64,000 bases of DNA from Paenibacillus dokdonensis (lineage in GTDB: Bacteria; Bacillota; Bacilli; Paenibacillales; Paenibacillaceae). Shown here piece after piece: positions 1 to 64,000 of the stretch; within the stretch, counting starts at the first letter, position 1, and each line of letters opens with the position of its first letter. The notes below the pieces were generated by a model. The model was given only the letters and a program-made list of their open reading frames with translations, did not search any database and was not told the origin of the DNA. Where the stretch lies: positions 514,501 to 578,500 of the forward strand of contig NZ_STGQ01000003.1 of NCBI RefSeq assembly GCF_004916975.1, written 5' to 3'. The position numbers were made by a program, and so were the translations under genes.

Positions 1-1112
1 GCTATAAACAGCTTACGGTACGGCAGTTCTTGGTAGGCGCTGCTCTTTGCGACCTCATGATTGGCTGGAACATGCCCCGCCTCTCCCCAGATGACTCCGC
101 CCTCCTCAGAGAAATACCTCATGAAATCCATTGCAGCCAGCTGCTTTGGCTCCGTGACGTAGGCCGGGATGACTAGCGTATGCGAGCTACCCCAGTGAAC
201 CGGACTGCCGAAGATCGGCGGTATTGGCATAATGCCTACATGCAGCGCCGGATTGCCGAGATGATGCCCGGCTTCCCATACGCCGCCAATCCATAACCCT
301 GCCTTACCTTGATCAAAGGAATCCCACGGCGTTTGATCATTCAGGTCGCTGAGTCCGCTTGCAAACAACTGCTGATAGAACGCGAGAACCGATATGGCCT
401 TTTCATTATGTATCGCTGCTCTTTTCATGTCCGGACTCAGCAGCTCACCGCCAGCCTCATAGTACAAATCCAGAAATGATTCCTGAAAATAAGGCGTATT
501 CACCGCCATCGGCTGCACACCGGGAACCCTTGCATGAATTTGTTTCAGGAATGCGGTAAATCCATCCGGCGTGGCTGATTCCAGCTTCGGTGTTCCATCT
601 TCATGTAACAGTCCGGCCTTTTTCAGAATGTCTTTATTGTAAAAAAGCATGTGAAAATGCGTATCCAAAGGCACTGCATAATCATTCCCGTTATAGATCA
701 CGCCCTGCCGGTTCGATGACTCAATCTCGTCAAAATCAAACCCCGCTTGCTTCGCCAATGAATCCAGCCCGGTAATTTGCTTGGCTTTAATAAAAGGAGA
801 TAACCGGTCCACATGGACAACGGCCACATCCGGCCCTTTTCCCAGCGAAAGTGCGGTACTAAGCCTGGCATAATACTCATTGGACTCGAGCCGAAGCTGC
901 TTCACAAACACTTTGCTCTGCGAGGTGTTATAATCCCGAATGATCCGCTCCACAAAATCCCCTTCCCCGCCGCCAAAGGGATTCCAAAAGGACAGCTCCA
1001 CGGATGCCGGTTCTGCCGTGTTCATTTTACTTTCATAAGAGTCATCCGCACACCCAGAGAACAGCAGCATGCACACCATGACAAATGGCATGAACGGGCC
1101 CTTGCTTTTCAT
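1..1112 (-). CDS. Sugar ABC transporter solute-binding lipoprotein, partial (3' end beyond window)
   Basis: The reading frame starts at 1112 (ATG) and runs off the left edge after about 370 codons, so the C-terminus is missing. A short basic N-terminus, hydrophobic stretch and lipobox ending LFSGC indicate an exported lipoprotein. The body follows the CUT1 binding-protein pattern: SFWNPFGGGEGDF near the start, a GPDVAVVHVDR segment, and AVPLDTHFHMLFYNKDIL. It is closely similar throughout to the binding protein at 6527-7846 in the same operon, so it is a paralogue placed last, after the kinase and regulator genes. It should bind an oligosaccharide outside the membrane; the substrate is not readable from sequence. 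Gap to the upstream regulator gene is about 80 bases. Confidence 0.9.
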   Translation of the reverse strand, partial: MKSKGPFMPFVMVCMLLFSGCADDSYESKMNTAEPASVELSFWNPFGGGEGDFVERIIRDYNTSQSKVFVKQLRLESNEYYARLSTALSLGKGPDVAVVHVDRLSPFIKAKQITGLDSLAKQAGFDFDEIESSNRQGVIYNGNDYAVPLDTHFHMLFYNKDILKKAGLLHEDGTPKLESATPDGFTAFLKQIHARVPGVQPMAVNTPYFQESFLDLYYEAGGELLSPDMKRAAIHNEKAISVLAFYQQLFASGLSDLNDQTPWDSFDQGKAGLWIGGVWEAGHHLGNPALHVGIMPIPPIFGSPVHWGSSHTLVIPAYVTEPKQLAAMDFMRYFSEEGGVIWGEAGHVPANHEVAKSSAYQELPYRKLFI

Positions 1113-1192
1113 TTTACTCCACTCCCCCACACAAGCCTTCTGTCGCCGACATTCGTAAGCGTTTACAGATGTTCCCACCCGGAGCTCTATTA

Positions 1193-2785
1193 TCACTTCT
1201 CCCGCATGAGGTGACGATATTCCGACGGAGATACGCCCGTAATCTTCTTGAATACTTTTGAAAAATACTTTGGATCCTGTATACCGACCAAGCTGCCGAC
1301 ATCTCCCGCTTTGAGATCCCCCGTAAGCAATGTTTTGGCTTTATCAATGCGGATCCGCGTAAGATATTCCAGGAAGCTTTCGCCCACTTCCTTTTTGAAC
1401 AAGTTCGCAAAGTAATTCTTGCTTAAATGCACCAGGGTGCTGATCGATTGCAGTGATATCTCCTGGTGGTAATACTGCTGGATGTACTGGGTTGCTTTGA
1501 TAATACTATTGCGGTCGCTGTTGTACATCAGAATCAGATGCTGAACCAGGGCATCAAACGCCTGTATGAACCAGATGCGGTTCTGCTCCAGGGTCTCCAG
1601 CCTGGATAACTCATCGAAATACTGCTTCTTCAGCTCCAGCACCTGCTGGGCATCCGTGGATACATCCGGCCACAAGGTCGTTAATATCATCAGCAGCTCA
1701 AGTGAAATGATCTGCACCAAGTCCACGTCGCGGCGGGCCGCGAGCTGTTTAAACAGCTCCTCGAGGTACTCCGTCAATTCTTTGGACTGAAAAGCATAAA
1801 CCATGGACTGGATCTGATGGCTGCTGATCCGCAGATGCTCCACCTTCGCTGCAGGCATATTCATATCGTCGGTTCCATAGATGATGGCATGTCCGCATCC
1901 CAGAAACATTTTCTGCTTCTCTGCCTTGACCGCTTGGGCATAGGCCTCCTTAACGTCGGTCCATTCCCGGATGCGGCTGCTGATGCCGATCTTTACCAGC
2001 CTTCCGGACGGCTTGGATAGCAGCTGGATGAAGTCTTCCGCCCACTGTCTCAACTTCTGCATTTCTCCTACAGGAGAAGGCCTCTCTTCACTCATAAATG
2101 CCAGAAACAGAACATTGATTTCCCCCTGTTTGTCGGGAAAAACTTCGTAGCTTGAGCTGCCTTCGGTCCAAGCTTGTTCAAGCATATGCCGGATGAGGGA
2201 CAACCTTTCCGTAAATCCCAGCTCGGAGTCATTGAGACTGATATGCATGAAGTAAGCACTATGAAGTTGTGTCATGCCAAGCTGCTCCGCCTTGCTTGAT
2301 CCTTCGGATGCCCCCCGGATCGTTCCTTCAATCAGGTCAACCAGAAACTTTTCTTTATGTGCCGGTTCAGGCTGAATGGCTGACGCCCCTTCAATGGCAG
2401 CATTCCCTCTGCCGACACTCTCTTTCAGCTTCAGCAGCGCTTGCTCAAAGTCCCGGGGCATCATATCCGATTTGATCAAATATTCGGAAACGCCATGTTT
2501 GATTGCCTCTTTGGCGTACTGAAAATCCTCCAGATTGCTGAGGATGATGATTTTAATATCAGGAGAGATCCGCCGCACTTCGGCAATGAGCTCAATGCCA
2601 TCCATAACGGGCATTTTAATATCGGTGATAAGAATATCCGGAAGTCCGGCCTTCATCAGCTCAAGCGCCTCCTTGCCGTTGGCGGCCTCACCCGTCAGCT
2701 GAAGCCCGATCTTCTCCCATTCAATCATCGAGCGAATTCCGTATCTAACGATAAATTCATCTTCTACAATCATGACTTGATGCAT
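1193..2785 (-). CDS. AraC-family response regulator (YesN type)
   Basis: A 530-residue two-component response regulator. The N-terminal receiver domain (about 1-120) has the acidic pair in MIVEDE and phospho-acceptor Asp55 in LITDIKMP. A long middle region of unknown fold follows, then a C-terminal AraC double helix-turn-helix (about 430-528) with the typical ending TGVSPSEYRHL. The gene lies 15 bases after the YesM-type kinase gene at 2801-4645, its likely phosphodonor, in an operon with sugar transport genes. By family precedent it activates the adjacent transporter and hydrolase genes when the kinase senses sugar or a sugar-loaded binding protein. The inducer is unknown. Confidence 0.93.
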   Translation of the reverse strand: MHQVMIVEDEFIVRYGIRSMIEWEKIGLQLTGEAANGKEALELMKAGLPDILITDIKMPVMDGIELIAEVRRISPDIKIIILSNLEDFQYAKEAIKHGVSEYLIKSDMMPRDFEQALLKLKESVGRGNAAIEGASAIQPEPAHKEKFLVDLIEGTIRGASEGSSKAEQLGMTQLHSAYFMHISLNDSELGFTERLSLIRHMLEQAWTEGSSSYEVFPDKQGEINVLFLAFMSEERPSPVGEMQKLRQWAEDFIQLLSKPSGRLVKIGISSRIREWTDVKEAYAQAVKAEKQKMFLGCGHAIIYGTDDMNMPAAKVEHLRISSHQIQSMVYAFQSKELTEYLEELFKQLAARRDVDLVQIISLELLMILTTLWPDVSTDAQQVLELKKQYFDELSRLETLEQNRIWFIQAFDALVQHLILMYNSDRNSIIKATQYIQQYYHQEISLQSISTLVHLSKNYFANLFKKEVGESFLEYLTRIRIDKAKTLLTGDLKAGDVGSLVGIQDPKYFSKVFKKITGVSPSEYRHLMREK

Positions 2786-2800
2786 GCGTATGATCCCCCT

Positions 2801-4645
2801 CTATGTCATCATAGGAATCCTGATCCGGATCGTGGTCCCGGTGCCGGGTTCACTTTGAATCTTAAGTCCGTACATTTTGCCGCAGATCAATTTGATACGT
2901 TCATCCACGTTGGCCAAGCCGATTCCTCCCGACTTTTCTCCGTCTGCCGTTTGCTCGGTCAGTAAACTGCGACCAAAGCCAGGGTCCATGCCTTTTCCAT
3001 TATCAGATATTTCAAAACGTATGCCTTCACCCGGCACCTTGAAGCAGCGGATGCGGATTTCCCCTCCGTTCTCCAGTTCACCGAACGCATGCATAATCGC
3101 ATTCTCGACGACTGGCTGCAAAATCAGCTTGGGTGTCCGCAGCAGCCTGACTTCCTCTTCCATATCGATTTCAGTTTCAATATTGAAGTTAAAACGGAAT
3201 TTCTGGATACCCAAATAACATTTGACATGCTCCATTTCTTCTTCAACCGTTACGGTCTCTTCACCCTTGCCGAGACTGATGCGCAGCAGCCGCGAGAGGA
3301 GACTGACCATTTCCGCCGCATTGTTGGCCTTTTGGATCAGGGCCGTCCACTTAATAATATCAAGCGTGTTGTATAGAAAATGCGGATTGATCTGCGCCTG
3401 CAGCGCCTTCAGCTCTGCAACCCTCTTCTGGTTCTGCTCCACATACACTGCATTCAGCAGCTCATCAATACGCGTCACCATAAAGTTGAAGTTATTGCCT
3501 AATATATCAAACTCGTCATGACGGTGTTTTGCCTTATAACGGACCGTTAATTCACCGGACATGACCTGTCTCATCAGGCGGATCATTTTCAGGATCGGAT
3601 TCGTTATGGAGTTCGCCAGTACCATAGCCGTAATAATCGAGAACACAATACAGATCAGCGCAATGACCAAAATGATCTGCAGCAGCCGGTTTGAATCCTG
3701 GTAAAGCGCGGATTTGGAGATTACATTGACGACCATCCAGTCGTTTGAATGCAGTCTTTTTACATTGACGATGAGATTATTGCCTTGATATGAGAGCGGA
3801 AACCGCTGTTCTCCACCATCCGAATGAAGAATACGGTCGTAGCCGTCTGTGCCGAGCACCTCGGTCACGCTTTGGCCGATCAGTTTGTTATCCGCATAAG
3901 ACACGAGACGCCCCTGCCCATCGACTATGAAGCTTTGCAGATCCCTGTTATTGGTAACAGCCTTGGAGACCAGCTCCTTAAGCACTTCCTCCCGGATATC
4001 CAATACGGCTATAATGCCAAGCGGACTATCATCCGATGTTTTGTACAGCTGCTTGGCGAGCGAAAAGACATGCGCGCTTTGGGAATTGAGGCTATCCACA
4101 TACGTGCCGTAGCGTGTCGGGTACCAGCGGAAGTTGCTCCCGTCCTCCAGCGGCTTCAGAAAAGGCTCAACTTCGACAGGTGTCCGCTTGCTCCAGCGGT
4201 AGATGCCCTTGATATAGTGCTTTTGGGATACAAAAGAGATGGACTGCACGTCCTGGTTAATCGCCACAATCGTTGACAGCTTCGTCGTCAGTGACAGGCT
4301 ATCCACATCGTAACGGGCGGGATCGGATTGATCAAGTACCCGCAGCATATTCACGATCTCATTGTTGTTCAGCACCTGCATCATCATATCCTTGTATATA
4401 CCAAGGCGCGTATCCAAATTATCTGCCGTTTGGTTCAGCAGATGTTCCGAGTATTCCGTGACTTTGTCGTTAATCGTAGATTTGGAAATGGAAAATGAAA
4501 TAATCCCCATGACGACCAGCGGTGTCAAGGAGAACAGAAATAAAAGCAGCATCCATTTATAACGTATGCTGCTCTTCCATATATTCACCCAGGACCGCAA
4601 ACGGGCCCAGGTTGTACTGTAGCTTTTTCCTGGTTGGTGGGTCAT
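2801..4645 (-). CDS. Sensor histidine kinase (YesM type)
   Basis: A 614-residue membrane sensor kinase. Transmembrane segments lie at about 30-52 and 321-345 and enclose an extracellular region of about 270 residues that probably folds as a Cache-like sensor. A HAMP linker (about 345-397) precedes the His_kinase domain with phospho-acceptor His422 in QINPHFLYNTLD, followed by a GHKL ATPase domain (DNGKGMD, GGIGLANVDER). It is preceded by the permease genes and followed by the cognate AraC-type regulator with a 15-base gap. It most likely senses an extracellular carbohydrate or a loaded binding protein and phosphorylates that regulator. Confidence 0.93.
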   Translation of the reverse strand: MTHQPGKSYSTTWARLRSWVNIWKSSIRYKWMLLLFLFSLTPLVVMGIISFSISKSTINDKVTEYSEHLLNQTADNLDTRLGIYKDMMMQVLNNNEIVNMLRVLDQSDPARYDVDSLSLTTKLSTIVAINQDVQSISFVSQKHYIKGIYRWSKRTPVEVEPFLKPLEDGSNFRWYPTRYGTYVDSLNSQSAHVFSLAKQLYKTSDDSPLGIIAVLDIREEVLKELVSKAVTNNRDLQSFIVDGQGRLVSYADNKLIGQSVTEVLGTDGYDRILHSDGGEQRFPLSYQGNNLIVNVKRLHSNDWMVVNVISKSALYQDSNRLLQIILVIALICIVFSIITAMVLANSITNPILKMIRLMRQVMSGELTVRYKAKHRHDEFDILGNNFNFMVTRIDELLNAVYVEQNQKRVAELKALQAQINPHFLYNTLDIIKWTALIQKANNAAEMVSLLSRLLRISLGKGEETVTVEEEMEHVKCYLGIQKFRFNFNIETEIDMEEEVRLLRTPKLILQPVVENAIMHAFGELENGGEIRIRCFKVPGEGIRFEISDNGKGMDPGFGRSLLTEQTADGEKSGGIGLANVDERIKLICGKMYGLKIQSEPGTGTTIRIRIPMMT

Positions 4646-4685
4646 TCCTGTAACCCCTTCTTTAGATGAAATCTGCCCGTTTGGC

Positions 4686-5498
4686 TTACCCCTTCACGCC
4701 TGACATCGATACCCCCTGCACAATATGGCGCTGAAGCAGGATAAAGACCACGATGGTCGGAATGGCCGCAATGGCGCTGGCGGTCATAATCAGGTTTAAG
4801 GACATTGTATTATTCGACAAAAAGGTAGGAAGCCCTGCCGACAATATCATATTTTCCTCAGAGGTAATGGACAGGTACGGCCATAGGAAATTGTTCCAGG
4901 ATATGATGAAGAAGAAAATGCCTACAGACACCATGGCCGAACGCGTCAACGGCAGGCAGATACTCCACCATAGACGGAAATTACGGCTGCCGTCAATCTG
5001 CGCAGCTTCGATATAATCCTTGGGCACCCCGTCCATAAACTGCTTCAGGAGCAGGATTCCGAGCGGGTTCGTAAGCCCCGGCAAAATAATAGCCCAGATG
5101 TTGTCGATCAGCTTCAAATGCAGCGCTGTTTCATAGAGCGGGATCAAAATCGCCTCCGTTGGAATGAGAAGACCGGATACAATGATGACATAGAAAATCC
5201 CCCGGGTTCTGAAAGGCAGCTTAGAGAAGGCGAATGCTGCAAGCGAACTGAACAAAATGGAGATGACGGTCGTCAGAATCCCGATGACCAAGCTGTTCCA
5301 GGTCCAGCGAAGAATCTGCGAATCCCGGATCACCTTGACGTAATTATCCAAATTGAGATCGGACCAGTTTACCCAATCTGCAAGCGTATAGACATTCACG
5401 CCGTCAGGCTTCAGAGAGACCAGAAGCATCCAGATCAATGGAAAAACAAACAATATGGCTAGGACGATGGCTAGGATATTTAAGGCGGTCTTATTCAT
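4686..5498 (-). CDS. Carbohydrate ABC transporter permease (MalG/CUT1 type)
   Basis: A 270-residue integral membrane protein with six predicted transmembrane segments and the cytoplasmic EAA loop (EAAQIDGSRNFRLWW) that docks the ATPase subunit. It ends with the MSGVKG tail typical of MalG-like subunits. It lies 12 bases after the MalF-type partner, forming one heterodimeric channel with it. The operon has no ATP-binding subunit; CUT1 systems of Firmicutes commonly share an MsmX-type ATPase encoded elsewhere. Confidence 0.93.
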   Translation of the reverse strand: MNKTALNILAIVLAILFVFPLIWMLLVSLKPDGVNVYTLADWVNWSDLNLDNYVKVIRDSQILRWTWNSLVIGILTTVISILFSSLAAFAFSKLPFRTRGIFYVIIVSGLLIPTEAILIPLYETALHLKLIDNIWAIILPGLTNPLGILLLKQFMDGVPKDYIEAAQIDGSRNFRLWWSICLPLTRSAMVSVGIFFFIISWNNFLWPYLSITSEENMILSAGLPTFLSNNTMSLNLIMTASAIAAIPTIVVFILLQRHIVQGVSMSGVKG

Positions 5499-5510
5499 GT
5501 TCTTCTCTCC

Positions 5511-6434
5511 TTATCCGTCTTTCCGGTCGGTAAATTTGAATTGAATGACGGCAATAAGCAGCATAACGAGGCAGAAGATGATCGACTGTGCGGAGGCAAG
5601 ACCAAACATATCCTTTTTGAATCCGGTCACGTAAATATACCTGATCATCGTATTCGTGGAATCTCCCGGTCCGCCTCCCGTCATAATCTGCACCTGGCCG
5701 AACAGTTTCAGGCAGTTGATGATCTGGTAAAAGATTTGGATTTTCATCACACTGGACAGACCCGGCAACGTAATGTGCAGGAATCGCTTCCAGGCATTCG
5801 CACCGTCAATTTTAGCGGCTTCGTATTGGTCGGTGGGAATCTCCTGCAGCCCTGCAAGGAAAAGGACCATGACGAACCCGACGGTCCACCAGTCTGTTGC
5901 TATCGTAATGGCCCACCAGACGAATCTATGGTCTGTCAGCCAGTTGATGTCTGAAGGAAGTCCCAACAGATGCAGGAATGCATTCACCGGGCCGTGCTTG
6001 GTATCGAAGAGACGCAGCCAAATAAAGCTGATGACCGACACGGACAACACGTATGGCAGGAAGAACACCGAGCGGATCAATGTCCGGAACCACAGTTTCT
6101 GGTTGATAATCAGTGCTAATATCAGCCCCAGAATAATGACGGTTGGAGCGCATAGCAGTACAAAATAAAAGGAGTGCCACATATACTGATAAAAATCAGA
6201 ATTCGTTATTATTTTTTTATAGTTGGCAAACGCCACATACTTCTCCATACCTTGAATGCTCCAGACATGCAGGCTCATCCACGCCCCGCGCAGCACAGGC
6301 CACAAATAAAACACCGCAAACGGCACCAGGAACGGAATCAGGTACAGGATAGCTTTAAGTTCGGTACGTATGCGCAAAGGTTCCCTCTTACGCAGAGCCA
6401 TGGATCCTTTGCCTTCGTTCAATTTTGTCTCCAT
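5511..6434 (-). CDS. Carbohydrate ABC transporter permease (MalF/CUT1 type)
   Basis: A 307-residue permease with six transmembrane segments after a basic cytoplasmic N-terminus. The EAA loop is EAAKIDGANAWKRFL, and the MTGGGPGDSTNTM segment is typical of MalF-like subunits. It sits between the binding-protein gene (about 90-base gap) and the MalG-type gene and forms the other half of that channel. Substrate specificity cannot be read from the permease; the linked binding protein and kinase point to a plant or microbial oligosaccharide. Confidence 0.93.
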   Translation of the reverse strand: METKLNEGKGSMALRKREPLRIRTELKAILYLIPFLVPFAVFYLWPVLRGAWMSLHVWSIQGMEKYVAFANYKKIITNSDFYQYMWHSFYFVLLCAPTVIILGLILALIINQKLWFRTLIRSVFFLPYVLSVSVISFIWLRLFDTKHGPVNAFLHLLGLPSDINWLTDHRFVWWAITIATDWWTVGFVMVLFLAGLQEIPTDQYEAAKIDGANAWKRFLHITLPGLSSVMKIQIFYQIINCLKLFGQVQIMTGGGPGDSTNTMIRYIYVTGFKKDMFGLASAQSIIFCLVMLLIAVIQFKFTDRKDG

Positions 6435-6526
6435 TCTCCATATCTCCTCAGCTGAAGCTTCTGTTGTTAAGAAGGAGAAGAAGCTCCCCTGCCGCCTGGG
6501 CTGGAATGCTCCCCCTCCACTTTCAA

Positions 6527-7846
6527 TTAGTTATCCAGAACTTCGTTGATCTGTTTCTCCATATTTGCGAGACCGTCTTTCGGTGTTTCATTGCCGAAAA
6601 TAATGTTTTGCAAGGATTCCGAGATCGTCGTAATGATGGTGGTGTATTTATCGGTTGGAGGTGCAAATTTCACGGTTTTTTGCGCTTCGATAAATTCGCT
6701 GCGGTATGGAAGACTCTTATATTCTTCGCTTGCCGTCACATTGCTGTTCGCCGGTACATGGCCCGCTTGCCCCCAGGTCTTGCCGCCGATTTCAGAGAAG
6801 TACTTCATGAATTTGGCTGCAGCTTCCTGCTTCTCAGCCGACACATATGAAGGGATGACCAGGGTATGTGAGCTCGCCCAATGCGTCTGGCTGCCAAAGA
6901 TCGGAGGCAGCGGCATTGCGCCAATGTTCAAGGACTTGTCGCCCAGCAGCAGCCCGGCTTCCCACACGCCGCCGAACCAGAATGCGGCTTTTCCGTTATG
7001 GAACGTGTCCCAAGGCGTTTTGTCATTGAGATCGGAGTAGTTATTTTTGTAGATATCTGTATAGAACTTCAACACATTCAGTGCTTTATCGTTATTGATC
7101 GCAGCCTTCGTCATATCCGCGTTCAGGATGTCTCCGCCTGCTTCATAATACATATTCAAGAACGGCTCCTGGAAATAAGGGGTGTTCACGGCAAGCGCCT
7201 GCACATCCGGTACCTTGGCATGGATATCGCCTAACGTCTTCTCGAATCCCTCAGGAGTCATGTCGCCAAGCTTCGGTGTGCCGTCCTCATTCAGCAAATC
7301 TGCTTTTTTCAAAATATCTTTGTTGTAGTAGAACATATGAAAGTGAGTATCCAGCGGTACAGCGTAAGGCTTGCCGTCATAACTCACGCTCTGGATGTTG
7401 GATTCGGTAATCTCCTTGAGATCGAAGCCAACCTTGGTTGCCAGTTCATCCACAGGCAAAATTTGCTTTGCCTTCACGAATGGGGATATCCGGTCCACGT
7501 GAGCTACGGCAACATCAGGACCTTTGGATGAAGACAGCGCCGTGCTGAGCTTGGCGTAATACTCATTGGATTCCAGGCGCAGCTGCTTCACACTGACTTC
7601 TTTTTGAGAGTCGTTAAAGCCCTTGATGATCTGATCGACGAAATCGCCTTCTCCGCCCCCGAACATGTTCCAGAACGTGATTTCAACCGGACTGCCGCCC
7701 GCGCTCTCCGTCTTTGGCGCATCCGTGGTTGTTGTACTGGAAGAACTGCTATCCTTCGTTTGTGAAGAGCATCCCGACAGAACCAGGGCAAGCGTTAACC
7801 CAGCCGTGAGGATTCCCGTCCATTTCTTTTTCTTATTCATCTTCAT
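6527..7846 (-). CDS. Sugar ABC transporter solute-binding lipoprotein (first gene of operon)
   Basis: A 439-residue lipoprotein with a lysine-rich N-terminus, hydrophobic segment and lipobox LVLSGC, then a serine/threonine-rich spacer and a CUT1 binding-protein fold. The start at 7846 is preferred because an AAGGTGGG ribosome binding site lies 7-8 bases before it; an upstream in-frame start at 7951 has no such site. It is the first gene of a six-gene operon (binding protein, MalF, MalG, YesM, YesN, second binding protein) and closely resembles the last member at 1-1112. Two cre-like palindromes lie just upstream (7883-7896, 7903-7916). Confidence 0.93.
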   Translation of the reverse strand: MKMNKKKKWTGILTAGLTLALVLSGCSSQTKDSSSSSTTTTDAPKTESAGGSPVEITFWNMFGGGEGDFVDQIIKGFNDSQKEVSVKQLRLESNEYYAKLSTALSSSKGPDVAVAHVDRISPFVKAKQILPVDELATKVGFDLKEITESNIQSVSYDGKPYAVPLDTHFHMFYYNKDILKKADLLNEDGTPKLGDMTPEGFEKTLGDIHAKVPDVQALAVNTPYFQEPFLNMYYEAGGDILNADMTKAAINNDKALNVLKFYTDIYKNNYSDLNDKTPWDTFHNGKAAFWFGGVWEAGLLLGDKSLNIGAMPLPPIFGSQTHWASSHTLVIPSYVSAEKQEAAAKFMKYFSEIGGKTWGQAGHVPANSNVTASEEYKSLPYRSEFIEAQKTVKFAPPTDKYTTIITTISESLQNIIFGNETPKDGLANMEKQINEVLDN

Positions 7847-7882
7847 ATCAGACCCACCTTCTCGTTCAATAATGTTGGTTTG

Positions 7883-7916
7883 AGAAAGCCCTTTCACTCC
7901 AATGTAAGTGCTTTCT
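7883..7916 (-). promoter_or_regulatory. Pair of cre-like palindromes upstream of the binding-protein gene
   Basis: Two 14-base boxes lie 37-70 bases before the start codon at 7846: 7883-7896 reads TGAAAGGGCTTTCT on the minus strand, and 7903-7916 reads TGTAAGTGCTTTCT on the plus strand. They resemble the catabolite response element recognised by CcpA or another LacI-family protein, but the central CG of the consensus is replaced. The first 14-mer recurs unchanged at 42919-42932. The assignment is by resemblance only. Confidence 0.45.
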
Positions 7917-8066
7917 TCAACACCTACTTTACATGGATTCATCCAGGGCAAGAACCGACAAAAAGCCGATCCTTAGGGAACAATAGACAGATGTTACAAC
8001 GGCTCCGCTCCGGCAAAGGTAGACGATCTTACGATTGGTGGTAAAACGTAAGCAGGGCGTTATGAC

Positions 8067-8093
8067 ATGAAAAGGAGCCCTCTTCAGGGCTCC
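8067..8093 (-). terminator. Rho-independent terminator after the Asp-box enzyme gene
   Basis: On the minus strand GGAGCCCT and AGGGCTCC form an 8-base-pair stem (8074-8093) with a four-base loop, followed by TTTT. It lies 13 bases after the stop codon of the gene at 8106-9749. Confidence 0.75.
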
Positions 8094-8105
8094 TCCGATA
8101 GCAGA

Positions 8106-9749
8106 CTAATTCAGTTTAATGTTATCGAAGCTGACGCTGTTGTTGAAGCCGCCGCGGACACCAATCGTGCCTCCGGTAAATACAGCATCGTTGTAGCTGA
8201 TTTTTGGCGTGTTCATATCACCAACGTACACCTTGATATTTCCGCTGTTCACAACGATTTTCAAATGGTACCACGTCCCTGTCGCAATCGCCGTGTTCAC
8301 CGACTGCAGCTGTGTCCAGCCATTGTTAAAGCGTCCCAGCCAGACGATTCCCGTGGAATCGATCCCGGCCCCGTAACCCTTCTGCTGGTCTGCTCCGGCA
8401 GAAGGGTTCGTTACATTGAAGATCAGGCTGCCTTGTCCGGCGTTGTTCAGCTTTACGTCACCTTCAAGCGTATAATTCATCTTAGAAGGATAAGGCGTCA
8501 GCACTGATTTATCCGCATTCACGGAGCTCACATTATACGTTCCTCCGCTGACCGTCCAAGCTCCGCCATAGTGAACCCATCCGTTGTCATTTGCTGCGAA
8601 ATCGTTCGTGTAGGCGCTGCTCAGCTGCCCGAATCTGACCTGTACCTTATGTCCGCCAACACTCCGTTCCACGGAGTTCAGCATTGCGATTTCATTCGGT
8701 CCGGTCTGATACAGCGCGCTCCACCATGAATTGCCAAAGGCAGGAATATCGTTGTCATACCACGTATTTCCAAAATCATTGCTGAGGGAGAGAACGTTGG
8801 AATTCGAGCTTAGCACGAGCCGGCCATCACTAAGGGACAGGAGGTAAGGTCCTCCATGCTGGTTGGTATTCACTTTGGTGCCGATACCGCTGGCCCAGGT
8901 CTTCCCATCTGTGCTTTTTTTGGTGAAAATGTTGCAGCTCTGCGTCCCGCAAACCTCGAAGGTCACAATATACTGCCCATTCGTCATCTTTGTCCATACC
9001 GGCATTCCCGGACGTGAACCCGCATTCACCGGATCCCAGGCAACGTAAATTTCATTCCCCCAGCTGCTGCCCCCATTCGTCGAGATCTTCTCGGAGATCA
9101 GCTGGCTGTAGGATGGATTCCCGGTCACATGCTTCTCATTCGCATACATCAACGCTACGGAGCCGTCGTCAAGCAGCTGCATATGAGGCTCATATACACC
9201 CTTATCCGGGTTTCCTAGCGCGCCGGGTGCGCCTGTATTCTCATCCACTGTGCTCAGGTAATTCCAGCTTGAGCCCCCGTTCACACTCTTGTACACTTTG
9301 ATTTGATACGATTCCTGCCAACGGACAGAACGCATCGCCAGCAAAAGATCGCCGTTTGGCAGCTGCAGCAGCTGTCCATTGTCCAAATCGCGGCCATCCT
9401 CCCAGAGCGTTGCGCTCAGCGACCAAGTGCGGCAGTTGTCCGTGCTGCGGAATACCTGCAGGCGGGTTCCGCCCCAGGAAACCTTCGTATAGCCATTGTT
9501 ATCATAAATGGCGGCAACCGCCAGCCAGTCACCATTCGCCAGCTTGACCATCCGCGCATATTCAGCACCGAATGTCCCGGGTCTAATTCCCCTTGCATCC
9601 GCTCCGGCATCGGTAAACGTGTTAATATCCGTAATCGTGGACGTGGTCCCCCACACAATCGGTCCATTCGCAGCAAAAGCCGGAACGGCGGCAATCATCA
9701 TGATAAGGCCCATAAAGCCGGCAAACGACGTGAATAATTTTTTGATCAA
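8106..9749 (-). CDS. Secreted sialidase-superfamily (Asp-box) hydrolase with C-terminal lectin-like module
   Basis: A 547-residue secreted protein: signal peptide to about residue 26 (AVPAFA-A), a six-bladed beta-propeller-type domain (about 30-375), and a C-terminal concanavalin-like module (about 380-547). Five Asp-box-like motifs of the S-x-D/N-x-G-x-T/S-W type are visible (STDNCRTW, SVNGGSSW, STNGGSSW, STDGKTW, SNDFGNTW). No classical FRIP motif of GH33 sialidases was found, so GH93-type exo-arabinanase or another exo-hydrolase of this fold is at least as likely. The tail resembles CBM66/LamG-like modules and probably binds polysaccharide. A stand-alone gene with its own terminator and a cre-like box at 9890-9903. 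Confidence 0.8.
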   Translation of the reverse strand: MIKKLFTSFAGFMGLIMMIAAVPAFAANGPIVWGTTSTITDINTFTDAGADARGIRPGTFGAEYARMVKLANGDWLAVAAIYDNNGYTKVSWGGTRLQVFRSTDNCRTWSLSATLWEDGRDLDNGQLLQLPNGDLLLAMRSVRWQESYQIKVYKSVNGGSSWNYLSTVDENTGAPGALGNPDKGVYEPHMQLLDDGSVALMYANEKHVTGNPSYSQLISEKISTNGGSSWGNEIYVAWDPVNAGSRPGMPVWTKMTNGQYIVTFEVCGTQSCNIFTKKSTDGKTWASGIGTKVNTNQHGGPYLLSLSDGRLVLSSNSNVLSLSNDFGNTWYDNDIPAFGNSWWSALYQTGPNEIAMLNSVERSVGGHKVQVRFGQLSSAYTNDFAANDNGWVHYGGAWTVSGGTYNVSSVNADKSVLTPYPSKMNYTLEGDVKLNNAGQGSLIFNVTNPSAGADQQKGYGAGIDSTGIVWLGRFNNGWTQLQSVNTAIATGTWYHLKIVVNSGNIKVYVGDMNTPKISYNDAVFTGGTIGVRGGFNNSVSFDNIKLN

Positions 9750-9889
9750 AATAATTCCCCTCCCGGTTCGATTCGATTTTCACCCTGCACTAACCGTGTA
9801 CCTGCACGCTACCGACCTATTTCACCTCCTGCTTCGCGGCTCCAGCATTGATCCTTTATTATGGAAAGCCTTAAGATGTACAGATACAA

Positions 9890-9903
9890 TGTAAGGGCTT
9901 TCT
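9890..9903. promoter_or_regulatory. cre-like palindrome upstream of the Asp-box enzyme gene
   Basis: TGTAAGGGCTTTCT lies 141 bases upstream of the start at 9749. It differs by one base from the box at 7903-7916, including the shared flanks CAA and T. The rest of the 9750-10093 gap holds the terminator of the downstream-facing GH2 gene and nothing else I can identify. Confidence 0.4.
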
Positions 9904-10035
9904 TGGGACAAGTGTAATATGCATCGTTGGGTCATGAAACCAAAAATCGGCATATTTTTGGGGAACAATGTTACGATTTTTTTCGCTGCAGAAAGCTATC
10001 GGCTCCCCCATGCGGATATTATTACGGTATGATTC

Positions 10036-10076
10036 CGAAAAAAAAGCCTGATCCGGTATGCCGGACACAGGCTTGT
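10036..10076 (-). terminator. Rho-independent terminator after the GH2 gene
   Basis: On the minus strand AAGCCTG pairs with CAGGCTT, with an inner CCGG/CCGG stem between them, followed by a run of eight T. It lies about 20 bases after the stop codon at 10094. Confidence 0.8.
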
Positions 10077-10093
10077 TATATTGAATGACTCGA

Positions 10094-11860
10094 TTATGAT
10101 AGGTTGATCTCCCGGATGATTTCAAGCGGAATCTTCGGCTTCCGGTCTTCGGTGAGAAGTCCATTCACTTCCTGCTGTACATCCGTAATCTGCGTGTAAC
10201 AATATCCACAAATATAGTCCGTATCCTTGATGGCCTGCGTGATGTTCCGGAACCGCTCGACAAACGCTTCCTCGCTGTTCACCTGGTTGCCATAACCCCA
10301 GCCCGTGCCGGAGTCGAAAGCTATGCCGCCGAATTCGCTAACCATGACCGGCTGTCCCCGGTATTCATAGCCCTGCGCCATCGCATACTTCCCGTGATTA
10401 AATGAAAATTTGTTGCCAAGCAGCGCGTCCGGATCCGCGTAACGCTCCAGCAAGGCCTGACCATGCTCTTCATAGTCATGCAGAGTAATGATGTCGCTGA
10501 CTGTATGCTCCCATCCATCATTAACAATAACAGGGCGGTTCGGATCCATGGATTTGGTGAGATGATAGATCGCCTCGGTGAACTGCTGCTGCTTCTCATG
10601 CGTTAAGATTTGCGGAACGCCCCATGACTCGTTAAAAGGCACCCATGTCACGATCGACGGATGGTTATATTGCTGCCGTACTATTTCGGTCCATTCTCTC
10701 GTAAATAATTCGACTGCTTCATCATTAAATTCAAAAGTCGCTGCCATTTCCGACCATACGAGCAGACCCTTCACATCGCACCAGTACAGGAATCTCGCAT
10801 CTTCAATCTTCATATGCTTGCGAACGCCATTATACCCCATAGCGAGAATGGCATCGATATCCTGGATCAGTGCTTCTTCCGAAGGAGGGGTCAGATGGCT
10901 TTCCGTCCAATATCCCTGATCCAGAATCATTCTTTGATAGATCGGCGTGTTGTTGAGCAATACCTTGCCGTTTTCGATGGAAATTTTGCGTAGGCCGAAG
11001 TACGAAAATACCCGATCAACAACCACGTCATTTTCATACAAAATATACTCGACGTCGTACAGGTTAGGGGTCTGCGGAGACCATGCCAGCGTCTTCCAGG
11101 GACCATTAGCCTCATGCGTCAAATCCACATCCAGCTGCAGCCACGGGCGGTCGATATGCAGCTGAACCTGCTTCAATATCTTCTGCTTGTAGCTGATGCG
11201 CGTCTCCAGACGGAGCGAAGCCGAGGCATCTGCCATCTGGGTCTGATACTCAAAGCGGACCGAACGGTTATCGAAATCCGGGGTGATCTTAACCGCCTTG
11301 ATGCGGGAAGCTGCCGTACATTCAACCCACACACTCTGCCAAATTCCCGTCGTCTGTACATAAAAGCACTCAAAATTCTCATCCACCCAGCGCTGCTTTC
11401 CGCGCGGCTGCGTGCAGCTCTGGCTGTCTTCGGCCTTGACAACGATCCGGTTCGGTACTCCCGCACCTTTCTTCAAATAATCCGTTATATCAAACGAAAA
11501 AGCCGCATATCCACCCTGGTGCTTCCCGGCAAAACAACCGTTTACCCACACCTTGGCGATGTAATCCACAGCCTGAAAGTTCAGGATTACACGCTGGTCC
11601 CCGACCTCTTGCTCCAGCACCAAATCCCGCTGGTACCAGACGTAAGGATGGAAGGACTCCTCCCCGATCCCGCTGGCCTGTGTCTCATATGTAAAAGGAA
11701 CCTGAATTTTCCGGTCGCCATGCAGATCATCCTGCCACTTCTCGATTTCACCAACATTTGCATCATCAAAGCGGAAATCCCACTCTCCATTCAAGTTCTG
11801 CCAGCTATCACGCACAAATTGCGGTCTCGGATAGTCTTTGATGTACTTTTGCGTTGTCAT
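10094..11860 (-). CDS. Glycoside hydrolase family 2 (beta-galactosidase/glucuronidase-like)
   Basis: A 588-residue cytoplasmic GH2 enzyme with the compact layout: N-terminal sugar-binding jelly roll (about 15-190), immunoglobulin-like domain (about 190-290) and TIM barrel (about 290-580). Acid/base Glu411 is seen in WVPFNESWG and the nucleophile Glu509 in MVSEFGG. It lacks the extra C-terminal domains of LacZ, so the substrate may be a beta-galactoside, beta-glucuronide or beta-mannoside. Start 11860 is chosen over an in-frame GTG at 11872 that directly abuts the AAGGAGG site. A 15-base perfect palindrome and a near copy lie just upstream. It resembles the GH2 at 37990-39774. Confidence 0.9.
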   Translation of the reverse strand: MTTQKYIKDYPRPQFVRDSWQNLNGEWDFRFDDANVGEIEKWQDDLHGDRKIQVPFTYETQASGIGEESFHPYVWYQRDLVLEQEVGDQRVILNFQAVDYIAKVWVNGCFAGKHQGGYAAFSFDITDYLKKGAGVPNRIVVKAEDSQSCTQPRGKQRWVDENFECFYVQTTGIWQSVWVECTAASRIKAVKITPDFDNRSVRFEYQTQMADASASLRLETRISYKQKILKQVQLHIDRPWLQLDVDLTHEANGPWKTLAWSPQTPNLYDVEYILYENDVVVDRVFSYFGLRKISIENGKVLLNNTPIYQRMILDQGYWTESHLTPPSEEALIQDIDAILAMGYNGVRKHMKIEDARFLYWCDVKGLLVWSEMAATFEFNDEAVELFTREWTEIVRQQYNHPSIVTWVPFNESWGVPQILTHEKQQQFTEAIYHLTKSMDPNRPVIVNDGWEHTVSDIITLHDYEEHGQALLERYADPDALLGNKFSFNHGKYAMAQGYEYRGQPVMVSEFGGIAFDSGTGWGYGNQVNSEEAFVERFRNITQAIKDTDYICGYCYTQITDVQQEVNGLLTEDRKPKIPLEIIREINLS

Positions 11861-11883
11861 TGTGAAGCACACCCTCCTTTTAA

Positions 11884-11917
11884 AACAATATTTTTGTTTG
11901 ATTACAATATTATTGTA
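11884..11917. promoter_or_regulatory. Paired AT-rich palindromes, probable operator of the GH2 gene
   Basis: Positions 11903-11917 read TACAATATTATTGTA, a perfect inverted repeat of 7+1+7 bases. Positions 11884-11898 read AACAATATTTTTGTT, the same pattern with one arm mismatch. The centres are 19 bases apart, about two helical turns, and both lie 24-57 bases upstream of the start at 11860. This is a typical dimeric repressor layout; the protein is not identifiable from this window. Confidence 0.55.
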
Positions 11918-11982
11918 TTAATGATAACAGGATATGGCCCACAGGGAAAAATGTCAATGGCTTTTTGCAACTCCTGCATATA

Positions 11983-12010
11983 TAAAAGGAGCCAAGCCTC
12001 TTCAGGCCTG
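11983..12010 (-). terminator. Probable terminator after the HEAT-repeat gene
   Basis: On the minus strand AGGCCT-GAAG-AGGCTT forms a short stem with one G-U pair, followed a few bases later by TTTTA. It lies about 20 bases past the stop at 12032. The U-run is weak. Confidence 0.5.
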
Positions 12011-12031
12011 CCCCCATCTCTTTTCAACAAT

Positions 12032-12484
12032 TTACAGCGACTTCCACATGCCTTCAAGCCATGCATCGAATTCTGCGCCTTTATCGCCTTCATACGTATT
12101 ATATACGTCGATTCTCATCTTCTTCAGCTTTTCCTTAAACTCTTCATACGAGTGGTCTCTTGGAAGACTTTTCTTTACACGCAGCAGAATTTTCTGGATG
12201 CCTTTAACCACTTCATACTTGCTGCGGACCGGCTTCTCGACATCTTCTCCCCAAGCCTTTAGCTTCTCATAGGCTGCCTCTTGCACCTGATAGACAGGAT
12301 CTGTGTCCAATCTGTGCTTGAGAATATCGATGGTTTTCTGGCTCTTCCAATTGCCCAGCTCCTCAACCGCATCAAGCCGTTCTTTCCAGTTCGCTGTGCG
12401 GTTTGCTGAATTTTTGAGCTCGTTATAATTCTCAGGCAAGTCGCTTGCCACGTTTACTTCCGGTTCTGTATTTTCCAATTGCAT
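12032..12484 (-). CDS. HEAT-repeat-like small protein
   Basis: A 150-residue soluble, charged, helical protein with no signal peptide. Residues about 22-75 (WKERLDAVEELGNW, TIDILKHRLDTDPVYQVQEAAYEKLKAWG) show the paired-helix pattern of a HEAT repeat, a protein-interaction motif. The C-terminal half is helical and ends with Trp-rich EGMWKSL. No enzymatic motif is seen. It lies 18 bases downstream of the small basic protein gene and is probably co-transcribed with it. Function unknown. Confidence 0.75.
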   Translation of the reverse strand: MQLENTEPEVNVASDLPENYNELKNSANRTANWKERLDAVEELGNWKSQKTIDILKHRLDTDPVYQVQEAAYEKLKAWGEDVEKPVRSKYEVVKGIQKILLRVKKSLPRDHSYEEFKEKLKKMRIDVYNTYEGDKGAEFDAWLEGMWKSL

Positions 12485-12502
12485 GTCATCTCCTTATGAA
12501 TG

Positions 12503-12694
12503 TCAGTCCAGCTTCGCATCAATATCATTTTTTACATTACCTTCTTTTTTAGCGTCGCCACCATCTTTTTTCGTACCTTTACTGGTATAAGGCTTCGGGG
12601 CGCTTTTTATCCGGCGGGCTTTCGCATCCCAGCGGGTCCAGCCTTTCTTGCCCGTTCCCCTGCCTGTTCCGCCCTTGCCCTTTGCTTTACTCAA
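12503..12694 (-). CDS. Small lysine/glycine-rich protein (DUF3934-like)
   Basis: A 63-residue, strongly basic protein beginning MSKAKGKGGTGRGTGKKGW, with a central RRIKSAPKP segment and a Lys/Asp-rich tail. The first 20 residues match my recollection of the DUF3934 family of small Bacillales proteins; that match is from memory. It is the first gene of a two-gene unit with the HEAT-repeat protein. Its composition would allow nucleic-acid binding, but no function is established. Confidence 0.7.
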   Translation of the reverse strand: MSKAKGKGGTGRGTGKKGWTRWDAKARRIKSAPKPYTSKGTKKDGGDAKKEGNVKNDIDAKLD

Positions 12695-12886
12695 ATGATC
12701 ACTCCGTTACGGGTATAGTGTTCTTGGTTTAGTCATATCCATTTCTACTGATTAATTAACCAGCATGTTGAAATATACACCACTATGGTCAATATGTACA
12801 TGATACACATAGAAAAAGCATAAAACTGAATATCCTCTTCCTTATCATTGCGTTTTATACCCTCGATATACTGAGCTTTCTTTCAA

Positions 12887-12915
12887 TTGACTAATTTTTC
12901 CCAGTATGTTATTTT
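12887..12915 (+). promoter_or_regulatory. SigA-type promoter of the TetR gene
   Basis: -35 TTGACT (12887-12892), a 17-base spacer, and -10 TATTTT (12910-12915). The predicted start point is around 12922, directly in front of the TetR operator at 12924-12937, so a bound repressor would block initiation. Confidence 0.65.
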
Positions 12916-12923
12916 ATTTTTGA

Positions 12924-12937
12924 ACTGACCAGTCAGA
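12924..12937. promoter_or_regulatory. TetR operator, autoregulatory copy
   Basis: ACTGACCAGTCAGA is an inverted repeat (CTGAC-CA-GTCAG) lying at the predicted transcription start of the tetR-like gene. The same core recurs at 13586-13599 before the P450 gene, and I noticed no other copy in this window. Confidence 0.75.
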
Positions 12938-12980
12938 TTAACATTTATCCGAAATCATGCTTTTGAAAGGTAGATTAACC

Positions 12981-13559
12981 TTGAGTAAAGATAAAATCAT
13001 ACGCGCAGCCATTGAAGTATTCTCTGAAAACGGATATCACCGCGCGAGCATGGACGAGATTGCCCTGAGGGCGCAGGTCGCCAAAGGAACGCTATATTAC
13101 AATTTCCCGGGGAAATCCCAGCTCTTCAAAACCATCGTCAAAGAGGGCTTTGAGGATATCATGCAGCGAACCCAAGCAGACCTGAATGCCCCGCTACCGA
13201 TCAAGGAACAGATCCTGCGAATTATTCGCCATCATCTGGATCTATTTCTGGAGTCGAGACACTTTTCGCATATCGTGTTCAATGAGCTTTCGAATGGAAT
13301 TGAGCAGGATGTTCTGGAAGAGCTGAAGCAGCTCCGCCGCGAGCATCTTCACTTTTTGGCTTCGATTCTCGAAACAGCGAAATGTGAGGAGAATCTTCTC
13401 CGCGATGTCGATGCGAATTTGGCGGCTGCAAGCATTATCGGCACACTGGAAAGTACCTGCAATTATTACCTGAGCCATCCCAATGCGTATTCACGCGATG
13501 ACTTGGAACGTTACGTCTTCACGATCATTACCAAAGGCCTGTTCATATCGATCGATTAG
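12981..13559 (+). CDS. TetR/AcrR-family transcriptional repressor
   Basis: A 192-residue regulator. The N-terminal helix-turn-helix (about 1-50) has the family pattern AAIEVFSENGYHRASMDEIA and GTLYYNFPGKSQLF; the C-terminal helical domain binds the ligand. The TTG at 12981 is chosen because a GAAAGG site lies 10 bases before it; an upstream ATG at 12957 has no ribosome binding site. Operators with the same CTGACCAGTCAG core lie at its own promoter and before the downstream P450 gene, so it very probably represses itself and the P450, with induction by a small hydrophobic molecule. Confidence 0.93.
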   Translation: MSKDKIIRAAIEVFSENGYHRASMDEIALRAQVAKGTLYYNFPGKSQLFKTIVKEGFEDIMQRTQADLNAPLPIKEQILRIIRHHLDLFLESRHFSHIVFNELSNGIEQDVLEELKQLRREHLHFLASILETAKCEENLLRDVDANLAAASIIGTLESTCNYYLSHPNAYSRDDLERYVFTIITKGLFISID

Positions 13560-13575
13560 CAAGGCCTTTTTTTTA
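13533..13575 (+). terminator. Terminator overlapping the end of the TetR gene
   Basis: AAAGGCCT (13533-13540) pairs with AGGCCTTT (13562-13569) around a 21-base loop that contains the stop codon; a run of nine T follows. It separates the regulator transcript from the P450 gene, which has its own operator. Confidence 0.65.
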
Positions 13576-13585
13576 AAACCCTAAA

Positions 13586-13599
13586 ACTGACCAGTCAGT
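13586..13599. promoter_or_regulatory. TetR operator before the P450 gene
   Basis: ACTGACCAGTCAGT, an inverted repeat of 6+2+6 bases, lies 36 bases upstream of the P450 start and shares 13 of 14 bases with the copy at 12924-12937. A separate promoter is implied here but its -35/-10 boxes are not clear. Confidence 0.75.
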
Positions 13600-13634
13600 T
13601 CAAAAATCCGAAATGAAAGTGACGGTGTCTAAGC

Positions 13635-14759
13635 ATGGAATGGAATAAAAACGGTCTACTGCCTTTGGAATGGTTTAAACAAATGCGCGTAAACTCCCCG
13701 GTAATCGAATCGGAAAACAATTTGGTCTGGAACGTTTTTAAATACGAGGATGTCAAAGCCGCCTTCACGAATTATGATATCTTCTCTTCACAAGGCTCCC
13801 CCTCTTCCGAAGACCCGCTGGAGTTCAGCATTCTGCGGCAGGATCCGCCGAAACACCGTCAACTGCGTAAGCTGGTTTCCCAAGCTTTTACCCCGCGCGT
13901 GATTGAGTCTCTCACTCCAAAAATCCAGGCCATCACGACATCGCTACTTGACGAGGCAGAGAAGAAAGGACACATGGATGCCATTGCTGATTTCTCCAGT
14001 CCTCTTCCGATCACCGTTATCGCCGAGATGCTGGGAGTATCCATAGAGCACAGGGAAAAATTCAAGGAATGGTCAGATGCCCTTGTAGGGGATCATGCCG
14101 AGAACTTTTACCAATGCCAGCGGGAGATGAGTGAATACTTCTCGGTAATCGCCGAGGACCGCCGCCGTCATCCGCAGGAGGATCTGATCACCAAACTGGT
14201 GCAGGCACGCATTGATAACGATCATTTAAGCGACATGGAAATTATCGGGTTTTGCATTCTCCTCCTGGTAGCCGGCAACGAAACGACAACCAATCTGATC
14301 TCCTCAGCCATGCTTGGCATTGACAGTCTTCCAGAAGTACGGGCACAACTGCTTGCAGACCGGACTTTGATCCCGGGAGCGATCGAAGAAACCTTCCGCT
14401 ACTTCTCGCCGGTTCAGCTGATGTTCCGCCATGTTAAAGAGGATACCGTGCTGCGGGGACAGGAGCTGAAGAAAGGACAGTTCATCCATATTTGGATGGC
14501 CTCGGCCAACCATGATGAAGATGTATTCGAACGGCCGGAAGAATTCAATATTCACCGGAATCCGAATCCACATTTGGGTCTTGGCAGCGGTATCCACTTC
14601 TGCCTTGGTTCACAGCTGGCCCGCCTCGAATCCAAAATTGCCATCGAAACGCTGCTCGAGCGGTTCCCGAATTACCGCCGCGACCGTTCCACAGAGCTCA
14701 CCCGGATGGATAGCACCATGATGTTCGCGCTGAAGGAACTGCCTATTATTTTAAAATGA
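13635..14759 (+). CDS. Cytochrome P450
   Basis: A 374-residue soluble bacterial P450. Visible landmarks: I-helix oxygen-activation motif AGNETT (213-218), ExxR pair Glu252/Arg255, and the haem loop LGSGIHFCLG with axial ligand Cys323. It is slightly shorter than the usual 390-410 residues, mostly at the N-terminus; the ribosome binding site before the ATG is weak. Substrate unknown: fatty acids, terpenoids or xenobiotics are typical of Bacillales P450s under TetR control. No ferredoxin gene is adjacent, so electrons must come from partners elsewhere. Regulation by the upstream TetR protein is strongly implied by shared operators. Confidence 0.93.
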   Translation: MEWNKNGLLPLEWFKQMRVNSPVIESENNLVWNVFKYEDVKAAFTNYDIFSSQGSPSSEDPLEFSILRQDPPKHRQLRKLVSQAFTPRVIESLTPKIQAITTSLLDEAEKKGHMDAIADFSSPLPITVIAEMLGVSIEHREKFKEWSDALVGDHAENFYQCQREMSEYFSVIAEDRRRHPQEDLITKLVQARIDNDHLSDMEIIGFCILLLVAGNETTTNLISSAMLGIDSLPEVRAQLLADRTLIPGAIEETFRYFSPVQLMFRHVKEDTVLRGQELKKGQFIHIWMASANHDEDVFERPEEFNIHRNPNPHLGLGSGIHFCLGSQLARLESKIAIETLLERFPNYRRDRSTELTRMDSTMMFALKELPIILK

Positions 14760-14772
14760 ATATATAATTCAA

Positions 14773-14816
14773 AAAAAATCGCGTATCCAGCCGTTAAGCT
14801 GGGTTACGCGATTTTT
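14773..14816. terminator. Bidirectional terminator between P450 and aldo/keto reductase genes
   Basis: AAAAATCGCGTATCCAGC pairs with GCTGGGTTACGCGATTTTT around a six-base loop. The A- and T-runs on both sides serve the convergent genes. Confidence 0.85.
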
Positions 14817-14841
14817 AGTGCAATATGATCAGGAGTGTTGT

Positions 14842-15669
14842 CTAGAAGTTAACATTGTCCGGGTCTCCACCAAACCGGTGGTTTTGGTTGAGGCCATTGA
14901 TTTGTTCCATATCTGCCGGCATTAATTCAAAGTCGAATATATCGGCATTTTCGATAATTCTATGCTCCTTGACCGACTTCGGAATCGTAACGATTCCGCT
15001 CTGTATATCCCAGCGCAGAATGACTTGCACGATGGATTTCCCATACTTGGCACCAATGTCCGCAAGCACTTCATTATCCAGCAGGTGCCCTTGGGCCAAG
15101 GGAGCCCACGCCTCCACTTGAATTCCCTGCGACTTGCAATATTCACGGAGTTCGATCTGGCTGAGCAGCGGATGCAGCTCCACCTGGTTCACCGCCGGCT
15201 TCACCTGCGCATCCTTCATCAGATCCTCTAAATGGTGGACTTGGAAGTTGGATACGCCGATGGAACGCACTTTCCCATCCTTTTGCAGCTTCTCAAGAGC
15301 TCTCCAGGTGTCCTTGTATTTGCCCATGACCGGCCAGTGTACCAAATAAAGGTCCACATAATCCATTCCCAGCTTGTTTATGCTTTTTTCGAAGGCCGCT
15401 AAAGTTGAATCATAGCCTTGATCCGAATTCCAAACCTTGGTGGTGATAAAGAGATCCTCGCGAGGGACACCAGATTCCCGGACCGCCTGGCCGACGCCTT
15501 CTTCATTCCCATAAAGAGCTGCCGTATCAATGCTGCGATAGCCGTGCGAAATGGCTGCCTTCACGGAATCGATAACTTCCTGGCCTTCTTGTACTTTGTA
15601 AACTCCAAGTCCAAGCCATGGCATGGAATAGCCGCTGGACAAGGCTGTGGTGGACTGCAGATTTTTCAT
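14842..15669 (-). CDS. Aldo/keto reductase (AKR5-like)
   Basis: A 275-residue NADPH-dependent reductase with the AKR barrel. The catalytic tetrad is visible as Asp48, Tyr53, Lys78 and His111 (RSIDTAALYGNE, TKVW, LVHWP), and the cofactor segment IPKSVKEHRI is near the C-terminus. Family members reduce small aldehydes and ketones such as methylglyoxal, glyoxal or 2,5-diketogluconate. Start 15669 is chosen because GGAGG lies nine bases before it; an upstream in-frame start lacks one. Stand-alone gene sharing a terminator with the P450 gene. Confidence 0.93.
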   Translation of the reverse strand: MKNLQSTTALSSGYSMPWLGLGVYKVQEGQEVIDSVKAAISHGYRSIDTAALYGNEEGVGQAVRESGVPREDLFITTKVWNSDQGYDSTLAAFEKSINKLGMDYVDLYLVHWPVMGKYKDTWRALEKLQKDGKVRSIGVSNFQVHHLEDLMKDAQVKPAVNQVELHPLLSQIELREYCKSQGIQVEAWAPLAQGHLLDNEVLADIGAKYGKSIVQVILRWDIQSGIVTIPKSVKEHRIIENADIFDFELMPADMEQINGLNQNHRFGGDPDNVNF

Positions 15670-16022
15670 GAGCAAGACGCCTCCTTCGGTTATATACAAG
15701 TTATGGATGAGGAAAAACCACCCATCTTAGACCCAAGATAAACCAGCGTCCAGGCAAAGTCAAATTCAAGGTTTGATCTTGTACAGCTACGATTCAGCCC
15801 ATTTTAGCGACAAATCTGGGTATCCGTTCAAGGCGATACCGTAGAATAAGCATCCTAATTTTGTGCGAAAACGTTCATCAGAACAGCGCAAAAAAACCAC
15901 CTGAATAGAGTAATATGAAACAAATCTCCGTTAGTGGTTTAATTAATGTATAGATGATATAACTTGGAACTTTTATTAAATGAAAGCGTTATATAAATAA
16001 GAGAACACGAGGCGGTGAAATT
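15670..16022. other. Non-coding gap before the small peptide gene
   Basis: About 350 AT-rich bases separate the aldo/keto reductase gene from the small peptide gene. AAACCAC and GTGGTTT around 15895-15940 could pair across a long loop, but I see no convincing promoter, terminator or RNA gene. Confidence 0.4.
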
Positions 16023-16163
16023 GTGAAAACCAAGTCCACGCACTCCGTTGTCGCTGCGGTTTTGACCTTCAGCATACTGATTGTGAATTGCGCCGAAGCC
16101 AGGCGCGCCGCCGATGCAGCTTCCAGTTCAACTTATAAACCATCCAAAGGATTATCGCCTTAA
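16023..16163 (+). CDS. Small secreted peptide, 46 residues
   Basis: A GTG start preceded by GAGGCGG at good spacing opens a 46-codon frame. The N-terminus is basic (MKTKSTHS), then comes a hydrophobic stretch (VVAAVLTFSILIV), a possible signal peptidase site after NCAEA, and a hydrophilic tail ending SKGLSP. This is the layout of an exported peptide or precursor. There is no adjacent Rap-type receptor, so calling it a signalling peptide would be a guess. It converges with the HEPN-like gene on the other strand, 13 bases away. Confidence 0.5.
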   Translation: MKTKSTHSVVAAVLTFSILIVNCAEARRAADAASSSTYKPSKGLSP

Positions 16164-16176
16164 CGTCCGCATTCCA

Positions 16177-16668
16177 TTATGAAAACACCCGCTGGTACCC
16201 TACAACCGCTCCATAACCTTTATAGCAATTTCGGTACAACTCGCTGACAAGGGTATCGGCTCTGCGGATCATTCTAACCAGCTGCTGCTCTTCTATCCGT
16301 TGAAGCTGCATCATATCCGGACTGTTCACAATATACCGGATGCACTCGATAAAATTAACGGTTCCCAGGTCCCTGTTTCCATGACTGTCGCGGGTGAGAT
16401 CCAAAAGTTCATCCAGCGAGAGCGCATAGGGAGGATAAACACGCTTATGATCCTTCATATATAGGGTCTTCAAAGCAGTGTCGATGGCCCAATTGCATAA
16501 AATGAGACATGGCAAAGTCAGCTGCTTTTCTAAATAGGACTTCATGAAATTCATGCAAGTCTGAACTTCCTCGATTCTGGCAATGCTGCCTTTGGCTGCA
16601 TCATGCTGCAAAACATCCGTGCTCGAGTCAATGTACCTTTCTTCTCTGAAAGGATGCTGTACTGTCAT
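16177..16668 (-). CDS. HEPN-like helical protein of unknown function
   Basis: A 163-residue all-helical soluble protein with a good GAGGTGAG ribosome binding site. The segment from about 60 to 150 (ALKTLYMKDHKRVYPPY, LSLDELLDLTRDS, IRYIVNSPD, RADTLVSELYRNC) resembles HEPN-domain proteins with the order helix, KxxYPPxxLxxLL, helix. A clear RNase-type RX4-6H motif is not evident, so it is not presented as a toxin. A strong terminator separates it from the upstream metallo-hydrolase gene. Confidence 0.65.
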   Translation of the reverse strand: MTVQHPFREERYIDSSTDVLQHDAAKGSIARIEEVQTCMNFMKSYLEKQLTLPCLILCNWAIDTALKTLYMKDHKRVYPPYALSLDELLDLTRDSHGNRDLGTVNFIECIRYIVNSPDMMQLQRIEEQQLVRMIRRADTLVSELYRNCYKGYGAVVGYQRVFS

Positions 16669-16714
16669 GCTTTACTCACCTCTATTCCTTAGCTATATAT
16701 CCTTTTCCACTTCC

Positions 16715-16747
16715 AAAAAAAATCGCCGATGCAAGGTGCATCAGCGT
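16715..16747 (-). terminator. Terminator after the metallo-hydrolase gene
   Basis: On the minus strand CGCTGATGCA and TGCATCGGCG form a stem around a three-base loop with one internal mismatch, followed by ATTTTTTTT. Confidence 0.85.
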
Positions 16748-16757
16748 TGGTGTAGTG

Positions 16758-17579
16758 TCATGGAAGTTCAAGTATCATGCCGTCGTAAGCCACCTGGATA
16801 CCCTGCGACGTGAAAATCTCCGTCAAATCCGTATGGGACAACTGTGCATTATGCGAAAAATGAGTCACTACGATGTTTGCGCCTGGCTTCAGCATGTCAT
16901 ATTCCTCAAACCGCTGCTTCGTTTCCAGGACAGCATCGATGTTCATATGGCTCGTGCGGTGATTCGATCGTCCCACCGTGCATTCAAGCACGGCCAGATC
17001 CAATTTTTTACCCTGCAGCCAAGCCCAGGTTTCTTCAGGAAACCAGCCGCTGTCATGCCCGTAAAGAATGGTCTTGCCGCCCTTTTCGATGTAATACAGC
17101 AAACAGGTTTCAAGTGGATCATGACTAGCCGGAAGCGGCACAACGACTGCCGTCTGCAGCTCCATCCGTTCAAAAGGCTTTACACGGTTCAGTACGAATT
17201 TCCCCTGCAAGCCCCCGTTAAAATCAAGCGTCTGCTTGATACGCAGCAAAACGGCATCATTCGCATGGATCTGAATCGGATGATCCATAGACTGCGCATA
17301 CCCCGGGAGTCTCGCAACCAAATCTTCCGCGTATAGATGATCTGAATGGGAATGGGTAAAGATCAGGTCCTTGATCAGCTCCAAATCCAGCCCATCGCGA
17401 ATCATGTGCATGTATGTATCCGGTGGAAAGTCAATTTTCAGATCATCATCCAGCATCGCCGATGTACGGGATCGGATCTCTTTTCCTCCAAGCTCCCTGG
17501 CCTTCACACATAGATCACAGCGGCAAAAGAGCGACGGAATGCCTTCAAAGGCCGCCGTACCCAGAAACCGAATCTTCAT
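16758..17579 (-). CDS. MBL-fold metallo-hydrolase, PhnP-like
   Basis: A 273-residue metallo-beta-lactamase-fold hydrolase. The metal motif HSHSDH is at 76-81, further ligands are seen in HDSGW and THFSHN, and an N-terminal CxCDLC cluster (around 19-24) recalls the zinc-binding cysteines of PhnP-type phosphoribosyl cyclic phosphodiesterases. A phosphodiester substrate is plausible, but no phn genes are nearby. It lies about 40 bases after the alpha-galactosidase gene and may be read as the last gene of that operon. Start 17579 is chosen by spacing from GGGGAG. Confidence 0.85.
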   Translation of the reverse strand: MKIRFLGTAAFEGIPSLFCRCDLCVKARELGGKEIRSRTSAMLDDDLKIDFPPDTYMHMIRDGLDLELIKDLIFTHSHSDHLYAEDLVARLPGYAQSMDHPIQIHANDAVLLRIKQTLDFNGGLQGKFVLNRVKPFERMELQTAVVVPLPASHDPLETCLLYYIEKGGKTILYGHDSGWFPEETWAWLQGKKLDLAVLECTVGRSNHRTSHMNIDAVLETKQRFEEYDMLKPGANIVVTHFSHNAQLSHTDLTEIFTSQGIQVAYDGMILELP

Positions 17580-17619
17580 ATCATCATCTCTCCCCACGAT
17601 AGAATAGGTTCTTTTATAG

Positions 17620-19383
17620 CTATTCCTGCTGCAGTCTGATCAGTCCCGATGGAGGCAGCTTGAACAAATGAAGCCCCTCTTGTAAGTGAATCGTTTGATT
17701 GGAAATCTCCGAGCCTGTACAGTCCAATACGGTCATCATTCCTCGGATCTGCCCTGCCAGCTGAACAACGACAGCATCCCGGGAAGTGCCGTTCACGATC
17801 AGGAAGATTGTTCGCTCCACGCTATCAATGTGAATGATTTGTTCGCTGTATACAGCTGCCAGAAGGCGGTTTGAGTCCGATGCATACACAACCGGATACA
17901 TATACTCCGGCGACTGTGGACGCAGGCTCCCGGCAAGAAGCAGCTCTCGGTGCTCCCGCCAGAATCCAAGCCAAAATGCAATGACTTGACGGTGAGCTTC
18001 GGGAACCCTATCAATCAAGACGGACACCTGCGGGACGGAAAATAAGGAATGGATAAATTGGAGAGCGACATTTTCAGGTCTCTCATTCCAATTCCACATC
18101 ATCATATCCGAATGAACCGCGGTGTTTCCGCTCAGCAGACGGATATCGATTGAACCAATCCGGTTTTGGCTGTAATTATTTGGACAGTCTGCCACCCGGA
18201 ACATATTACCATATTTTCGCATCAATGGGCCGATATAATTTTGCCGGAATTCAATCATCACGTCCGGATGGATTGACTTCAGCCGCAGCATGACATCAGA
18301 GAGCAGGCGGTCTACCGCTTCAGGTACGGAGTCGTAATCCCTTCCGCCGCCAAGCGAATACCTCATCTCTTGAGACAGATTGAAAGAATCCACAAAATCC
18401 AGCTTGAAGCCGTCGATCCCCCAAGTCCGCAAAGCTTCTTCATACGTGCCAATCAGGTATTCGCGAACCTCCGGAAACCGGGGATCGAACACAGCTGTAT
18501 CTACACCGTAGCTGTTCATAAACTTGCCCTCGAAGCGGCTCCAGGCCTTGGAGTGCTTGCCCACAAACGGTACGGAGTACCACAGGATAAACTTCATGCC
18601 AAGTGCATGGACATGATCCACCAAACGGCGCATATCCGCAATCCGTTTCGGTGCAACCTCCCAATCCCCGCAGTAGGCGTAACCCCGCTGGTTATCGTCT
18701 GTCTGCCAGCCGTCATCCACGATGACCGCCTCGCAGCCCAGCTCCTTGGCAAGCTTGCATTGCCGCTCGATTTCCTCCGGATCCAGCTGCTGGTGGAAGC
18801 TGTACCAGGTGGAATACATTGGCAGACGGGCCGTGTCCGGCACGAAAGCCGGTGTATAACCCGGCATGTCCGCCCACCACTGTCCGACTTCACGCAGGCA
18901 GTCTGCATAAAAGAGTTCTCGCGTATCGATGCGGATGACCGCCTCATAATGATCGATGGGCGGGCAGGCTTCCGTGAATAGCTCCAGCCACACTTCAAAC
19001 TCCGCCGTTTCTTCATGGATACCGGCGCGCATCCGGAGCGGACGCATCGCGTCGGAGAAGGCTGTCGTCAGACGGTTTTGCCCCTCCGGGTTGTACAGCG
19101 AACATACCGGGGCCAATGACGTGGCTTTGGACTGGAATGGGGTACTGAAGTCCATTCGCAGGCCCTTTTCCCGGTTCGCGCCCGGATCCCAGTAGCCAGA
19201 GATATCGATGGCTGGATGCTGCCAGGAGATCTGCACGGATTTCGGAACCCGCGCTTCCTTCGTATCCATCACGAACCGGATGTATTCAACGCCATCCTTT
19301 TCTTCGATAAGCTCCAACGAGTAACGAAAATGCGTCTCGTCTGTATTGATATTCATAGGTCTTGCTCCGCATTGAAACCTCAT
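17620..19383 (-). CDS. Alpha-galactosidase, glycoside hydrolase family 36
   Basis: A 587-residue intracellular GH36-type enzyme (no signal peptide). An N-terminal beta-domain is followed by a TIM barrel with DDGWQTDD (223-230), nucleophile Asp329 in FKLDFVDSF and candidate acid/base Asp399 in RVADCPNN. A small beta-domain closes the protein. It should remove terminal alpha-galactose from melibiose, raffinose-family sugars or galactomannan oligomers. The ATG at 19383 has GGAGG six bases before it. It follows the MalG-type permease gene by about 20 bases and is the hydrolase of this transport operon. Confidence 0.9.
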   Translation of the reverse strand: MRFQCGARPMNINTDETHFRYSLELIEEKDGVEYIRFVMDTKEARVPKSVQISWQHPAIDISGYWDPGANREKGLRMDFSTPFQSKATSLAPVCSLYNPEGQNRLTTAFSDAMRPLRMRAGIHEETAEFEVWLELFTEACPPIDHYEAVIRIDTRELFYADCLREVGQWWADMPGYTPAFVPDTARLPMYSTWYSFHQQLDPEEIERQCKLAKELGCEAVIVDDGWQTDDNQRGYAYCGDWEVAPKRIADMRRLVDHVHALGMKFILWYSVPFVGKHSKAWSRFEGKFMNSYGVDTAVFDPRFPEVREYLIGTYEEALRTWGIDGFKLDFVDSFNLSQEMRYSLGGGRDYDSVPEAVDRLLSDVMLRLKSIHPDVMIEFRQNYIGPLMRKYGNMFRVADCPNNYSQNRIGSIDIRLLSGNTAVHSDMMMWNWNERPENVALQFIHSLFSVPQVSVLIDRVPEAHRQVIAFWLGFWREHRELLLAGSLRPQSPEYMYPVVYASDSNRLLAAVYSEQIIHIDSVERTIFLIVNGTSRDAVVVQLAGQIRGMMTVLDCTGSEISNQTIHLQEGLHLFKLPPSGLIRLQQE

Positions 19384-19402
19384 GTTAATCCTCCTCGCTG
19401 CC

Positions 19403-20236
19403 TTATCCTTTTACTGCCGAGCTTACGGTCAGAGCATTTTCCACCTGTTCAGAGAACAGCAGATAGATCAGAACCGTCGGAATCGTCGATATGACCATCA
19501 CCGCTCCCATGGCGCCCCAATCCGAAGTGAACTGTGTTTGGAAATATAATAGTCCCAGCGGCAGTGTCTTCAGAGCATTATCGCTAATCATTACGAGAGC
19601 GACCAGAAATTCGTTCCATGCGTACAGAAAGACGAAAATACTCACGGAGGCGATCGCAGGCTTCACAAGCGGAACCATAATCTTGAAGAACGTCGTATAT
19701 ACGCTAGCCCCGTCAATCGAGGCGGACTCTTCAATTTCATAAGGCAATGTCCGGAAAAAGGCGAAAAGGATAATCGTCGCAAATGACAGCTGAAAAGCCA
19801 CGTAAGGCACAATGACGGCCAGGTAGCTGTTCTGCAGATGAAACGTACGCTCCAGAATCAGCAAGGGAATCAGGATGATCTGCATCGGAATAAACATGCC
19901 TACAGTCATGTAAATCTTGGCACCATTAGCAAACCGCCACTTCATCCGGGCAGCCGCATAAGAGAACATCAGCGACAGAATGACCGTGAACACCACCGTG
20001 CCAACGGATACCACAAGACTATTTTTGAAATAATTCAGTAAATCGAACGCGGAAAACGCGTTTTGATAGTTCTCGAAATGCCATTGCTTCGGAATACCGA
20101 ATACGTTGGTGGAGAAGATCTCCTCATTCGTTTTAAAAGAGTAGAACAAAAGCCAGATGAGCGGATATAAGCTAAGCAATACGAACAGTGACAGCGGTAC
20201 ATAAATCAGCGTTCGATTCGTCAGTCTTTTCAGCAT
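19403..20236 (-). CDS. Carbohydrate ABC transporter permease (MalG/CUT1 type)
   Basis: A 277-residue six-segment membrane permease with EAA loop EESASIDGASVYTTFF and the MalG-like end VSSAVKG. It partners the MalF-type subunit encoded 14 bases upstream. With the alpha-galactosidase directly downstream, an alpha-galactoside substrate is the best inference. No ATPase gene is present in the operon. Confidence 0.92.
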   Translation of the reverse strand: MLKRLTNRTLIYVPLSLFVLLSLYPLIWLLFYSFKTNEEIFSTNVFGIPKQWHFENYQNAFSAFDLLNYFKNSLVVSVGTVVFTVILSLMFSYAAARMKWRFANGAKIYMTVGMFIPMQIILIPLLILERTFHLQNSYLAVIVPYVAFQLSFATIILFAFFRTLPYEIEESASIDGASVYTTFFKIMVPLVKPAIASVSIFVFLYAWNEFLVALVMISDNALKTLPLGLLYFQTQFTSDWGAMGAVMVISTIPTVLIYLLFSEQVENALTVSSAVKG

Positions 20237-20250
20237 AAGTACCTCCCCAA

Positions 20251-21132
20251 TTAATAACTGATTCTTTCCCGTGCCACCAATTTGTTAATGAGGATGGTGA
20301 ACAATAGACATTCAATAACCAATATCGCGGAGGCTGCAGATCCATATCCGTATTCGCCGGATCTGAAGGCCGCTTTATACATCATAAAGGTAAGCGTGTA
20401 CGAGATATTGCCCGGACCGCCATTGGTCATGACGAACATATTCTGGAACGCATTCAGTCCACCGGTAATCGCGATGATCAGGCAGAATTTATACGTTTCG
20501 CCGAGAAGCGGAATCGTAATTTTCCAATGTGTTTTCCAAAAAGGTGCACCGTCAATTTTGGCAGCCTCGTACAGATGTTCAGGAATGGATTTGATCGCCG
20601 TGTAAATCAGAACCAGCTGAACACCCATATTTTGCCATGCGTTGGTGAAAGCAATCGCCCAGATCGAGGTATGCTCTCCGCTCAGCCATGCCTGTTGATA
20701 CTCGATGCCCAGCAGGGAAAAGATGCTGTTCAGCAGTCCGCCGTCGGCATTGTAAATCGAAATCCAGAGCTGTGACACCACGACACCCGAGAGAACGACC
20801 GGAATGAAATAGCTTGTCTTAAAAAACTTCCGTCCCCTGATACTTTTGTTACTGAGTGCAATAGCCAAAATCGTTCCAAGTCCCATTTGGTAGACCACCA
20901 GGACAAAGGCGAAAATAAGACCGTTTTTAAGCGAAACCCAAAAGTCGTCATCCGTCAGCAGCCGTTTATAGTTATCCAGGCCGATAAAGGTCGCAGGTGT
21001 AAGCCCATCCCAATCAAAAAAGCTTTTCTGGAACGTTTGAAAGATCGGAATCATGACGATAACCGTAAAAAAGAGCAATGTGGAAACTGTAAATACGAGT
21101 AGCGCTAAATTATACTTCTGTCTGGATGTCAT
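20251..21132 (-). CDS. Carbohydrate ABC transporter permease (MalF/CUT1 type)
   Basis: A 293-residue six-segment permease with EAA loop EAAKIDGAPFWKTHW and the MTNGGPGN segment. The start at 21132 is chosen because AGGGGAGGGAG lies directly before it; an in-frame ATG at 21174 would lie within the intergenic hairpin (21149-21186) and lacks a ribosome binding site. Second gene of the alpha-galactoside operon. Confidence 0.92.
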   Translation of the reverse strand: MTSRQKYNLALLVFTVSTLLFFTVIVMIPIFQTFQKSFFDWDGLTPATFIGLDNYKRLLTDDDFWVSLKNGLIFAFVLVVYQMGLGTILAIALSNKSIRGRKFFKTSYFIPVVLSGVVVSQLWISIYNADGGLLNSIFSLLGIEYQQAWLSGEHTSIWAIAFTNAWQNMGVQLVLIYTAIKSIPEHLYEAAKIDGAPFWKTHWKITIPLLGETYKFCLIIAITGGLNAFQNMFVMTNGGPGNISYTLTFMMYKAAFRSGEYGYGSAASAILVIECLLFTILINKLVARERISY

Positions 21133-21148
21133 ATTCTCCCTCCCCTTG

Positions 21149-21186
21149 AAAAACAGGTCATCCAAGAAAGACAAGGATAACCTGTT
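21149..21186 (-). terminator. Intra-operon hairpin after the binding-protein gene
   Basis: On the minus strand AACAGGTTATCC and GGATGACCTGTT form a stem around an 11-base loop, followed by TTTTC. It lies between the binding-protein stop and the permease start, so it probably attenuates read-through or protects the upstream mRNA and raises binding-protein levels over permease. Confidence 0.7.
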
Positions 21187-21200
21187 CTCACCTACCTTAT

Positions 21201-22541
21201 TTATTTACGAGCCGTTTCCAGCGCTTTGTTCATGTCTTTAACGAAATCCCCAGCAGATTGTCCGGCAAGCAGCTTTTGCGTATTATCTTCCACGGCCGTC
21301 TTGAACTTCGCGTTCTCATATCCCCAAGCAAACGTCGTCATGGTTTTGAAATTAACCGAGTCATCCGCATATTGCTGTTGAATCGGTGAGAGTCCCTTTA
21401 CCGGGGTGACTTTTTCGGCCAGAATCGAGTTCGGATCGGACAGCAGGATCACGCGCTGCTTCGCAAATTCAAGGGAGAACAGTGCCGCATACTTCACGGC
21501 CACGTCTTTGTTTTTCGAGTTTTTGGAGACTGCGAAACCTTGGTTGAAGCCGCCGCCGCTTAAGTTCCACTTCACTTGATCCACTTTATCCGCATCGGCC
21601 AGCGGAGTGTACAGAATGCCAACCTTATCTCCCATGAGCGAGTCCAGGTTGCTCATCGACCATGCGCCGTTCATGTACATGGCTGCTTTGCCGGAGCTGA
21701 ACTGAGCCGCAGCATCGTCAGCTGTCGTGTTGAATGCGTTTTTGGAGATAAGCCCTGCCTTGGTTAGCTCTTCTAATTTTTGAGCGCCCTTCACGTAAGC
21801 TTCATCGGAGAATGTGCCTTCTCCGTTATCGAGCTTTTTCAAACCACCCGGTTCGGATCCTACGACCGCCATGTCAAGCAGCAGCACAGCCGGCCATTTT
21901 TCTTTGGCAAACACCTCAAGCGGCGTGATCTTCTTCGCATTGAAGGCTTTGACGGCTTCTAAAAATTCATCGTAGTTCGCCGGGACCTTCACGTTATTTT
22001 GACTGAACAATTCTTTGTTGTAATAAATGAGCCCTGCCCACTGTCCAACATTCGGTACCGCATAGGAATGTCCGTCCTTGTTCCACATCATCGGCTTTGC
22101 GCTTTCATTCAGTTTATCTTCAAGATTATTTTCCTTGATTACGTCGTCCATCGTTGCCAGGTTGTCTGATTTCTTAAGCGTCTCGATCAAACCGCTGGAT
22201 GCGTAGAAAATATCCGGCAAGCTGCCTGCTGCAGCATACGTTTTAATCTTTTGCTCATCGTCCTGAGCGGAGACCTCGAAGTCCACACTCACTTCAGGCA
22301 TGACCTTCTTCATCGCTTCTGCGGCCGCATCATACACAGCCTTATCGGGATCGCTGTACTGCGCGTAAAATTTCAGCTTCACGGATTCCGCCGCTGGCGC
22401 AGAGCCGCCCGTATCCGTCTTGCTGTCTGCCCCTGCATCGCCAGAGGCTCCTTTATCGCTTGATCCGCATGCGGAAAGTGCGAGCACAAGCATGGAAAGT
22501 ACCAACAACAACGAAGCTGGTTTTTTAACATTGAATTTCAT
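21201..22541 (-). CDS. Sugar ABC transporter solute-binding lipoprotein (alpha-galactoside operon)
   Basis: A 446-residue exported lipoprotein with lipobox LALSAC and a Gly/Ser/Asp-rich spacer, followed by a two-lobed type I binding-protein fold with PDIFYASSG and AVPNVGQWAGLIYYNKELF. First gene of the operon binding protein, MalF, MalG, GH36, possibly metallo-hydrolase. The upstream two-component genes probably control it. A cre-like site lies at 22585-22598. Confidence 0.92.
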   Translation of the reverse strand: MKFNVKKPASLLLVLSMLVLALSACGSSDKGASGDAGADSKTDTGGSAPAAESVKLKFYAQYSDPDKAVYDAAAEAMKKVMPEVSVDFEVSAQDDEQKIKTYAAAGSLPDIFYASSGLIETLKKSDNLATMDDVIKENNLEDKLNESAKPMMWNKDGHSYAVPNVGQWAGLIYYNKELFSQNNVKVPANYDEFLEAVKAFNAKKITPLEVFAKEKWPAVLLLDMAVVGSEPGGLKKLDNGEGTFSDEAYVKGAQKLEELTKAGLISKNAFNTTADDAAAQFSSGKAAMYMNGAWSMSNLDSLMGDKVGILYTPLADADKVDQVKWNLSGGGFNQGFAVSKNSKNKDVAVKYAALFSLEFAKQRVILLSDPNSILAEKVTPVKGLSPIQQQYADDSVNFKTMTTFAWGYENAKFKTAVEDNTQKLLAGQSAGDFVKDMNKALETARK

Positions 22542-22584
22542 CGATTATCCCCCTTTTTATGTGTTCGATATGATTTCATTCTAG

Positions 22585-22598
22585 TGAAAACGCTATCT
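22585..22598 (+). promoter_or_regulatory. cre-like catabolite box before the alpha-galactoside operon
   Basis: TGAAAACGCTATCT lies 44 bases upstream of the binding-protein start and keeps the central CG of the CcpA consensus. By family knowledge CcpA would repress here during growth on preferred sugars. Confidence 0.5.
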
Positions 22599-22644
22599 TA
22601 CCAACAATGGAGGAATCGGAACTGATTTGTATATTTCGACATTT

Positions 22645-24234
22645 TTATCTCGTGACCTCATATTCGCTCGGTGATAAACCGGTATGTTTTTTGAATGTTT
22701 TACTAAAATGTCCAAGGTCGCTATACCCGACCATCTCCGCAATACTCGACAGACGCAGGTTCTGGCCGGAGCTTAGCAGCTCCTTCGCCCTCTTCATCCT
22801 TGTCTCCACGATGTAATCGCTGACGCTCATGCCCAAGCCCTCCTTGAATATCTTCAGGAGATAACGGGGCTGGATCAGGAATTGGCGCGAAATATCTTCG
22901 ACTTTCAGCTGGCTGTCCGCATAATGCGTATCGATATGTTCTCTAGCCAGGGTCAGGATTTTGTTCGACTTGGAACGTTTGACGCCCTTTGAATGCTCCA
23001 GGACCTTCATGTATAACCCGTTCATCCATTCGAAGGCAGCCGCAAGCGACGGCTTGTTCGTGATGTCTTCAAACGGCGAGAAGCCAGCCGGGAAAATATC
23101 GCTCACATGCTTGCCGATTTCATGCACATAGGTCAGGCACAACGACACCAGTCCGGCCAAAATCATATGGATGTAGTCGCCGGAAAGCTGGTTGGTCTGA
23201 ATATACTGGCGAATGGCGTCCAGCGTTTCCTTGATCCGGTCCTCGTCGCGGAGTCTCAGGTGAATGAGCAGGTTTTCGTTCATCTCGCTTGGGTAAAAAC
23301 CGATGTTTGCAGCCCGTGCGACCATTTCCTCGTACTTCAGGACATGCGCCGTATTCATGGAAATCCGGTTGCGAAGCGCGATCACAGACTCCTTGTAGGA
23401 CTGGCGGATTGAGACGATGCCGCTGCCTACGCTGCCCAAGCCTGCCGTCACGCTGAAACCGAAGTGCTTGCTCGTCAGAAAGCATAATCGGTCGAGCCCT
23501 TCCGTCGTCATGCTCGAGCATTGTTCTTCGGTATCGTATTGCAGCAGCAGGATGATGCGATTCTCCGGCCCGTTGAAAATATACTGCTTTCCCTGGGTTT
23601 GAATCAGATCCCCCAGCAGGCTGGAAACGGTGGATTTGCGAAGACGGACCTCCGCAGGGTTGAGCAGCTCTTCATGAAGACCGTCCATTTCAATCGATGC
23701 CACCTGAAACAGGGTTTGTTCCTTGTCCATGTCGGACAGATGAAGCCGATTCCAGTCGAGTCCGCTCTCCTCTGTGCCGTCATTGCTGATCAGCAGGTTC
23801 AAGAAGCCTTCTTTTAACGCCATCCGTTCCTTCTCGGATTTGCTTCGTTCCGACTGCAGCTTCTCGAGTGAGCTCTTGACTTTGGCGAGGGCCACGAGCA
23901 GCTCTTCTTCGTCAAATGGCTTCAGGATGTAATCGTCCACCCCGATCTTCACCGCCTTGCGCGCGTATTCGAATTCGCTGTGGCCGGTGACGAGCAGAAC
24001 AAACGTGGAAGGGTAGCTTTCCTTCACCTTGGCCGCAAGCTCCATGCCGTCCATGTAGGGCATATTGATGTCCACGATGGCGATATCCGGCTGCGTCTCT
24101 TCGACCAGCTTCAGCGCCTCGATTCCGTTCTTCGCTTCGCCGCACAGCTCAAATCCATGGGCGTTCCAATCAATGACGCATTGCAAGTAAGCCCGGAACC
24201 GGGTCTCGTCATCGGCAAAAATCACTTTATACAT
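22645..24234 (-). CDS. AraC-family response regulator (YesN type)
   Basis: A 529-residue regulator: receiver domain with the FADDE acidic pair and phospho-acceptor Asp55 (IVDINMPYMDG), a long middle region, and a C-terminal AraC double helix-turn-helix ending TGLSPSEYEV. The start at 24234 overlaps the 3' end of the kinase gene by 8 bases and has GAGGAGAAC before it, so translation is probably coupled. Although longer in-frame starts exist upstream, they lie inside the kinase frame and do not fit the receiver fold. It probably activates the downstream alpha-galactoside operon. Confidence 0.93.
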   Translation of the reverse strand: MYKVIFADDETRFRAYLQCVIDWNAHGFELCGEAKNGIEALKLVEETQPDIAIVDINMPYMDGMELAAKVKESYPSTFVLLVTGHSEFEYARKAVKIGVDDYILKPFDEEELLVALAKVKSSLEKLQSERSKSEKERMALKEGFLNLLISNDGTEESGLDWNRLHLSDMDKEQTLFQVASIEMDGLHEELLNPAEVRLRKSTVSSLLGDLIQTQGKQYIFNGPENRIILLLQYDTEEQCSSMTTEGLDRLCFLTSKHFGFSVTAGLGSVGSGIVSIRQSYKESVIALRNRISMNTAHVLKYEEMVARAANIGFYPSEMNENLLIHLRLRDEDRIKETLDAIRQYIQTNQLSGDYIHMILAGLVSLCLTYVHEIGKHVSDIFPAGFSPFEDITNKPSLAAAFEWMNGLYMKVLEHSKGVKRSKSNKILTLAREHIDTHYADSQLKVEDISRQFLIQPRYLLKIFKEGLGMSVSDYIVETRMKRAKELLSSGQNLRLSSIAEMVGYSDLGHFSKTFKKHTGLSPSEYEVTR

Positions 24235-26042
24235 CGGCTTGTTCTCCTCTCGATAGCGGAATTCTGACTGTGATGTCGGCTCCCTCGCCCCGGTTGCTGT
24301 GGATGCGGATGCCGTACCGGTCTCCGAAATACAGCCGGATGCGCTCATCCACGCTTTTCAGTCCGAAGGTTTCGCTGCTTTCATGACCCTTCTTGAACCA
24401 TTCCAGCTGTTCGGGCAAAAATCCGACGCCGTCATCTTGTACGACCAGCTCCATCGTCTCATCCTGCTTGCGTCCCTCAATGGTAATGTGACCAAAGCTC
24501 CCCTTTTCCTTCAGGCCGTGATAGATCGAATTCTCCACCAGCGGCTGCAGGGTCAGCTTCGGAATCGAATAGTTCAGAGTTCGGCGGGAACGTTGATCCG
24601 GAAATCGAACAGATCGGAATAACGAGCGCTTTGAATATACAAATAGCTCTGGAGATTCTGTAATTCCTCGCGGACGGTAATGATCTCTTTGCCGTTGCTG
24701 AGCGCAACCCGGTAGAAGTCCGCCAGCGCCTTGGTCGCTTTTCCCGCTTCTTCGTTCTCCCCCGTTTTGCACAGGACATAGATCAAATCCAGCGTGTTGT
24801 AGAAAAAATGCGGCTTGATCTGCTCCTGGATGAGCGCCAGCTCATACTCCCGCTTCTGCTGCTGCTCTTCCCTCACCTTCACGATCAGATCATTGACCCT
24901 GCCCAGCATCATGTTCAGCCCAGCGCCGAGCATGCCGACCTCGTCCCGGCTTCTCACTTCCACGGGGCGGTCGATGTTCTCATCCCGGATGCGGTTCATA
25001 TGCTTGGCAAGCGACATGATCGGAGCCGCGATGACGCCGGAGAGAATGATGGCGCCGAGCAGCGCCAACAGCAGGCAGAGGCTGCCGACGAGTAGAATAA
25101 TGCGGGATACCTTGGCCGTCTCCCGGGTCAAATCGGCCAGGGAGATTTCATCGACGAGCTTCCAGTCGGCATGGCTGAACGGCATCGCCGTCAGCAGCAT
25201 TTCTCGCCGTCCTCCTTGCGAATCTCTTGGAAAACGGTATCGTCCGACATGATTTCCCGCTTCCGGTTGGATTCCAGCGGCTTTAAGAGGCGGCCTTCAT
25301 CCCCTGCTGAAATCACGATGCCGCGCGAATCCACGATGTAATATCCGGACGTCTGCACGGGACCCACCGGATTATATATACTTGAAAGCGTTTTCTCATT
25401 AATGTTGACGAACAGGTAACCAAGCGTCTCCATGGTCTCCGTATCCAGTATTTTTTTGCCGACGGTCAGCACCGCCTTGCCTTGGTCCAGCACCCAGAAG
25501 CTGCGCTTCTGCATCGGAAACCAGAGCATTATGCCGTTGCTGCGCTCGACGGTTTTGTACATATCACTTGCAAGCCCCGTCTCGCTGCCCGCCGTCAGCT
25601 TGACATCCGTGGTATAGACATTTTGGTTGCGGTCCACGAATACCGCCGACTCCACGTCATGAAAGATCAGCTGGGCAAAATCCAGCTTGTTCTCGATCTG
25701 GTTGCGCAGCACATGGTCGTCGCTGATCGGCAGCTCTCCGTCATGCTTCGCAGCAAGCTCCAGCGTCTTCAGCTTCACCTCTTTATTCAGGTCGAGCATG
25801 GCGATGTTGGCAAAGCTTTCGGCATTGACGAGAAGGGTATCGATCCGCGTCGTAATGAGCCGCGACTCGTCCAGCATGTTTTTTCTCGTTTTGCTGACGA
25901 TCGAATTCGTATTGGTGTTATAAGAAAAGAGTCCCAGCAGTAATAGCGGGATCACGATCAGCGGCAGATATACGAAAATGATTTTATTCTGAATCCTCTG
26001 GTTACGGAACCACCTGAATTTTCCGTTCTGCATCCTGTCCAT
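24227..26042 (-). pseudogene. Sensor histidine kinase (YesM type) with two single-base deletions
   Basis: Three consecutive reading frames together give one kinase of about 605 residues. Frame 1 (26042 to about 25200) has GGAGGATGA before its ATG, a first transmembrane segment and the extracellular sensor region. Frame 2 (about 25200 to 24575) has the second transmembrane segment, a HAMP linker and IKPHFFYNTLD with the phospho-acceptor His. Frame 3 (about 24595 to 24227) has the ATPase domain (PLVENSIYHG, DDGVGF). The breaks are at about 25198 (an A lost from GAGAAAATG, leaving GAAATG) and about 24580 (a C lost from CTCCTG). Both are -1 shifts and the flanking coding sequence is otherwise intact. 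Either a recent pseudogene or sequencing/assembly error; the regulator gene downstream is intact. Confidence 0.85.
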
Positions 26043-26066
26043 TCATCCTCCGATTCTATCGTTTCA

Positions 26067-26080
26067 TGTAAGGGCTTCAA
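26067..26080. promoter_or_regulatory. Variant cre-like box before the kinase gene
   Basis: TGTAAGGGCTTCAA lies 25 bases upstream of the kinase start and shares TGTAAGGGCTT with the box at 9890-9903. Role inferred from recurrence only. Confidence 0.3.
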
Positions 26081-26204
26081 TAATGGTATGCTTGAATCTA
26101 CCAAGCGTCAAGTATCGACATCCCATCCTGCTTTTTGCTATATTCCCTATATAAAATATGTATAATAGTGCAAGCTTTTCTAGCGGATGAAGCTCCTATT
26201 CAAC

Positions 26205-26242
26205 TTAAAAAAGCAGCCTGCGGATAAATCAGCAGGCTGCTT
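26205..26242 (-). terminator. Strong terminator after the adhesin-like gene
   Basis: On the minus strand AAGCAGCCTGC and GCAGGCTGCTT form an 11-base-pair stem around a 10-base loop, followed by TTTT. Confidence 0.9.
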
Positions 26243-26247
26243 CTCTT

Positions 26248-28317
26248 TTAACGGTTACGGTTTGCGTTCATCCTTCTGTACATGAGCATCGCTCCCCCAA
26301 GCACGATCAGGCCAAAGCCTACGAGCTGGAGCGGAAGATGGCTGTCTTCGCCGGTTTTCGGCAGCATGTCCCCGGAAGCAGGATCAGGCTTCATGCCTTC
26401 TCCGGAGCCGTCCGGCGCATTGCCGTCGCCGCTGCCTGGCTGGCCTCCATTGCCGGCATCCGGAGCGCCGGAGCCGTTTGAACCCGGAGCGGATCCATCG
26501 TTAGGTTCACCAGGTTGAGCACTGCCTCCAGGCTCAGCTGGCGTTACAGGCGTGCCCCCGTTTTCAGGTACACCTGGCGTTCCAGGTTCGACCACGATTC
26601 CCGGTACGCTCGGCGTTTCCGGGTTCGGCTGAGGAGTCGCCGGAGGCTGCGGATCCGTTGTCGGCGGCGTCACAGGACCCGGCCCGGTGGATGGTCCGCT
26701 TGGACCTCCTGGAGTCGATGCTCTGTTGTTCGTTTTATCGACCGATACCGGTTCCGTTTGTTCATTCGTAATTTCAAATGCTACCGGCTTGTTGTCCAGC
26801 TGATAACCCGGCGGCGCCTGAATTTCAACAAGTTGATATTTATGAGGCGCCAAGTTCTCTAAGTATAGTTCACCGTTTACGTCGGTCGTTAACTTCGCTT
26901 TATCGATACCTGGAACCACGTTGTATACATAGTTCCCGGCTTGGTCGAAGATGTTCGTTTCTTCTCTTAATTCGAACACAGCCCCTTGAAGCGTTTGGCT
27001 TTTATTCGAATTGTATTTTGTCAGTTTGACCGAACGATCATTCTTTTTGTTCTCGATCGTCACCAGCGTATTCGATTGCTTAATCTGCACCGGAGTTTCA
27101 GCCTGTTCAATAACGTAATCCGCGGCGGCTTTGGTTTCCACCAATGTATATTCGCCATAAGGCAAGTTATCAAGCTCGATTACGCCCTGGCTGTCCGTCG
27201 TTTTCGTGCCTTTAAGATTCTTCGAAGCGTCGTAAAGCTCAAATTCTACACCTTCTAGGAGAACCGAAGGATCTTTCGCATCTACTTTGGTAATGGTGAG
27301 CTTACCATCCGCCCCCCGTGCATTCGTTTGGTTCAAATGTAATATTTGCGTTTGGTTGGCATCAATGGTGACCGTGATCGGCTTCGTATCTAGGACGTAG
27401 TAATCGGGTGCCGTGATTTCAACCAATTCATACGTTCCGGGATCCAAGTCGCCTTTGGCAATCTTTCCATCCACATCTGTCGTTAATGTATCACCGACCT
27501 CCTGCGTACCGGCCTTTCTCAATTCAAACACGGCACCTTGCAGCTTATGCGTCGAATCTGCCGCATCGGATTTGATTAATTCGAACCCGTGACGCAGTAT
27601 TTTGTTCACGATCGTAAAGGATTCTCTCGGGTCTTTGAATAAGATCTGTTTTCCTGTCTCACCCGTATAATCAGGATCCATCAGATAACCTGAAGGTACG
27701 GATACTTCTTTTAATTTGTAAGGCAATCCTGTCGTTTTGTTATTGTATCTATAATCTCGGGTCGTAACGGCTTCCCCGTGCGCATCGGTTTCAAGGGTTT
27801 CGAGCAGAGTCTTTCCGGAGCCGTTATACAGTTCGAACTTCACTCCTGCTAGAGGTTGGTTCAAATCATCCACTTTGACAATTTTGATCTTCCCGCTGCC
27901 TGTCGATGCTCCGCCGCCCGCTCCGGCTAAAGAGACGAGTATACCTTCCTGATTCCCTTGCCCGATTACGGAAGAGGATTTGCCTGCGAATTCTGCTTTA
28001 TTGGTTATCCTTGCACCGCTGTCTGCATTAATAAACGACTGGTATTCCAGGATATAGGCCGTATTCAGTGCCTTCTTGAATGTGATCTTAAAGGTGTTTC
28101 CTGTCACGTCCAGATCATAATCACCTGATCTCAGATTGATGGCTGGACCATCTTTTTTGGATACATCACCGGAATTATCCGCCGTCCGACTCTGGTCTTG
28201 GATTCCCAAATGATCGTTGATTTGCCGATACGTCCATTTTTCCTCTACGTGCAAACGGATTGCCTCCATCTTGAGTTCCTCAGAGTACGTCTTAAACTTT
28301 TGACCTTTTATAGCCAT
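26248..28317 (-). CDS. Chimeric LPXTG adhesin: IS3 OrfA start fused to a truncated Cna/SpaA-type surface protein
   Basis: A 689-residue open frame built from two unrelated parts. Residues 1 to about 42 (KTYSEELKMEAIRLH, KWTYRQINDHLGIQD) are the N-terminal helix-turn-helix of an IS3-family OrfA transposase. From about residue 44 it is a collagen-adhesin-like domain (about 55-140), four Cna-B/SpaA-type repeats (about 140-525), a Pro/Gly-rich wall-spanning stretch (about 530-650), sorting motif LPKTG (652-656), a membrane helix and an Arg-rich tail. There is no signal peptide, so the product should not reach the wall. The start and ribosome binding site come from the IS. Best read as an adhesin gene inactivated by IS insertion plus deletion that stayed in frame by chance. 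The adjacent sortase gene fits the original function. Confidence 0.85.
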   Translation of the reverse strand: MAIKGQKFKTYSEELKMEAIRLHVEEKWTYRQINDHLGIQDQSRTADNSGDVSKKDGPAINLRSGDYDLDVTGNTFKITFKKALNTAYILEYQSFINADSGARITNKAEFAGKSSSVIGQGNQEGILVSLAGAGGGASTGSGKIKIVKVDDLNQPLAGVKFELYNGSGKTLLETLETDAHGEAVTTRDYRYNNKTTGLPYKLKEVSVPSGYLMDPDYTGETGKQILFKDPRESFTIVNKILRHGFELIKSDAADSTHKLQGAVFELRKAGTQEVGDTLTTDVDGKIAKGDLDPGTYELVEITAPDYYVLDTKPITVTIDANQTQILHLNQTNARGADGKLTITKVDAKDPSVLLEGVEFELYDASKNLKGTKTTDSQGVIELDNLPYGEYTLVETKAAADYVIEQAETPVQIKQSNTLVTIENKKNDRSVKLTKYNSNKSQTLQGAVFELREETNIFDQAGNYVYNVVPGIDKAKLTTDVNGELYLENLAPHKYQLVEIQAPPGYQLDNKPVAFEITNEQTEPVSVDKTNNRASTPGGPSGPSTGPGPVTPPTTDPQPPATPQPNPETPSVPGIVVEPGTPGVPENGGTPVTPAEPGGSAQPGEPNDGSAPGSNGSGAPDAGNGGQPGSGDGNAPDGSGEGMKPDPASGDMLPKTGEDSHLPLQLVGFGLIVLGGAMLMYRRMNANRNR

Positions 28318-28392
28318 AAAAAATACACCCCCTAGAATTCATCGGTTAAACCAAGGGGTTTTTCCAATGTCTATTCTAAGGGGTGCACTTCA
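28185..28392 (-). mobile_element. Remnant of the left end of an IS3-family element
   Basis: The outer end is placed at 28392, where the minus strand begins TGAAGTGCACCCC, a plausible IS3/IS150-group terminal repeat. Next come an inverted repeat (CCCCTTAGAAT, then ATTCTAGGGG) that would sequester the AGGGGG ribosome binding site of orfA, the orfA ATG at 28317, and about 42 codons of OrfA. The rest of the IS, including orfB and the right end, is absent; the break with adhesin sequence is near 28190. The IS end lies 20 bases past the sortase stop codon. Confidence 0.7.
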
Positions 28393-28411
28393 CTTCGGAA
28401 CCGCGTGGTTT

Positions 28412-29044
28412 TTAATGTATAATCTTGCCTTTGATAATCAGCCGGTGCGTCGGATTGACCATCGGATGGCAGGTCACGAGCGTAATCTCCTCGTCCTTGC
28501 CGTCGCTTTCGAGTACCCATACGTCCTCAGGTTTTACGATCAGCTTTTCGGTAACGGTATACTCAAAGCGCCGCTCTCCGGTATCCACTTCGATTGTGTC
28601 TCCGGTTTGCAGTTCATCCAGCCGGTTGAAATTTCTGCCGAACGTCCGGTTCCGGTGCCCGGCGATGGCGTAATTTCCGATTTCTCCGGCTGTACCCGTA
28701 TGTTCGATGCTGGCCAAGGCCGTTTTCATGTTTTGCTTCGTGGCTCCATGCAGGATCGGCAGCTTCAGACCGATTTTATCGATCTCGAGCATGCCCTCCA
28801 CCTGTCCTTCCGTACGCGAAGCCGCTGCGGCCAGAGGCTTGACATTCGGTTGGGTCGATGCTCCCTTCACCGCGTCTTTGGGCTCCGTGCCCTCCTCAGG
28901 GCTTTCCACGTTTCGAAAGCTGCTTTCCCACGTCTTCGCCAATCTTTGCTGCTGCGCATTTTCCCTCAGCTCCGTAACCTTCGGATAGCATAACAGAACG
29001 ATACCCGTGATGATGAGCATCAGCGCTCCGATTTTGAATTTCAT
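28412..29044 (-). CDS. Sortase, class D-like
   Basis: A 210-residue membrane-anchored transpeptidase: one N-terminal transmembrane segment (about 5-22), an extracellular linker, then the sortase barrel with His130 (IAGHRNR), catalytic Cys192 (TLVTCHP) and Arg201 (THRLII). It would cleave a sorting signal between Thr and Gly/Ala and attach the protein to the cell wall. The neighbouring LPKTG protein was presumably its substrate but is now truncated. The class D assignment rests on the short C-terminal loop and the TLVTC context and is tentative. It follows the response regulator gene by about 20 bases. Confidence 0.88.
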   Translation of the reverse strand: MKFKIGALMLIITGIVLLCYPKVTELRENAQQQRLAKTWESSFRNVESPEEGTEPKDAVKGASTQPNVKPLAAAASRTEGQVEGMLEIDKIGLKLPILHGATKQNMKTALASIEHTGTAGEIGNYAIAGHRNRTFGRNFNRLDELQTGDTIEVDTGERRFEYTVTEKLIVKPEDVWVLESDGKDEEITLVTCHPMVNPTHRLIIKGKIIH

Positions 29045-29065
29045 CGCGTTCCCTCCTCTCCTGCG

Positions 29066-30199
29066 CTAAGAACCGAGTGAGTTCTCCCTTTCCCATCCCC
29101 AATACCACTCTGCAAGCTCCTTGCCGGGCGTCATGCCGTACTCCTGCAGCAGTACATCCTCCAGCAGCCGAAACAGCCTTCTGACCTCCCCGGGATGGCG
29201 AAGGATAGCATAGACTTTCATCATTCCCGCATAGCCGTCTTCCACGTACGGAAGCTTCTCCATCATCCTTTGGTACAAACCGGTCGCTTCCCCGTACTGC
29301 CCGAGCCCGACATGACACGCCGCCACGTTCTTGGCATGGTCGAGCCACAGCAAACGCATGCGTTCCTGTTCGGGTTCCACCCACGCATACCGATGCTCTT
29401 CCAGAAAATCTCCCGTGTACATTTCCATAATGGACAAATGCTGCTCGAGCGTCTCGGGCGTTACCGGAGGGGCATCACGAAGGCTGCTTTCCCATGTATC
29501 GGCATCCAGCGCGACGGTTCCCCACTCCAGACGGTAGCCTTCATCCTGATACTTGATCTTGATATCCAGTTCATAGGTTTTGATCATCCTGCGGATTTGA
29601 TAGATGGCCGTATGCAGTTGGGTCGTGGCCTTTTTAATTTCGTATTCCGGCCATAACAGGTCCATCAGCGCCTGTTTGCTTACCGTCTTGTCGCGGTAGT
29701 ATAGGAGATAGGCGAATAATTCAGGAGCCTTCAGCGTTTTCCATGGAAAAGAATGCACCTCCCGGTGCTCGTCTATAAAATGCAAACTGCGAAGACAGCA
29801 GAGCGTTACCGAACGAACCGGCGCGCCGGCTGCGGAACCGGACACTCTGTTCATAGTCACGGCCAATCGCGATGCATGCACGGGTTTGAGCAAATAATCC
29901 AGCGCGTTGATCTCGAACGCCTTTATGGCAAAGTCCTGGTAGGCGGTGACGAAAACGATCTGCATAGAAGGGTCCAGCTCCAAGAGGCGCTCCGCCAGCA
30001 CGAACCCGCTCATTTCAGGCATTTCAATATCGAGAAAGGCAAGATCGGGCGCCAGCTCCCCTGCCGCTTCCAATGCGGACGCCGGACTCTGGAAGGATCC
30101 CAGGATGTCCACCTCGGCGTCGAACCCGTCACGCGTCTGCAAAAGCCTTTCCATTTTCCGCAAAGCCAGATGTTCATCATCGACAAGGATTATCTTCAA
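29066..30199 (-). CDS. Response regulator with BTAD (SARP-like) output domain
   Basis: A 377-residue regulator. The receiver domain (about 1-120) has the VDDEH acidic cluster and phospho-acceptor Asp57 (FLDIEMPEMSGF). An OmpR-like winged helix (about 130-225; KTVSKQALMDLLWPEYE) follows, then a BTAD-type bundle of TPR-like helices (about 235-370). The start is a TTG at 30199 with GGGGGAG ten bases upstream. No sensor kinase gene is adjacent. It is the first gene of a unit with the sortase and adhesin-like genes and probably controls surface-protein display. Confidence 0.9.
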   Translation of the reverse strand: MKIILVDDEHLALRKMERLLQTRDGFDAEVDILGSFQSPASALEAAGELAPDLAFLDIEMPEMSGFVLAERLLELDPSMQIVFVTAYQDFAIKAFEINALDYLLKPVHASRLAVTMNRVSGSAAGAPVRSVTLCCLRSLHFIDEHREVHSFPWKTLKAPELFAYLLYYRDKTVSKQALMDLLWPEYEIKKATTQLHTAIYQIRRMIKTYELDIKIKYQDEGYRLEWGTVALDADTWESSLRDAPPVTPETLEQHLSIMEMYTGDFLEEHRYAWVEPEQERMRLLWLDHAKNVAACHVGLGQYGEATGLYQRMMEKLPYVEDGYAGMMKVYAILRHPGEVRRLFRLLEDVLLQEYGMTPGKELAEWYWGWERENSLGS

Positions 30200-30304
30200 A
30201 TTCTATCTCTCCCCCTGGATCGTAGCGGAGCCGCTACTTATCTGTCCTTATTTTAGCAACAAATAGCCTCTAGGGGTACAAGCTCCGACCAATTACCTTG
30301 CAGA

Positions 30305-30550
30305 TTAACCTGTCGTGTTCATCTCCGTATTCAGGGAACAATGCTTCCAATCATCCATGACCATGTATCCCCGGCGGACCAATGCAAAAATCGTATTCGT
30401 CGTGCAGCACCATTCCAGGTCCGAAGCATCCTCCCCGAACGGTATGGCCTCCGCGTAAGTCCAATATCCGCCCTGCTTCCAGCGTACGAGCCTACCGCCA
30501 TGCTTTTGAGCCTGCTCCAGCGCTTCCTCCTGCTTTTCCGATAAATCCAT
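30305..30550 (-). CDS. Small conserved-type hypothetical protein, 81 residues
   Basis: An 81-residue soluble protein starting MDLSEKQEEALEQAQ, with a Trp/Tyr/Cys-containing centre (RWKQGGYWTYAEA, LEWCCTTNTIFALVRRGY). GGTGAAG lies seven bases before the ATG. The pattern of a GGYW core followed by a short helix ending in ALVRRG suggests a real small protein rather than a chance frame. An overlapping frame at 30331-30564 lacks these features. Function unknown. Confidence 0.6.
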   Translation of the reverse strand: MDLSEKQEEALEQAQKHGGRLVRWKQGGYWTYAEAIPFGEDASDLEWCCTTNTIFALVRRGYMVMDDWKHCSLNTEMNTTG

Positions 30551-30712
30551 TGCATCTTCACCACACAGTTTTATAGTTCAAGTCTATTGTTCAAGACCGT
30601 ACTTCAGGCGAGCCGCCCGGGGCAGCCTTCCATTATTCTTCCGATTCTCCGTCGTATCCTATTAAAGCACGGCGCTCTGAATATTTTCTGAACATCAACT
30701 TGTTTTCTCCCA

Positions 30713-30738
30713 GTAAAAAAGAGGGCTTCCGCCCTCTT
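30713..30738 (-). terminator. Terminator after the 907-residue GH2 gene
   Basis: On the minus strand AGAGGGC-GGAA-GCCCTCT forms a hairpin followed by TTTTT. It ends the transport operon. Confidence 0.85.
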
Positions 30739-30760
30739 CTCCGTTATTTTGCTTCCCTAT

Positions 30761-33484
30761 TCAATTCCGGCATTTCTGGATTAACGAATCCACCACCTGA
30801 GTCGCGATCGGATGAATGCCGTATCCGTTCTTCAGCTTCCATGTCGTTAATATCAGGCTGCCTTGCTCGCTCTTCTGCACGAGCAGCGAGCCGCCCGCCT
30901 GCCCGATCCAGCCTTGGAAATATCCCGAGACGATTTCGCTTGTCTCCGTGACGCCTTCATTGCCGAACATATAGACGACTCGGCCGATCGTGCCGCCCAA
31001 TTTGTTATAATTGCTGAATGGCACAATATAGTCCGGATAGAGCCCTTCCATTTCCCAGCCCATCTCATGATGAAGAGGAATGCCTTTAAAATAATCCGGG
31101 TCCACATAATTGAAGGAAGATGTTCGGTCCCAGCTTTCACCCCGTATCAACTCCCGGAACGTAAACTGACCCTTTTCCGACAGCTGGTCTCCGTCCTCCG
31201 CCAAAAACACGACATGGCCTCCACTGCGGTAGTATTCGAGCACATGCTCGTCAAGGACCGAAGTAATGACCGCTTCCGCCTGCTGCAGCTCATCGATCAT
31301 GATCATCCCGCCGGCTGCAAGCCCTGAGCGGAATATTTCGTCCATCCGGTAAGCACAGACATGCACACCCAGAGCTGCAGGCCGAGGTGAAATCGTCAGT
31401 TCCTCCTCATTCACTGCTGCTATTTGATGATCCAGTACCACAGTGAGCTTCAGGGTGAAGAACCCGGACTCAGGTACCTCCGGCACAGTAAAGCAAATCA
31501 CCCCGCGTTTAGCCATAAAGCTGCGGCTTCCCTCCAGCAGAGGAACGCTCCCGGACAAACCCGTACCGGGGATCTCCCATTTCACTTCACCGTTCAGGAT
31601 ACGCTGATCATGATTGGAAATGAGAATATCCCATGCTTGGCTTTCCCCGCACCACAGATTACGGTTGACGCCATCTGCCATGACCACGAGACTGCCGTTG
31701 AAATCTGCTGCGTGATCCATGCCCAGCTTCAGATTTCTCGTGTAATCCATCCAGCCGTTAGTCTCCCACTCGATGTCAGTAAATTCGGTCACGACATATC
31801 CGTTGATTTGCGGCCGTTTCCGCATTTCCTCGATCAGCGATTTGACTGCACGATACATTCTGCGCTGGGAATACAGCGACAGGTTCTCCAAATTTCCGAA
31901 TATCCGCTGCAGCTGATACTTCTCAAAATTCACATAGGCCGTCAGCGGCTTCTTGAAGTCTTCCCGGTGGGTATCATCGCCAAGATTAGCAAACCATGAT
32001 GGTTCTCCTTTATAAAATTCAAGCAGCTTCTCAACGCTCGGCAGCCCCCATACCCCAAACTCAGAAATAATGATCGGCTCACCATTGGGTGCATAACCCT
32101 GCACGTAATTCTGTTCCGGATTACCTGCCATATAGTCATCCAGATCGGATTTCCATTCTTCAATCTGCTCCGGGACAACAAAATAGCGGTGATAATCGTT
32201 GATATCCGTCTTCACGTGAATCCAGCCGGAATTGTCACAGATAAGCCTCGTCGGGTCCAGTGACTTGATTTCCTGATACATTGCCTTTACATACTCCTGC
32301 TTGGCCGTGTCATTCGCCAGATCCCACTCCAGTCCCCATTCCTCGTTGTACAAGGACCAGATAAGTATGGAAGGGTGGTTGAAATCCCTATCAATCATCG
32401 CGCGCAGCTCATCGCTGAAACGCCGTCTGCTCTGCTCCGACCATTTCACCACATTCGGCGGTTCCGCCCAGATCAGCATGCCCATCCGATCCGCCCAGTA
32501 CAGATAGCGGGGAACCTCCACCTTAATATGCTTACGAAGGAGGTTGAAGCCCATATCCTTGGCGTTCTGGATTTCATTGCGGATCCAGACATCCGATGGC
32601 GCGGTATAGATCGTATCCGGGTAAAAGGCCTGATCAAGCGCTCCGCGCATAAACAGTGGCTGATGATTGAGCAGCAGCTGCCCATCGGCAAACTCTATTT
32701 TTCTCATGCCGAAATAGGTGTTGAACTCATCCATAACCCTGCCTTCGGCATCCTTAAGCTGCACCTTCAGGTCATAAAGATGAGGGGCCTGCGGCGACCA
32801 GAGCTGAGCATCTGGAATCGATATTTCATGCCTGATCGCACCACTCACCACGGCTGCGCCGGATTCCGTAACAAGCGGCCTCGGATTAAGATGGCCCGTT
32901 ACCGCAAAGGTCAACACGGCATCCGGTCTGATCTCTCCCACAAGTGACAGCTGTGTCACCGCGAGCCCGCGGTCGATGTCCGGAACGATATGCACCTGCT
33001 GAATGAAGCAGTTCGGACGGGTCTCCAGCATAACCTCCTGCCAAATCCCGCTGATCCGGGTATACCAGCTGCCCTGCTTGCCGATTGGAATTTCCGCATT
33101 ATCCTGCGGATCGAACACGCTGACGGTCAGACGGTTGATTTCCCCTTGTCTAACGCTTGCGGAAACATCAAATTCAAATGGCGTAAACCCGCCTTCATGC
33201 TCACCGATAAACTCGCCGTTCAGCCAAACTCTGGCCTGAAAATCAACAGCGCCAAAACACAGGAACGCCTTCTGACCGGGAGGAAGCAAAAACGCCTCGA
33301 ACTCCTTTTCATACCAAGCCGTCCCGCAGTAATGCACATACTCCTCTTCGCGCTGCCAAATATGGGGTACCTCCACCGGCCGGGATTCTGTCAAGCTTCT
33401 ATCGTACCAGCTCTCGCGCTCCCCCTGCTCCTTGCGGTCAATTCTGAATTGCCATGTTCCGTTTAAACTCAGTTGTTCTCTCAT
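30761..33484 (-). CDS. Large glycoside hydrolase family 2 enzyme
   Basis: A 907-residue intracellular GH2 enzyme: sugar-binding jelly roll (about 1-160), immunoglobulin-like domain (about 165-265), TIM barrel (about 265-590) with acid/base Glu381 in SLYNEEWG and nucleophile Glu475 in IISEFGVWG, then about 310 extra C-terminal residues. The tail has a beta-sandwich and a segment (about 720-900; DEHVLEYYRSGGHVVFLAEDG) resembling a glutamine-amidotransferase-like fold seen at the end of some GH2 enzymes. It ends the operon binding protein, MalF, MalG, GH2, so it probably cleaves the imported oligosaccharide. Substrate cannot be told from sequence alone. Confidence 0.9.
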   Translation of the reverse strand: MREQLSLNGTWQFRIDRKEQGERESWYDRSLTESRPVEVPHIWQREEEYVHYCGTAWYEKEFEAFLLPPGQKAFLCFGAVDFQARVWLNGEFIGEHEGGFTPFEFDVSASVRQGEINRLTVSVFDPQDNAEIPIGKQGSWYTRISGIWQEVMLETRPNCFIQQVHIVPDIDRGLAVTQLSLVGEIRPDAVLTFAVTGHLNPRPLVTESGAAVVSGAIRHEISIPDAQLWSPQAPHLYDLKVQLKDAEGRVMDEFNTYFGMRKIEFADGQLLLNHQPLFMRGALDQAFYPDTIYTAPSDVWIRNEIQNAKDMGFNLLRKHIKVEVPRYLYWADRMGMLIWAEPPNVVKWSEQSRRRFSDELRAMIDRDFNHPSILIWSLYNEEWGLEWDLANDTAKQEYVKAMYQEIKSLDPTRLICDNSGWIHVKTDINDYHRYFVVPEQIEEWKSDLDDYMAGNPEQNYVQGYAPNGEPIIISEFGVWGLPSVEKLLEFYKGEPSWFANLGDDTHREDFKKPLTAYVNFEKYQLQRIFGNLENLSLYSQRRMYRAVKSLIEEMRKRPQINGYVVTEFTDIEWETNGWMDYTRNLKLGMDHAADFNGSLVVMADGVNRNLWCGESQAWDILISNHDQRILNGEVKWEIPGTGLSGSVPLLEGSRSFMAKRGVICFTVPEVPESGFFTLKLTVVLDHQIAAVNEEELTISPRPAALGVHVCAYRMDEIFRSGLAAGGMIMIDELQQAEAVITSVLDEHVLEYYRSGGHVVFLAEDGDQLSEKGQFTFRELIRGESWDRTSSFNYVDPDYFKGIPLHHEMGWEMEGLYPDYIVPFSNYNKLGGTIGRVVYMFGNEGVTETSEIVSGYFQGWIGQAGGSLLVQKSEQGSLILTTWKLKNGYGIHPIATQVVDSLIQKCRN

Positions 33485-33496
33485 GGTTCTCCTCCA

Positions 33497-34336
33497 CTAT
33501 TTGATGCCAGTCATTGAAATGCCCTTAATAATATGCTTTTGAAAAAACAGGAACACCAGCAGGGCCGGAATACTCGCCAGCACATTCGATGCCATCGGCA
33601 CAGCCAAATCCGTCGCAAAAATACTTTGGAACGTCGGAATTCCGACCGGCAGCGTCATCATGGCTGTATCCTGCGCCACCAGCATCGGCCACAGCAGGTT
33701 GTTCCAGGATTGGATAAAAATAAAGATGCTGACGGCAGCCATCGAGCTGCTGGACAGCGGAAAGATGATCCGCGCCCAAATTCTGAAGACGCCGGCTCCA
33801 TCCATTTTGGCGGCCTCCAGCAGCTCATTCGGCAGCTGATCGATAAACTGCTTCAGGATTAAGAAGGCCAGCGGGAGCATCATTCCCGGCCAGATGAGTG
33901 CGTTGTAGCTGTTACCCCATCCCATATCCGTCACCATCTGGAACAGCGGAACGACTATGGATTCCACCGGCACCATCATACCGGCAAGAATAAGCGCAAA
34001 TATGAATGTTTTTCCTTTAAAAGGGATCCTGGATACGGCAAAAGCGGCCCAAGAGCTTAGCAGGACAGTAATCGCTGTCTGAATAACGCCAACAATGACG
34101 CTGTTCAGCGTCCATCTCCACATCATGGCTGTCCCGTCCGGCTTCAGCACCTTCGCAAAGCTTTCCAGGGTAAATGGCGGACCAAACAGCTTGCCAAGCA
34201 CGGTTACCGTGGAGCCCGGCTGCTTAAAGGCGGATATGAGCATCCACAGCAAAGGAGCGATCATGATCACGGCCAGCAAATATCCGAAAATATATGCCCA
34301 CACTTTGGGATCCGTCCAACGTTTCATAGAAGTCAT
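33497..34336 (-). CDS. Carbohydrate ABC transporter permease (MalG/CUT1 type)
   Basis: A 279-residue permease with six transmembrane segments, EAA loop EAAKMDGAGVFRIWA and the end SMTGIK. It is translated 18 bases after the MalF-type gene and 12 bases before the GH2 gene, in one operon. It forms the import channel with the MalF-type subunit; no ATPase gene is present nearby. Confidence 0.92.
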   Translation of the reverse strand: MTSMKRWTDPKVWAYIFGYLLAVIMIAPLLWMLISAFKQPGSTVTVLGKLFGPPFTLESFAKVLKPDGTAMMWRWTLNSVIVGVIQTAITVLLSSWAAFAVSRIPFKGKTFIFALILAGMMVPVESIVVPLFQMVTDMGWGNSYNALIWPGMMLPLAFLILKQFIDQLPNELLEAAKMDGAGVFRIWARIIFPLSSSSMAAVSIFIFIQSWNNLLWPMLVAQDTAMMTLPVGIPTFQSIFATDLAVPMASNVLASIPALLVFLFFQKHIIKGISMTGIK

Positions 34337-34354
34337 GCTGTTCTCACCTCTTCC

Positions 34355-35236
34355 TTAACTTTTGCTCATCAGCAGTTTGTATTGAATCAAAGAAATCAGG
34401 GCAATGATCAGGAACAGTACGAAGGATACGGCGGCCGCATATCCGGTATCCCACTGCTTGAATGCGATTTGATAGATATAATGAACGAGCGGCGTCGTGG
34501 ATGTCCCCGGTCCGCCTTTCGTAATAAGCCAGGTTTGGCCAAACAGCTTAAAGGAAGAGATGGTCTGGAGAATGACCACCAGCGCAGTAACCCCCTTCAA
34601 GGAAGGCATGGTAATAAATCGGAATTTTGCCAAGGCGCCCGCTCCGTCAATGTCTGCCGCTTCGTACAGGTCATCCGGAATTTCCTGAAGGCCTGCCAGG
34701 AATAGGATCATATTGAAGCCGGCCGTCCACCACAGCGTGGCAATCAGAATGGAGAGCCATCCCATCCCCCAGCTGCCGAAGAAGGAGATGCCCATGGTAA
34801 TGCCCATCGAGCCCAGCGTCTCTGCGATAAATCCGGTTCTGGACTGCAAAATGAATACCCAAATGCTTCCGATTACGGAAACGGACAGCATATAGGGCAT
34901 GAAAAAAGCGGTGCGAAGAAAGGTTGTTCCCTTGAGCTTCATATTGACGATAAGCGCCAGCGCAAGGCCCAAAACGACAATGGATGGCGTGGAGATGAGA
35001 ATAAAATACAAGGTGTTCCAAAGCGAGCTCCAGAACTTGTCGTCGGACATCATGTAGCTGTAATTTTCGAGGCCAGCAAACGTTTTTTCCCCACCCATAT
35101 TTCCCTTGGACAGGCTTGTTATAAATCCTTTGATAATCGGATAAATCCAAAACCATAAATAGATCACCATAAAAGGGGCCAAGAAAGCCAAGGCGGCCAG
35201 GTAATTTTTATAGGCATGGCTTCTGTGCTGCTTCAC
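34355..35236 (-). CDS. Carbohydrate ABC transporter permease (MalF/CUT1 type)
   Basis: A 293-residue permease starting at a GTG with AAGGAG nine bases before it. Six transmembrane segments are predicted, with EAA loop EAADIDGAGALAKFR and the TKGGPGTSTT segment. Second gene of the operon; a hairpin at 35312-35356 separates it from the binding-protein gene. Confidence 0.92.
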   Translation of the reverse strand: MKQHRSHAYKNYLAALAFLAPFMVIYLWFWIYPIIKGFITSLSKGNMGGEKTFAGLENYSYMMSDDKFWSSLWNTLYFILISTPSIVVLGLALALIVNMKLKGTTFLRTAFFMPYMLSVSVIGSIWVFILQSRTGFIAETLGSMGITMGISFFGSWGMGWLSILIATLWWTAGFNMILFLAGLQEIPDDLYEAADIDGAGALAKFRFITMPSLKGVTALVVILQTISSFKLFGQTWLITKGGPGTSTTPLVHYIYQIAFKQWDTGYAAAVSFVLFLIIALISLIQYKLLMSKS

Positions 35237-35311
35237 TCCATCTCACTCCTTTAAAAAAACATCTATCGAAGTACTCCCGCAGTAGACGGATATACTCACT
35301 TATCTCTTTTA

Positions 35312-35356
35312 AATAAAGATGATGCGGTGTCGGCATGTTTCTCCTCCCCCGCATCA
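35312..35356 (-). terminator. Intra-operon hairpin after the binding-protein gene
   Basis: On the minus strand TGATGCGG and CCGCATCA form an 8-base-pair stem around a 21-base loop, followed by TCTTTATTT. The weak U-run suggests partial termination or mRNA protection rather than full stop. Confidence 0.55.
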
Positions 35357-35370
35357 CTTCCATTGACTGA

Positions 35371-36672
35371 TTATCTGCTCATTAATTTGTCTGCTTTGTC
35401 TTGAGCTTCTTTCAAACCTTCATCAATGGTTTTTTGTCCATAGTTGATCTGTACAAGGGATTCCAGAACAGCATCGTTCACTGCGCTGAGCTTCGGTGTA
35501 TCCGGCATGTACTTAACGATCTTCATGACATCCGCATATCCGGAACGGTATGGAAGTGCCTTGTATTCTTCGGACTCAACGACGGATGGTTTGGATGGTA
35601 CATGGCCTGCTTTGGCCCACATTGCACCATGCTCGGCGAGCCAGTTCGCGAATTTCACGGCTGCGATCTCTTTATCGCGGTCGCTCTGCTTCGGTACGAT
35701 CAGCGTATGGGAGTCGCCCCATGCAGCAGGCTGGTCAAACAGCTGAGGGAAAGCGACGGCTGCAAAATCAAGCGATTTTTCCTTCTCGAAGTTGCCCGTT
35801 GCCCATACGCCGGTAAAAGTAACGGCTGCTTTCGAGGTTTTGAAAATATCGTAGCTGTTGTCTCCGATATCCGGAAGCATAAGGCCTTTATCCAGCCAAG
35901 ACTTCAGCAGCTCCATCGCTTTCTTGCCTTCAGGCGTATCGATCGTCGGTTGACCATCCTTGAAGTATGTACCGCCCTGCTGCTGAACGAGCGCATACCA
36001 AATCCAGTACGTAAACACATTGTTGCTTCCGATAATCATCGGTGATACGTCACCAGGCAGCTTGGCTTTCAAGGTCTCCAGCATTTTGGTGAAACCTTCG
36101 ACGCCCGGATCCATCTTGATGGTTCCATCGGCGTTCAGAAGTCCGGCATCTCCAAGAAACTTCTTGTTGTAATACATCACGACAGCGTGGGTATCCAGAG
36201 GTACCGCATAATGCTTGCCATCACGGATGATCGCTTCCTCCTGGTTCTTACCGAATGTTGACCAATCGAGTCCGGCATCCTTTGCCAAATCATCAAGCGG
36301 TTCGATCATTCCGGTAGGAGTCAGCTCCGCCAAGTGGGATACGTGGGCAACCGCCACATCCGGAGCCGCTTTGGCCTGCAGTGAGGACAGAAGCTTCGGA
36401 TAATAGTTATCCCAGTTGTTGTTCATGAATTTGACATTAATTTCGCTTTGGGATTTGTTGAAGGTATTCACCATATCCTCCATAAACTCACCATCCGAAC
36501 CGCTGAATGGCACCCAGTAATTGAGCTCAATCGTTTTACCGCTGCTTGATTTCCCCTCTGAATTCGAAGCGTTTTCATTACTTGGCTTGGAATCTCCTGA
36601 TTTGGAGCATCCAGCCAATACCAGACTAAGAATCATGAGGACGCTTACAAGTTGATGCATCGTCTTTTTCAT
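35371..36672 (-). CDS. Sugar ABC transporter solute-binding lipoprotein (second GH2 operon)
   Basis: A 433-residue lipoprotein with lipobox LVLAGC and Ser/Asn-rich spacer. The CUT1 binding fold carries YWVPFSGSDGEF, PDVAVAHVSHL and YAVPLDTHAVVMYYNKKFL, motifs shared with the binding proteins at 1-1112 and 6527-7846, so the three belong to one subfamily and may take related ligands. AGGGGG lies seven bases before the ATG. First gene of the operon with two permeases and the 907-residue GH2. Confidence 0.92.
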   Translation of the reverse strand: MKKTMHQLVSVLMILSLVLAGCSKSGDSKPSNENASNSEGKSSSGKTIELNYWVPFSGSDGEFMEDMVNTFNKSQSEINVKFMNNNWDNYYPKLLSSLQAKAAPDVAVAHVSHLAELTPTGMIEPLDDLAKDAGLDWSTFGKNQEEAIIRDGKHYAVPLDTHAVVMYYNKKFLGDAGLLNADGTIKMDPGVEGFTKMLETLKAKLPGDVSPMIIGSNNVFTYWIWYALVQQQGGTYFKDGQPTIDTPEGKKAMELLKSWLDKGLMLPDIGDNSYDIFKTSKAAVTFTGVWATGNFEKEKSLDFAAVAFPQLFDQPAAWGDSHTLIVPKQSDRDKEIAAVKFANWLAEHGAMWAKAGHVPSKPSVVESEEYKALPYRSGYADVMKIVKYMPDTPKLSAVNDAVLESLVQINYGQKTIDEGLKEAQDKADKLMSR

Positions 36673-36858
36673 CGTTAATCCCCCTAAGTAAGTACTGAAG
36701 TTTTCAACTGCAAAAACAATATAACACTAATACATGTTTTATTTCAATATTTTTTGTAATAAAAAATAAAATGAATTTATATAGCAAATAAAACCTTTGT
36801 TATACAAGGGTTTATCAGGGTTTACAAGTAAATATAATTGCTCTATGTAATAGTGTAA

Positions 36859-36896
36859 CAAAAAAAAGACATGACCTTTTTAGAGGTTCATGTCCT
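36859..36896 (-). terminator. Terminator after the ArsR-like regulator gene
   Basis: On the minus strand GGACATGAACC and GGTCATGTC form an imperfect stem followed by TTTTTTT. It isolates the regulator from the transport operon. Confidence 0.8.
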
Positions 36897-36927
36897 TCTA
36901 ACAACCGCACGCGATTTGTGCCGCGGT

Positions 36928-37821
36928 TTATTCATTGTGCCGCAAATTCATAATGATCCCCTGCTCGTAGTTGCCGAAATTCGGGCCGAACAGGTTGATG
37001 CCACCCGCATTAAACGCATCCTCCTTCACACCGATCCGAAGGGAAACAAACGGTTTGTCATGCAAATTCAAATCACTGATAGTGACGTCTGAAATTTGCA
37101 CACCATCCAGAAAGCTTCCGTTTTGGTTAACCTTCCAGTGCTTCAGCAAGCCATATTGGGTGAAATAAATCGTCCACCATTCCGGCGTGTTAAAACCCCT
37201 TTGACCTCCAAAGTCTCCGGGACAGGTCCAAGTTCCAATCTCGATGTCGTTGACCCAAAGCGTAATATCGGAGGGCCAATCCAGTTTATGATAAGGGGCT
37301 TCAGAGCAAATCTCCAGGCTGAATTCAATCTCATACGCCTTTTTTCCATAAGGAATGCGGTTCGGATAACGGTATTCGACATAGCCATGACGAAAATAGA
37401 GCAGCTGCGCTTCTCTCCGTCCGGGTTCATAGAACGAGCGCGGATCATCCTGCATTCCTATGTAGTCCGATTCGCTCACCAGGCCGCAGCTCGGCTCCAC
37501 CTGACAGTCCACGTACTCGCCAATCGGCATGTCGATCGTAATGACATTCTTCTCCTTCTCCGTACTGTCGGTAAACAAATCAATCACGATGCGGTCATAG
37601 TTCTTCGAGTTCACCTTCTGGGTTCCCCGTCCGGGTACAAGCTCGGTAATGATCAGGTTCGCATCCTCCAGCTTTTTGACATTGACGGCCGTTGTGGAGA
37701 AGGGCAATCCCAGCTTTTCCGCCAGTTCATTGACATTGTGGGGACCCGTACTTAATATTTTCAAAATATTCATCCGGTGTTCGTTCCCGATCACTTTGCT
37801 TATATCTATTGCTTCATCCAT
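36928..37821 (-). CDS. ArsR-like winged-helix regulator with beta-rich C-terminal domain
   Basis: The N-terminal 75 residues form an ArsR-type winged helix (GNEHRMNILKIL, VNELAEKLGLPFSTTAVNVKKLE). The remaining 220 residues are Trp/Tyr-rich and beta-stranded (LDWPSDITLWVNDIEIG, GFNTPEWWTIYF) and look like a jelly-roll ligand domain that could bind a sugar. Such a one-component sensor fits a place between a GH2 gene and a GH2/transport operon. The start is uncertain: ATG 37821 is reported, but the strong AGGAGGTG site (37849-37856) is ideally spaced for an ATT codon at 37842; an in-frame GTG at 37851 lies within that site. Confidence 0.8.
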   Translation of the reverse strand: MDEAIDISKVIGNEHRMNILKILSTGPHNVNELAEKLGLPFSTTAVNVKKLEDANLIITELVPGRGTQKVNSKNYDRIVIDLFTDSTEKEKNVITIDMPIGEYVDCQVEPSCGLVSESDYIGMQDDPRSFYEPGRREAQLLYFRHGYVEYRYPNRIPYGKKAYEIEFSLEICSEAPYHKLDWPSDITLWVNDIEIGTWTCPGDFGGQRGFNTPEWWTIYFTQYGLLKHWKVNQNGSFLDGVQISDVTISDLNLHDKPFVSLRIGVKEDAFNAGGINLFGPNFGNYEQGIIMNLRHNE

Positions 37822-37989
37822 TGTCAGCTGCAAAACCTTAATAGAGAACACCTCCTATTTATCTAAATTTAAGAAAGTATAAACATTCGCGGACTTTCAC
37901 ACGCTTATTATTTTATTACAACTTTTCTTAATATAATAAATATAGCAGATATTCGGCGATGATCAAATGGAATCATATCGGGATGCATT

Positions 37990-39774
37990 TCAGTTTTGGG
38001 CGAACAGTTCCTGATGCAGCTTCTCAAGCCATTCCGGATCCATCTTCACAACCTCCCGGTCATAGGTCACCAATCCGTTGAGCTCGGTCTCCACATCGGT
38101 CAGCTGTGTATAGACTGCGGCGCAAACGCCTTTGGAAATGAGAGGCATGAGCTGCAAGCGGATCAGCTTATCGTAGGCTCCGCCCAGCTCTTCTCTCGAT
38201 TTGCACCGCTTGTATCCGACTTCCTTGCCTTCCTGCCAGACATGCCCCCTCTCCAGCAGGCTGTAGCCACCATATTCAGAGAGTACGACCGTCCGATTCT
38301 TAATACGGTACGGCATCCGGAGCTTGCGGAAGTAGATGTGAATACTCTTGATCTCGCCCACTTCCTGATCATGCCAGCCGCTGGCGTGATCCACCGGACG
38401 CGAGGGATCGTATTCCGTAAGCCATGCAGCCGTCTCTGCAGCATCAAACTGCCCCCAGGCTTCATTAAACGGCACCCACATTCCGATGCTCGGGACATTA
38501 TACAGCGTATCAACCATTTCCTTCAGCTCTTTACGAAACTGTTCCCGGTTCGCCGGATCTTCCCGTCCCATCGTTTTGTACTTGTTGTCCTTCACCTTAA
38601 AGGCACCGAAGAAGTTCGGCAAAATAATATGATGCAGATGATTCCAACCGGCTCCGCCGTTCATCATATCCTGCCACACAATCAGACCCATCCGGTCACA
38701 GTGGTAATACCAGCGGGCTGGTTCGACTTTGATATGCTTGCGGGTCATGTTGAAGCCAAGCTTCTTGGTCAATATCACGTCATAAGCCAAAGCCTCATCG
38801 GTGGGAGCCGTGTACAATCCATCAGGCCAATAGCCTTGGTCCAGAATACCATGCTGAAATATCGGTACATGATTCAAGCACAGTCTTTTGACGCCCTTCT
38901 GGTCCTGTTCGATACTGAAGGCACGCATGCCGAAGTAGCTTTCCACGATATCCACAGGCTGTCCATTCTCTACCAGCTGCAGCGTCAGATCATATAAAAA
39001 GGGGTCTTCCGGACTCCAAAGTCTTGGGTTCTCCATTTGCAGCTTCAGAATTTCCCCGGACCGGCACTGGCCGTAAGCGATTCGAATCCCTTTCTCGTAA
39101 GCGGCTGCTTCACAGGCTTCAATATGTATGCGGAGTTCTTGCTGATCGATGTCAGGCACGAGACGGAAGGATTTGATATGATGCTGAGGAACCGGCTCCA
39201 GCCAAACGGTTTGCCAGATGCCGGAAACGGCCGTGTAAAATAAGCCTTGAGGCTTCAGGGTTTGCTTGCCCCGCTCCTGACCATGCGTTTCGGTCGGATC
39301 CCAGACGATAACGATGAGTTCATTATCTCCATCGTTCAAAAGGTCAGTAATATCCAGGGTAAACGGGCAGTAACCGCCGGTATGACTCCCTGCCGGCTGC
39401 TGATTGACCCAGACCTCTGTCTGCCAATCCACCGCCCCGAAATGCAGCCGCAAACGTTGTCCCTGCCATCTTTCCGGCACAGCGAACGTTCTCCTGTACC
39501 ACAGGCACTGATCCGCCCGAAGCGGCTTCTGCACGCCTGACAGGGAGGATTCTACCGGAAAAGGCACCAGAATATGGCCGTCATATTTCGCGGCCTTCTC
39601 TTCAATGGGACGTATCGCATATTCCCATAATCCGTTTAAATTCATCCACTGCTCCCTGACCATCTGCGGCCGCGGGTATTCGGGAAGGACGTTGTCGGGA
39701 TTCACTTCCTTCGCCCATCTGGTCATCAGCTTCCCCTGTACAGGCTCCCACTTTTCACTTTGCCTCTCTTCCAT
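37990..39774 (-). CDS. Glycoside hydrolase family 2 (compact type)
   Basis: A 594-residue intracellular GH2 enzyme with jelly-roll (about 35-200), immunoglobulin-like (200-285) and TIM-barrel (285-590) domains. Acid/base Glu438 is seen in WVPFNEAWG and nucleophile Glu500 in VVLSEYGGYS. It closely resembles the GH2 at 10094-11860 in length and motifs. GGAGGCGGG precedes its ATG. It is transcribed alone, upstream of the ArsR-like regulator gene; the 130-base gap between them is AT-rich. Probable substrate a beta-linked oligosaccharide, not specified. Confidence 0.9.
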   Translation of the reverse strand: MEERQSEKWEPVQGKLMTRWAKEVNPDNVLPEYPRPQMVREQWMNLNGLWEYAIRPIEEKAAKYDGHILVPFPVESSLSGVQKPLRADQCLWYRRTFAVPERWQGQRLRLHFGAVDWQTEVWVNQQPAGSHTGGYCPFTLDITDLLNDGDNELIVIVWDPTETHGQERGKQTLKPQGLFYTAVSGIWQTVWLEPVPQHHIKSFRLVPDIDQQELRIHIEACEAAAYEKGIRIAYGQCRSGEILKLQMENPRLWSPEDPFLYDLTLQLVENGQPVDIVESYFGMRAFSIEQDQKGVKRLCLNHVPIFQHGILDQGYWPDGLYTAPTDEALAYDVILTKKLGFNMTRKHIKVEPARWYYHCDRMGLIVWQDMMNGGAGWNHLHHIILPNFFGAFKVKDNKYKTMGREDPANREQFRKELKEMVDTLYNVPSIGMWVPFNEAWGQFDAAETAAWLTEYDPSRPVDHASGWHDQEVGEIKSIHIYFRKLRMPYRIKNRTVVLSEYGGYSLLERGHVWQEGKEVGYKRCKSREELGGAYDKLIRLQLMPLISKGVCAAVYTQLTDVETELNGLVTYDREVVKMDPEWLEKLHQELFAQN

Positions 39775-39973
39775 GACCCGCCTCCTGCAAGAATCAATTT
39801 TCTTAGGTCGAATCTATCAAAGAACTCTGCCTCAATCGTGATTTGATCTATATCATCATTTCAATCAGAGCTGCTAAACCTCTCTATCTTACTGGATTAT
39901 ATCACCATTTTATACGGAATCTTGAGTTTAGAACATGAAAGAATCACCGGATCGGGAGGATCATGTAAAACAG

Positions 39974-40017
39974 CAAAAAGCCTGGCCGCGTGCAAAATGC
40001 ACTAAGCCGGGCTTTTT
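39974..40017 (-). terminator. Terminator after the metallophosphoesterase gene
   Basis: On the minus strand AAAAAGCCCGGC and GCCAGGCTTTTT form an imperfect long stem with an inner GTGCA/TGCAC stem, ending in a U-run. The rest of the gap 39775-40079 shows no gene. Confidence 0.75.
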
Positions 40018-40079
40018 CACTGTTCTATTGCTAGATAGCTATTCTTTAACTTTGTTTTCAGATTTCCGGCAATCTCTAA

Positions 40080-42839
40080 TTATTTGGTCAGCGTGAACTT
40101 ATCCACAACACGTCCCCCGACGGTTCGGGTCACGAATTTCAGCTGGTCTCCCTCAATTTCCACCGCAGCGTACATTTGCGTCTTGTCTTCGTCCGTTACA
40201 AGCTGCCAGTACTTTTTCGTGAGCGGATAGAACTTCGGACCGGATGTGCCTGCCACCACGTATGTCGTTCCTTCGCCTTCCTTCACAACCTGGTTATCCA
40301 TCATCGAATGGGTGCGGAGATAGATATGATCATGCCCGTTCAGCACCAGATCGACCTTATTCTTTTCCAGCACTGGAGCCCACAGGTTTCTGACTTCCTC
40401 TGTATCATATATACTGCCGTATGGACCACGGTGAAAGATTGCAATTTTCCATTTCTGGTTCGTTGAAGCCAGATCGCGCTCGAGCCACTGCTGCTGCTCT
40501 TCATACTGATACTCACTGTTCAGTACCATAAAGTGAATATTCTTGTAATCAAACGAGAAACTGCTTCCCTTCAAACTCGATAGTCCATTTCCCGGCTGAT
40601 TAAAATGCTCAAGGAAATCATTGCTTTGGGTTGTACCCATGACTTCATGGTTACCGATGGCAGCGATCAGGGTCGTGTTCAGCAGCGCCTCCTGCGCCTC
40701 GCTGAACCACCATTTCCACTCCTGCTCATTGAAGCCCTTTTCGACCATATCCCCGGCCTGAATCATGAATTCGGCATCCAGCGTATCCTTGAAGGCTTGC
40801 TTGACGATATCGCCCCACAGCTTAAAACCTGCCTCATCCTTCGCCTGGGAATCCGCAAAATACACGAAGCTTGTGCGGTCGCCTGATGCAGGTGCTGTCT
40901 GGAAGCTTCCTTGCGAACTGTAGTGCCCCTTGCCGTCACCTACCTGATAGACATAAGTGGTGCCTGGCTCGAGACCCGTCACGGAAGCTTTATGCACTCT
41001 CACGGTTCCGATATCCAGCGTCTGGAACAGCTCGCTTGTGCCTTCCACGTTGAGTAAATCCTTCTGATCAAAGCTGCTAAAGCCGGACTGCTTCGCGACT
41101 TTCACAACTGTACCTTCCGTCCCGGGGTCCGTCTGCCATGTAAACCCTCTGGATACCGCCGGATCGGCGCCCATGCTGACATTAATACTGTATGGCTCCG
41201 GCGTTCCGGATAGAGGAGACACTTTGAAATCCATGACTGGGCTGAAGTATTTTTCCTCTTTCGCCGCCTGCAGCTTGATGCCTTTCACCACTGGGGTCAA
41301 TTCGGCAGTCTTCAGCTTGCCTTCGTCATCCGTCGTACCAATGGCTTGTCCGTCCGCAATTACTTGTGCATCTCGCACCGGATTTCCAGCCACATTCTTG
41401 ACTTCCAGCACCGTATCATAGCCCTGCACATTTCCATTCTCATCCCAATTTAGAGACAAGCCTGTCTGAATACTGGAAGGCAGTGTATGACCGGAGAAGC
41501 TTAGACTGGTTTCGCCCTCAACGAGGGCAATGCTTCCAGAGTTCAGCTGGATTTCGTTTGTGCCGACTGCGTCCTTCTTCACATCATACAGAATCTGCCC
41601 GATCAGATCCGCATCCGTCAAGCCGGATCTATTCAGATGGTTCAACGTTACAGCAACCGTCCCTTGGGTCTGATCCACTTCAGCCTCAATTACCGACGGA
41701 TCAAGCATACTTCCCTTCACAAGTCGCAGATTTTCCACTTTTGAAGGATCGAAAACAAAATCCATTCTCCCTCCGGAGATTTCTCCTGTCTTCACTCCCT
41801 TGATATCAAGCGAATAGGTATTGCCTGCGTATGTTACGTCAGGGGCTTCATATGTAAACTTAGGTGCACCCGCAGCTACTTTAAACGACCAGCTCCGAAC
41901 CGTCTGGTTACCGGCAGCATCGCGGACCGACACCTTTACCCTATGCAGCCCATCCGCAAGCGGGCCTTCCGGCTGATAACGGATCAGCCCTTCTGCGGCA
42001 GTCAGTGTATGCTGAACCTGCTTGCCGTCAACGCTCATCCGGATCGAATCCGGTTCAATCTGTGTATCCTTCGGATGCTTCACCCGATCATATCCGGCAT
42101 CCTCGGCATGCACCGAAATCACCGGCTGGCTGCTTGCAACCGGAACACCTGCAGCTGGTGTAAGCTGGCTCAGCACCGGCGGCTCCGTATCATCTTCATT
42201 CGGGCCATACAATGCGCGGATCTGATCCACATAAATAGCACCTGCATCCTTCTTATCACCTGAGGTTTCCATGTACCGTACCGGCATGTCAATGGAGAAC
42301 GGCAGCGTGCGTCCCTTTGGCACATCGACCTCCAGGTATTTCCATCCCACCCAATCGACCCCGACATGCTCATCAACGAAATTCAGCGGTACAGCCCCCT
42401 TCGCATCCAGCAGCTGCATACGCAGCCAGTGCTTTTTGCCATCGCCGTATACCCACATACTGATCTTTTCCGGATAGCCGGGAACCTTAATATTCTGTGC
42501 TTCTCCGGTGGTTTGCAAGTAGGCACCCGAGGTGCCCGTCGTCCCCGTAAAGTCGTATGCCAGCTTCAGTGAACCGCTTCCGAAACGCACCCGTTCCTGA
42601 TCCTTTTCGATGCTCAGATTGACCTTGTTGAACTGGGCACCTGCTGACGGCAAATACTTATCAAGACCATTCTCGAAGTCCTCCAAAATGACAGGGGCCT
42701 GGCTACTCTTAGCATCTAGGCTTGCTGATCCGCCCCCTCCTTGGTCCGCCATCACCTGCTGGGCCGGCAGCATCAAAGACAGAATCATGACCCCGCTTAA
42801 AAAAGATGAATACATCCGTTTTCCCTTGTTCCTTAACAT
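40080..42839 (-). CDS. Large secreted multidomain metallophosphoesterase (purple acid phosphatase-like)
   Basis: A 919-residue exported protein. Order: signal peptide (1-31, cleaved near VMA-D), carbohydrate-binding-like beta-sandwich (about 45-215), Ig-like domain (about 220-325), cohesin-like domain (about 330-440), a carboxypeptidase-regulatory-like module (about 460-520), a fibronectin-type purple-acid-phosphatase N-domain (about 535-650), and a metallophosphoesterase domain with YFADSQ, IQAGDMVEKG, IGNHEV, FHRGPYG and NGHDHIY. It should hydrolyse phosphomonoesters or diesters outside the cell; no LPXTG or S-layer domain is seen. TAGGGAGG precedes the ATG. A single-gene unit with its own terminator and a cre-like box at 42919. 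Confidence 0.88.
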   Translation of the reverse strand: MLRNKGKRMYSSFLSGVMILSLMLPAQQVMADQGGGGSASLDAKSSQAPVILEDFENGLDKYLPSAGAQFNKVNLSIEKDQERVRFGSGSLKLAYDFTGTTGTSGAYLQTTGEAQNIKVPGYPEKISMWVYGDGKKHWLRMQLLDAKGAVPLNFVDEHVGVDWVGWKYLEVDVPKGRTLPFSIDMPVRYMETSGDKKDAGAIYVDQIRALYGPNEDDTEPPVLSQLTPAAGVPVASSQPVISVHAEDAGYDRVKHPKDTQIEPDSIRMSVDGKQVQHTLTAAEGLIRYQPEGPLADGLHRVKVSVRDAAGNQTVRSWSFKVAAGAPKFTYEAPDVTYAGNTYSLDIKGVKTGEISGGRMDFVFDPSKVENLRLVKGSMLDPSVIEAEVDQTQGTVAVTLNHLNRSGLTDADLIGQILYDVKKDAVGTNEIQLNSGSIALVEGETSLSFSGHTLPSSIQTGLSLNWDENGNVQGYDTVLEVKNVAGNPVRDAQVIADGQAIGTTDDEGKLKTAELTPVVKGIKLQAAKEEKYFSPVMDFKVSPLSGTPEPYSINVSMGADPAVSRGFTWQTDPGTEGTVVKVAKQSGFSSFDQKDLLNVEGTSELFQTLDIGTVRVHKASVTGLEPGTTYVYQVGDGKGHYSSQGSFQTAPASGDRTSFVYFADSQAKDEAGFKLWGDIVKQAFKDTLDAEFMIQAGDMVEKGFNEQEWKWWFSEAQEALLNTTLIAAIGNHEVMGTTQSNDFLEHFNQPGNGLSSLKGSSFSFDYKNIHFMVLNSEYQYEEQQQWLERDLASTNQKWKIAIFHRGPYGSIYDTEEVRNLWAPVLEKNKVDLVLNGHDHIYLRTHSMMDNQVVKEGEGTTYVVAGTSGPKFYPLTKKYWQLVTDEDKTQMYAAVEIEGDQLKFVTRTVGGRVVDKFTLTK

Positions 42840-42918
42840 TTCTTCGATTACCTCCCTATCCGCATTAGCTCATTCCCTATCGCTGGGAATGAATTAAAAT
42901 TAAGTGCTTGGCTTCTGG

Positions 42919-42932
42919 AGAAAGCCCTTTCA
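42919..42932 (-). promoter_or_regulatory. cre-like box before the metallophosphoesterase gene
   Basis: TGAAAGGGCTTTCT (minus strand), 80 bases upstream of the start at 42839, is identical to the box at 7883-7896. The remainder of the 42840-43208 gap holds a terminator and no recognised gene. Confidence 0.4.
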
Positions 42933-43136
42933 GGAAAGAACAAAGCTGCCTCCTTTGGATCAAACGGATAGCCAGCTTACCCCGAATTGAAATTTTGCTA
43001 CAATCATTAATATATACTATAAAATTTTATTCCAAAAAATTGAAGGTGCTTTTTGACTAGGGACATGTACCCAGCCATCAATTGACGACACGCAAATAGC
43101 GCGAAGTCATGTGGAACTTTTACCAATTGAGAACAT

Positions 43137-43172
43137 AAAAAAGAACGAAAGGCCGCAGCCCCTCGCTCTTTT
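43137..43172 (-). terminator. Terminator after modB
   Basis: On the minus strand AAAAGAGCGA and TCGTTCTTTT pair, with an inner GGC/GCC stem, followed by TT. It lies about 40 bases past the stop codon. Confidence 0.65.
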
Positions 43173-43208
43173 CTATGTGTTGAATAATAAGCCATTGAAA
43201 AAATTAGA

Positions 43209-43901
43209 TTATTTCTTTCTCACCGCAGCTTGTGCTTCTACCCCCGGATATCTGTTTCCGGTAAGCAGGAGCATCAGAAATGAAATGATAATGATCGCAC
43301 ATGTCCACGCCCATGCCATGGTCGTATTGCCCGCATCCACTGCAACGTATATGGCCGTCGGGATCGTTTGAGTTTTGCCGGGTATATTTCCCGCGATCAT
43401 CAGCGTCGCTCCGAATTCACCCAATCCCCTTGCGAAGCCCAGGATAAAGGCCGTACCGAGCGAGTGAAAGTTAAGCGGAAGCGTAATATACCTGAATACC
43501 TTCCACTCATTCGCCCCACTGGAACGTGCGGCGTTCTCAAGCTCCGGATCTATGGAGGCAAAGCCATTCTTCATCGTCTGATAAACGAGCGGAAAAGACA
43601 CGACCACGGCGGCAATCACGGCAGCCCACCAGGAAAAAATAACCGGGGCGTTAAACAACCATTCGATGGCCTGTCCGACCCAGCTCTTCCGTCCCAAAAT
43701 AATAAGGAGCAAGAAGCCGACGACGGTTGGCGGCAGCACGAGCGGCAGTATCAGCACGGTTTCCAGCATGACTTTCCCTTTGAACTTTCGTTTGGACATC
43801 CACCAGGCCGCGGCTACGCCGAGGATAAGAACGACCACGCTGGATAGCAGCGCGATCTGGAGTGATAGCCTGATGGGTGACCAGAAATCATGCCAGTTCA
43901 T
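43209..43901 (-). CDS. modB: Molybdate ABC transporter permease
   Basis: A 230-residue permease with five to six transmembrane segments and the EAA-type loop NAARSSGANEWKVFRYITLP. The GFARGLGEFGATLMIAGNIPG segment is a ModB/CysW hallmark. It starts at an ATG 16 bases after modA, with AAAGGA ten bases upstream. It forms the channel of a molybdate (or tungstate) importer with ModA; no modC ATPase gene is present next to it. A sulfate role is unlikely given the adjacent ModA and the regulator type. Confidence 0.9.
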   Translation of the reverse strand: MNWHDFWSPIRLSLQIALLSSVVVLILGVAAAWWMSKRKFKGKVMLETVLILPLVLPPTVVGFLLLIILGRKSWVGQAIEWLFNAPVIFSWWAAVIAAVVVSFPLVYQTMKNGFASIDPELENAARSSGANEWKVFRYITLPLNFHSLGTAFILGFARGLGEFGATLMIAGNIPGKTQTIPTAIYVAVDAGNTTMAWAWTCAIIIISFLMLLLTGNRYPGVEAQAAVRKK

Positions 43902-43916
43902 GAAAGACACATCCTT

Positions 43917-44795
43917 TTACTCGGGAACGGTAAATCCGTATTTAGTGAATACATCGAGTGATGCTTGAGATTGCAAATAGTTGTAAAAGTCTTCCGCTTC
44001 TTTGGCATGCTTCGTCGCTTTTACGATTCCGATCGGATATTCCACAGCCGAATAAGAAGCAGGGTCCACGGCAAACGCAATTTTCACCTTCGACGAAGTC
44101 AGCGCATCCGTTTTATATACGAATCCGGCATCAGCATTTGCTGTCTCCACATACTGAAGTACCTGACGTACGTCTTTGGCTTGAACCATTTTGGATTGGA
44201 GCGGCTCCCACAGCTTTGAATTGGTCAACGCCTCTTTGGCATAATTACCCGCAGGTACGCTTTCCGGAATACCAATCGCTACTTTTTTCACGTCTGCTTT
44301 GCTTAAGTCTTCGATACCTGCAACCGCAGCCTTGGTATCCGCAGGTACAACGGCGACCAGCTCATTTTTCAGGAGCGTTTTCTCTTTGCCTTCTTCAATC
44401 AGGTTCTGCTCAACCAGCGCTTTCATGTTCTTGGTTGCAGCCGACAGGAACAGATCCGCCGGAGCTCCCTGCTCGATTTGCTTTTGCAGCGCACCGGATC
44501 CGCCGAAATTAAAGCTCAATTCAATGTTTGGATGGGCGGCTTCATAAGATTTCTCAATTTCATTCAGCGCATCGGTCATGCTTGCGGCAGCCGAGATCGT
44601 CAAATTCACCAGCTCTTCCGGTTCGGAACTTGGAGCTTTCGTCTCTGTACCTGCAGCCGCATTACTCGCATTACTTGCATTACTCGCATTGCTATCCGTT
44701 TTCGATTCCGAACTGTTTCCGCAGCCGGCAGCGAATATTAACATCATAACAACCAGAGCATACAAAACCATATTGTTTCTACGTTTAATAAACAT
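43917..44795 (-). CDS. modA: Molybdate-binding lipoprotein
   Basis: A 292-residue lipoprotein with lipobox IFAAGC and a spacer containing the repeat SNASNASNASNA. The mature part matches ModA: LTISAAASMTDALNEI near the start, FNFGGSGALQKQIEQGAPADLFLSA, and a C-terminal PIGIVKATKH segment. It binds the oxyanion outside the cell and passes it to ModB. GGGGGAAG lies five bases before the ATG. Divergent from the helix-turn-helix/substrate-binding-like regulator across 170 bases with AT-rich repeats. Confidence 0.92.
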   Translation of the reverse strand: MFIKRRNNMVLYALVVMMLIFAAGCGNSSESKTDSNASNASNASNAAAGTETKAPSSEPEELVNLTISAAASMTDALNEIEKSYEAAHPNIELSFNFGGSGALQKQIEQGAPADLFLSAATKNMKALVEQNLIEEGKEKTLLKNELVAVVPADTKAAVAGIEDLSKADVKKVAIGIPESVPAGNYAKEALTNSKLWEPLQSKMVQAKDVRQVLQYVETANADAGFVYKTDALTSSKVKIAFAVDPASYSAVEYPIGIVKATKHAKEAEDFYNYLQSQASLDVFTKYGFTVPE

Positions 44796-44812
44796 TAATA
44801 CTTCCCCCAAAG

Positions 44813-44850
44813 TTATATTTAGATATAAATAGATATAAACAATATAAATT
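44813..44850. promoter_or_regulatory. Helically phased AT-rich repeats between modA and its regulator
   Basis: ATATAAA occurs at 44823-44829, 44833-44839 and 44842-44848, within AGATATAAAT-AGATATAAAC direct repeats at 44821-44840. The 9-10-base spacing puts the copies on one face of the helix. This is a plausible binding array for the divergently transcribed regulator. Confidence 0.4.
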
Positions 44851-44968
44851 ATACCTAGTTCGTATTTGGATTGTAAACCAGTTCAAAAAACTTTCACAAT
44901 CAATTATGTTACAATAAGGATCAATGAAAACCTAGAGAGCGGATTGTTTTTGAATGAGGAGGATTCCA

Positions 44969-45928
44969 ATGTCCAGCGATATATCATACACAACCGAAGA
45001 GATCGCCAAAATGCTCAAAATATCCAAGCTTACAGTCTATGACCTGATCAAAAAGGGCGAGCTGCCTTCGTACCGGGTCGGCAAGCAAATGCGGATCGAT
45101 GCGTCGGACTTCGAAGCATACAAACAGAGAGCCAAAGGCGTTAAGACGGCTCCTCAGACTGTATCTGCATCGTCTGGGGATCACTCCCCAACTCACTATG
45201 CCGCGCCAGCTGTAAACGGAATACGACCGATCGTCATCACAGGGCAGGATATCAGCCTCGATATTCTGGTTAAATATATGGAAAAAGGCATCTCCGGCAT
45301 CCGGCCGCTGCGCGAGTATGTTGGCAGCCTCGACAGTCTGATTTCCATGTACCGCGGCGAGTCGGATATCGTCAGTACCCATCTGCTGGACGGCGATACC
45401 GGCGAATATAACATCCCGTACATCCGCAAGCTTCTGGTCGGTTCATCGTATATGGTTGTCAATTTGCTATCCAGAAATGCCGGACTTTATGTCCAGAAGG
45501 GCAACCCGCATGGACTGGAAAGCTGGACGGATCTGAGCCGCCCTGGCCTGCGCTTTATGAACCGCGAAAAGGGCTCCGGGGCCCGCGTTCTTCTGGACGA
45601 GCAGCTTCGTCTGCATGGCATCAAACCACAGACGTTGGCCGGATACGAACTGGAGCAAACGAATCATATCGGGGTAGCCGCTAAAGTGGCTTCCGGTGAA
45701 GCTGATGTGGGTGTCGGTATTGAAAAGGCCGCAGCCATCGTCGGTCAGGTGGATTTTATCCCGCTGATCGAAGAGCGCTACGACCTGGTGATGCTGAAAA
45801 CCGCGGACAATATGGCATGGATTCAGTCCTTACTGATTATTCTGCGCTCGGATGACTTCCGTAAGGAGCTGCAGGCCATTGCCGGGTACGACCTTTCCCG
45901 CACAGGAGAGATTTTGTACGAAACCTGA
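44969..45928 (+). CDS. Molybdate-type regulator: excisionase-like helix-turn-helix plus substrate-binding-like domain
   Basis: A 319-residue one-component regulator. Residues about 5-60 (YTTEEIAKMLKISKLTVYDLIKKGELPSYRVG) form an excisionase/MerR-like helix-turn-helix; residues about 85-315 form a PBP-like domain (DISLDILVKYMEK, GSGARVLLDEQL, ASGEADVGVGIEKAA). This architecture is known next to mod or moa genes, where it takes the place of ModE. Start 44969 is chosen because AGGAGG lies six bases before it. Divergent from modAB, so it probably represses or senses molybdate/tungstate for that operon. Confidence 0.88.
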   Translation: MSSDISYTTEEIAKMLKISKLTVYDLIKKGELPSYRVGKQMRIDASDFEAYKQRAKGVKTAPQTVSASSGDHSPTHYAAPAVNGIRPIVITGQDISLDILVKYMEKGISGIRPLREYVGSLDSLISMYRGESDIVSTHLLDGDTGEYNIPYIRKLLVGSSYMVVNLLSRNAGLYVQKGNPHGLESWTDLSRPGLRFMNREKGSGARVLLDEQLRLHGIKPQTLAGYELEQTNHIGVAAKVASGEADVGVGIEKAAAIVGQVDFIPLIEERYDLVMLKTADNMAWIQSLLIILRSDDFRKELQAIAGYDLSRTGEILYET

Positions 45929-45933
45929 TCATC

Positions 45934-45964
45934 AAAAAAGACCGCCCCCGGGCGGTCTTTTACG
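45934..45964. terminator. Bidirectional terminator between regulator and DMT transporter genes
   Basis: AAAGACCGCCC and GGGCGGTCTTT form an 11-base-pair stem (45937-45960) with A- and T-runs on both sides. It serves the convergent genes. Confidence 0.9.
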
Positions 45965-46825
45965 TTAGAATTTCAGCAGCAAAGCCAGCGTGCCGACGGT
46001 TAACAACAGCAGGCCAATCGTCGACTTGAGCGACAGCTTCTCTTTAAGGAACACCAAAGCGAACAACACCGTAACCAGCACACTCAGCTTGTCGATCGGC
46101 ACCACAACACTAGCTGGTCCATCCTGAAGTGCCTTATAAAAGCATAGCCATGAGAGTCCGGTGGCAAGTCCCGATAAGGCAATATACAGCCAGCTTTTCC
46201 GGTCGATATGCTTCATCTTTCTCTGCTTTTTCTGCATAAAAACAATCAGCCATGCCATGATTAACACGACAATCGTCCGGATCGCCGTACCGAGGTTGGA
46301 TTCGACGTTTTCAATGCCGATTTTCCCCAAAATCGAAGTCATCGCAGCGAAGACCGCCGACAGACAGGCATATATCAGCCAGCTCTTATGTTCGGCAGTC
46401 TCTGACTTGCTTTTCTGGATCATCATATATGTACCGATAGCGATAATGACCATGCCTGCAACCATGATCCATGTAATCTTTTCGCTAAGAAAAATAAACG
46501 CCAGAATCATGGTCAGCACGTTGCTTGATTTGTCCACCGGCACGACCTTGTTGACGTTCCCCAGCTGAAGAGCCCGGAAGTAGCAGATCCATGAGGCTCC
46601 TGTCGTCAGACCGGATAATACAAGAAACAGCAGGCTCTTCCCGCTAATATCCGTTACGGTGTCCTGCGACCCGACAATAAAAACCATCAACCACGAGAAA
46701 AATAGCACCACCCAGGTTCGAAGCGCAGTAGCCAGATTGGAGTCCACATTCCGAATCCCGATTTTGGCCAGTATCGACGTAATGCCGGCGAAAAGCGCAG
46801 AGCCGAATGCATAGGCAATCCACAT
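45965..46825 (-). CDS. DMT-superfamily (EamA) transporter
   Basis: A 286-residue membrane protein of ten segments made of two EamA halves. The halves are unusually alike (first AKIGIRNVDSNLATALRTWVV, second GKIGIENVESNLGTAIRTIVV; LSGLTTGASWICYFRAL against LSGLATGLSWLCFYKAL). Family members export or exchange amino acids, nucleosides or other metabolites; the substrate is unknown. Start 46825 is chosen because GGGGGAG lies five bases before it. Stand-alone gene. Confidence 0.9.
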   Translation of the reverse strand: MWIAYAFGSALFAGITSILAKIGIRNVDSNLATALRTWVVLFFSWLMVFIVGSQDTVTDISGKSLLFLVLSGLTTGASWICYFRALQLGNVNKVVPVDKSSNVLTMILAFIFLSEKITWIMVAGMVIIAIGTYMMIQKSKSETAEHKSWLIYACLSAVFAAMTSILGKIGIENVESNLGTAIRTIVVLIMAWLIVFMQKKQRKMKHIDRKSWLYIALSGLATGLSWLCFYKALQDGPASVVVPIDKLSVLVTVLFALVFLKEKLSLKSTIGLLLLTVGTLALLLKF

Positions 46826-46952
46826 CACGTCTCCCCCTTTCTTTGTTTCTGACATACCCTATAACCAACGGATTCTATTCGAAAGCCATGCATATGTATC
46901 CAAAGTTACCGTATCTTCCGTACTGACTGCAAGGAATTCCCCTTACAATTTC

Positions 46953-46995
46953 AAAAAAATCCGTCATCCCGCTCTTGCAGGCGGTTCCGGACGGC
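46953..46995 (-). terminator. Terminator after the small membrane protein gene
   Basis: On the minus strand GCCGTC and GACGGA pair with inner CCGC/GCGG, followed by TTTTTTT. Confidence 0.75.
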
Positions 46996-47011
46996 TTTAT
47001 TCATACGCCAA

Positions 47012-47383
47012 TCATTCAAATTGCGGTCTCAGTTTTTCATCGAAATATCTCAGGCGATCTTCTTCATTCTGAAACTGGAGCATGATCTCGGCGGCATCAC
47101 TATATGCCCGGCGGCGCCTTATGTTCCGGCTGCAAATCCATAACAAGACGATATAGGAAATGATGACATACAAACTCCATGAAGTGAGGAAAAGCGCGAG
47201 CCCAAGAGCTAATTGCACAGTCCAGAAAAGAGCTCCAAAGAACAATATGCCTCCAAATTTAATCAGGATTTCATTCGTTTGAATGATATTTTCGCTCCGG
47301 AGCTGCCTTGTAATAATATCTTCCGTACTCAAGCTCATATACGATTCGCAAGCCTTATAATAGTACTTATTGTAGCGCTTCAT
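47012..47383 (-). CDS. Small membrane protein of unknown function
   Basis: A 123-residue protein with a basic Tyr-rich start, two central transmembrane segments (about 43-83) and a charged helical tail (LQFQNEEDRLRYFDEKLRPQ). GGGGGGAG lies five bases before the ATG. Stand-alone gene with its own terminator. I do not recognise a family. Confidence 0.7.
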   Translation of the reverse strand: MKRYNKYYYKACESYMSLSTEDIITRQLRSENIIQTNEILIKFGGILFFGALFWTVQLALGLALFLTSWSLYVIISYIVLLWICSRNIRRRRAYSDAAEIMLQFQNEEDRLRYFDEKLRPQFE

Positions 47384-47551
47384 AACGGCTCCCCCCGCAC
47401 ATTGTACTTTTTTGCACTATGTAAAATTATTCTACATAAATAAAAATATTCCTTTTTCATTTTCAGCTAAAATGAACTTTTGAATGGATACATTGCTTGG
47501 GCGCTGCGAAGCCGAGTGTTCTTACGACCGCTGTGAAATGTTATGTAACTG

Positions 47552-47599
47552 AAAAAAACGAACCGTGATTGAAGGGATGTCCTTCTATCGCGACCCGTT
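47552..47599 (-). terminator. Terminator of the ribosyl-compound operon
   Basis: On the minus strand GAAGG and CCTTC form the top of a longer imperfect stem (AACGGGTCGCGAT with ATCACGGTTCGTT), followed by TTTTTT. It ends the operon running from 58902 to 47628. Confidence 0.7.
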
Positions 47600-47627
47600 A
47601 TTTGTCTTATATTTTTTTTAGTTCATC

Positions 47628-48518
47628 CTATATCAGCTCGCTAAGTGAAGGAATCGAATGCTGCGCTCCCGAGCGTGTAACCGTAATGGATGCTGCCTGC
47701 TGTGCCAGATCGACGGCTTCGCCCATGGTCTTGCCGGAGCAGATCATGGCTGCCAGCGTGCCTGCGAACGTGTCGCCAGCGGCCGTCGTATCCACGGCAT
47801 TCACCTTTCGTCCCTCTTTATGGACATTGGTGCTTCCGTCGTAGTAAACGACTCCTTTGTCCCCAAGAGTAATTAACGGGTAGCAGATTCCTTTTGCCCG
47901 CAGCAGATCAAGCGCAGCTAATGCATCCGCAATGCCGCGAATTTCATGACCTGTATAGAGTGCACATTCATGCTCATTCGGCATGAAATAGTCCACTCCC
48001 TGCAGGATATCCTCATCGATTGCAACCGCTGGGGCCGGATTCAAAAATACAGAAACCTTGCCCTTCACCAGCCGGATCGCCTCATAGACCGAATCCAGCG
48101 GTATTTCCAGCTGCAGCAGCACCGCATCGGCTGACAGCAGCTCTTCCTCATACTGCCGGATATAGGCCGGCGTCACCTTCGCATTGGCCCCGCTATCAAG
48201 AATAATGGCGTTGTCTCCTTCGCAGACCGTGATCACGGCGACCCCGGATGTCGTATCCGGTTCTACAGCGATAAAATCAGGCTTTACGCCATAACCCGTC
48301 AGGCTGTCAACCAACGACTTGCCAAAAAGATCATTTCCCACTTTCCCGAGAAGCCAAGTATCCGCGCCCATTCTTGCACAGGCTACTGCCTGATTGGCTC
48401 CTTTACCGCCGGACGCGAGGAAGAATCTCTCCCCGTGTATGGTTTCCCCTCGATGCGGAATACGGCCGGTTTCCATGACCATATCCATATTTGCACTGCC
48501 TATCACAATGATTTTCAT
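47628..48518 (-). CDS. rbsK: Ribokinase (PfkB family)
   Basis: A 296-residue PfkB-family kinase with all ribokinase signatures: GSANMDMVM near the start, substrate motif GGKGANQAVACARMG, and the C-terminal anion-hole and catalytic-base motif DTTAAGDTFAG. It should phosphorylate D-ribose at O5 with ATP. Last gene of a nine-gene operon containing two ADP-ribosylglycohydrolase-family enzymes that could release the pentose. Ribose transport is not of the RbsABC type here; an LplABC-like importer is encoded upstream instead. Confidence 0.88.
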   Translation of the reverse strand: MKIIVIGSANMDMVMETGRIPHRGETIHGERFFLASGGKGANQAVACARMGADTWLLGKVGNDLFGKSLVDSLTGYGVKPDFIAVEPDTTSGVAVITVCEGDNAIILDSGANAKVTPAYIRQYEEELLSADAVLLQLEIPLDSVYEAIRLVKGKVSVFLNPAPAVAIDEDILQGVDYFMPNEHECALYTGHEIRGIADALAALDLLRAKGICYPLITLGDKGVVYYDGSTNVHKEGRKVNAVDTTAAGDTFAGTLAAMICSGKTMGEAVDLAQQAASITVTRSGAQHSIPSLSELI

Positions 48519-48548
48519 ATATATCCTCGATTCAGATTATTGATGTTG

Positions 48549-50654
48549 TTATCGCTCTGTCAACCGAATATCGCGGAAATACGTTCTTGCCGCACCCAGG
48601 GTGCTGACGCCATACATGCCATAGGCAAAAGTGTCATCTGTATGCTTAAGCAATTCTTCGCCATCGATCGAGAGCGTAATGCTGCTGCCCTGCACGGTTA
48701 CCATCACATCATACTCGTGATTCAGCTCCCAGGCAAACTTGCTGCTTGTCAGCTTTTTATATCCAAAATTGTTGATGTACAAGGATACTTCGCCTTCATC
48801 ATCCAAGCCGGCATGATATCCGCGCATGGCGCCCTGCGCCCGGACAGAGACCAGGTGAGATGAACCGTATTGCGGATTGATCCGGACGGATACTGAATAA
48901 TCTTCGCCAAAGTAGTTCCCAGTGTAGGCCTCTGCCGGATCCGCCGTCATAAGGTACATGGCATCGTGATCCAGTGACCATGCTCCGTGGTTATGCGAGA
49001 ATGGCGTGACACAGCCAAAGTTAATCTGCTGCTTGGCAAAATCAATGGAATATTCCGATTTACCTGTGATATGGAATTCATCAATAAAGATGCGGCCCAT
49101 ACTCTTGAATTTGCCCGGTGAATAAGATTCAAGCACAATGCCGACTTCGTCGATCAGCTCGCCGCCGGAATCTGGAATCGTAAACTCGACATGCAGCCAT
49201 TCCTTGTCGACCAGTTTGATATATCCTTGTACCAGTTCCTTCTTGCTGGTTGCCAGCCGTACATATGGAGCAATACCCATGGTTTCATTACCGTTCCATT
49301 GATCCAGGTAAATTTGCATAGAGACCTTTTGTCCTGAATACGCTTTAGGAGCAAACGTTGGTGAGTAACGTTCATCATTAAATTCATCTCTCGTATAGAA
49401 GGGTTTGTAATATACTTTGGAATTTTCTCCGCGTACCATCCTGTCAAAGCCGACTTCAAGCGATCCTTTCCCTTGATAAGCCATTTCTGTGGAATGCTTC
49501 ATGCGGCATAGGAACGGATTCGAGAGCCGGATATTATGTGTTGAGCCAGGCAGTTCAAAATCGAAGTAAATTTCGTCTTCCTTGTAGCTGTCTGTCAGCC
49601 ACTGCGGACAAGGCTGTTTCGCTATACGGTAGCCGAGGATCGAGAGCTCTTTGGCATATGTCGGGATATCGAGAATGTTCAGGTAACCCGATATTCCAGA
49701 CATTACAATCGAGTCATTAATTGGACCGCGGTATCTGTCCGCGATCCCGTCCAGCCCGCATGTTACGCCGAGAACCGTCCCCACATTCCCCGCATTGCAG
49801 TCCGTATCCCAGCTGCACATCGTAGCAATTTCAACGGTACGATTGAAGTCACCCTGTCCATAGATCATGGCAAGCACACACACGCCGGCGTTCGGAATAA
49901 TGTGGCATACGCCCGTATATTTGTCATAACCCCAATCGCGTTCCAGCATATCACGGCAGGCGCGGAAATCATCCGGATGCTCCTTATGGAATTCCAGCAC
50001 GGCATGCGCCACTTTCGAATATGTAGACTCTGCCGGAATTTGCGCTAGACCTGCAGCAATGATCTCATCTATATCACTGGTTTCAAAAGCTTGGGAAATC
50101 GACGCACAGAAAAACCGCGCTCCCAGCACACCTTCCCCATCATGTGAAACTCGGGCAGCCGCCTCACCCAGATCAGCCGCCTTTTTCGGATTTCCCGGAG
50201 TAATCAGTCCCCATGTATCGATAAAGATCTGTCCTCCTATCTGCTCCGCAACAATTTGTCCGTTCTGTGCGATCGAGCCACACTGTGGCGCGGGTATGCC
50301 CCGTTTCAGATTGACATATACGGTATGCTCAGTACTAATGCCATATCCTCCCCACCAGAACATGCCGACGCCTTCACGGGCATAGTTGAGCCAAGCGCGG
50401 GCAACGTCATTGGGGGTGATATCCCGTTCCTTGGCATCGTCATACAACGCCCTCAGGAAATAATAAGGACCATTGGCGTCATCATCCGCTGCAAAATTCT
50501 TAAAGGGTTTGACATAATCCTTAATCTCGCCGTACGTCTTATATATTCTCTCATACGTCCAAAGGGTCGGCTCTACCGGAGCTCCCAGACGTATGCCTAC
50601 ATTCATGCCCAAATAGCCTGCATATACTTTTTCTACATAATTAGAAGGAATCAT
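48549..50654 (-). CDS. ADP-ribosylglycohydrolase-family protein with C-terminal lectin-like domains
   Basis: A 701-residue protein. Residues 1 to about 340 form the all-helical ADP-ribosylglycohydrolase fold, with probable metal ligands in FAADDDANGPYY and CSWDTDCNAGNVGT. Residues about 360-700 are beta-rich, resembling one or two concanavalin/carbohydrate-binding sandwiches (YFDFELPGSTHNIR, DEFHITGKSEYS, YDVMVTVQGSSITLSIDGEELL). No signal peptide is present. DraG/ARH-type enzymes cleave N- or O-ribosyl bonds with Mg2+; a free glycoside substrate is likely here because of the transporter context. It lies between the other ADP-ribosylglycohydrolase-family gene and the ribokinase gene. Confidence 0.85.
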   Translation of the reverse strand: MIPSNYVEKVYAGYLGMNVGIRLGAPVEPTLWTYERIYKTYGEIKDYVKPFKNFAADDDANGPYYFLRALYDDAKERDITPNDVARAWLNYAREGVGMFWWGGYGISTEHTVYVNLKRGIPAPQCGSIAQNGQIVAEQIGGQIFIDTWGLITPGNPKKAADLGEAAARVSHDGEGVLGARFFCASISQAFETSDIDEIIAAGLAQIPAESTYSKVAHAVLEFHKEHPDDFRACRDMLERDWGYDKYTGVCHIIPNAGVCVLAMIYGQGDFNRTVEIATMCSWDTDCNAGNVGTVLGVTCGLDGIADRYRGPINDSIVMSGISGYLNILDIPTYAKELSILGYRIAKQPCPQWLTDSYKEDEIYFDFELPGSTHNIRLSNPFLCRMKHSTEMAYQGKGSLEVGFDRMVRGENSKVYYKPFYTRDEFNDERYSPTFAPKAYSGQKVSMQIYLDQWNGNETMGIAPYVRLATSKKELVQGYIKLVDKEWLHVEFTIPDSGGELIDEVGIVLESYSPGKFKSMGRIFIDEFHITGKSEYSIDFAKQQINFGCVTPFSHNHGAWSLDHDAMYLMTADPAEAYTGNYFGEDYSVSVRINPQYGSSHLVSVRAQGAMRGYHAGLDDEGEVSLYINNFGYKKLTSSKFAWELNHEYDVMVTVQGSSITLSIDGEELLKHTDDTFAYGMYGVSTLGAARTYFRDIRLTER

Positions 50655-50671
50655 TATTATTTTTGCACCAC

Positions 50672-51835
50672 CTATAGTTGAATAGTGTTCATATGCTGTC
50701 TGCGTGCTTCCTGCTCAGCCAGATCCTGCCCAATGATGGCAGCAGCCGTTGCCATAAAGATGCTGCACTGTTTTTCTATTTGCTGCTTGTTAATTTCCTC
50801 AATCGCCTGAATCTCATCTGCCGGAATGGCCTGGATTCCCTGCATCGCCCCAAGAATGGCGCCAATCATAACACCGATGGAATCGGTATCCCTTCCCGAG
50901 CTGACTCCGTCTTTTACCGCTTCCAGCAAATCTCCCTCATGTAATACCATGTAGGCCAGCGCCATAGGCAGCTCTTCAATGGAGAACAAACGGCTTGGCG
51001 TATAGTGGTTCGAAGGCACACCAATCTTGTCGATGCTGCGGTTAACGTCATCTCCCATCGGAGAATTCTTACCTATAATTTCATGAAAATACCTGACCAC
51101 CTCATCGCGGTCCTTCTTTATGGGACGAAGCAATTTGGCAGCTTCACATATATCGGAAATCGCCCGTTTCGTACCATCCTTTGCGTATCGTAGCGCCGTG
51201 TTCACGATATTATCCACCGTTACCCCCGGCTCAAAAGCCTTGGCTACACAGCAGGCCATAACGCCTGCAGCTTCAAGTCCATAGCTGACCTGATGCCCGG
51301 ATGCGAACAAAATTGCTTCATCATATGCGGCCTTCGGATTGCAGGCATTGACGATGCCTACCGGCGCGATATACATCGCTGCACCGCAGTTGACCATATT
51401 GCCGTAGCCGCCTTCACGAGGCTCGCAGTTTGCCAGCACATGGCGGGTGAAGATATGCTTTTCGGGATAGAATAGCCGGTCCATAATGAGGGCTTCCTTG
51501 CCGAACTCCGGAATATAGCGCGGGCGAAAGGCAATTTCCTTCACAAATTCATTGGCCAGATCATACGCATCCAAATGCCGCTGCTCTGTGTCGTATACCT
51601 TCATCAGCGCAAGCGTCATGAGCGTATCATCCGTGACAATCCCCTGGCCTCTCATGCGTCCCAGTCTCGCTGTTTCCGGAAGTTCCGACTTCCACCACCT
51701 CAGCTGCGTGGTTTCCACTCTTCCATACTTCCCTTTAATATCGTTGTATGTCAGCTTCTCGACAACCGCTCCCATTGCGTCACCGAATGCGGTTCCGAAG
51801 ACGACGCCTTTGACGCGGTCTGCAAAAGAAATCAC
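50672..51835 (-). CDS. ADP-ribosylglycohydrolase-family protein
   Basis: A 387-residue single-domain member of the ARH/DraG family. Metal-site motifs are visible: GDAMGAVVEK, IVTDDTLMTLAL and GRDTDSIGVMIGAILGAM. It begins at a GTG (51835) with AAGGAGTG eight bases upstream; a longer frame upstream lacks a ribosome binding site. It is followed by the 701-residue relative with a 17-base gap. In this operon it probably cleaves an imported ribosyl or related glycosidic compound rather than modified proteins. Confidence 0.88.
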   Translation of the reverse strand: MISFADRVKGVVFGTAFGDAMGAVVEKLTYNDIKGKYGRVETTQLRWWKSELPETARLGRMRGQGIVTDDTLMTLALMKVYDTEQRHLDAYDLANEFVKEIAFRPRYIPEFGKEALIMDRLFYPEKHIFTRHVLANCEPREGGYGNMVNCGAAMYIAPVGIVNACNPKAAYDEAILFASGHQVSYGLEAAGVMACCVAKAFEPGVTVDNIVNTALRYAKDGTKRAISDICEAAKLLRPIKKDRDEVVRYFHEIIGKNSPMGDDVNRSIDKIGVPSNHYTPSRLFSIEELPMALAYMVLHEGDLLEAVKDGVSSGRDTDSIGVMIGAILGAMQGIQAIPADEIQAIEEINKQQIEKQCSIFMATAAAIIGQDLAEQEARRQHMNTIQL

Positions 51836-51865
51836 TTGGCTTTCACTCCTTATACAGGAAGCTCG

Positions 51866-51895
51866 GCGGGGGTTCGCTCTTTTAGCGAACCCCGC
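51866..51895 (-). terminator. Intra-operon hairpin after the binding-protein gene
   Basis: GCGGGGTTCGCT and AGCGAACCCCCGC form a 12-base-pair stem with a short loop. It lacks a U-run, so RNA processing or protection of the upstream message is more likely than termination. Confidence 0.6.
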
Positions 51896-51910
51896 GCCAT
51901 GCACATCCTT

Positions 51911-53386
51911 TTACTTGATGACTTCATTCGCTTTGGTGGTCAAATCGCTGCCGCCGGCAGCATTCCAATCCTGTACAAACTTGTCAAACTGGTCGATTGG
52001 CGTCTTTCCGGTCACGACATTCGCCGCGAACTCTTTGTATACCGCCATGGCGGCATCGTATTTAGACTGCAAATCCTCCGGAATAATGAAGGTATTGTCC
52101 TTGGTGGACTTGGAAGCTACCATATCCAGTGATTTCGTAGCTGCTTCGGAAAGGAACGGCGTAGTAGGGTCAAACTCCTTATCCGGCTTGAAGTTGGTAT
52201 TGTTGTCTACAAAGCGTGCATACCATTCGGCGTATTTGTCCGTGAATTTGATTTTGTCATTTTCAATGGTGTAATGCTCCCCTTCGATCCCCAGCTTCTC
52301 AAGCATTTGTCCTTTCGGGCTGGCCAGGAATTCCAACACAGCGAAGGCCATATCCTTGTTCTTGGATACGCTGGAGATGGCGATGCCGCGGCTTTCCTTG
52401 CTTACGTCAATCGGCAGATATCCTTCACCCACGCCTTTTGCAGGCGGAAGCGGCATAACGGTTGCCGTTTTTCCATTTTGGGACACAGACTTGCTGTTAT
52501 ACATGTCGATAACCTTGCCCTGTGTTCCGGCAATAACTGCTGCCTGGCCGTCGTAGAAAGCCTTTTCCTTCGTATCCCATTTCTTCGTCAGGAATTCCGG
52601 GTCAAGCAATCCTTCTTTGTAGAGCTTTGCATAGAATTCCAATTTTTCTTTTTCGAATTTCGTTGTTCTGCCAAATGCATACTTGCCATCTTCACCTTTG
52701 AGCCAGGTTGAGGTAAGCCCAAACGCCTGCGCGAACACGGCGTCCAGCTCGTCCAGATCACCAGGTACGGTATAAGCAAATTTAGCGCCGTTCTTTTCCT
52801 TCACTTCTTTGAAGAAATTATAGTAGTTTTCAATGCTTGGGTTTTCCAGAAGCGTTTTCCCGGAAGTCGTTTTGTCAAAAAAGTCCTGGCGAACGACCGG
52901 TACCTTGGTCGTTGATGGAGACAGCCACACCAAATACGGATAATTTGCTGTGCGTTCCTGGTTGTACGGGTTCATTGCTGCTTTTACATAGGTCGATTTT
53001 TCAATATACGGCGTCAGATCCTCAAGAATCTTCTGGGTCACAGCAAACTGGTAGTCGCCACCCTGGAAGTAAATCAGATCTGGAATTGTGCCGCTCTGCA
53101 GCAGCAGACCGAGCTTTTCAGAATAAGTGCCGCTTTGTACAGGCACGAATTCCAGCTTCACATTTTTGCCTTCAGCCTTCATACCGTCCTCAACCGCTTT
53201 AATCCATGGATCATCCGGAGCCATGTCTTTATAAACAATACTGATAGTAACCGGACCCTCATTTCCTTTTTCTGAAGAGGCATCAGGAGTACCTTTCGCG
53301 TCCTGTGCCGACTCTTTTCCACCCGAGCTGCAAGCCGTCGTGAGAATCATAAGCACCGCAATGACCATGACCAACATTTTTTTCAT
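51911..53386 (-). CDS. LplA-like ABC transporter solute-binding lipoprotein
   Basis: A 491-residue lipoprotein with lipobox ILTTAC. The body follows the large LplA/AlgQ-like CUT1 binding proteins: ISIVYKDMAPDDPW, IPDLIYFQGGDYQF, WLSPSTTKVPVVRQDFF. GGGAGG precedes its ATG. It follows the two permease genes, unlike the other sugar operons in this window where the binding protein comes first. A ribosylated or otherwise pentose-containing ligand is inferred from neighbouring enzymes only. Confidence 0.9.
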   Translation of the reverse strand: MKKMLVMVIAVLMILTTACSSGGKESAQDAKGTPDASSEKGNEGPVTISIVYKDMAPDDPWIKAVEDGMKAEGKNVKLEFVPVQSGTYSEKLGLLLQSGTIPDLIYFQGGDYQFAVTQKILEDLTPYIEKSTYVKAAMNPYNQERTANYPYLVWLSPSTTKVPVVRQDFFDKTTSGKTLLENPSIENYYNFFKEVKEKNGAKFAYTVPGDLDELDAVFAQAFGLTSTWLKGEDGKYAFGRTTKFEKEKLEFYAKLYKEGLLDPEFLTKKWDTKEKAFYDGQAAVIAGTQGKVIDMYNSKSVSQNGKTATVMPLPPAKGVGEGYLPIDVSKESRGIAISSVSKNKDMAFAVLEFLASPKGQMLEKLGIEGEHYTIENDKIKFTDKYAEWYARFVDNNTNFKPDKEFDPTTPFLSEAATKSLDMVASKSTKDNTFIIPEDLQSKYDAAMAVYKEFAANVVTGKTPIDQFDKFVQDWNAAGGSDLTTKANEVIK

Positions 53387-53420
53387 TAGGCTAAAGCCTC
53401 CCTTTTAAATGACCTATCTA

Positions 53421-54305
53421 TTATTCTTTGACGCCGCCTTCCATTACTCCGCTCGTGTAGTACTTCAGGATAATGGGGTACAGCATAAGAATCGGAACCA
53501 TGGCAACCACGATTGTAGCCGCTTTCAATGAATTAAAGTCAAGCTGGGCGATACTGCTGTTCTTCAGAAGATCCGAGATTCCCACAAGGGTTGAGGTATC
53601 CCGCTCGACGACAAATTGTCTGAGGAGCACCTGCAGCACCGTCTTGTTCGGACTGGATAGAAAAATGCTCGATTTGAAAAATTCATTCCATTTGGCAATC
53701 GCATAGAACATTCCGATGGTGAGCAGCGGTATACGGGACAACGGCAAGACAATTCTCACAAACACCCGCATATGCCCTGCACCATCAATCCGGGCGGCTT
53801 CCATCAGTGATTCCGGAATATCCTCGATAAACCGCATCATGATGACGAGATAGAATACGTTGATCATCCGGTACATAACCATGGACCACAGACTGTCGAG
53901 CAGGTGCAGATCCTTCATCACGAAATATTCCTGAACGTAACCGGGCTCGAAAATCATGATAATAATCAGAAAAATCATAATCGGCGTTTTGCCGACCAGA
54001 TTTTTACGTGTGAGCACATAGGCGGTAATCGTTGTGAAAAACAGGCTGAAGCAGGTGCCAACGACCGTGATAAACAGTGAATTTCCAATGGCCTGTCCGA
54101 CGATCGGATTGCTCAGAACCACCTGAAAATTAATAAGAGAAAAGCCCTTAGGGATGACGCCAAGTCCTGTCAGCTCATGCAACTTGTCCGGATTGGAAAA
54201 GGCTCTGGCAAATATATTGATAACCGGGATAAACATCATGAGCGTTAACAAGGTTAAAGCAATGCCAATGGCCAGCTTCGGCAGTGTGAATTTTCTTCCT
54301 ACCAT
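53421..54305 (-). CDS. ABC transporter permease (LplC/YtcP type)
   Basis: A 294-residue six-segment permease with EAA loop EAARIDGAGHMRVFV and end TSGVMEGGVKE. Partner of the LplB-like permease encoded 12 bases upstream; GGGAGGAAATGAA precedes the start. The pair should form the channel of the importer in the ribosyl-compound operon. Confidence 0.92.
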   Translation of the reverse strand: MVGRKFTLPKLAIGIALTLLTLMMFIPVINIFARAFSNPDKLHELTGLGVIPKGFSLINFQVVLSNPIVGQAIGNSLFITVVGTCFSLFFTTITAYVLTRKNLVGKTPIMIFLIIIMIFEPGYVQEYFVMKDLHLLDSLWSMVMYRMINVFYLVIMMRFIEDIPESLMEAARIDGAGHMRVFVRIVLPLSRIPLLTIGMFYAIAKWNEFFKSSIFLSSPNKTVLQVLLRQFVVERDTSTLVGISDLLKNSSIAQLDFNSLKAATIVVAMVPILMLYPIILKYYTSGVMEGGVKE

Positions 54306-54317
54306 TTCATTTCCTCC

Positions 54318-55244
54318 CTACCATGCGCCTTTGCCGGTCATTTTTTTCGATAAGAAATGGGTGGACAGAACCAGAATGACTCCGATCAGGCTCTTGAACA
54401 AATTCGCTGCTGTAGCAAGGGAATATTGACCATTGAGCAAGCCCATGCGGTACACGAAGGTATCGATGATATCAATATGGCTGGCGATAGAATCGTTCGT
54501 AAAGTTCAGGATTTGATCCAGTCCTGCGTTCATGATAAAGCCGATATTCAGGATAAAAATCGTTACCATCGGTATCAACAGATGCGGCAAGACAATCCGG
54601 GTCATGATATGCCAGCGGCTGGCTCCATCCACGCGGGCTGCTTCATAAAGGGCAGGATTAATGCCAATGATCGCCGCGAGGTAGATGATGGAATCCCAAC
54701 CCATGCTGCGCCACGCTTCACTCGCCACGAGCACCCAGCGGATGCTGCTCTTGTCGGTCAGAAAGTCATGAGGCTGAAACCCGAAAAACTTAATGATTTC
54801 ATTAATAGCTCCGGTTGATGGGGACAAAAATTCATACCATACACCGGCAATAACAACCCAGGAAAGAAAATGCGGAAGATAGGAAACGACCTGTACGGTC
54901 TTACGGAAGGCTCCATTCATGAACTCATTCAGAGCCAGGGCGAACAGAATCGGAATCGGGAAGAGCAGGAACATTTTCATCGCGCTGATAATCAGCGTAT
55001 TCACGATGACTTTTGTGAAAATAGGCGTGCTGAACAGCTCTTTGAAGTATTTGAAGCCAACGAAGATATCGTCGCCAATGATGCGGTAATCATAAAAGGC
55101 GAGCTTCATCTCATAAATCGGCCAGATATGAAAAATGACATAGAAGAGGATGGCCGGCAGCAGCATCAGATACAGGATTTTGTCAGCACTGATCTGCTTG
55201 AGCTTGGAGGGCTTGGGAGCCGGGAGTGACCTCGTCCTGCTCAT
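54318..55244 (-). CDS. ABC transporter permease (LplB type)
   Basis: A 308-residue permease with a basic N-terminus, six transmembrane segments and EAA loop EAARVDGASRWHIMTR. Its ATG overlaps the stop codon of the DUF4387 gene in an ATGA arrangement, so translation is probably coupled, tying transport to that gene. No ATPase subunit is encoded in the operon. Confidence 0.92.
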   Translation of the reverse strand: MSRTRSLPAPKPSKLKQISADKILYLMLLPAILFYVIFHIWPIYEMKLAFYDYRIIGDDIFVGFKYFKELFSTPIFTKVIVNTLIISAMKMFLLFPIPILFALALNEFMNGAFRKTVQVVSYLPHFLSWVVIAGVWYEFLSPSTGAINEIIKFFGFQPHDFLTDKSSIRWVLVASEAWRSMGWDSIIYLAAIIGINPALYEAARVDGASRWHIMTRIVLPHLLIPMVTIFILNIGFIMNAGLDQILNFTNDSIASHIDIIDTFVYRMGLLNGQYSLATAANLFKSLIGVILVLSTHFLSKKMTGKGAW

Positions 55245-55552
55245 ATCTCCACCTCCAGGTCCATTAGCGGCGCATGCTGCTGTGCTCCGTAAACGTCACG
55301 GTCCAAAAAAGAACCGGATGACACGCTACGGGCGAAGGTTATCTTGAAGCCCATGGCCTGATCAAAAAATACAATCTGCGTGATATGATCGGGCTCAATA
55401 TTGTAAAGTCTGGACACGGTATCTTTGTTGATGATTCCGGACTGTTTGATCTTGTTGTATGTATCAAAATGATCAAACAGCGCATCTACAGTGATTTCAA
55501 ATGGTCCGCTGTTCTTGCTGCGCAGTACGGCGGCAGCATCATAGAGCTTCAT
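55241..55552 (-). CDS. DUF4387-family protein
   Basis: A 103-residue protein (KLYDAAAVLRSKNSGPFEIT at the start, MGFKITFARS near the end) that fits DUF4387. This family usually occurs as a small partner next to, or fused to, AtuA/DUF1446 proteins. Its start and stop both overlap the neighbouring genes by four bases (ATGA), indicating a tightly coupled unit with the AtuA-like protein. Biochemical function not established. Confidence 0.82.
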   Translation of the reverse strand: MKLYDAAAVLRSKNSGPFEITVDALFDHFDTYNKIKQSGIINKDTVSRLYNIEPDHITQIVFFDQAMGFKITFARSVSSGSFLDRDVYGAQQHAPLMDLEVEI

Positions 55553-56919
55553 TTCGATCCCCCCTGAATGAATTCGCAGGTGAACATCTCAAGAGCGTCT
55601 CTCACTTCCATTAGATGATAGATGGAAAATTCATAGACAGCACCAAACGAAATGTCACTTGGGGCAAATGGAAAGGCAAGATTGCCAGCCGTGGACTTCC
55701 GTCCCTCGTAACCGTAATGCAGGAAGGTAGAACGGACCGAGCTGCATATCGTGTCGGCGAGCTCCTGCGTATCGGCAACCACCTCGATCACAATCCCAAC
55801 CTCATGCCCCGGTATTGGAGTCGGCTCCAGCTGTCCCATCACACCGTTAAAACCGTAATTAATAAAATTAATTTGGTAAGCGTTTACAGGTATATCATCG
55901 TAGTATTCATGGACCTGCTGCTTGACGAGTTTTTCCACTTCCTCGATCTTGGAGATCAGAAGCGGATCGCGGACACCTGCCACAACAATCGTGCGGTAAG
56001 CGGTTTTCATGGCTCCCTCAAGCTTGATTTTATATACTGGCGTTTCATGGATTCTGCTGCCGCTTACCTCGACGCTGCCGTCTCCCAGCTCCTTGAATTC
56101 GCATTGCTCCAGATCCAGAATCGAGCCGGGACCGTGCAGCAAATACGGATGATCCTTTTCGTAAAAGGTATGCGCCGCCACTGAGATGGTCGTACATTTC
56201 CTCTTGTCGTTCAGTGGCTTCACAATAAAAGAATCCTTCTTCAGAATGCCAAGCATGCAATCTTTCGTAGTTCCGGGATCCGCACAAAGCGCCGCACATT
56301 CCAGGATTTTGCCGAGATGATAAGCGAGCGCCGTATCAAAGCCGTTATGAATGGCTGCCGCCGCGAACGGTGACGGATCATAGGCCCGGCCGCAGATAAT
56401 AATGTCGGCACCAGCTTTCAGCGCTTTGACAATGGGCTCATGGCCCATTTGGGCCACGATGCGGCTCGTCTCTTCAAGGCGCTCCTCCGTTAATGGCTTT
56501 ACCGTCAGGTTAAGGGGCTCACACTTGCCTGCCGCAAGACTTGCCTTCACCACTTCATGCGGAATGTCGGCCCAGATCACCGCGATATTCAGGTCGCTCA
56601 GCTGATGTTCCTTCACAATCTCCATCACGATAGACTGTGTCCATTCCACGTGAATCCGGGCACCGCTGCCGCCTGCAGATCCGATAATAACCGGAATGCC
56701 GGACGCAGCACCTGCCGTAATCATAAGCTCCAGATCTTTCTTGCATGCCTGTTTACTGACAATCGCCGTCCCTGCGCCCAGCTTATGCGGACCGGCATCC
56801 GTCGAACCCGCATCGACCACAATAGCGTCAGGCCTCTGCTCCATTCCCTTCTGGAATGAAGCCTTCGGAAATCCATAGCCCAGCATGCCGCAAGGTGCTA
56901 ATATTCTGTATTCATCCAT
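55549..56919 (-). CDS. AtuA/DUF1446-family protein
   Basis: About 456 residues; the family is named for AtuA of acyclic terpene utilisation. Visible signatures: LAPCGMLGYGF, DAIVVDAGSTDAGPHKLGAG, IIGSAGGSGARIHVEWT, ADIIICGRAYDPSPFAAAA. The family is probably an enzyme with a Rossmann-like core, but its reaction is unproven. Start is uncertain: 56919 follows a GGAGG site by 11 bases, while an in-frame ATG at 56946 directly follows the upstream stop codon. Coupled to DUF4387, in an operon for a ribosyl-type compound where no terpene genes are seen. Confidence 0.85.
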   Translation of the reverse strand: MDEYRILAPCGMLGYGFPKASFQKGMEQRPDAIVVDAGSTDAGPHKLGAGTAIVSKQACKKDLELMITAGAASGIPVIIGSAGGSGARIHVEWTQSIVMEIVKEHQLSDLNIAVIWADIPHEVVKASLAAGKCEPLNLTVKPLTEERLEETSRIVAQMGHEPIVKALKAGADIIICGRAYDPSPFAAAAIHNGFDTALAYHLGKILECAALCADPGTTKDCMLGILKKDSFIVKPLNDKRKCTTISVAAHTFYEKDHPYLLHGPGSILDLEQCEFKELGDGSVEVSGSRIHETPVYKIKLEGAMKTAYRTIVVAGVRDPLLISKIEEVEKLVKQQVHEYYDDIPVNAYQINFINYGFNGVMGQLEPTPIPGHEVGIVIEVVADTQELADTICSSVRSTFLHYGYEGRKSTAGNLAFPFAPSDISFGAVYEFSIYHLMEVRDALEMFTCEFIQGGSK

Positions 56920-56946
56920 GCTCACCTTAGCCTCCATCTTATGCAT

Positions 56947-58902
56947 TTACATATATATTCGGATTGTGTCCTGATCCGGCAGCGATGGCTGCGCACCTTC
57001 CCTGCTTACGGTAATGCCTGCCGCCAGCGAACCATAGCGGATGGCTTCAATCATGTCCTTTCCTTCGGACAACGCCACGGTCAGGCCACTGATGAACGAA
57101 TCGCTTGCAGCCGTCGTATCGACAGCTCTGAAATCCGCAGCCGCGAAGTACTGCTTCGTGTCCCCGTTAATCAGCAAGCAGCCTCTTTCACCCAATGTCA
57201 CAATCACGTTCTGATAGTTCATATTCAGCAGCCGGTACGCTTTCTCCTCAATGGACTGCTCGCCTGGTAACATCAGGGCCAGCTCAGTTTCGTTGGGAAC
57301 GATCAGGAAGCCTTCCTCAAAGTTCTCGAAGTTGAAATTATGCGCGGGTGCGGGCTTGATGATGAGCTTTACGTTTTTACGCTTGCAGATGCTCGCGACA
57401 TAACGGATCGTATCCGCTGGAATCTCCATCTGTACCAGACAGAATGACACTTCATCGAAGATCCATTCCACGTTCTGTACCTGCTCCAGATTCAGCCGGG
57501 AATTTGCCCCCGGGTTAACAACGATATTGTTCTCCCCTTTATCCGAGACATGGATATACGCATTGCCTGTGGGTAGAAGCTCATCGAAGATGACGCCACT
57601 TGCATCCACTCCATTTTTAATCAACCCGTTGTAGAGCTCCCGTCCATATAGGTCATTCCCGACCCTGCCAATCATGTAGACCTTGCCTCCGAGCTTGCCA
57701 GCCCCAACCGCCTGGTTCGCTCCCTTGCCGCCGGCAGCATTCTTGACGTCCTGCGCCAGAATGGTCTCTCCAACCTTGGGAATATGAGGCACCCGCATGA
57801 TGATGTCCATGTTCAAGCTACCTACGATCGCGATTTTCTCCTTCGGTGTCAGATCGATATGAGGGGCATCTGATACACTGTCACGAACGACAACGGAAGG
57901 CTGAAATACCAGCTTCTTCCCTCTCTCCTGATGACGGATTTGGCCGAGCAAGGTCATGACCGCCGCGAACCCGCTTTCGTAAAGTGGATACTGAACCGAG
58001 CTTAGGGACGGGATGACCAGCTCGCAGATATCCGAATCACCGAAACCGATCACAGACAGCGCGTCCGGGATACGGACGGACTGCTCCGCCGCCGCAGTAT
58101 AGACACCGCATGCGATAATATCGCTGCATGTCACGATCGCTGTCGCACCCATGGACAGAAGATACTTGGCTCCTTCGTAGCCGCTGGACTTTTGATTGCC
58201 CGATGCGCTTTCATAAACAAGATTTTTATCCAGGTTAATATGACTCTCATACAGCGCCTTCTTGTAGCCTTCCAGCTTGGCGAGCTCAGAAAGATTCGTT
58301 AATGGACCACCGATATAGCCGATTCGCTCATGTCTGCCTTCAATCAGACCTTGCACAGCCAGATAAATACCTTGCTCAACATCCAGTGTGATATGCGAAA
58401 TATCCGCTTCATAGGTATGATGATCCACGATCACTACCGGCAGTTCCTCTTCCGTCTGAGCGGCCAGCGTATCTCCTCTGCGCTCTGGAGCAGGAACCAG
58501 CAGGATACCTTCTACATTGCGGTCCTGAAGGATTCTAAGATAATGCTTCTCCTTCGATTCAAGGCCTTCCGTATGGCAGATGATGAGGCTCATCTCTTCC
58601 TGGTAAGCCGCGGCTTCGGCACCCCGGATCCATTCTCTGCTTGCAACATCACCGGACGAGATCACAAGCCCGATCGTGTCGCTCTTCGCGCCCATCCGTT
58701 TGACAACTTTGCGGTAGGGAATATAGTTGTGATCACTGATCACCTTGTTTATCTTCGCCCGGGTCTCTTCGCTAATATCCTGGTCTTTGCTATTAAGCAC
58801 TTTGGAAACGGTTGCAATAGAGACTCCGGCAAGTCTCGCAATATCTTTAATTGTCATTGTGCTGGAACCTGAAGATTCTGAAGGACTATACCATTTATCC
58901 AT
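56947..58902 (-). CDS. LacI-family regulator fused to a ribokinase-like domain
   Basis: A 651-residue fusion. Residues about 16-70 form a LacI helix-turn-helix (MTIKDIARLAGVSIATVSKVLNS is the site start), about 75-345 a periplasmic-binding-protein-like effector domain (GLVISSG, IGYIGGPLTN, VIGFGD), and about 355-651 a PfkB kinase domain with GSLNMDIIM and AAGGKGANQAVGAG. The C-terminal motif reads DTTAASDSF (595-603): catalytic Asp601 is kept but the anion-hole glycine has become serine. It may be a kinase, or a pseudo-kinase that senses sugar. First gene of the operon, so it probably autoregulates it. AGAGGTTGTAGG precedes the ATG. Confidence 0.92.
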   Translation of the reverse strand: MDKWYSPSESSGSSTMTIKDIARLAGVSIATVSKVLNSKDQDISEETRAKINKVISDHNYIPYRKVVKRMGAKSDTIGLVISSGDVASREWIRGAEAAAYQEEMSLIICHTEGLESKEKHYLRILQDRNVEGILLVPAPERRGDTLAAQTEEELPVVIVDHHTYEADISHITLDVEQGIYLAVQGLIEGRHERIGYIGGPLTNLSELAKLEGYKKALYESHINLDKNLVYESASGNQKSSGYEGAKYLLSMGATAIVTCSDIIACGVYTAAAEQSVRIPDALSVIGFGDSDICELVIPSLSSVQYPLYESGFAAVMTLLGQIRHQERGKKLVFQPSVVVRDSVSDAPHIDLTPKEKIAIVGSLNMDIIMRVPHIPKVGETILAQDVKNAAGGKGANQAVGAGKLGGKVYMIGRVGNDLYGRELYNGLIKNGVDASGVIFDELLPTGNAYIHVSDKGENNIVVNPGANSRLNLEQVQNVEWIFDEVSFCLVQMEIPADTIRYVASICKRKNVKLIIKPAPAHNFNFENFEEGFLIVPNETELALMLPGEQSIEEKAYRLLNMNYQNVIVTLGERGCLLINGDTKQYFAAADFRAVDTTAASDSFISGLTVALSEGKDMIEAIRYGSLAAGITVSREGAQPSLPDQDTIRIYM

Positions 58903-59416
58903 CCTACAACCTCTTTTTAATATACTTTGGGAACAATTCTGGTAATCTGCTTCTCATACTGGTGGAAGTTCTGGTGAGTAAAACTGATGAGTTTGACTGT
59001 GAGTTATGTGGAAAATCGCGGCGAAACTATTTTAGTAAAATGATTTCGTGACACAAACTTAGCATGAAATATTTCTCAAGTCAATTGTTTCCTTGGATAA
59101 AAATCCCGTATTTTTCACCTTGTAGGAATAGAACATTCCAGGTGATTTCCGAAGAAAAAAACTTATTCAAATTGGAATTACATCATACATTAATACAACA
59201 AAAAACTACATTCGACATGTGGTATAGGAGAAAATATCTACATGCCAATACATAAAATTTTAGTTATTTAAGCCCCTGTACAAGCAGATTATTCTCCTGT
59301 ATGCTCTTGCTACATCATATGTAGATGGAGACAGACCTACAGATTTAAGAATCCATTCCTTCTGCATATTACGGACTCTTTTTCAGAAGCATAGGTGTGG
59401 TTTCTCTCGGCCCAAA

Positions 59417-59434
59417 AGTTTAGGCGCTTAAACT
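59417..59434. promoter_or_regulatory. LacI/CcpA-type palindrome, distal copy
   Basis: AGTTTAGGCGCTTAAACT is an 18-base imperfect palindrome with a GCGC centre, 143 bases before the chitosanase start. Confidence 0.5.
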
Positions 59435-59530
59435 AATGTGAAAAATGGAAGGAGCTGATTCATCCTACAAATGTCATCTCAATATTTTCAGCCTGAGTCG
59501 GAAATTCAGCGGTGATTTATTTTCGCCTAA

Positions 59531-59550
59531 AAGTTAAAGCGCTTTTACTT
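59531..59550. promoter_or_regulatory. LacI/CcpA-type palindrome, proximal copy
   Basis: AAGTTAAAGCGCTTTTACTT is a 20-base near-perfect palindrome with a GCGC centre, ending 26 bases before the chitosanase ATG. Its centre is 115 bases from that of the distal copy. The core AAAGCGCTTT matches the general LacI-family/cre pattern. Confidence 0.55.
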
Positions 59551-59576
59551 AATTAAAATTCAGGAGGAATTTAATA

Positions 59577-60605
59577 ATGAAAACAACGAATACTGGATCA
59601 ACCACCACCAAAGGAAAATTCATTGCGATTTTGCTGAGCTTTGCTGTTCTTGGTTCGATTACCGTCATGTCCGGTCCTGTGCAAACAAAGGCTTTTGCTG
59701 ATGAAAATAACGCTCCTGTTGAGTCCTTGGATGGAGCAGAGCTGAGCAGCGATCCGGAAATCGGAACCAGTGAGTCCTTGTCGGCCGAAAGCGCTGATTT
59801 CAGCGCTCAAGCTGTTGCAGCTGCTACAGATCATGATGCCAACTTCTCTCCGAGCACCCTTCAATTCCTGAAAACCAATACGGGACTTGACGGTGAACAA
59901 TGGGATAACATCATGAAGCTCGTGAACAAGCCTGAACAGGATGACCTGAACTGGACAAAATATTACGGATACTGCGAGGATATCGGCGACAACCGCGGAT
60001 ACACGATCGGCATTTTCGGCGCGACGACCGGTGGTTCCAATGACACCGGCCCGGATGGTCCGGATCTTTTCAAAGAATATGACAGAATCAGCGGAGCAAG
60101 CAGTCCGTCGGTTGAGGGCGGTCTGAAGCGTATCGGGGTCAATGGGAAGATGAGCGGTTCGATTTTGAAAATAACGGATAGCAAAAGCGTATTTATCAAA
60201 AAAATTAACGGACTCCAAAACAACGCGGCCTGGAGAGAAGCCATGTGGCGCACCTTCTATAATGTATATATCAAATATAGTGTAGACCAAGCGAAGAAAC
60301 GCGGCTTCACCTCGGCCCTGACCATCGGTTCTTTCGTGGATACTGCTTTGAACCAAGGCGCTGACGGGGATTCCGGCAGTCTGGAAGGCATTCTCTCCCG
60401 TTCCGGCAGCAGCAAGGACGAAAAGACCTTTATGACCAAATTCTATGCCGAACGCACCAAGATCGTGGACACGAACGACTATAACCAGCCACCCAACGGG
60501 AAAAACCGTGTAAAACAATGGAGCTCTCTCCTGAGCTCAGGAGAAACGGATCTGAAGAATGCCGATGCGGCTGTCAAAAAGGCTACCAGCTGGACCATGC
60601 AGTAA
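59577..60605 (+). CDS. csn: Secreted chitosanase, glycoside hydrolase family 46
   Basis: A 342-residue secreted endo-chitosanase. Signal peptide to about residue 41 (AFA-D), then an acidic Ser/Ala-rich linker (about 42-85) and the GH46 domain (about 88-342). Catalytic residues are placed by the family pattern as Glu120 (NKPEQDD) and Asp138 (CEDIGDNRGYT); their 18-residue spacing equals that of the Streptomyces N174 enzyme. It cleaves beta-1,4-glucosamine polymers such as fungal-wall chitosan. AGGAGG lies nine bases before the ATG. Two LacI-type palindromes upstream point to sugar-dependent control. Confidence 0.92.
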   Translation: MKTTNTGSTTTKGKFIAILLSFAVLGSITVMSGPVQTKAFADENNAPVESLDGAELSSDPEIGTSESLSAESADFSAQAVAAATDHDANFSPSTLQFLKTNTGLDGEQWDNIMKLVNKPEQDDLNWTKYYGYCEDIGDNRGYTIGIFGATTGGSNDTGPDGPDLFKEYDRISGASSPSVEGGLKRIGVNGKMSGSILKITDSKSVFIKKINGLQNNAAWREAMWRTFYNVYIKYSVDQAKKRGFTSALTIGSFVDTALNQGADGDSGSLEGILSRSGSSKDEKTFMTKFYAERTKIVDTNDYNQPPNGKNRVKQWSSLLSSGETDLKNADAAVKKATSWTMQ

Positions 60606-60641
60606 TTTAGTATATTTGTACATCATCTGATAGCGAAAAAT

Positions 60642-60676
60642 AAAACAGGAAGCATCTCTGGATGCTCCCTGTTTTA
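60642..60676. terminator. Bidirectional terminator between chitosanase and CYTH genes
   Basis: AAAACAGGAAGCATC and GATGCTCCCTGTTTT form a 15-base stem with one mismatch around a four-base loop; A- and T-runs flank it. Confidence 0.88.
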
Positions 60677-60689
60677 TTGCTTCACCGGT

Positions 60690-61193
60690 TCAATCTTCCT
60701 TGCTCTCCTGCAATTCTTTCCACACCTTTTTATTGCTGTATTGCTTCTCGGTGCTGATATCCTTGCCAAACCATTCCGGCGGAATAAAGCTTTCTGCCTC
60801 CTCAACCGAGTCAAATTCCACTTCAAGCACCATGAGGCGGATCTGCTTGTAGTCGTCGATTTCAATCACTGTATCGCCCCACACAGCAGTAGTCCGTTTT
60901 TTGATCAGCGGAATTGCCTGATGCTTAGTTACCATTTGCTCATAGAGCCCCTCCGAGATCGAGTATTCCACCTCTTCACGCGCAATACCATGCCCTTTTT
61001 TGAATGTGTGGGTGAATTCCAGTTGATCATGGGTAAGATCTTTGATTTTGCGAACTCTCAGCTCCTGGTCTCCTGCCATGGCCAAATAGGTTTGCTCAAT
61101 CAACTGCTCCTTTTTAATCTGGATGACATTTTCCTGAATGAGAGCTTCCGGATATTCCGGCAGCAGGAATTTACGTTCAATTTCAAGCGTCAT
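60690..61193 (-). CDS. CYTH-domain protein (triphosphatase/adenylate cyclase-like tunnel fold)
   Basis: A 167-residue protein beginning MTLEIERKFLL, which contains the CYTH ExExK motif (Glu4, Glu6, Lys8). Further charged strand motifs are RVRKI, EEVEYSIS, VIEIDDYK and LEVEFDS. CYTH proteins hydrolyse triphosphates (inorganic triphosphate or thiamin triphosphate) with Mg2+; a few make cAMP. Start 61193 is set by AGGAGG eight bases before it. It lies near a cyclic-nucleotide-binding protein gene, but a link is only suggestive. Separate unit, convergent with the chitosanase gene. Confidence 0.88.
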   Translation of the reverse strand: MTLEIERKFLLPEYPEALIQENVIQIKKEQLIEQTYLAMAGDQELRVRKIKDLTHDQLEFTHTFKKGHGIAREEVEYSISEGLYEQMVTKHQAIPLIKKRTTAVWGDTVIEIDDYKQIRLMVLEVEFDSVEEAESFIPPEWFGKDISTEKQYSNKKVWKELQESKED

Positions 61194-61291
61194 ATACTGT
61201 TCCTCCTGTTCGCTAATCTGGACCTTGTAACTTACATTATACGAATGAATACATAGGGGGACAATCACTTGAAATGGATTCAGAACAATAT

Positions 61292-61332
61292 AAAAAGGCC
61301 GCTCAAGGATGATTCCTTGAAACGGCCCTTTG
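61292..61332 (-). terminator. Terminator after the CNB/PrsW gene
   Basis: On the minus strand AAAGGGCCG and CGGCCTTTTT pair with an inner CAAGG/CCTTG stem and end in a U-run. Confidence 0.85.
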
Positions 61333-61361
61333 GATTACACCCTTAGGCAATAAATGATTCC

Positions 61362-63236
61362 TTACAGCTTCAACGCCTGACCGCATCGGCCGCAGTATCT
61401 GGAGCCCGCAGGTGAGACGGTTTTACATGCATCGCAGACCAGGGATTGAACGGCTTCCCCCTTCGCTTGATCATGGCTAACGGCTGCCTTCAATCTTTCT
61501 TCCAGCTGCTGTTCCGGATTGACGGCATACAGCATGTATTTCTCATCCCGGGAACCCCGGCGGATCAGCATATAAAGCAGTGCCACGCCTGCAACGGCGA
61601 CAACCAGCATCCCGATCAGCTTCAACGCTCCGGTGTTATATTGAAAATCCCATAAGGCATGCAGCAGAATACTCATGAGCAGCAGAGTGATCATCGCCAG
61701 TATATTCTTCATCTGCATCCCGCGGGCACCGGATGAATTCAAGCCTCGTCCCATTGCATACCAAATCCCGGCGGCCGCAATCGCCGTCCATGTTCCGTGA
61801 CCGAACGGGGATATAAGCGCTCGTACCCATAGTACAGCGAGCATGCCTGAAGTTGCATGATTTTGCAGAAAGGTTAGTCCGTAAAGAATGCTCTCGATCG
61901 CTGCGAAGCCCATGCCTGCAGCAGCGCCGAATACGATCGCATCCATGAGAAAACGCTGCTTGCGGCTGCGCAGGAATATCAAGCAGACCAGCAGCTTCGC
62001 GAATTCTTCAATAACAGCAATGAGAATGGCCGCTCTGACATGCCCGGCCGGATCAGACTGCATCCCGGTAATGTCCAGCCACTCATGCTCAAGCAGCCAA
62101 GCGATGGGCAAAGCTACAACTGCCGAAGCTGCAAAAATTATGACTACACGCATAACCCGAAAGCCCAGCAGCTGGGAGCTGCGCATATACGCCACAAAGG
62201 ATACAGGACCTACAAATCCACCGGACAGAAGGGCCGCATAGATCCAGATGGGCTGCTTCAGCCAGGCTGCAAGTACCGTGAACACTATGAAAATCCCGCC
62301 GAGTCCGAGGAGAATATCCATCCAGCGTTCCCTTTTAGCAGATGGAGGTGCAGGGATAGCCGCATCCAGGCCCGTTCCGCTCTGTGCTGTTTGTTCCTTG
62401 GGCTCCTCTGAGAACTGCAGCTTGGATTTCACGGTCTCATTCAAGAGATCAGGCCGGCGGATGCGCAGCACCTCATGGAACTGCCGTCTGACCGGTTCAT
62501 ACTGCTGGAGGACAAAATGAAATTCATCCCTGCCCATCACCATCAGCTCACCATTTTCCAGTGCCGTGATGGTCCCTGTATTCGCTGCGCCTGTCAGCAA
62601 ATCCATCTCGCCGAAATAATCCCCAGCTTCATATACGGCCTTCTTCCGGCGTCCGGAGCGGACCTCAAATCGGCCTTCCGCGATCATATAGAACCTGTCA
62701 GCCATCACGCCTTCCGTCACTATCACGTCGCCTTTATAGACCTTCCGCCTTACGGTGACTTCGGCCAGCCCGCGAAGCTCGGCATTCGGAATTGCAGCCC
62801 AGATCGTCGCTTTGCTGAGCATGGCATGCATCGTCCGGATCCGTGCCGAAAAGGATAAGCTTTCATGAAACATCGGGCTTGCCGCAGCCAGTCGGCTAAA
62901 GGCATTCTGTTCCAGCCGGAGCGCTTTAACCTCACCGATTGCTTGCACGCCTGAGGTTCTCTTTTCCTCGAGAAAAAGAGCCACCTCGCCGATCAGCGCG
63001 CCTTCGCCCAGAACATCCAGCGTAACCGATTGTCCGACCAAATTTCGGGAGACCACCTGAACCTGCCCGTCCATGACGAAATAACATGAGTTACCGTAGC
63101 TGCCCTCCACAATCAGGCTGTCTCCGTCGTGGAAGCTCTCTTCATGCATTGACATAGCTGCCCCTTCCAGCTCGGGAACGGGTACACCACGAAAAAGCGG
63201 GTGGCCTCGTAAAAAATCTACCGCCATCATTGTCAT
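61362..63236 (-). CDS. Cyclic-nucleotide-binding domains fused to a PrsW-type intramembrane protease
   Basis: A 624-residue multidomain membrane protein. Two cyclic-nucleotide-binding domains come first (about 8-125 and 140-255). The first has a good phosphate cassette (IGEVALFLEEKRTS, Arg93 present); the second (FGEMDLLTGAANTG) lacks the Arg. After a linker come about eight transmembrane segments (about 305-580) with PrsW motifs: Glu410-Glu411 and Lys414 (EEFAK), Glu448 (AAIES), His480 (GHGTW) and His526 (HALWDF). The C-terminus has a two-CxxC zinc ribbon (CDAC, CGRC). PrsW proteases in Bacillus start anti-sigma cleavage; here nucleotide binding may gate the protease. Start 63236 is set by GGAG eight bases upstream. 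Confidence 0.9.
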   Translation of the reverse strand: MTMMAVDFLRGHPLFRGVPVPELEGAAMSMHEESFHDGDSLIVEGSYGNSCYFVMDGQVQVVSRNLVGQSVTLDVLGEGALIGEVALFLEEKRTSGVQAIGEVKALRLEQNAFSRLAAASPMFHESLSFSARIRTMHAMLSKATIWAAIPNAELRGLAEVTVRRKVYKGDVIVTEGVMADRFYMIAEGRFEVRSGRRKKAVYEAGDYFGEMDLLTGAANTGTITALENGELMVMGRDEFHFVLQQYEPVRRQFHEVLRIRRPDLLNETVKSKLQFSEEPKEQTAQSGTGLDAAIPAPPSAKRERWMDILLGLGGIFIVFTVLAAWLKQPIWIYAALLSGGFVGPVSFVAYMRSSQLLGFRVMRVVIIFAASAVVALPIAWLLEHEWLDITGMQSDPAGHVRAAILIAVIEEFAKLLVCLIFLRSRKQRFLMDAIVFGAAAGMGFAAIESILYGLTFLQNHATSGMLAVLWVRALISPFGHGTWTAIAAAGIWYAMGRGLNSSGARGMQMKNILAMITLLLMSILLHALWDFQYNTGALKLIGMLVVAVAGVALLYMLIRRGSRDEKYMLYAVNPEQQLEERLKAAVSHDQAKGEAVQSLVCDACKTVSPAGSRYCGRCGQALKL

Positions 63237-63254
63237 TTCCATCTCTCCATACAC

Positions 63255-63285
63255 GAAAAGAATCCGCCGTACGGCAGATTCCTCT
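63255..63285 (-). terminator. Terminator between the coiled-coil protein and CNB/PrsW genes
   Basis: On the minus strand GAATCTGCCG and CGGCGGATTC form a perfect-looking stem followed by TTTTC. Its proximity (about 20 bases) to the next start codon suggests that part of the transcripts may read through. Confidence 0.65.
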
Positions 63286-63314
63286 CTTTGATCATTAATG
63301 TTTTAAACTTCATT

Positions 63315-63908
63315 TTATCTCATATTACCAATAATGCTGTTTCGGGAATCCTGCATCTTCTTAACGAAATTTGTCATCGTGTCAAAAGCCTCATTGCGTT
63401 TGTTGCTCATCGACTGAAGACGCAGCATATCCATCTGCTGGCTATTCGATAACGAGTCTATTTTACCTTTTAAATCCTGACTCATTTTGTCCAGCTCGTC
63501 CTTCGTATAGCTTGTCTTGCTTCCGTCCCCAAGACCTTGTTCAGACAGTTTACTGTTAATGTCGCTCGGAAGATCGTACTGTCCGGTTGCATTATCCTGG
63601 GATCTGACGTCATTGACACTGGACAGCAGGTCATTAACGCTCGCAATTTGTGAATTGCGATTCTGAACTTCCGTCATCTGCTGATTCAGCTGCTGCTCCA
63701 ACAAAGACGTCCGCTGTTCCTGAACAGCCATCAGCGCCGTTTCAATATCCATGCTGCTAATATCAATCTGTCCAACGGAGTTGCTCGTTCCGCCGCCCAC
63801 AGCCTGCTTTACCGACTGATAGGCTTGATCATTCATCATAATGCCTGTTCCTGCAACGACGCCAATCACCAAAGAAGCGGCTGTCGTTAAAATTATTCTA
63901 CGATTCAT
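63315..63908 (-). CDS. Membrane-anchored coiled-coil protein of unknown function
   Basis: A 197-residue protein with one N-terminal hydrophobic segment (about 5-24, IILTTAASLVIGVVAGTGI) acting as signal anchor, a Gly/Ser spacer, and an outer part of long Gln/Ser-rich heptad-like helices (about 55-195), for example SLLEQQLNQQMTEVQNRNSQ. It has no lipobox, LPXTG or enzymatic motif. An ATG at 63908 is chosen with AGGTCAGGG upstream; an in-frame TTG lies 15 bases earlier. Upstream of the CNB/PrsW gene; whether it is a partner or substrate of that protease is unknown. Confidence 0.7.
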   Translation of the reverse strand: MNRRIILTTAASLVIGVVAGTGIMMNDQAYQSVKQAVGGGTSNSVGQIDISSMDIETALMAVQEQRTSLLEQQLNQQMTEVQNRNSQIASVNDLLSSVNDVRSQDNATGQYDLPSDINSKLSEQGLGDGSKTSYTKDELDKMSQDLKGKIDSLSNSQQMDMLRLQSMSNKRNEAFDTMTNFVKKMQDSRNSIIGNMR

Positions 63909-64000
63909 CAGCCCTGACCTCAATTCATCGATTCTTAAATTCTACTATAAAAAATGATAGCAAAAACAGGAAATAATAACAATCCAATATGTACCATTTT

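What the first reader, a model, noticed from the sequence alone, without database searches (positions are those of the whole stretch)
47628..58902. Candidate uncharacterised operon for import and breakdown of a ribosyl-type compound
Nine co-directional genes, several overlapping by ATGA, encode in order: LacI-ribokinase fusion, AtuA/DUF1446, DUF4387, LplB- and LplC-like permeases, binding lipoprotein, two ADP-ribosylglycohydrolase-family enzymes and a ribokinase. ADP-ribosylglycohydrolases act on ribosyl bonds and ribokinase uses ribose, so the gene set reads as uptake, glycosidic cleavage and pentose phosphorylation. The AtuA/DUF4387 pair, known from terpene contexts, would then act on the aglycone or an acid. 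I know of no described pathway with this exact set.
Basis: partly seen in the sequence, partly recalled or inferred. Interest (0 to 1): 0.85.

Follow-up and report, generated by a model that had tools for sequence, protein, structure and literature searches.

The report
Operon for eating a ribose–hydroxyacid conjugate
A nine-gene bacterial operon, conserved in many Bacillota, looks like a complete kit for importing an unknown compound made of ribose and a citramalate-like acid, splitting it, and feeding both halves into central metabolism.

Summary
The nine-gene operon is real and conserved. Its terpene reading of AtuA/DUF4387 is out of date: both subunits match the solved CmlA/CmlB "citramalate lyase" (9ERQ; A 51% identical, E 6e-143; B E 3e-25). 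Of 44 order genomes with the long ARH enzyme, 42 carry operon-type CmlA 4.9-6.0 kb away. The two that lack it, one genus, carry a malyl-CoA-lyase-like HpcH/HpaI enzyme and an ATP-grasp CoA ligase instead; that lyase gave no match (E<=1e-20) in the other 42. This looks like replacement of one acid-cleaving route by another and points to a citramalate/malate-type acid. All 32 kinases scanned match the ribokinase model. My model: CUT1 import, ARH cleavage of a ribosyl bond, ribokinase, and CmlAB cleavage of the acid to pyruvate plus a short acid. The LacI-ribokinase fusion is the likely repressor, with a conserved palindrome upstream. Substrate and linkage are unknown; nothing was assayed. No paper of the library searched holds the term DUF4387.

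The parts
56947..58902 (-). G1: LacI repressor fused to a ribokinase domain (651 aa). Ribose-site N, D and E residues kept (roles recalled); the Gly of the GxGD motif is Ser (AASD), so possibly a sensor rather than an active kinase
   Evidence: Pfam LacI + Peripla_BP_3 + PfkB; TIGR02152 307.5 bits, cut-off 299.65; motif alignment of 9 fusions, of which L033 and L050 and L051 also have Ser
55549..56946 (-). G2: CmlA-like large subunit (AtuA/DUF1446), predicted 2-hydroxy-acid C-C lyase
   Evidence: PDB 9erq_A, E 5.6e-143, 51% identity; one clade of operon CmlA, SH-aLRT 100, quick tree
55241..55552 (-). G3: CmlB-like small subunit (DUF4387)
   Evidence: PDB 9erq_B, E 2.6e-25; Pfam DUF4387 129 bits
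54318..55244 (-). G4: LplB-like CUT1 permease
   Evidence: Pfam BPD_transp_1; match over 35% identity in 77 of 80 loci
53421..54305 (-). G5: LplC-like CUT1 permease
   Evidence: Pfam BPD_transp_1; 76 of 80 loci
51911..53386 (-). G6: extracellular solute-binding lipoprotein (N-terminus ...LMILTTACSS, lipobox read by eye)
   Evidence: Pfam SBP_bac_1; N-terminus printed; 76 of 80 loci
50672..51835 (-). G7: ADP-ribosylglycohydrolase-family enzyme, 387 aa (likely GTG start 51835; ORF opens at 51904)
   Evidence: Pfam ADP_ribosyl_GH 147 bits; GDAMG, TDDT and GRDTDS motifs
48549..50654 (-). G8: long ADP-ribosylglycohydrolase-family enzyme, 701 aa: ARH domain plus beta-sandwich domains, one CBM66-like; no signal peptide evident by eye
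   Evidence: Pfam ADP_ribosyl_GH 175.5 bits, Laminin_G_3 583-673 below its cut-off; model pLDDT 78, residues 90-142 under 50; Foldseek to ARH3 and CBM66; acidic motifs in 77 of 77 relatives
47628..48518 (-). G9: stand-alone ribokinase with complete active-site motifs
   Evidence: TIGR02152 325.8 bits, above cut-off; 4x8f ribokinase E 7e-59; motifs
59022..59048 (.). Palindrome CGAAATCATTTTACTAAAATAGTTTCG, about 120 nt upstream of G1: candidate operator of the LacI-ribokinase repressor
   Evidence: Only site at up to 2 mismatches in the 6.48-Mb genome; the reversed control pattern also gave 1 match per strand. 0-3 mismatches upstream of the fusion gene in 6 further genomes; 6 unrelated matches at 2-3 mismatches in the 2.7 Mb scanned
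59056..59084 (-). Promoter-like TTGACT - 17 nt - TAAGTT just upstream of the palindrome (read by eye; weak -10)
   Evidence: Sequence; NOT among the hits of the consensus scan; TTGAC- boxes also upstream in L039, L052 and L056

Best explanation
A dedicated catabolic operon for a ribose-containing conjugate of a citramalate-type 2-hydroxy-dicarboxylic acid. The lipoprotein and CUT1 permeases (with an ATPase encoded elsewhere) import the conjugate. The two ARH-fold enzymes hydrolyse its ribosyl bond or bonds inside the cell; the CBM66-like domain of the long one may help hold a furanoside. Ribokinase turns the ribose into ribose-5-phosphate. CmlAB cleaves the freed acid, without CoA, into pyruvate (or another 2-oxo acid) plus acetate (or another short acid). 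Both halves then enter central metabolism, so no further enzyme is needed. The LacI-ribokinase fusion probably represses the operon from the palindrome at 59022-59048 and uses its kinase-like domain to sense ribose. Shown by computation: gene content, conservation, family membership, and that CmlA and the HpcH/HpaI lyase exclude each other in 44 genomes. Inferred: the substrate, the linkage, the order of steps, the repressor's ligand.
For: (1) CmlA and CmlB both match the solved heteromer 9erq/9evf. (2) Other CmlAB pairs lie in methylaspartate clusters: methylaspartate ammonia-lyase, glutamate mutase, MutL. (3) 42 of 44 ARH8-bearing order genomes carry operon-type CmlA 4.9-6.0 kb from it, same strand; the other 2 (G112, G577, one genus) carry a malyl-CoA-lyase-like protein (4l9y E 1e-33) and, next to it, an ADP-forming CoA ligase (8wzu E 3e-88). 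The lyase was searched in all 44 genomes and found, at E<=1e-20, in only those 2; the ligase was not searched genome-wide. (4) 32 of 32 kinases scanned (2 domains of the window, 30 of the 61 listed) match TIGR02152 at E<=2e-60, although orthology and position vary: rank correlation of pairwise identity with CmlA 0.45, against 0.84 for ARH8. (5) L212, from a genome not among those with a CmlA match, pairs a long ARH (32%) with a ribokinase and an aldolase. (6) Nearest CmlAB relatives of the operon clade sit beside tripartite tricarboxylate transporters (L158, L159, L161), and L165 beside a TRAP transporter, whereas ARH-linked ones sit beside sugar-type ABC transporters. (7) Two further ARH+CUT1 loci, L166 and L167, carry CmlA from a different clade. 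(8) ARH8 model: ARH3 fold plus CBM66-like domain.
Against: No enzyme was assayed, and 'citramalate lyase' for 9erq is the depositors' label; no paper on it was found. Operon CmlA differs from the methylaspartate-type enzymes at 20 conserved positions, so its acid may not be citramalate; and some of these residues are not special to it (the distant L168-L174 also have G20 and K228, 7 of 7). ARH-family enzymes are not established O-riboside glycosidases. The replacement of CmlAB is one event in one genus. No kinase was seen in 14 of 80 loci, and only 3 of these (L061, L091, L092) end within 0.7 kb of ARH8. L122, L124 and L125 lack ARH8 (L122 and L125 are short contigs; L124 runs into a methylmalonate-semialdehyde dehydrogenase gene). 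L089 and L112 show no LplB relative and L120 a diverged transporter. Esterase genes lie beside some operons, so the bond may be an ester. No natural ribosyl-citramalate was seen in the one paper search tried (listing only).
Confidence: 0.55

Rival explanations
1. The conjugate is an acyl ester (acid esterified to a ribosyl-containing sugar), so an esterase frees the acid and the ARH enzymes only cleave a furanosidic bond in the remaining oligosaccharide.
For: Esterase-like genes recur beside operons: a 301-aa PF00756 type in L039 and L085, relatives of it downstream in L098, L117 and L121, and two tandem matches on the other strand upstream in L090, L094, L095 and L101; esterases related to each other inside L126 and L166; an AXE1/DLH-like protein of 568-593 aa in L038 and L053, with a relative in L054. 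CUT1 transporters usually carry oligosaccharides (recalled).
Against: No esterase is in the window's operon; the three esterase types searched by tblastn matched only these loci among the 149 searched; some lie on the other strand.
Confidence: 0.22
2. The sugar is another pentofuranose (or ribose is only one of several), and the TIGR02152 kinases phosphorylate it; the operon is for a generic acidic furanoside.
For: PfkB specificity is hard to call from sequence; CBM66 is the fructofuranoside-binding module of B. subtilis levanase (specificity recalled; fold match); distant long-ARH genes lie near Gfo/Idh/MocA and xylose-isomerase-like genes.
Against: 32 of 32 kinases scanned match the ribokinase model at E<=2e-60 and keep the ribose-site residues (roles recalled); how many pass the curated cut-off was not counted.
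Confidence: 0.13
3. The ARH enzymes remove ADP-ribose from proteins or nucleotides (as DraG, ARH3), and their place in the operon is regulatory or incidental.
For: G7 and G8 belong to the ADP-ribosylglycohydrolase family with the acidic motifs intact.
Against: Tight linkage to a sugar transporter, ribokinase and acid lyase over several bacterial families; DraG model score of G7 only 57 bits against a cut-off of 337; G8 carries carbohydrate-binding-like domains.
Confidence: 0.05
4. The acid and the sugar are separate nutrients that merely occur together (for example in plant exudate), and the operon handles them in parallel.
For: CmlAB and ribokinase could work independently; related CmlAB loci with acid transporters presumably act on a free acid.
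Against: Only one transporter set, of sugar type, and no acid transporter in the operon; CmlA and ARH8 identities rise and fall together (rank correlation 0.84).
Confidence: 0.05

Closest known systems
CmlAB citramalate lyase (PDB 9erq/9evf; gene pair of methylaspartate glutamate-fermentation clusters)
   Same: Same two-subunit protein family, 51% identity in the large subunit, 97 positions near-invariant in both groups compared
   Different: Here in an ARH/ribokinase/CUT1 operon with no glutamate mutase E match in the genome; separate clade; 20 clade-specific positions
E. coli yegTUV (nucleoside-type transporter, ARH-family YegU, PfkB-type kinase YegV; repressor YegW/GgaR)
   Same: Transporter + predicted ARH-family enzyme + sugar kinase under a dedicated repressor (PMC10819704, passages read)
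   Different: MFS transporter, no CmlAB, GntR-family repressor reported to sense ADP-glucose; enzyme functions there also unproven
Malyl-CoA / citramalyl-CoA lyase (HpcH/HpaI family) with a CoA ligase
   Same: Found in place of CmlAB in the otherwise similar operons of G112 and G577
   Different: CoA-dependent (recalled) and unrelated in sequence; not in the window's genome at E<=1e-20
Ribokinase RbsK (TIGR02152)
   Same: Both kinase domains of the window pass the curated cut-off
   Different: One copy is fused to a LacI repressor and has a changed GxGD Gly; a third ribokinase over the cut-off lies elsewhere in the genome

Membership tests
CmlAB citramalate lyase | AtuA/DUF1446 large subunit homologous to CmlA | tested here: met
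   9erq_A E 5.6e-143, residues 13-454
CmlAB citramalate lyase | DUF4387 small subunit encoded next to it | tested here: met
   9erq_B E 2.6e-25; four-base overlap
CmlAB citramalate lyase | Same substrate-pocket residues as methylaspartate-type CmlA | tested here: inconclusive
   97 shared near-invariant positions but 20 clade-specific ones such as K55, K228, G20; pocket not mapped
CmlAB citramalate lyase | Cleaves (S)-citramalate to pyruvate and acetate | not testable with these tools
   needs an assay
ADP-ribosylglycohydrolase (ARH) family | Pfam PF03747 domain over the gathering score | tested here: met
   147 and 175.5 bits, cut-off 26.2
ADP-ribosylglycohydrolase (ARH) family | Acidic metal-binding motifs (role recalled) | tested here: met
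   G7 type: TDDT in 68 of 68, GRDTDS in 63 of 68, GDAxGAxxE in 64 of 68; G8 type: ADDDxNGP and WDTDCN in 77 of 77
ADP-ribosylglycohydrolase (ARH) family | Hydrolyses ADP-ribosyl bonds | not testable with these tools
   needs an assay; the DraG equivalog cut-off is not reached by G7 and G8 matches no NCBIfam model
Ribokinase | Over the TIGR02152 equivalog cut-off | tested here: met
   G9 325.8 and G1 307.5 bits against 299.65
Ribokinase | Catalytic GxGD-type motif | tested here: inconclusive
   G9 AAGD met; G1 AASD, with the Gly replaced
CUT1 sugar ABC transporter | Two MalF/MalG-type permeases plus SBP_bac_1 lipoprotein | tested here: met
   the ATPase was not searched for

The most novel reading that the evidence does not exclude
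There is a widespread, undescribed natural nutrient that joins a ribofuranose to a citramalate-type acid. This operon is its dedicated degradation pathway, with the long ARH protein as a new ribofuranosidase type (ARH-fold catalysis plus a CBM66-like module), a CmlAB lyase retuned for this acid, and a ribokinase domain reused as the repressor's ribose sensor.
Probability: 0.35. Interest if true: 0.8.

Novelty: new variant of a known kind. Interest (0 to 1): 0.7.

Why it matters
It assigns a likely chemistry (C-C cleavage of a 2-hydroxy acid) to a gene pair known by the family names "acyclic terpene utilisation AtuA" and DUF4387, and gives ARH-family proteins a carbohydrate-catabolic setting. 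It also predicts an unknown ribose conjugate that many Bacillota can eat. The mutual exclusion of CmlA and the HpcH/HpaI lyase narrows the acid to a small class, so the substrate can be sought with a short panel of assays.

Tried and rejected
Terpene role for AtuA/DUF4387: rejected, because the closest solved relative and the neighbourhoods point to hydroxy-acid cleavage. DraG-type regulation: low model score. Nucleoside salvage: no nucleobase-processing family appeared among the neighbours sent to Pfam, which were a selection, apart from a Ham1-family gene in the methylaspartate loci. Glutamate fermentation: no MutE match in the genome. Extra genes in Clostridia: an FGE-sulfatase-like protein in L091 and the fused protein of L167, and 612/613-aa proteins in L091 and L092, are related in sequence; function not found. 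No RNA family at its gathering score and no tRNA in the window. Promoter and terminator scans of 47300-59600 gave chance-level counts (15 and 13 found against 17.9 and 11.4 expected). Literature: ten searches; passages of PMC4682846 and PMC10819704 were read, all else was seen as listings. The CmlA model lacks its partner, and several conserved loops have pLDDT under 50, so pocket residues could not be mapped. The AXE1/DLH-like protein of L038 has no PDB relative by sequence.

Rows dropped or limited: L085 (broken frames) left out, and L112 out. The tree used 35 of the 80 operon loci plus the window and L135, quick method; L124, in the operon group, has no ARH gene; 9erq is a long branch there. 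In some searches I labelled 15 loci 'methylaspartate' by eye; L149, L150, L153 and L156 also show some of those gene clusters but stayed under 'other'. The patterns came from operon-type CmlA and only the best 80 of 92 loci were kept, so '77 of 80 with ARH8' describes operon-type CmlA only. The 40 loci were chosen by me from the 99 genomes with a match; of those 40, only L135 (an operon member), L166 and L167 showed an ARH match. Kinases: 30 of 61 listed loci kinases went into. CmlA is in two frames in L203, L204 and G669. In one search my ORF picking let opposite-strand ORFs hide genes in L036 and L037; tblastn shows them present. L033 and L035 hold too little upstream DNA to test the palindrome.
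Full report
What is there. Nine minus-strand genes lie between 58902 and 47628, in this order: LacI-ribokinase fusion, AtuA, DUF4387, two CUT1 permeases, binding lipoprotein, ARH (387 aa), long ARH (701 aa), ribokinase. Gaps are 0-75 nt and two junctions overlap by four bases. The first ARH gene probably starts at GTG 51835. The genome shows only these two ARH-family genes, one AtuA match, no glutamate mutase E match and a third ribokinase over the cut-off elsewhere.

The AtuA/DUF4387 pair. Both proteins match the two chains of one solved heteromer, 9erq/9evf, named citramalate lyase CmlA/CmlB by its depositors (E 5.6e-143 and 2.6e-25; 51% identity in the large subunit). I found no paper describing it; no paper in the library holds DUF4387. 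In a 398-genome sample of the phylum, 99 genomes have a match to CmlA. Of 40 loci I picked from these, 15 were labelled as methylaspartate clusters: they carry gene clusters c0-c3, whose single scanned representatives are methylaspartate ammonia-lyase, MutE, MutL and a B12-binding protein; four more loci carry some of these. An earlier paper had noted a DUF1446 gene beside mal in enterobacteria and left the fate of citramalate open (PMC4682846, passages). The window's CmlA belongs to a separate clade: all 37 operon rows lie on one side of one branch, SH-aLRT 100 (quick tree). Its nearest relatives (L158, L159, L161; support 87, not starred) sit beside TctC and TctA genes of a tripartite tricarboxylate transporter (clusters c12 and c13, one representative of each scanned). 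Twenty positions are conserved within the operon clade but differ from the methylaspartate type; K55, K228, G20, T226 and T227 are in 81 of 81 operon sequences. The Tct-linked relatives share K55 in 3 of 3. Against a special pocket: the most distant group, L168-L174, also has G20 and K228 in 7 of 7. I read the differences as the same chemistry with a changed acid, perhaps more anionic or bulkier; that is inference.

Conservation. A pattern scan with operon CmlA gave 80 loci (78 Bacillota, 1 Chloroflexota, 1 unassigned). In these, long ARH is found in 77, CmlB 75, LplB 77, LplC 76, SBP 76, a second ARH of type 7 in 68, and a separate PfkB kinase in 65. Because that scan was biased to operon-type CmlA, I repeated the test from the other side. 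Of 392 order genomes, 44 have the long ARH at E<=1e-200; 42 of these 44, the window's included, have operon-type CmlA on the same contig and strand, 4.9-6.0 kb away. Starting from DUF4387 in the genus, 16 of 100 genomes have it and 15 of the 16 have the operon; the exception, G026, has a 33% CmlA and no ARH match in the fetched 20 kb. Long-ARH relatives at 41-43% identity (L045-L049) show no CmlAB in the fetched stretch.

Gene replacement. Of the two order genomes without operon CmlA, G112 has no CmlA match and G577 only one of 24% identity on another contig. Both are of one genus. They keep the transporter and both ARH genes, and carry downstream a LacI repressor, an HpcH/HpaI lyase, an ATP-grasp CoA ligase and a ribokinase. 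The lyase is closest to malyl-CoA lyase among solved structures (4l9y, E 1e-33), the ligase to ADP-forming hydroxyacid-CoA ligases (8wzu, E 3e-88). In the 44 genomes this lyase is found, at E<=1e-20, only in those two. A CoA-dependent route from a malate/citramalate-type acid to an acyl-CoA and a 2-oxo acid is the known chemistry of that family (recalled). Since two unrelated systems seem to substitute for each other, the acid is most likely of that type. This is probably one evolutionary event (lyases 86% identical).

The ribose half. All 32 kinases scanned (2 domains of the window and 30 of the 61 listed from the 80 loci) match TIGR02152 at E<=2e-60 (this is looser than the curated cut-off, which I did not count) and keep the ribose-site residues (roles recalled). 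They are not all orthologous: identity 34-85% to the window's, and rank correlation of pairwise identity with CmlA 0.45, against 0.84 for ARH8. Repeated recruitment of ribokinases argues that ribose is the sugar. A further locus, L212, from a genome not among those with a CmlA match, pairs a long ARH (32%) with a ribokinase at 340 bits and a DeoC/LacD-type aldolase. Against: 14 of 80 loci show no kinase, and only 3 of them end within 0.7 kb of the long ARH gene.

The ARH enzymes. Both keep the family's acidic motifs. In the model of G8 (pLDDT 78, residues 90-142 under 50) part of the protein resembles ARH3 (TM to target about 0.6-0.7, rmsd 5-7 A) and another domain resembles CBM66 of B. subtilis (TM to target 0.8, 1.9 A over 154 columns); some matches ranked higher by E-value have low TM-scores. 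CBM66 binds terminal fructofuranosides (recalled), which fits a furanoside substrate but does not prove one. No signal peptide is evident by eye, so cleavage is probably intracellular. In eight loci without a type-7 ARH (L077, L078, L081-L083, L091, L092, L126) another ARH type is present; my pattern for its second acidic motif matched only 1 of 15 such proteins, and I did not follow this up.

Regulation. A palindrome at 59022-59048 is the only match in the genome at up to two mismatches (the reversed control pattern also gives one match per strand). It recurs upstream of the LacI-ribokinase gene with 0-3 mismatches in L034/L050 (one genome), L051, L039, L052, L056 and L085. At up to 1 mismatch nothing else matched in the 2.7 Mb scanned; at 2-3 mismatches six unrelated sites did (L089, L106, L112, L127 twice, L156). 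Of the fusions L078 and L083, L083 has a 4-mismatch site and L078 none. The promoter-like boxes next to it are my reading; the consensus scan did not report them. In the window's fusion the GxGD Gly is Ser, also in L033, L050 and L051; it is intact in L039, L052 and L056 and Ala in L078 and L083. Regulators vary: a GntR/FCD-type cluster occurs in 31 loci, in 30 of them just before CmlA, and an AraC-type cluster after CmlB in 6 (one representative of each scanned).

Against and open. No enzyme activity is shown. The linkage is open: esterase-like genes recur near some operons, so an ester is possible. L124 has the transporter, kinase and CmlAB but no ARH match in the fetched stretch, being followed by a methylmalonate-semialdehyde dehydrogenase gene. 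The one paper search for a citramalate riboside showed none in its listing (15 of 356 papers listed), in an incomplete library.

Verdict. My confidence in the whole chain is about 0.55; in the operon as a functional unit about 0.97; in the acid-lyase role about 0.85; in ribose as the released sugar about 0.7.

Noticed in passing
L038 and L213 (G112, G577): Same transporter/ARH operon with CmlAB absent and LacI + malyl-CoA-lyase-like HpcH/HpaI + ATP-grasp CoA ligase + ribokinase downstream.
   Followed up: yes
L166, L167, L165: A second, distant CmlA clade: L166 and L167 with CUT1 transporter and ARH genes, L165 with a TRAP transporter; suggests the sugar-conjugate version arose more than once.
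   Followed up: partly
L091, L092, L167: FGE-sulfatase-like domain with a partner region of unknown family inside or beside the operon (fused in L167; separate genes in L091).
   Followed up: partly
window 59577-60605: GH46 (chitosanase family) gene divergent from the operon, with a perfect AAAGCGCTTT palindrome at 59536-59545 just upstream (1 match in the window, 0.14 expected by chance), possibly a catabolite-repression site.
   Followed up: no
window 61362-63254: Two cyclic-nucleotide-binding stretches fused to a PrsW-type intramembrane protease domain.
   Followed up: no
window 44954-45928: HTH_17 DNA-binding domain fused to a PBP-like ligand domain; looks like a one-component regulator.
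   Followed up: no
L158: The Tct-linked CmlAB relative also has an HpcH-like gene (35% to that of L038) just after the transporter genes.
   Followed up: no
L085: Operon copy in Paenibacillus sp. CC-CFT747 with several genes split in frame; decayed or affected by sequencing errors.
   Followed up: no
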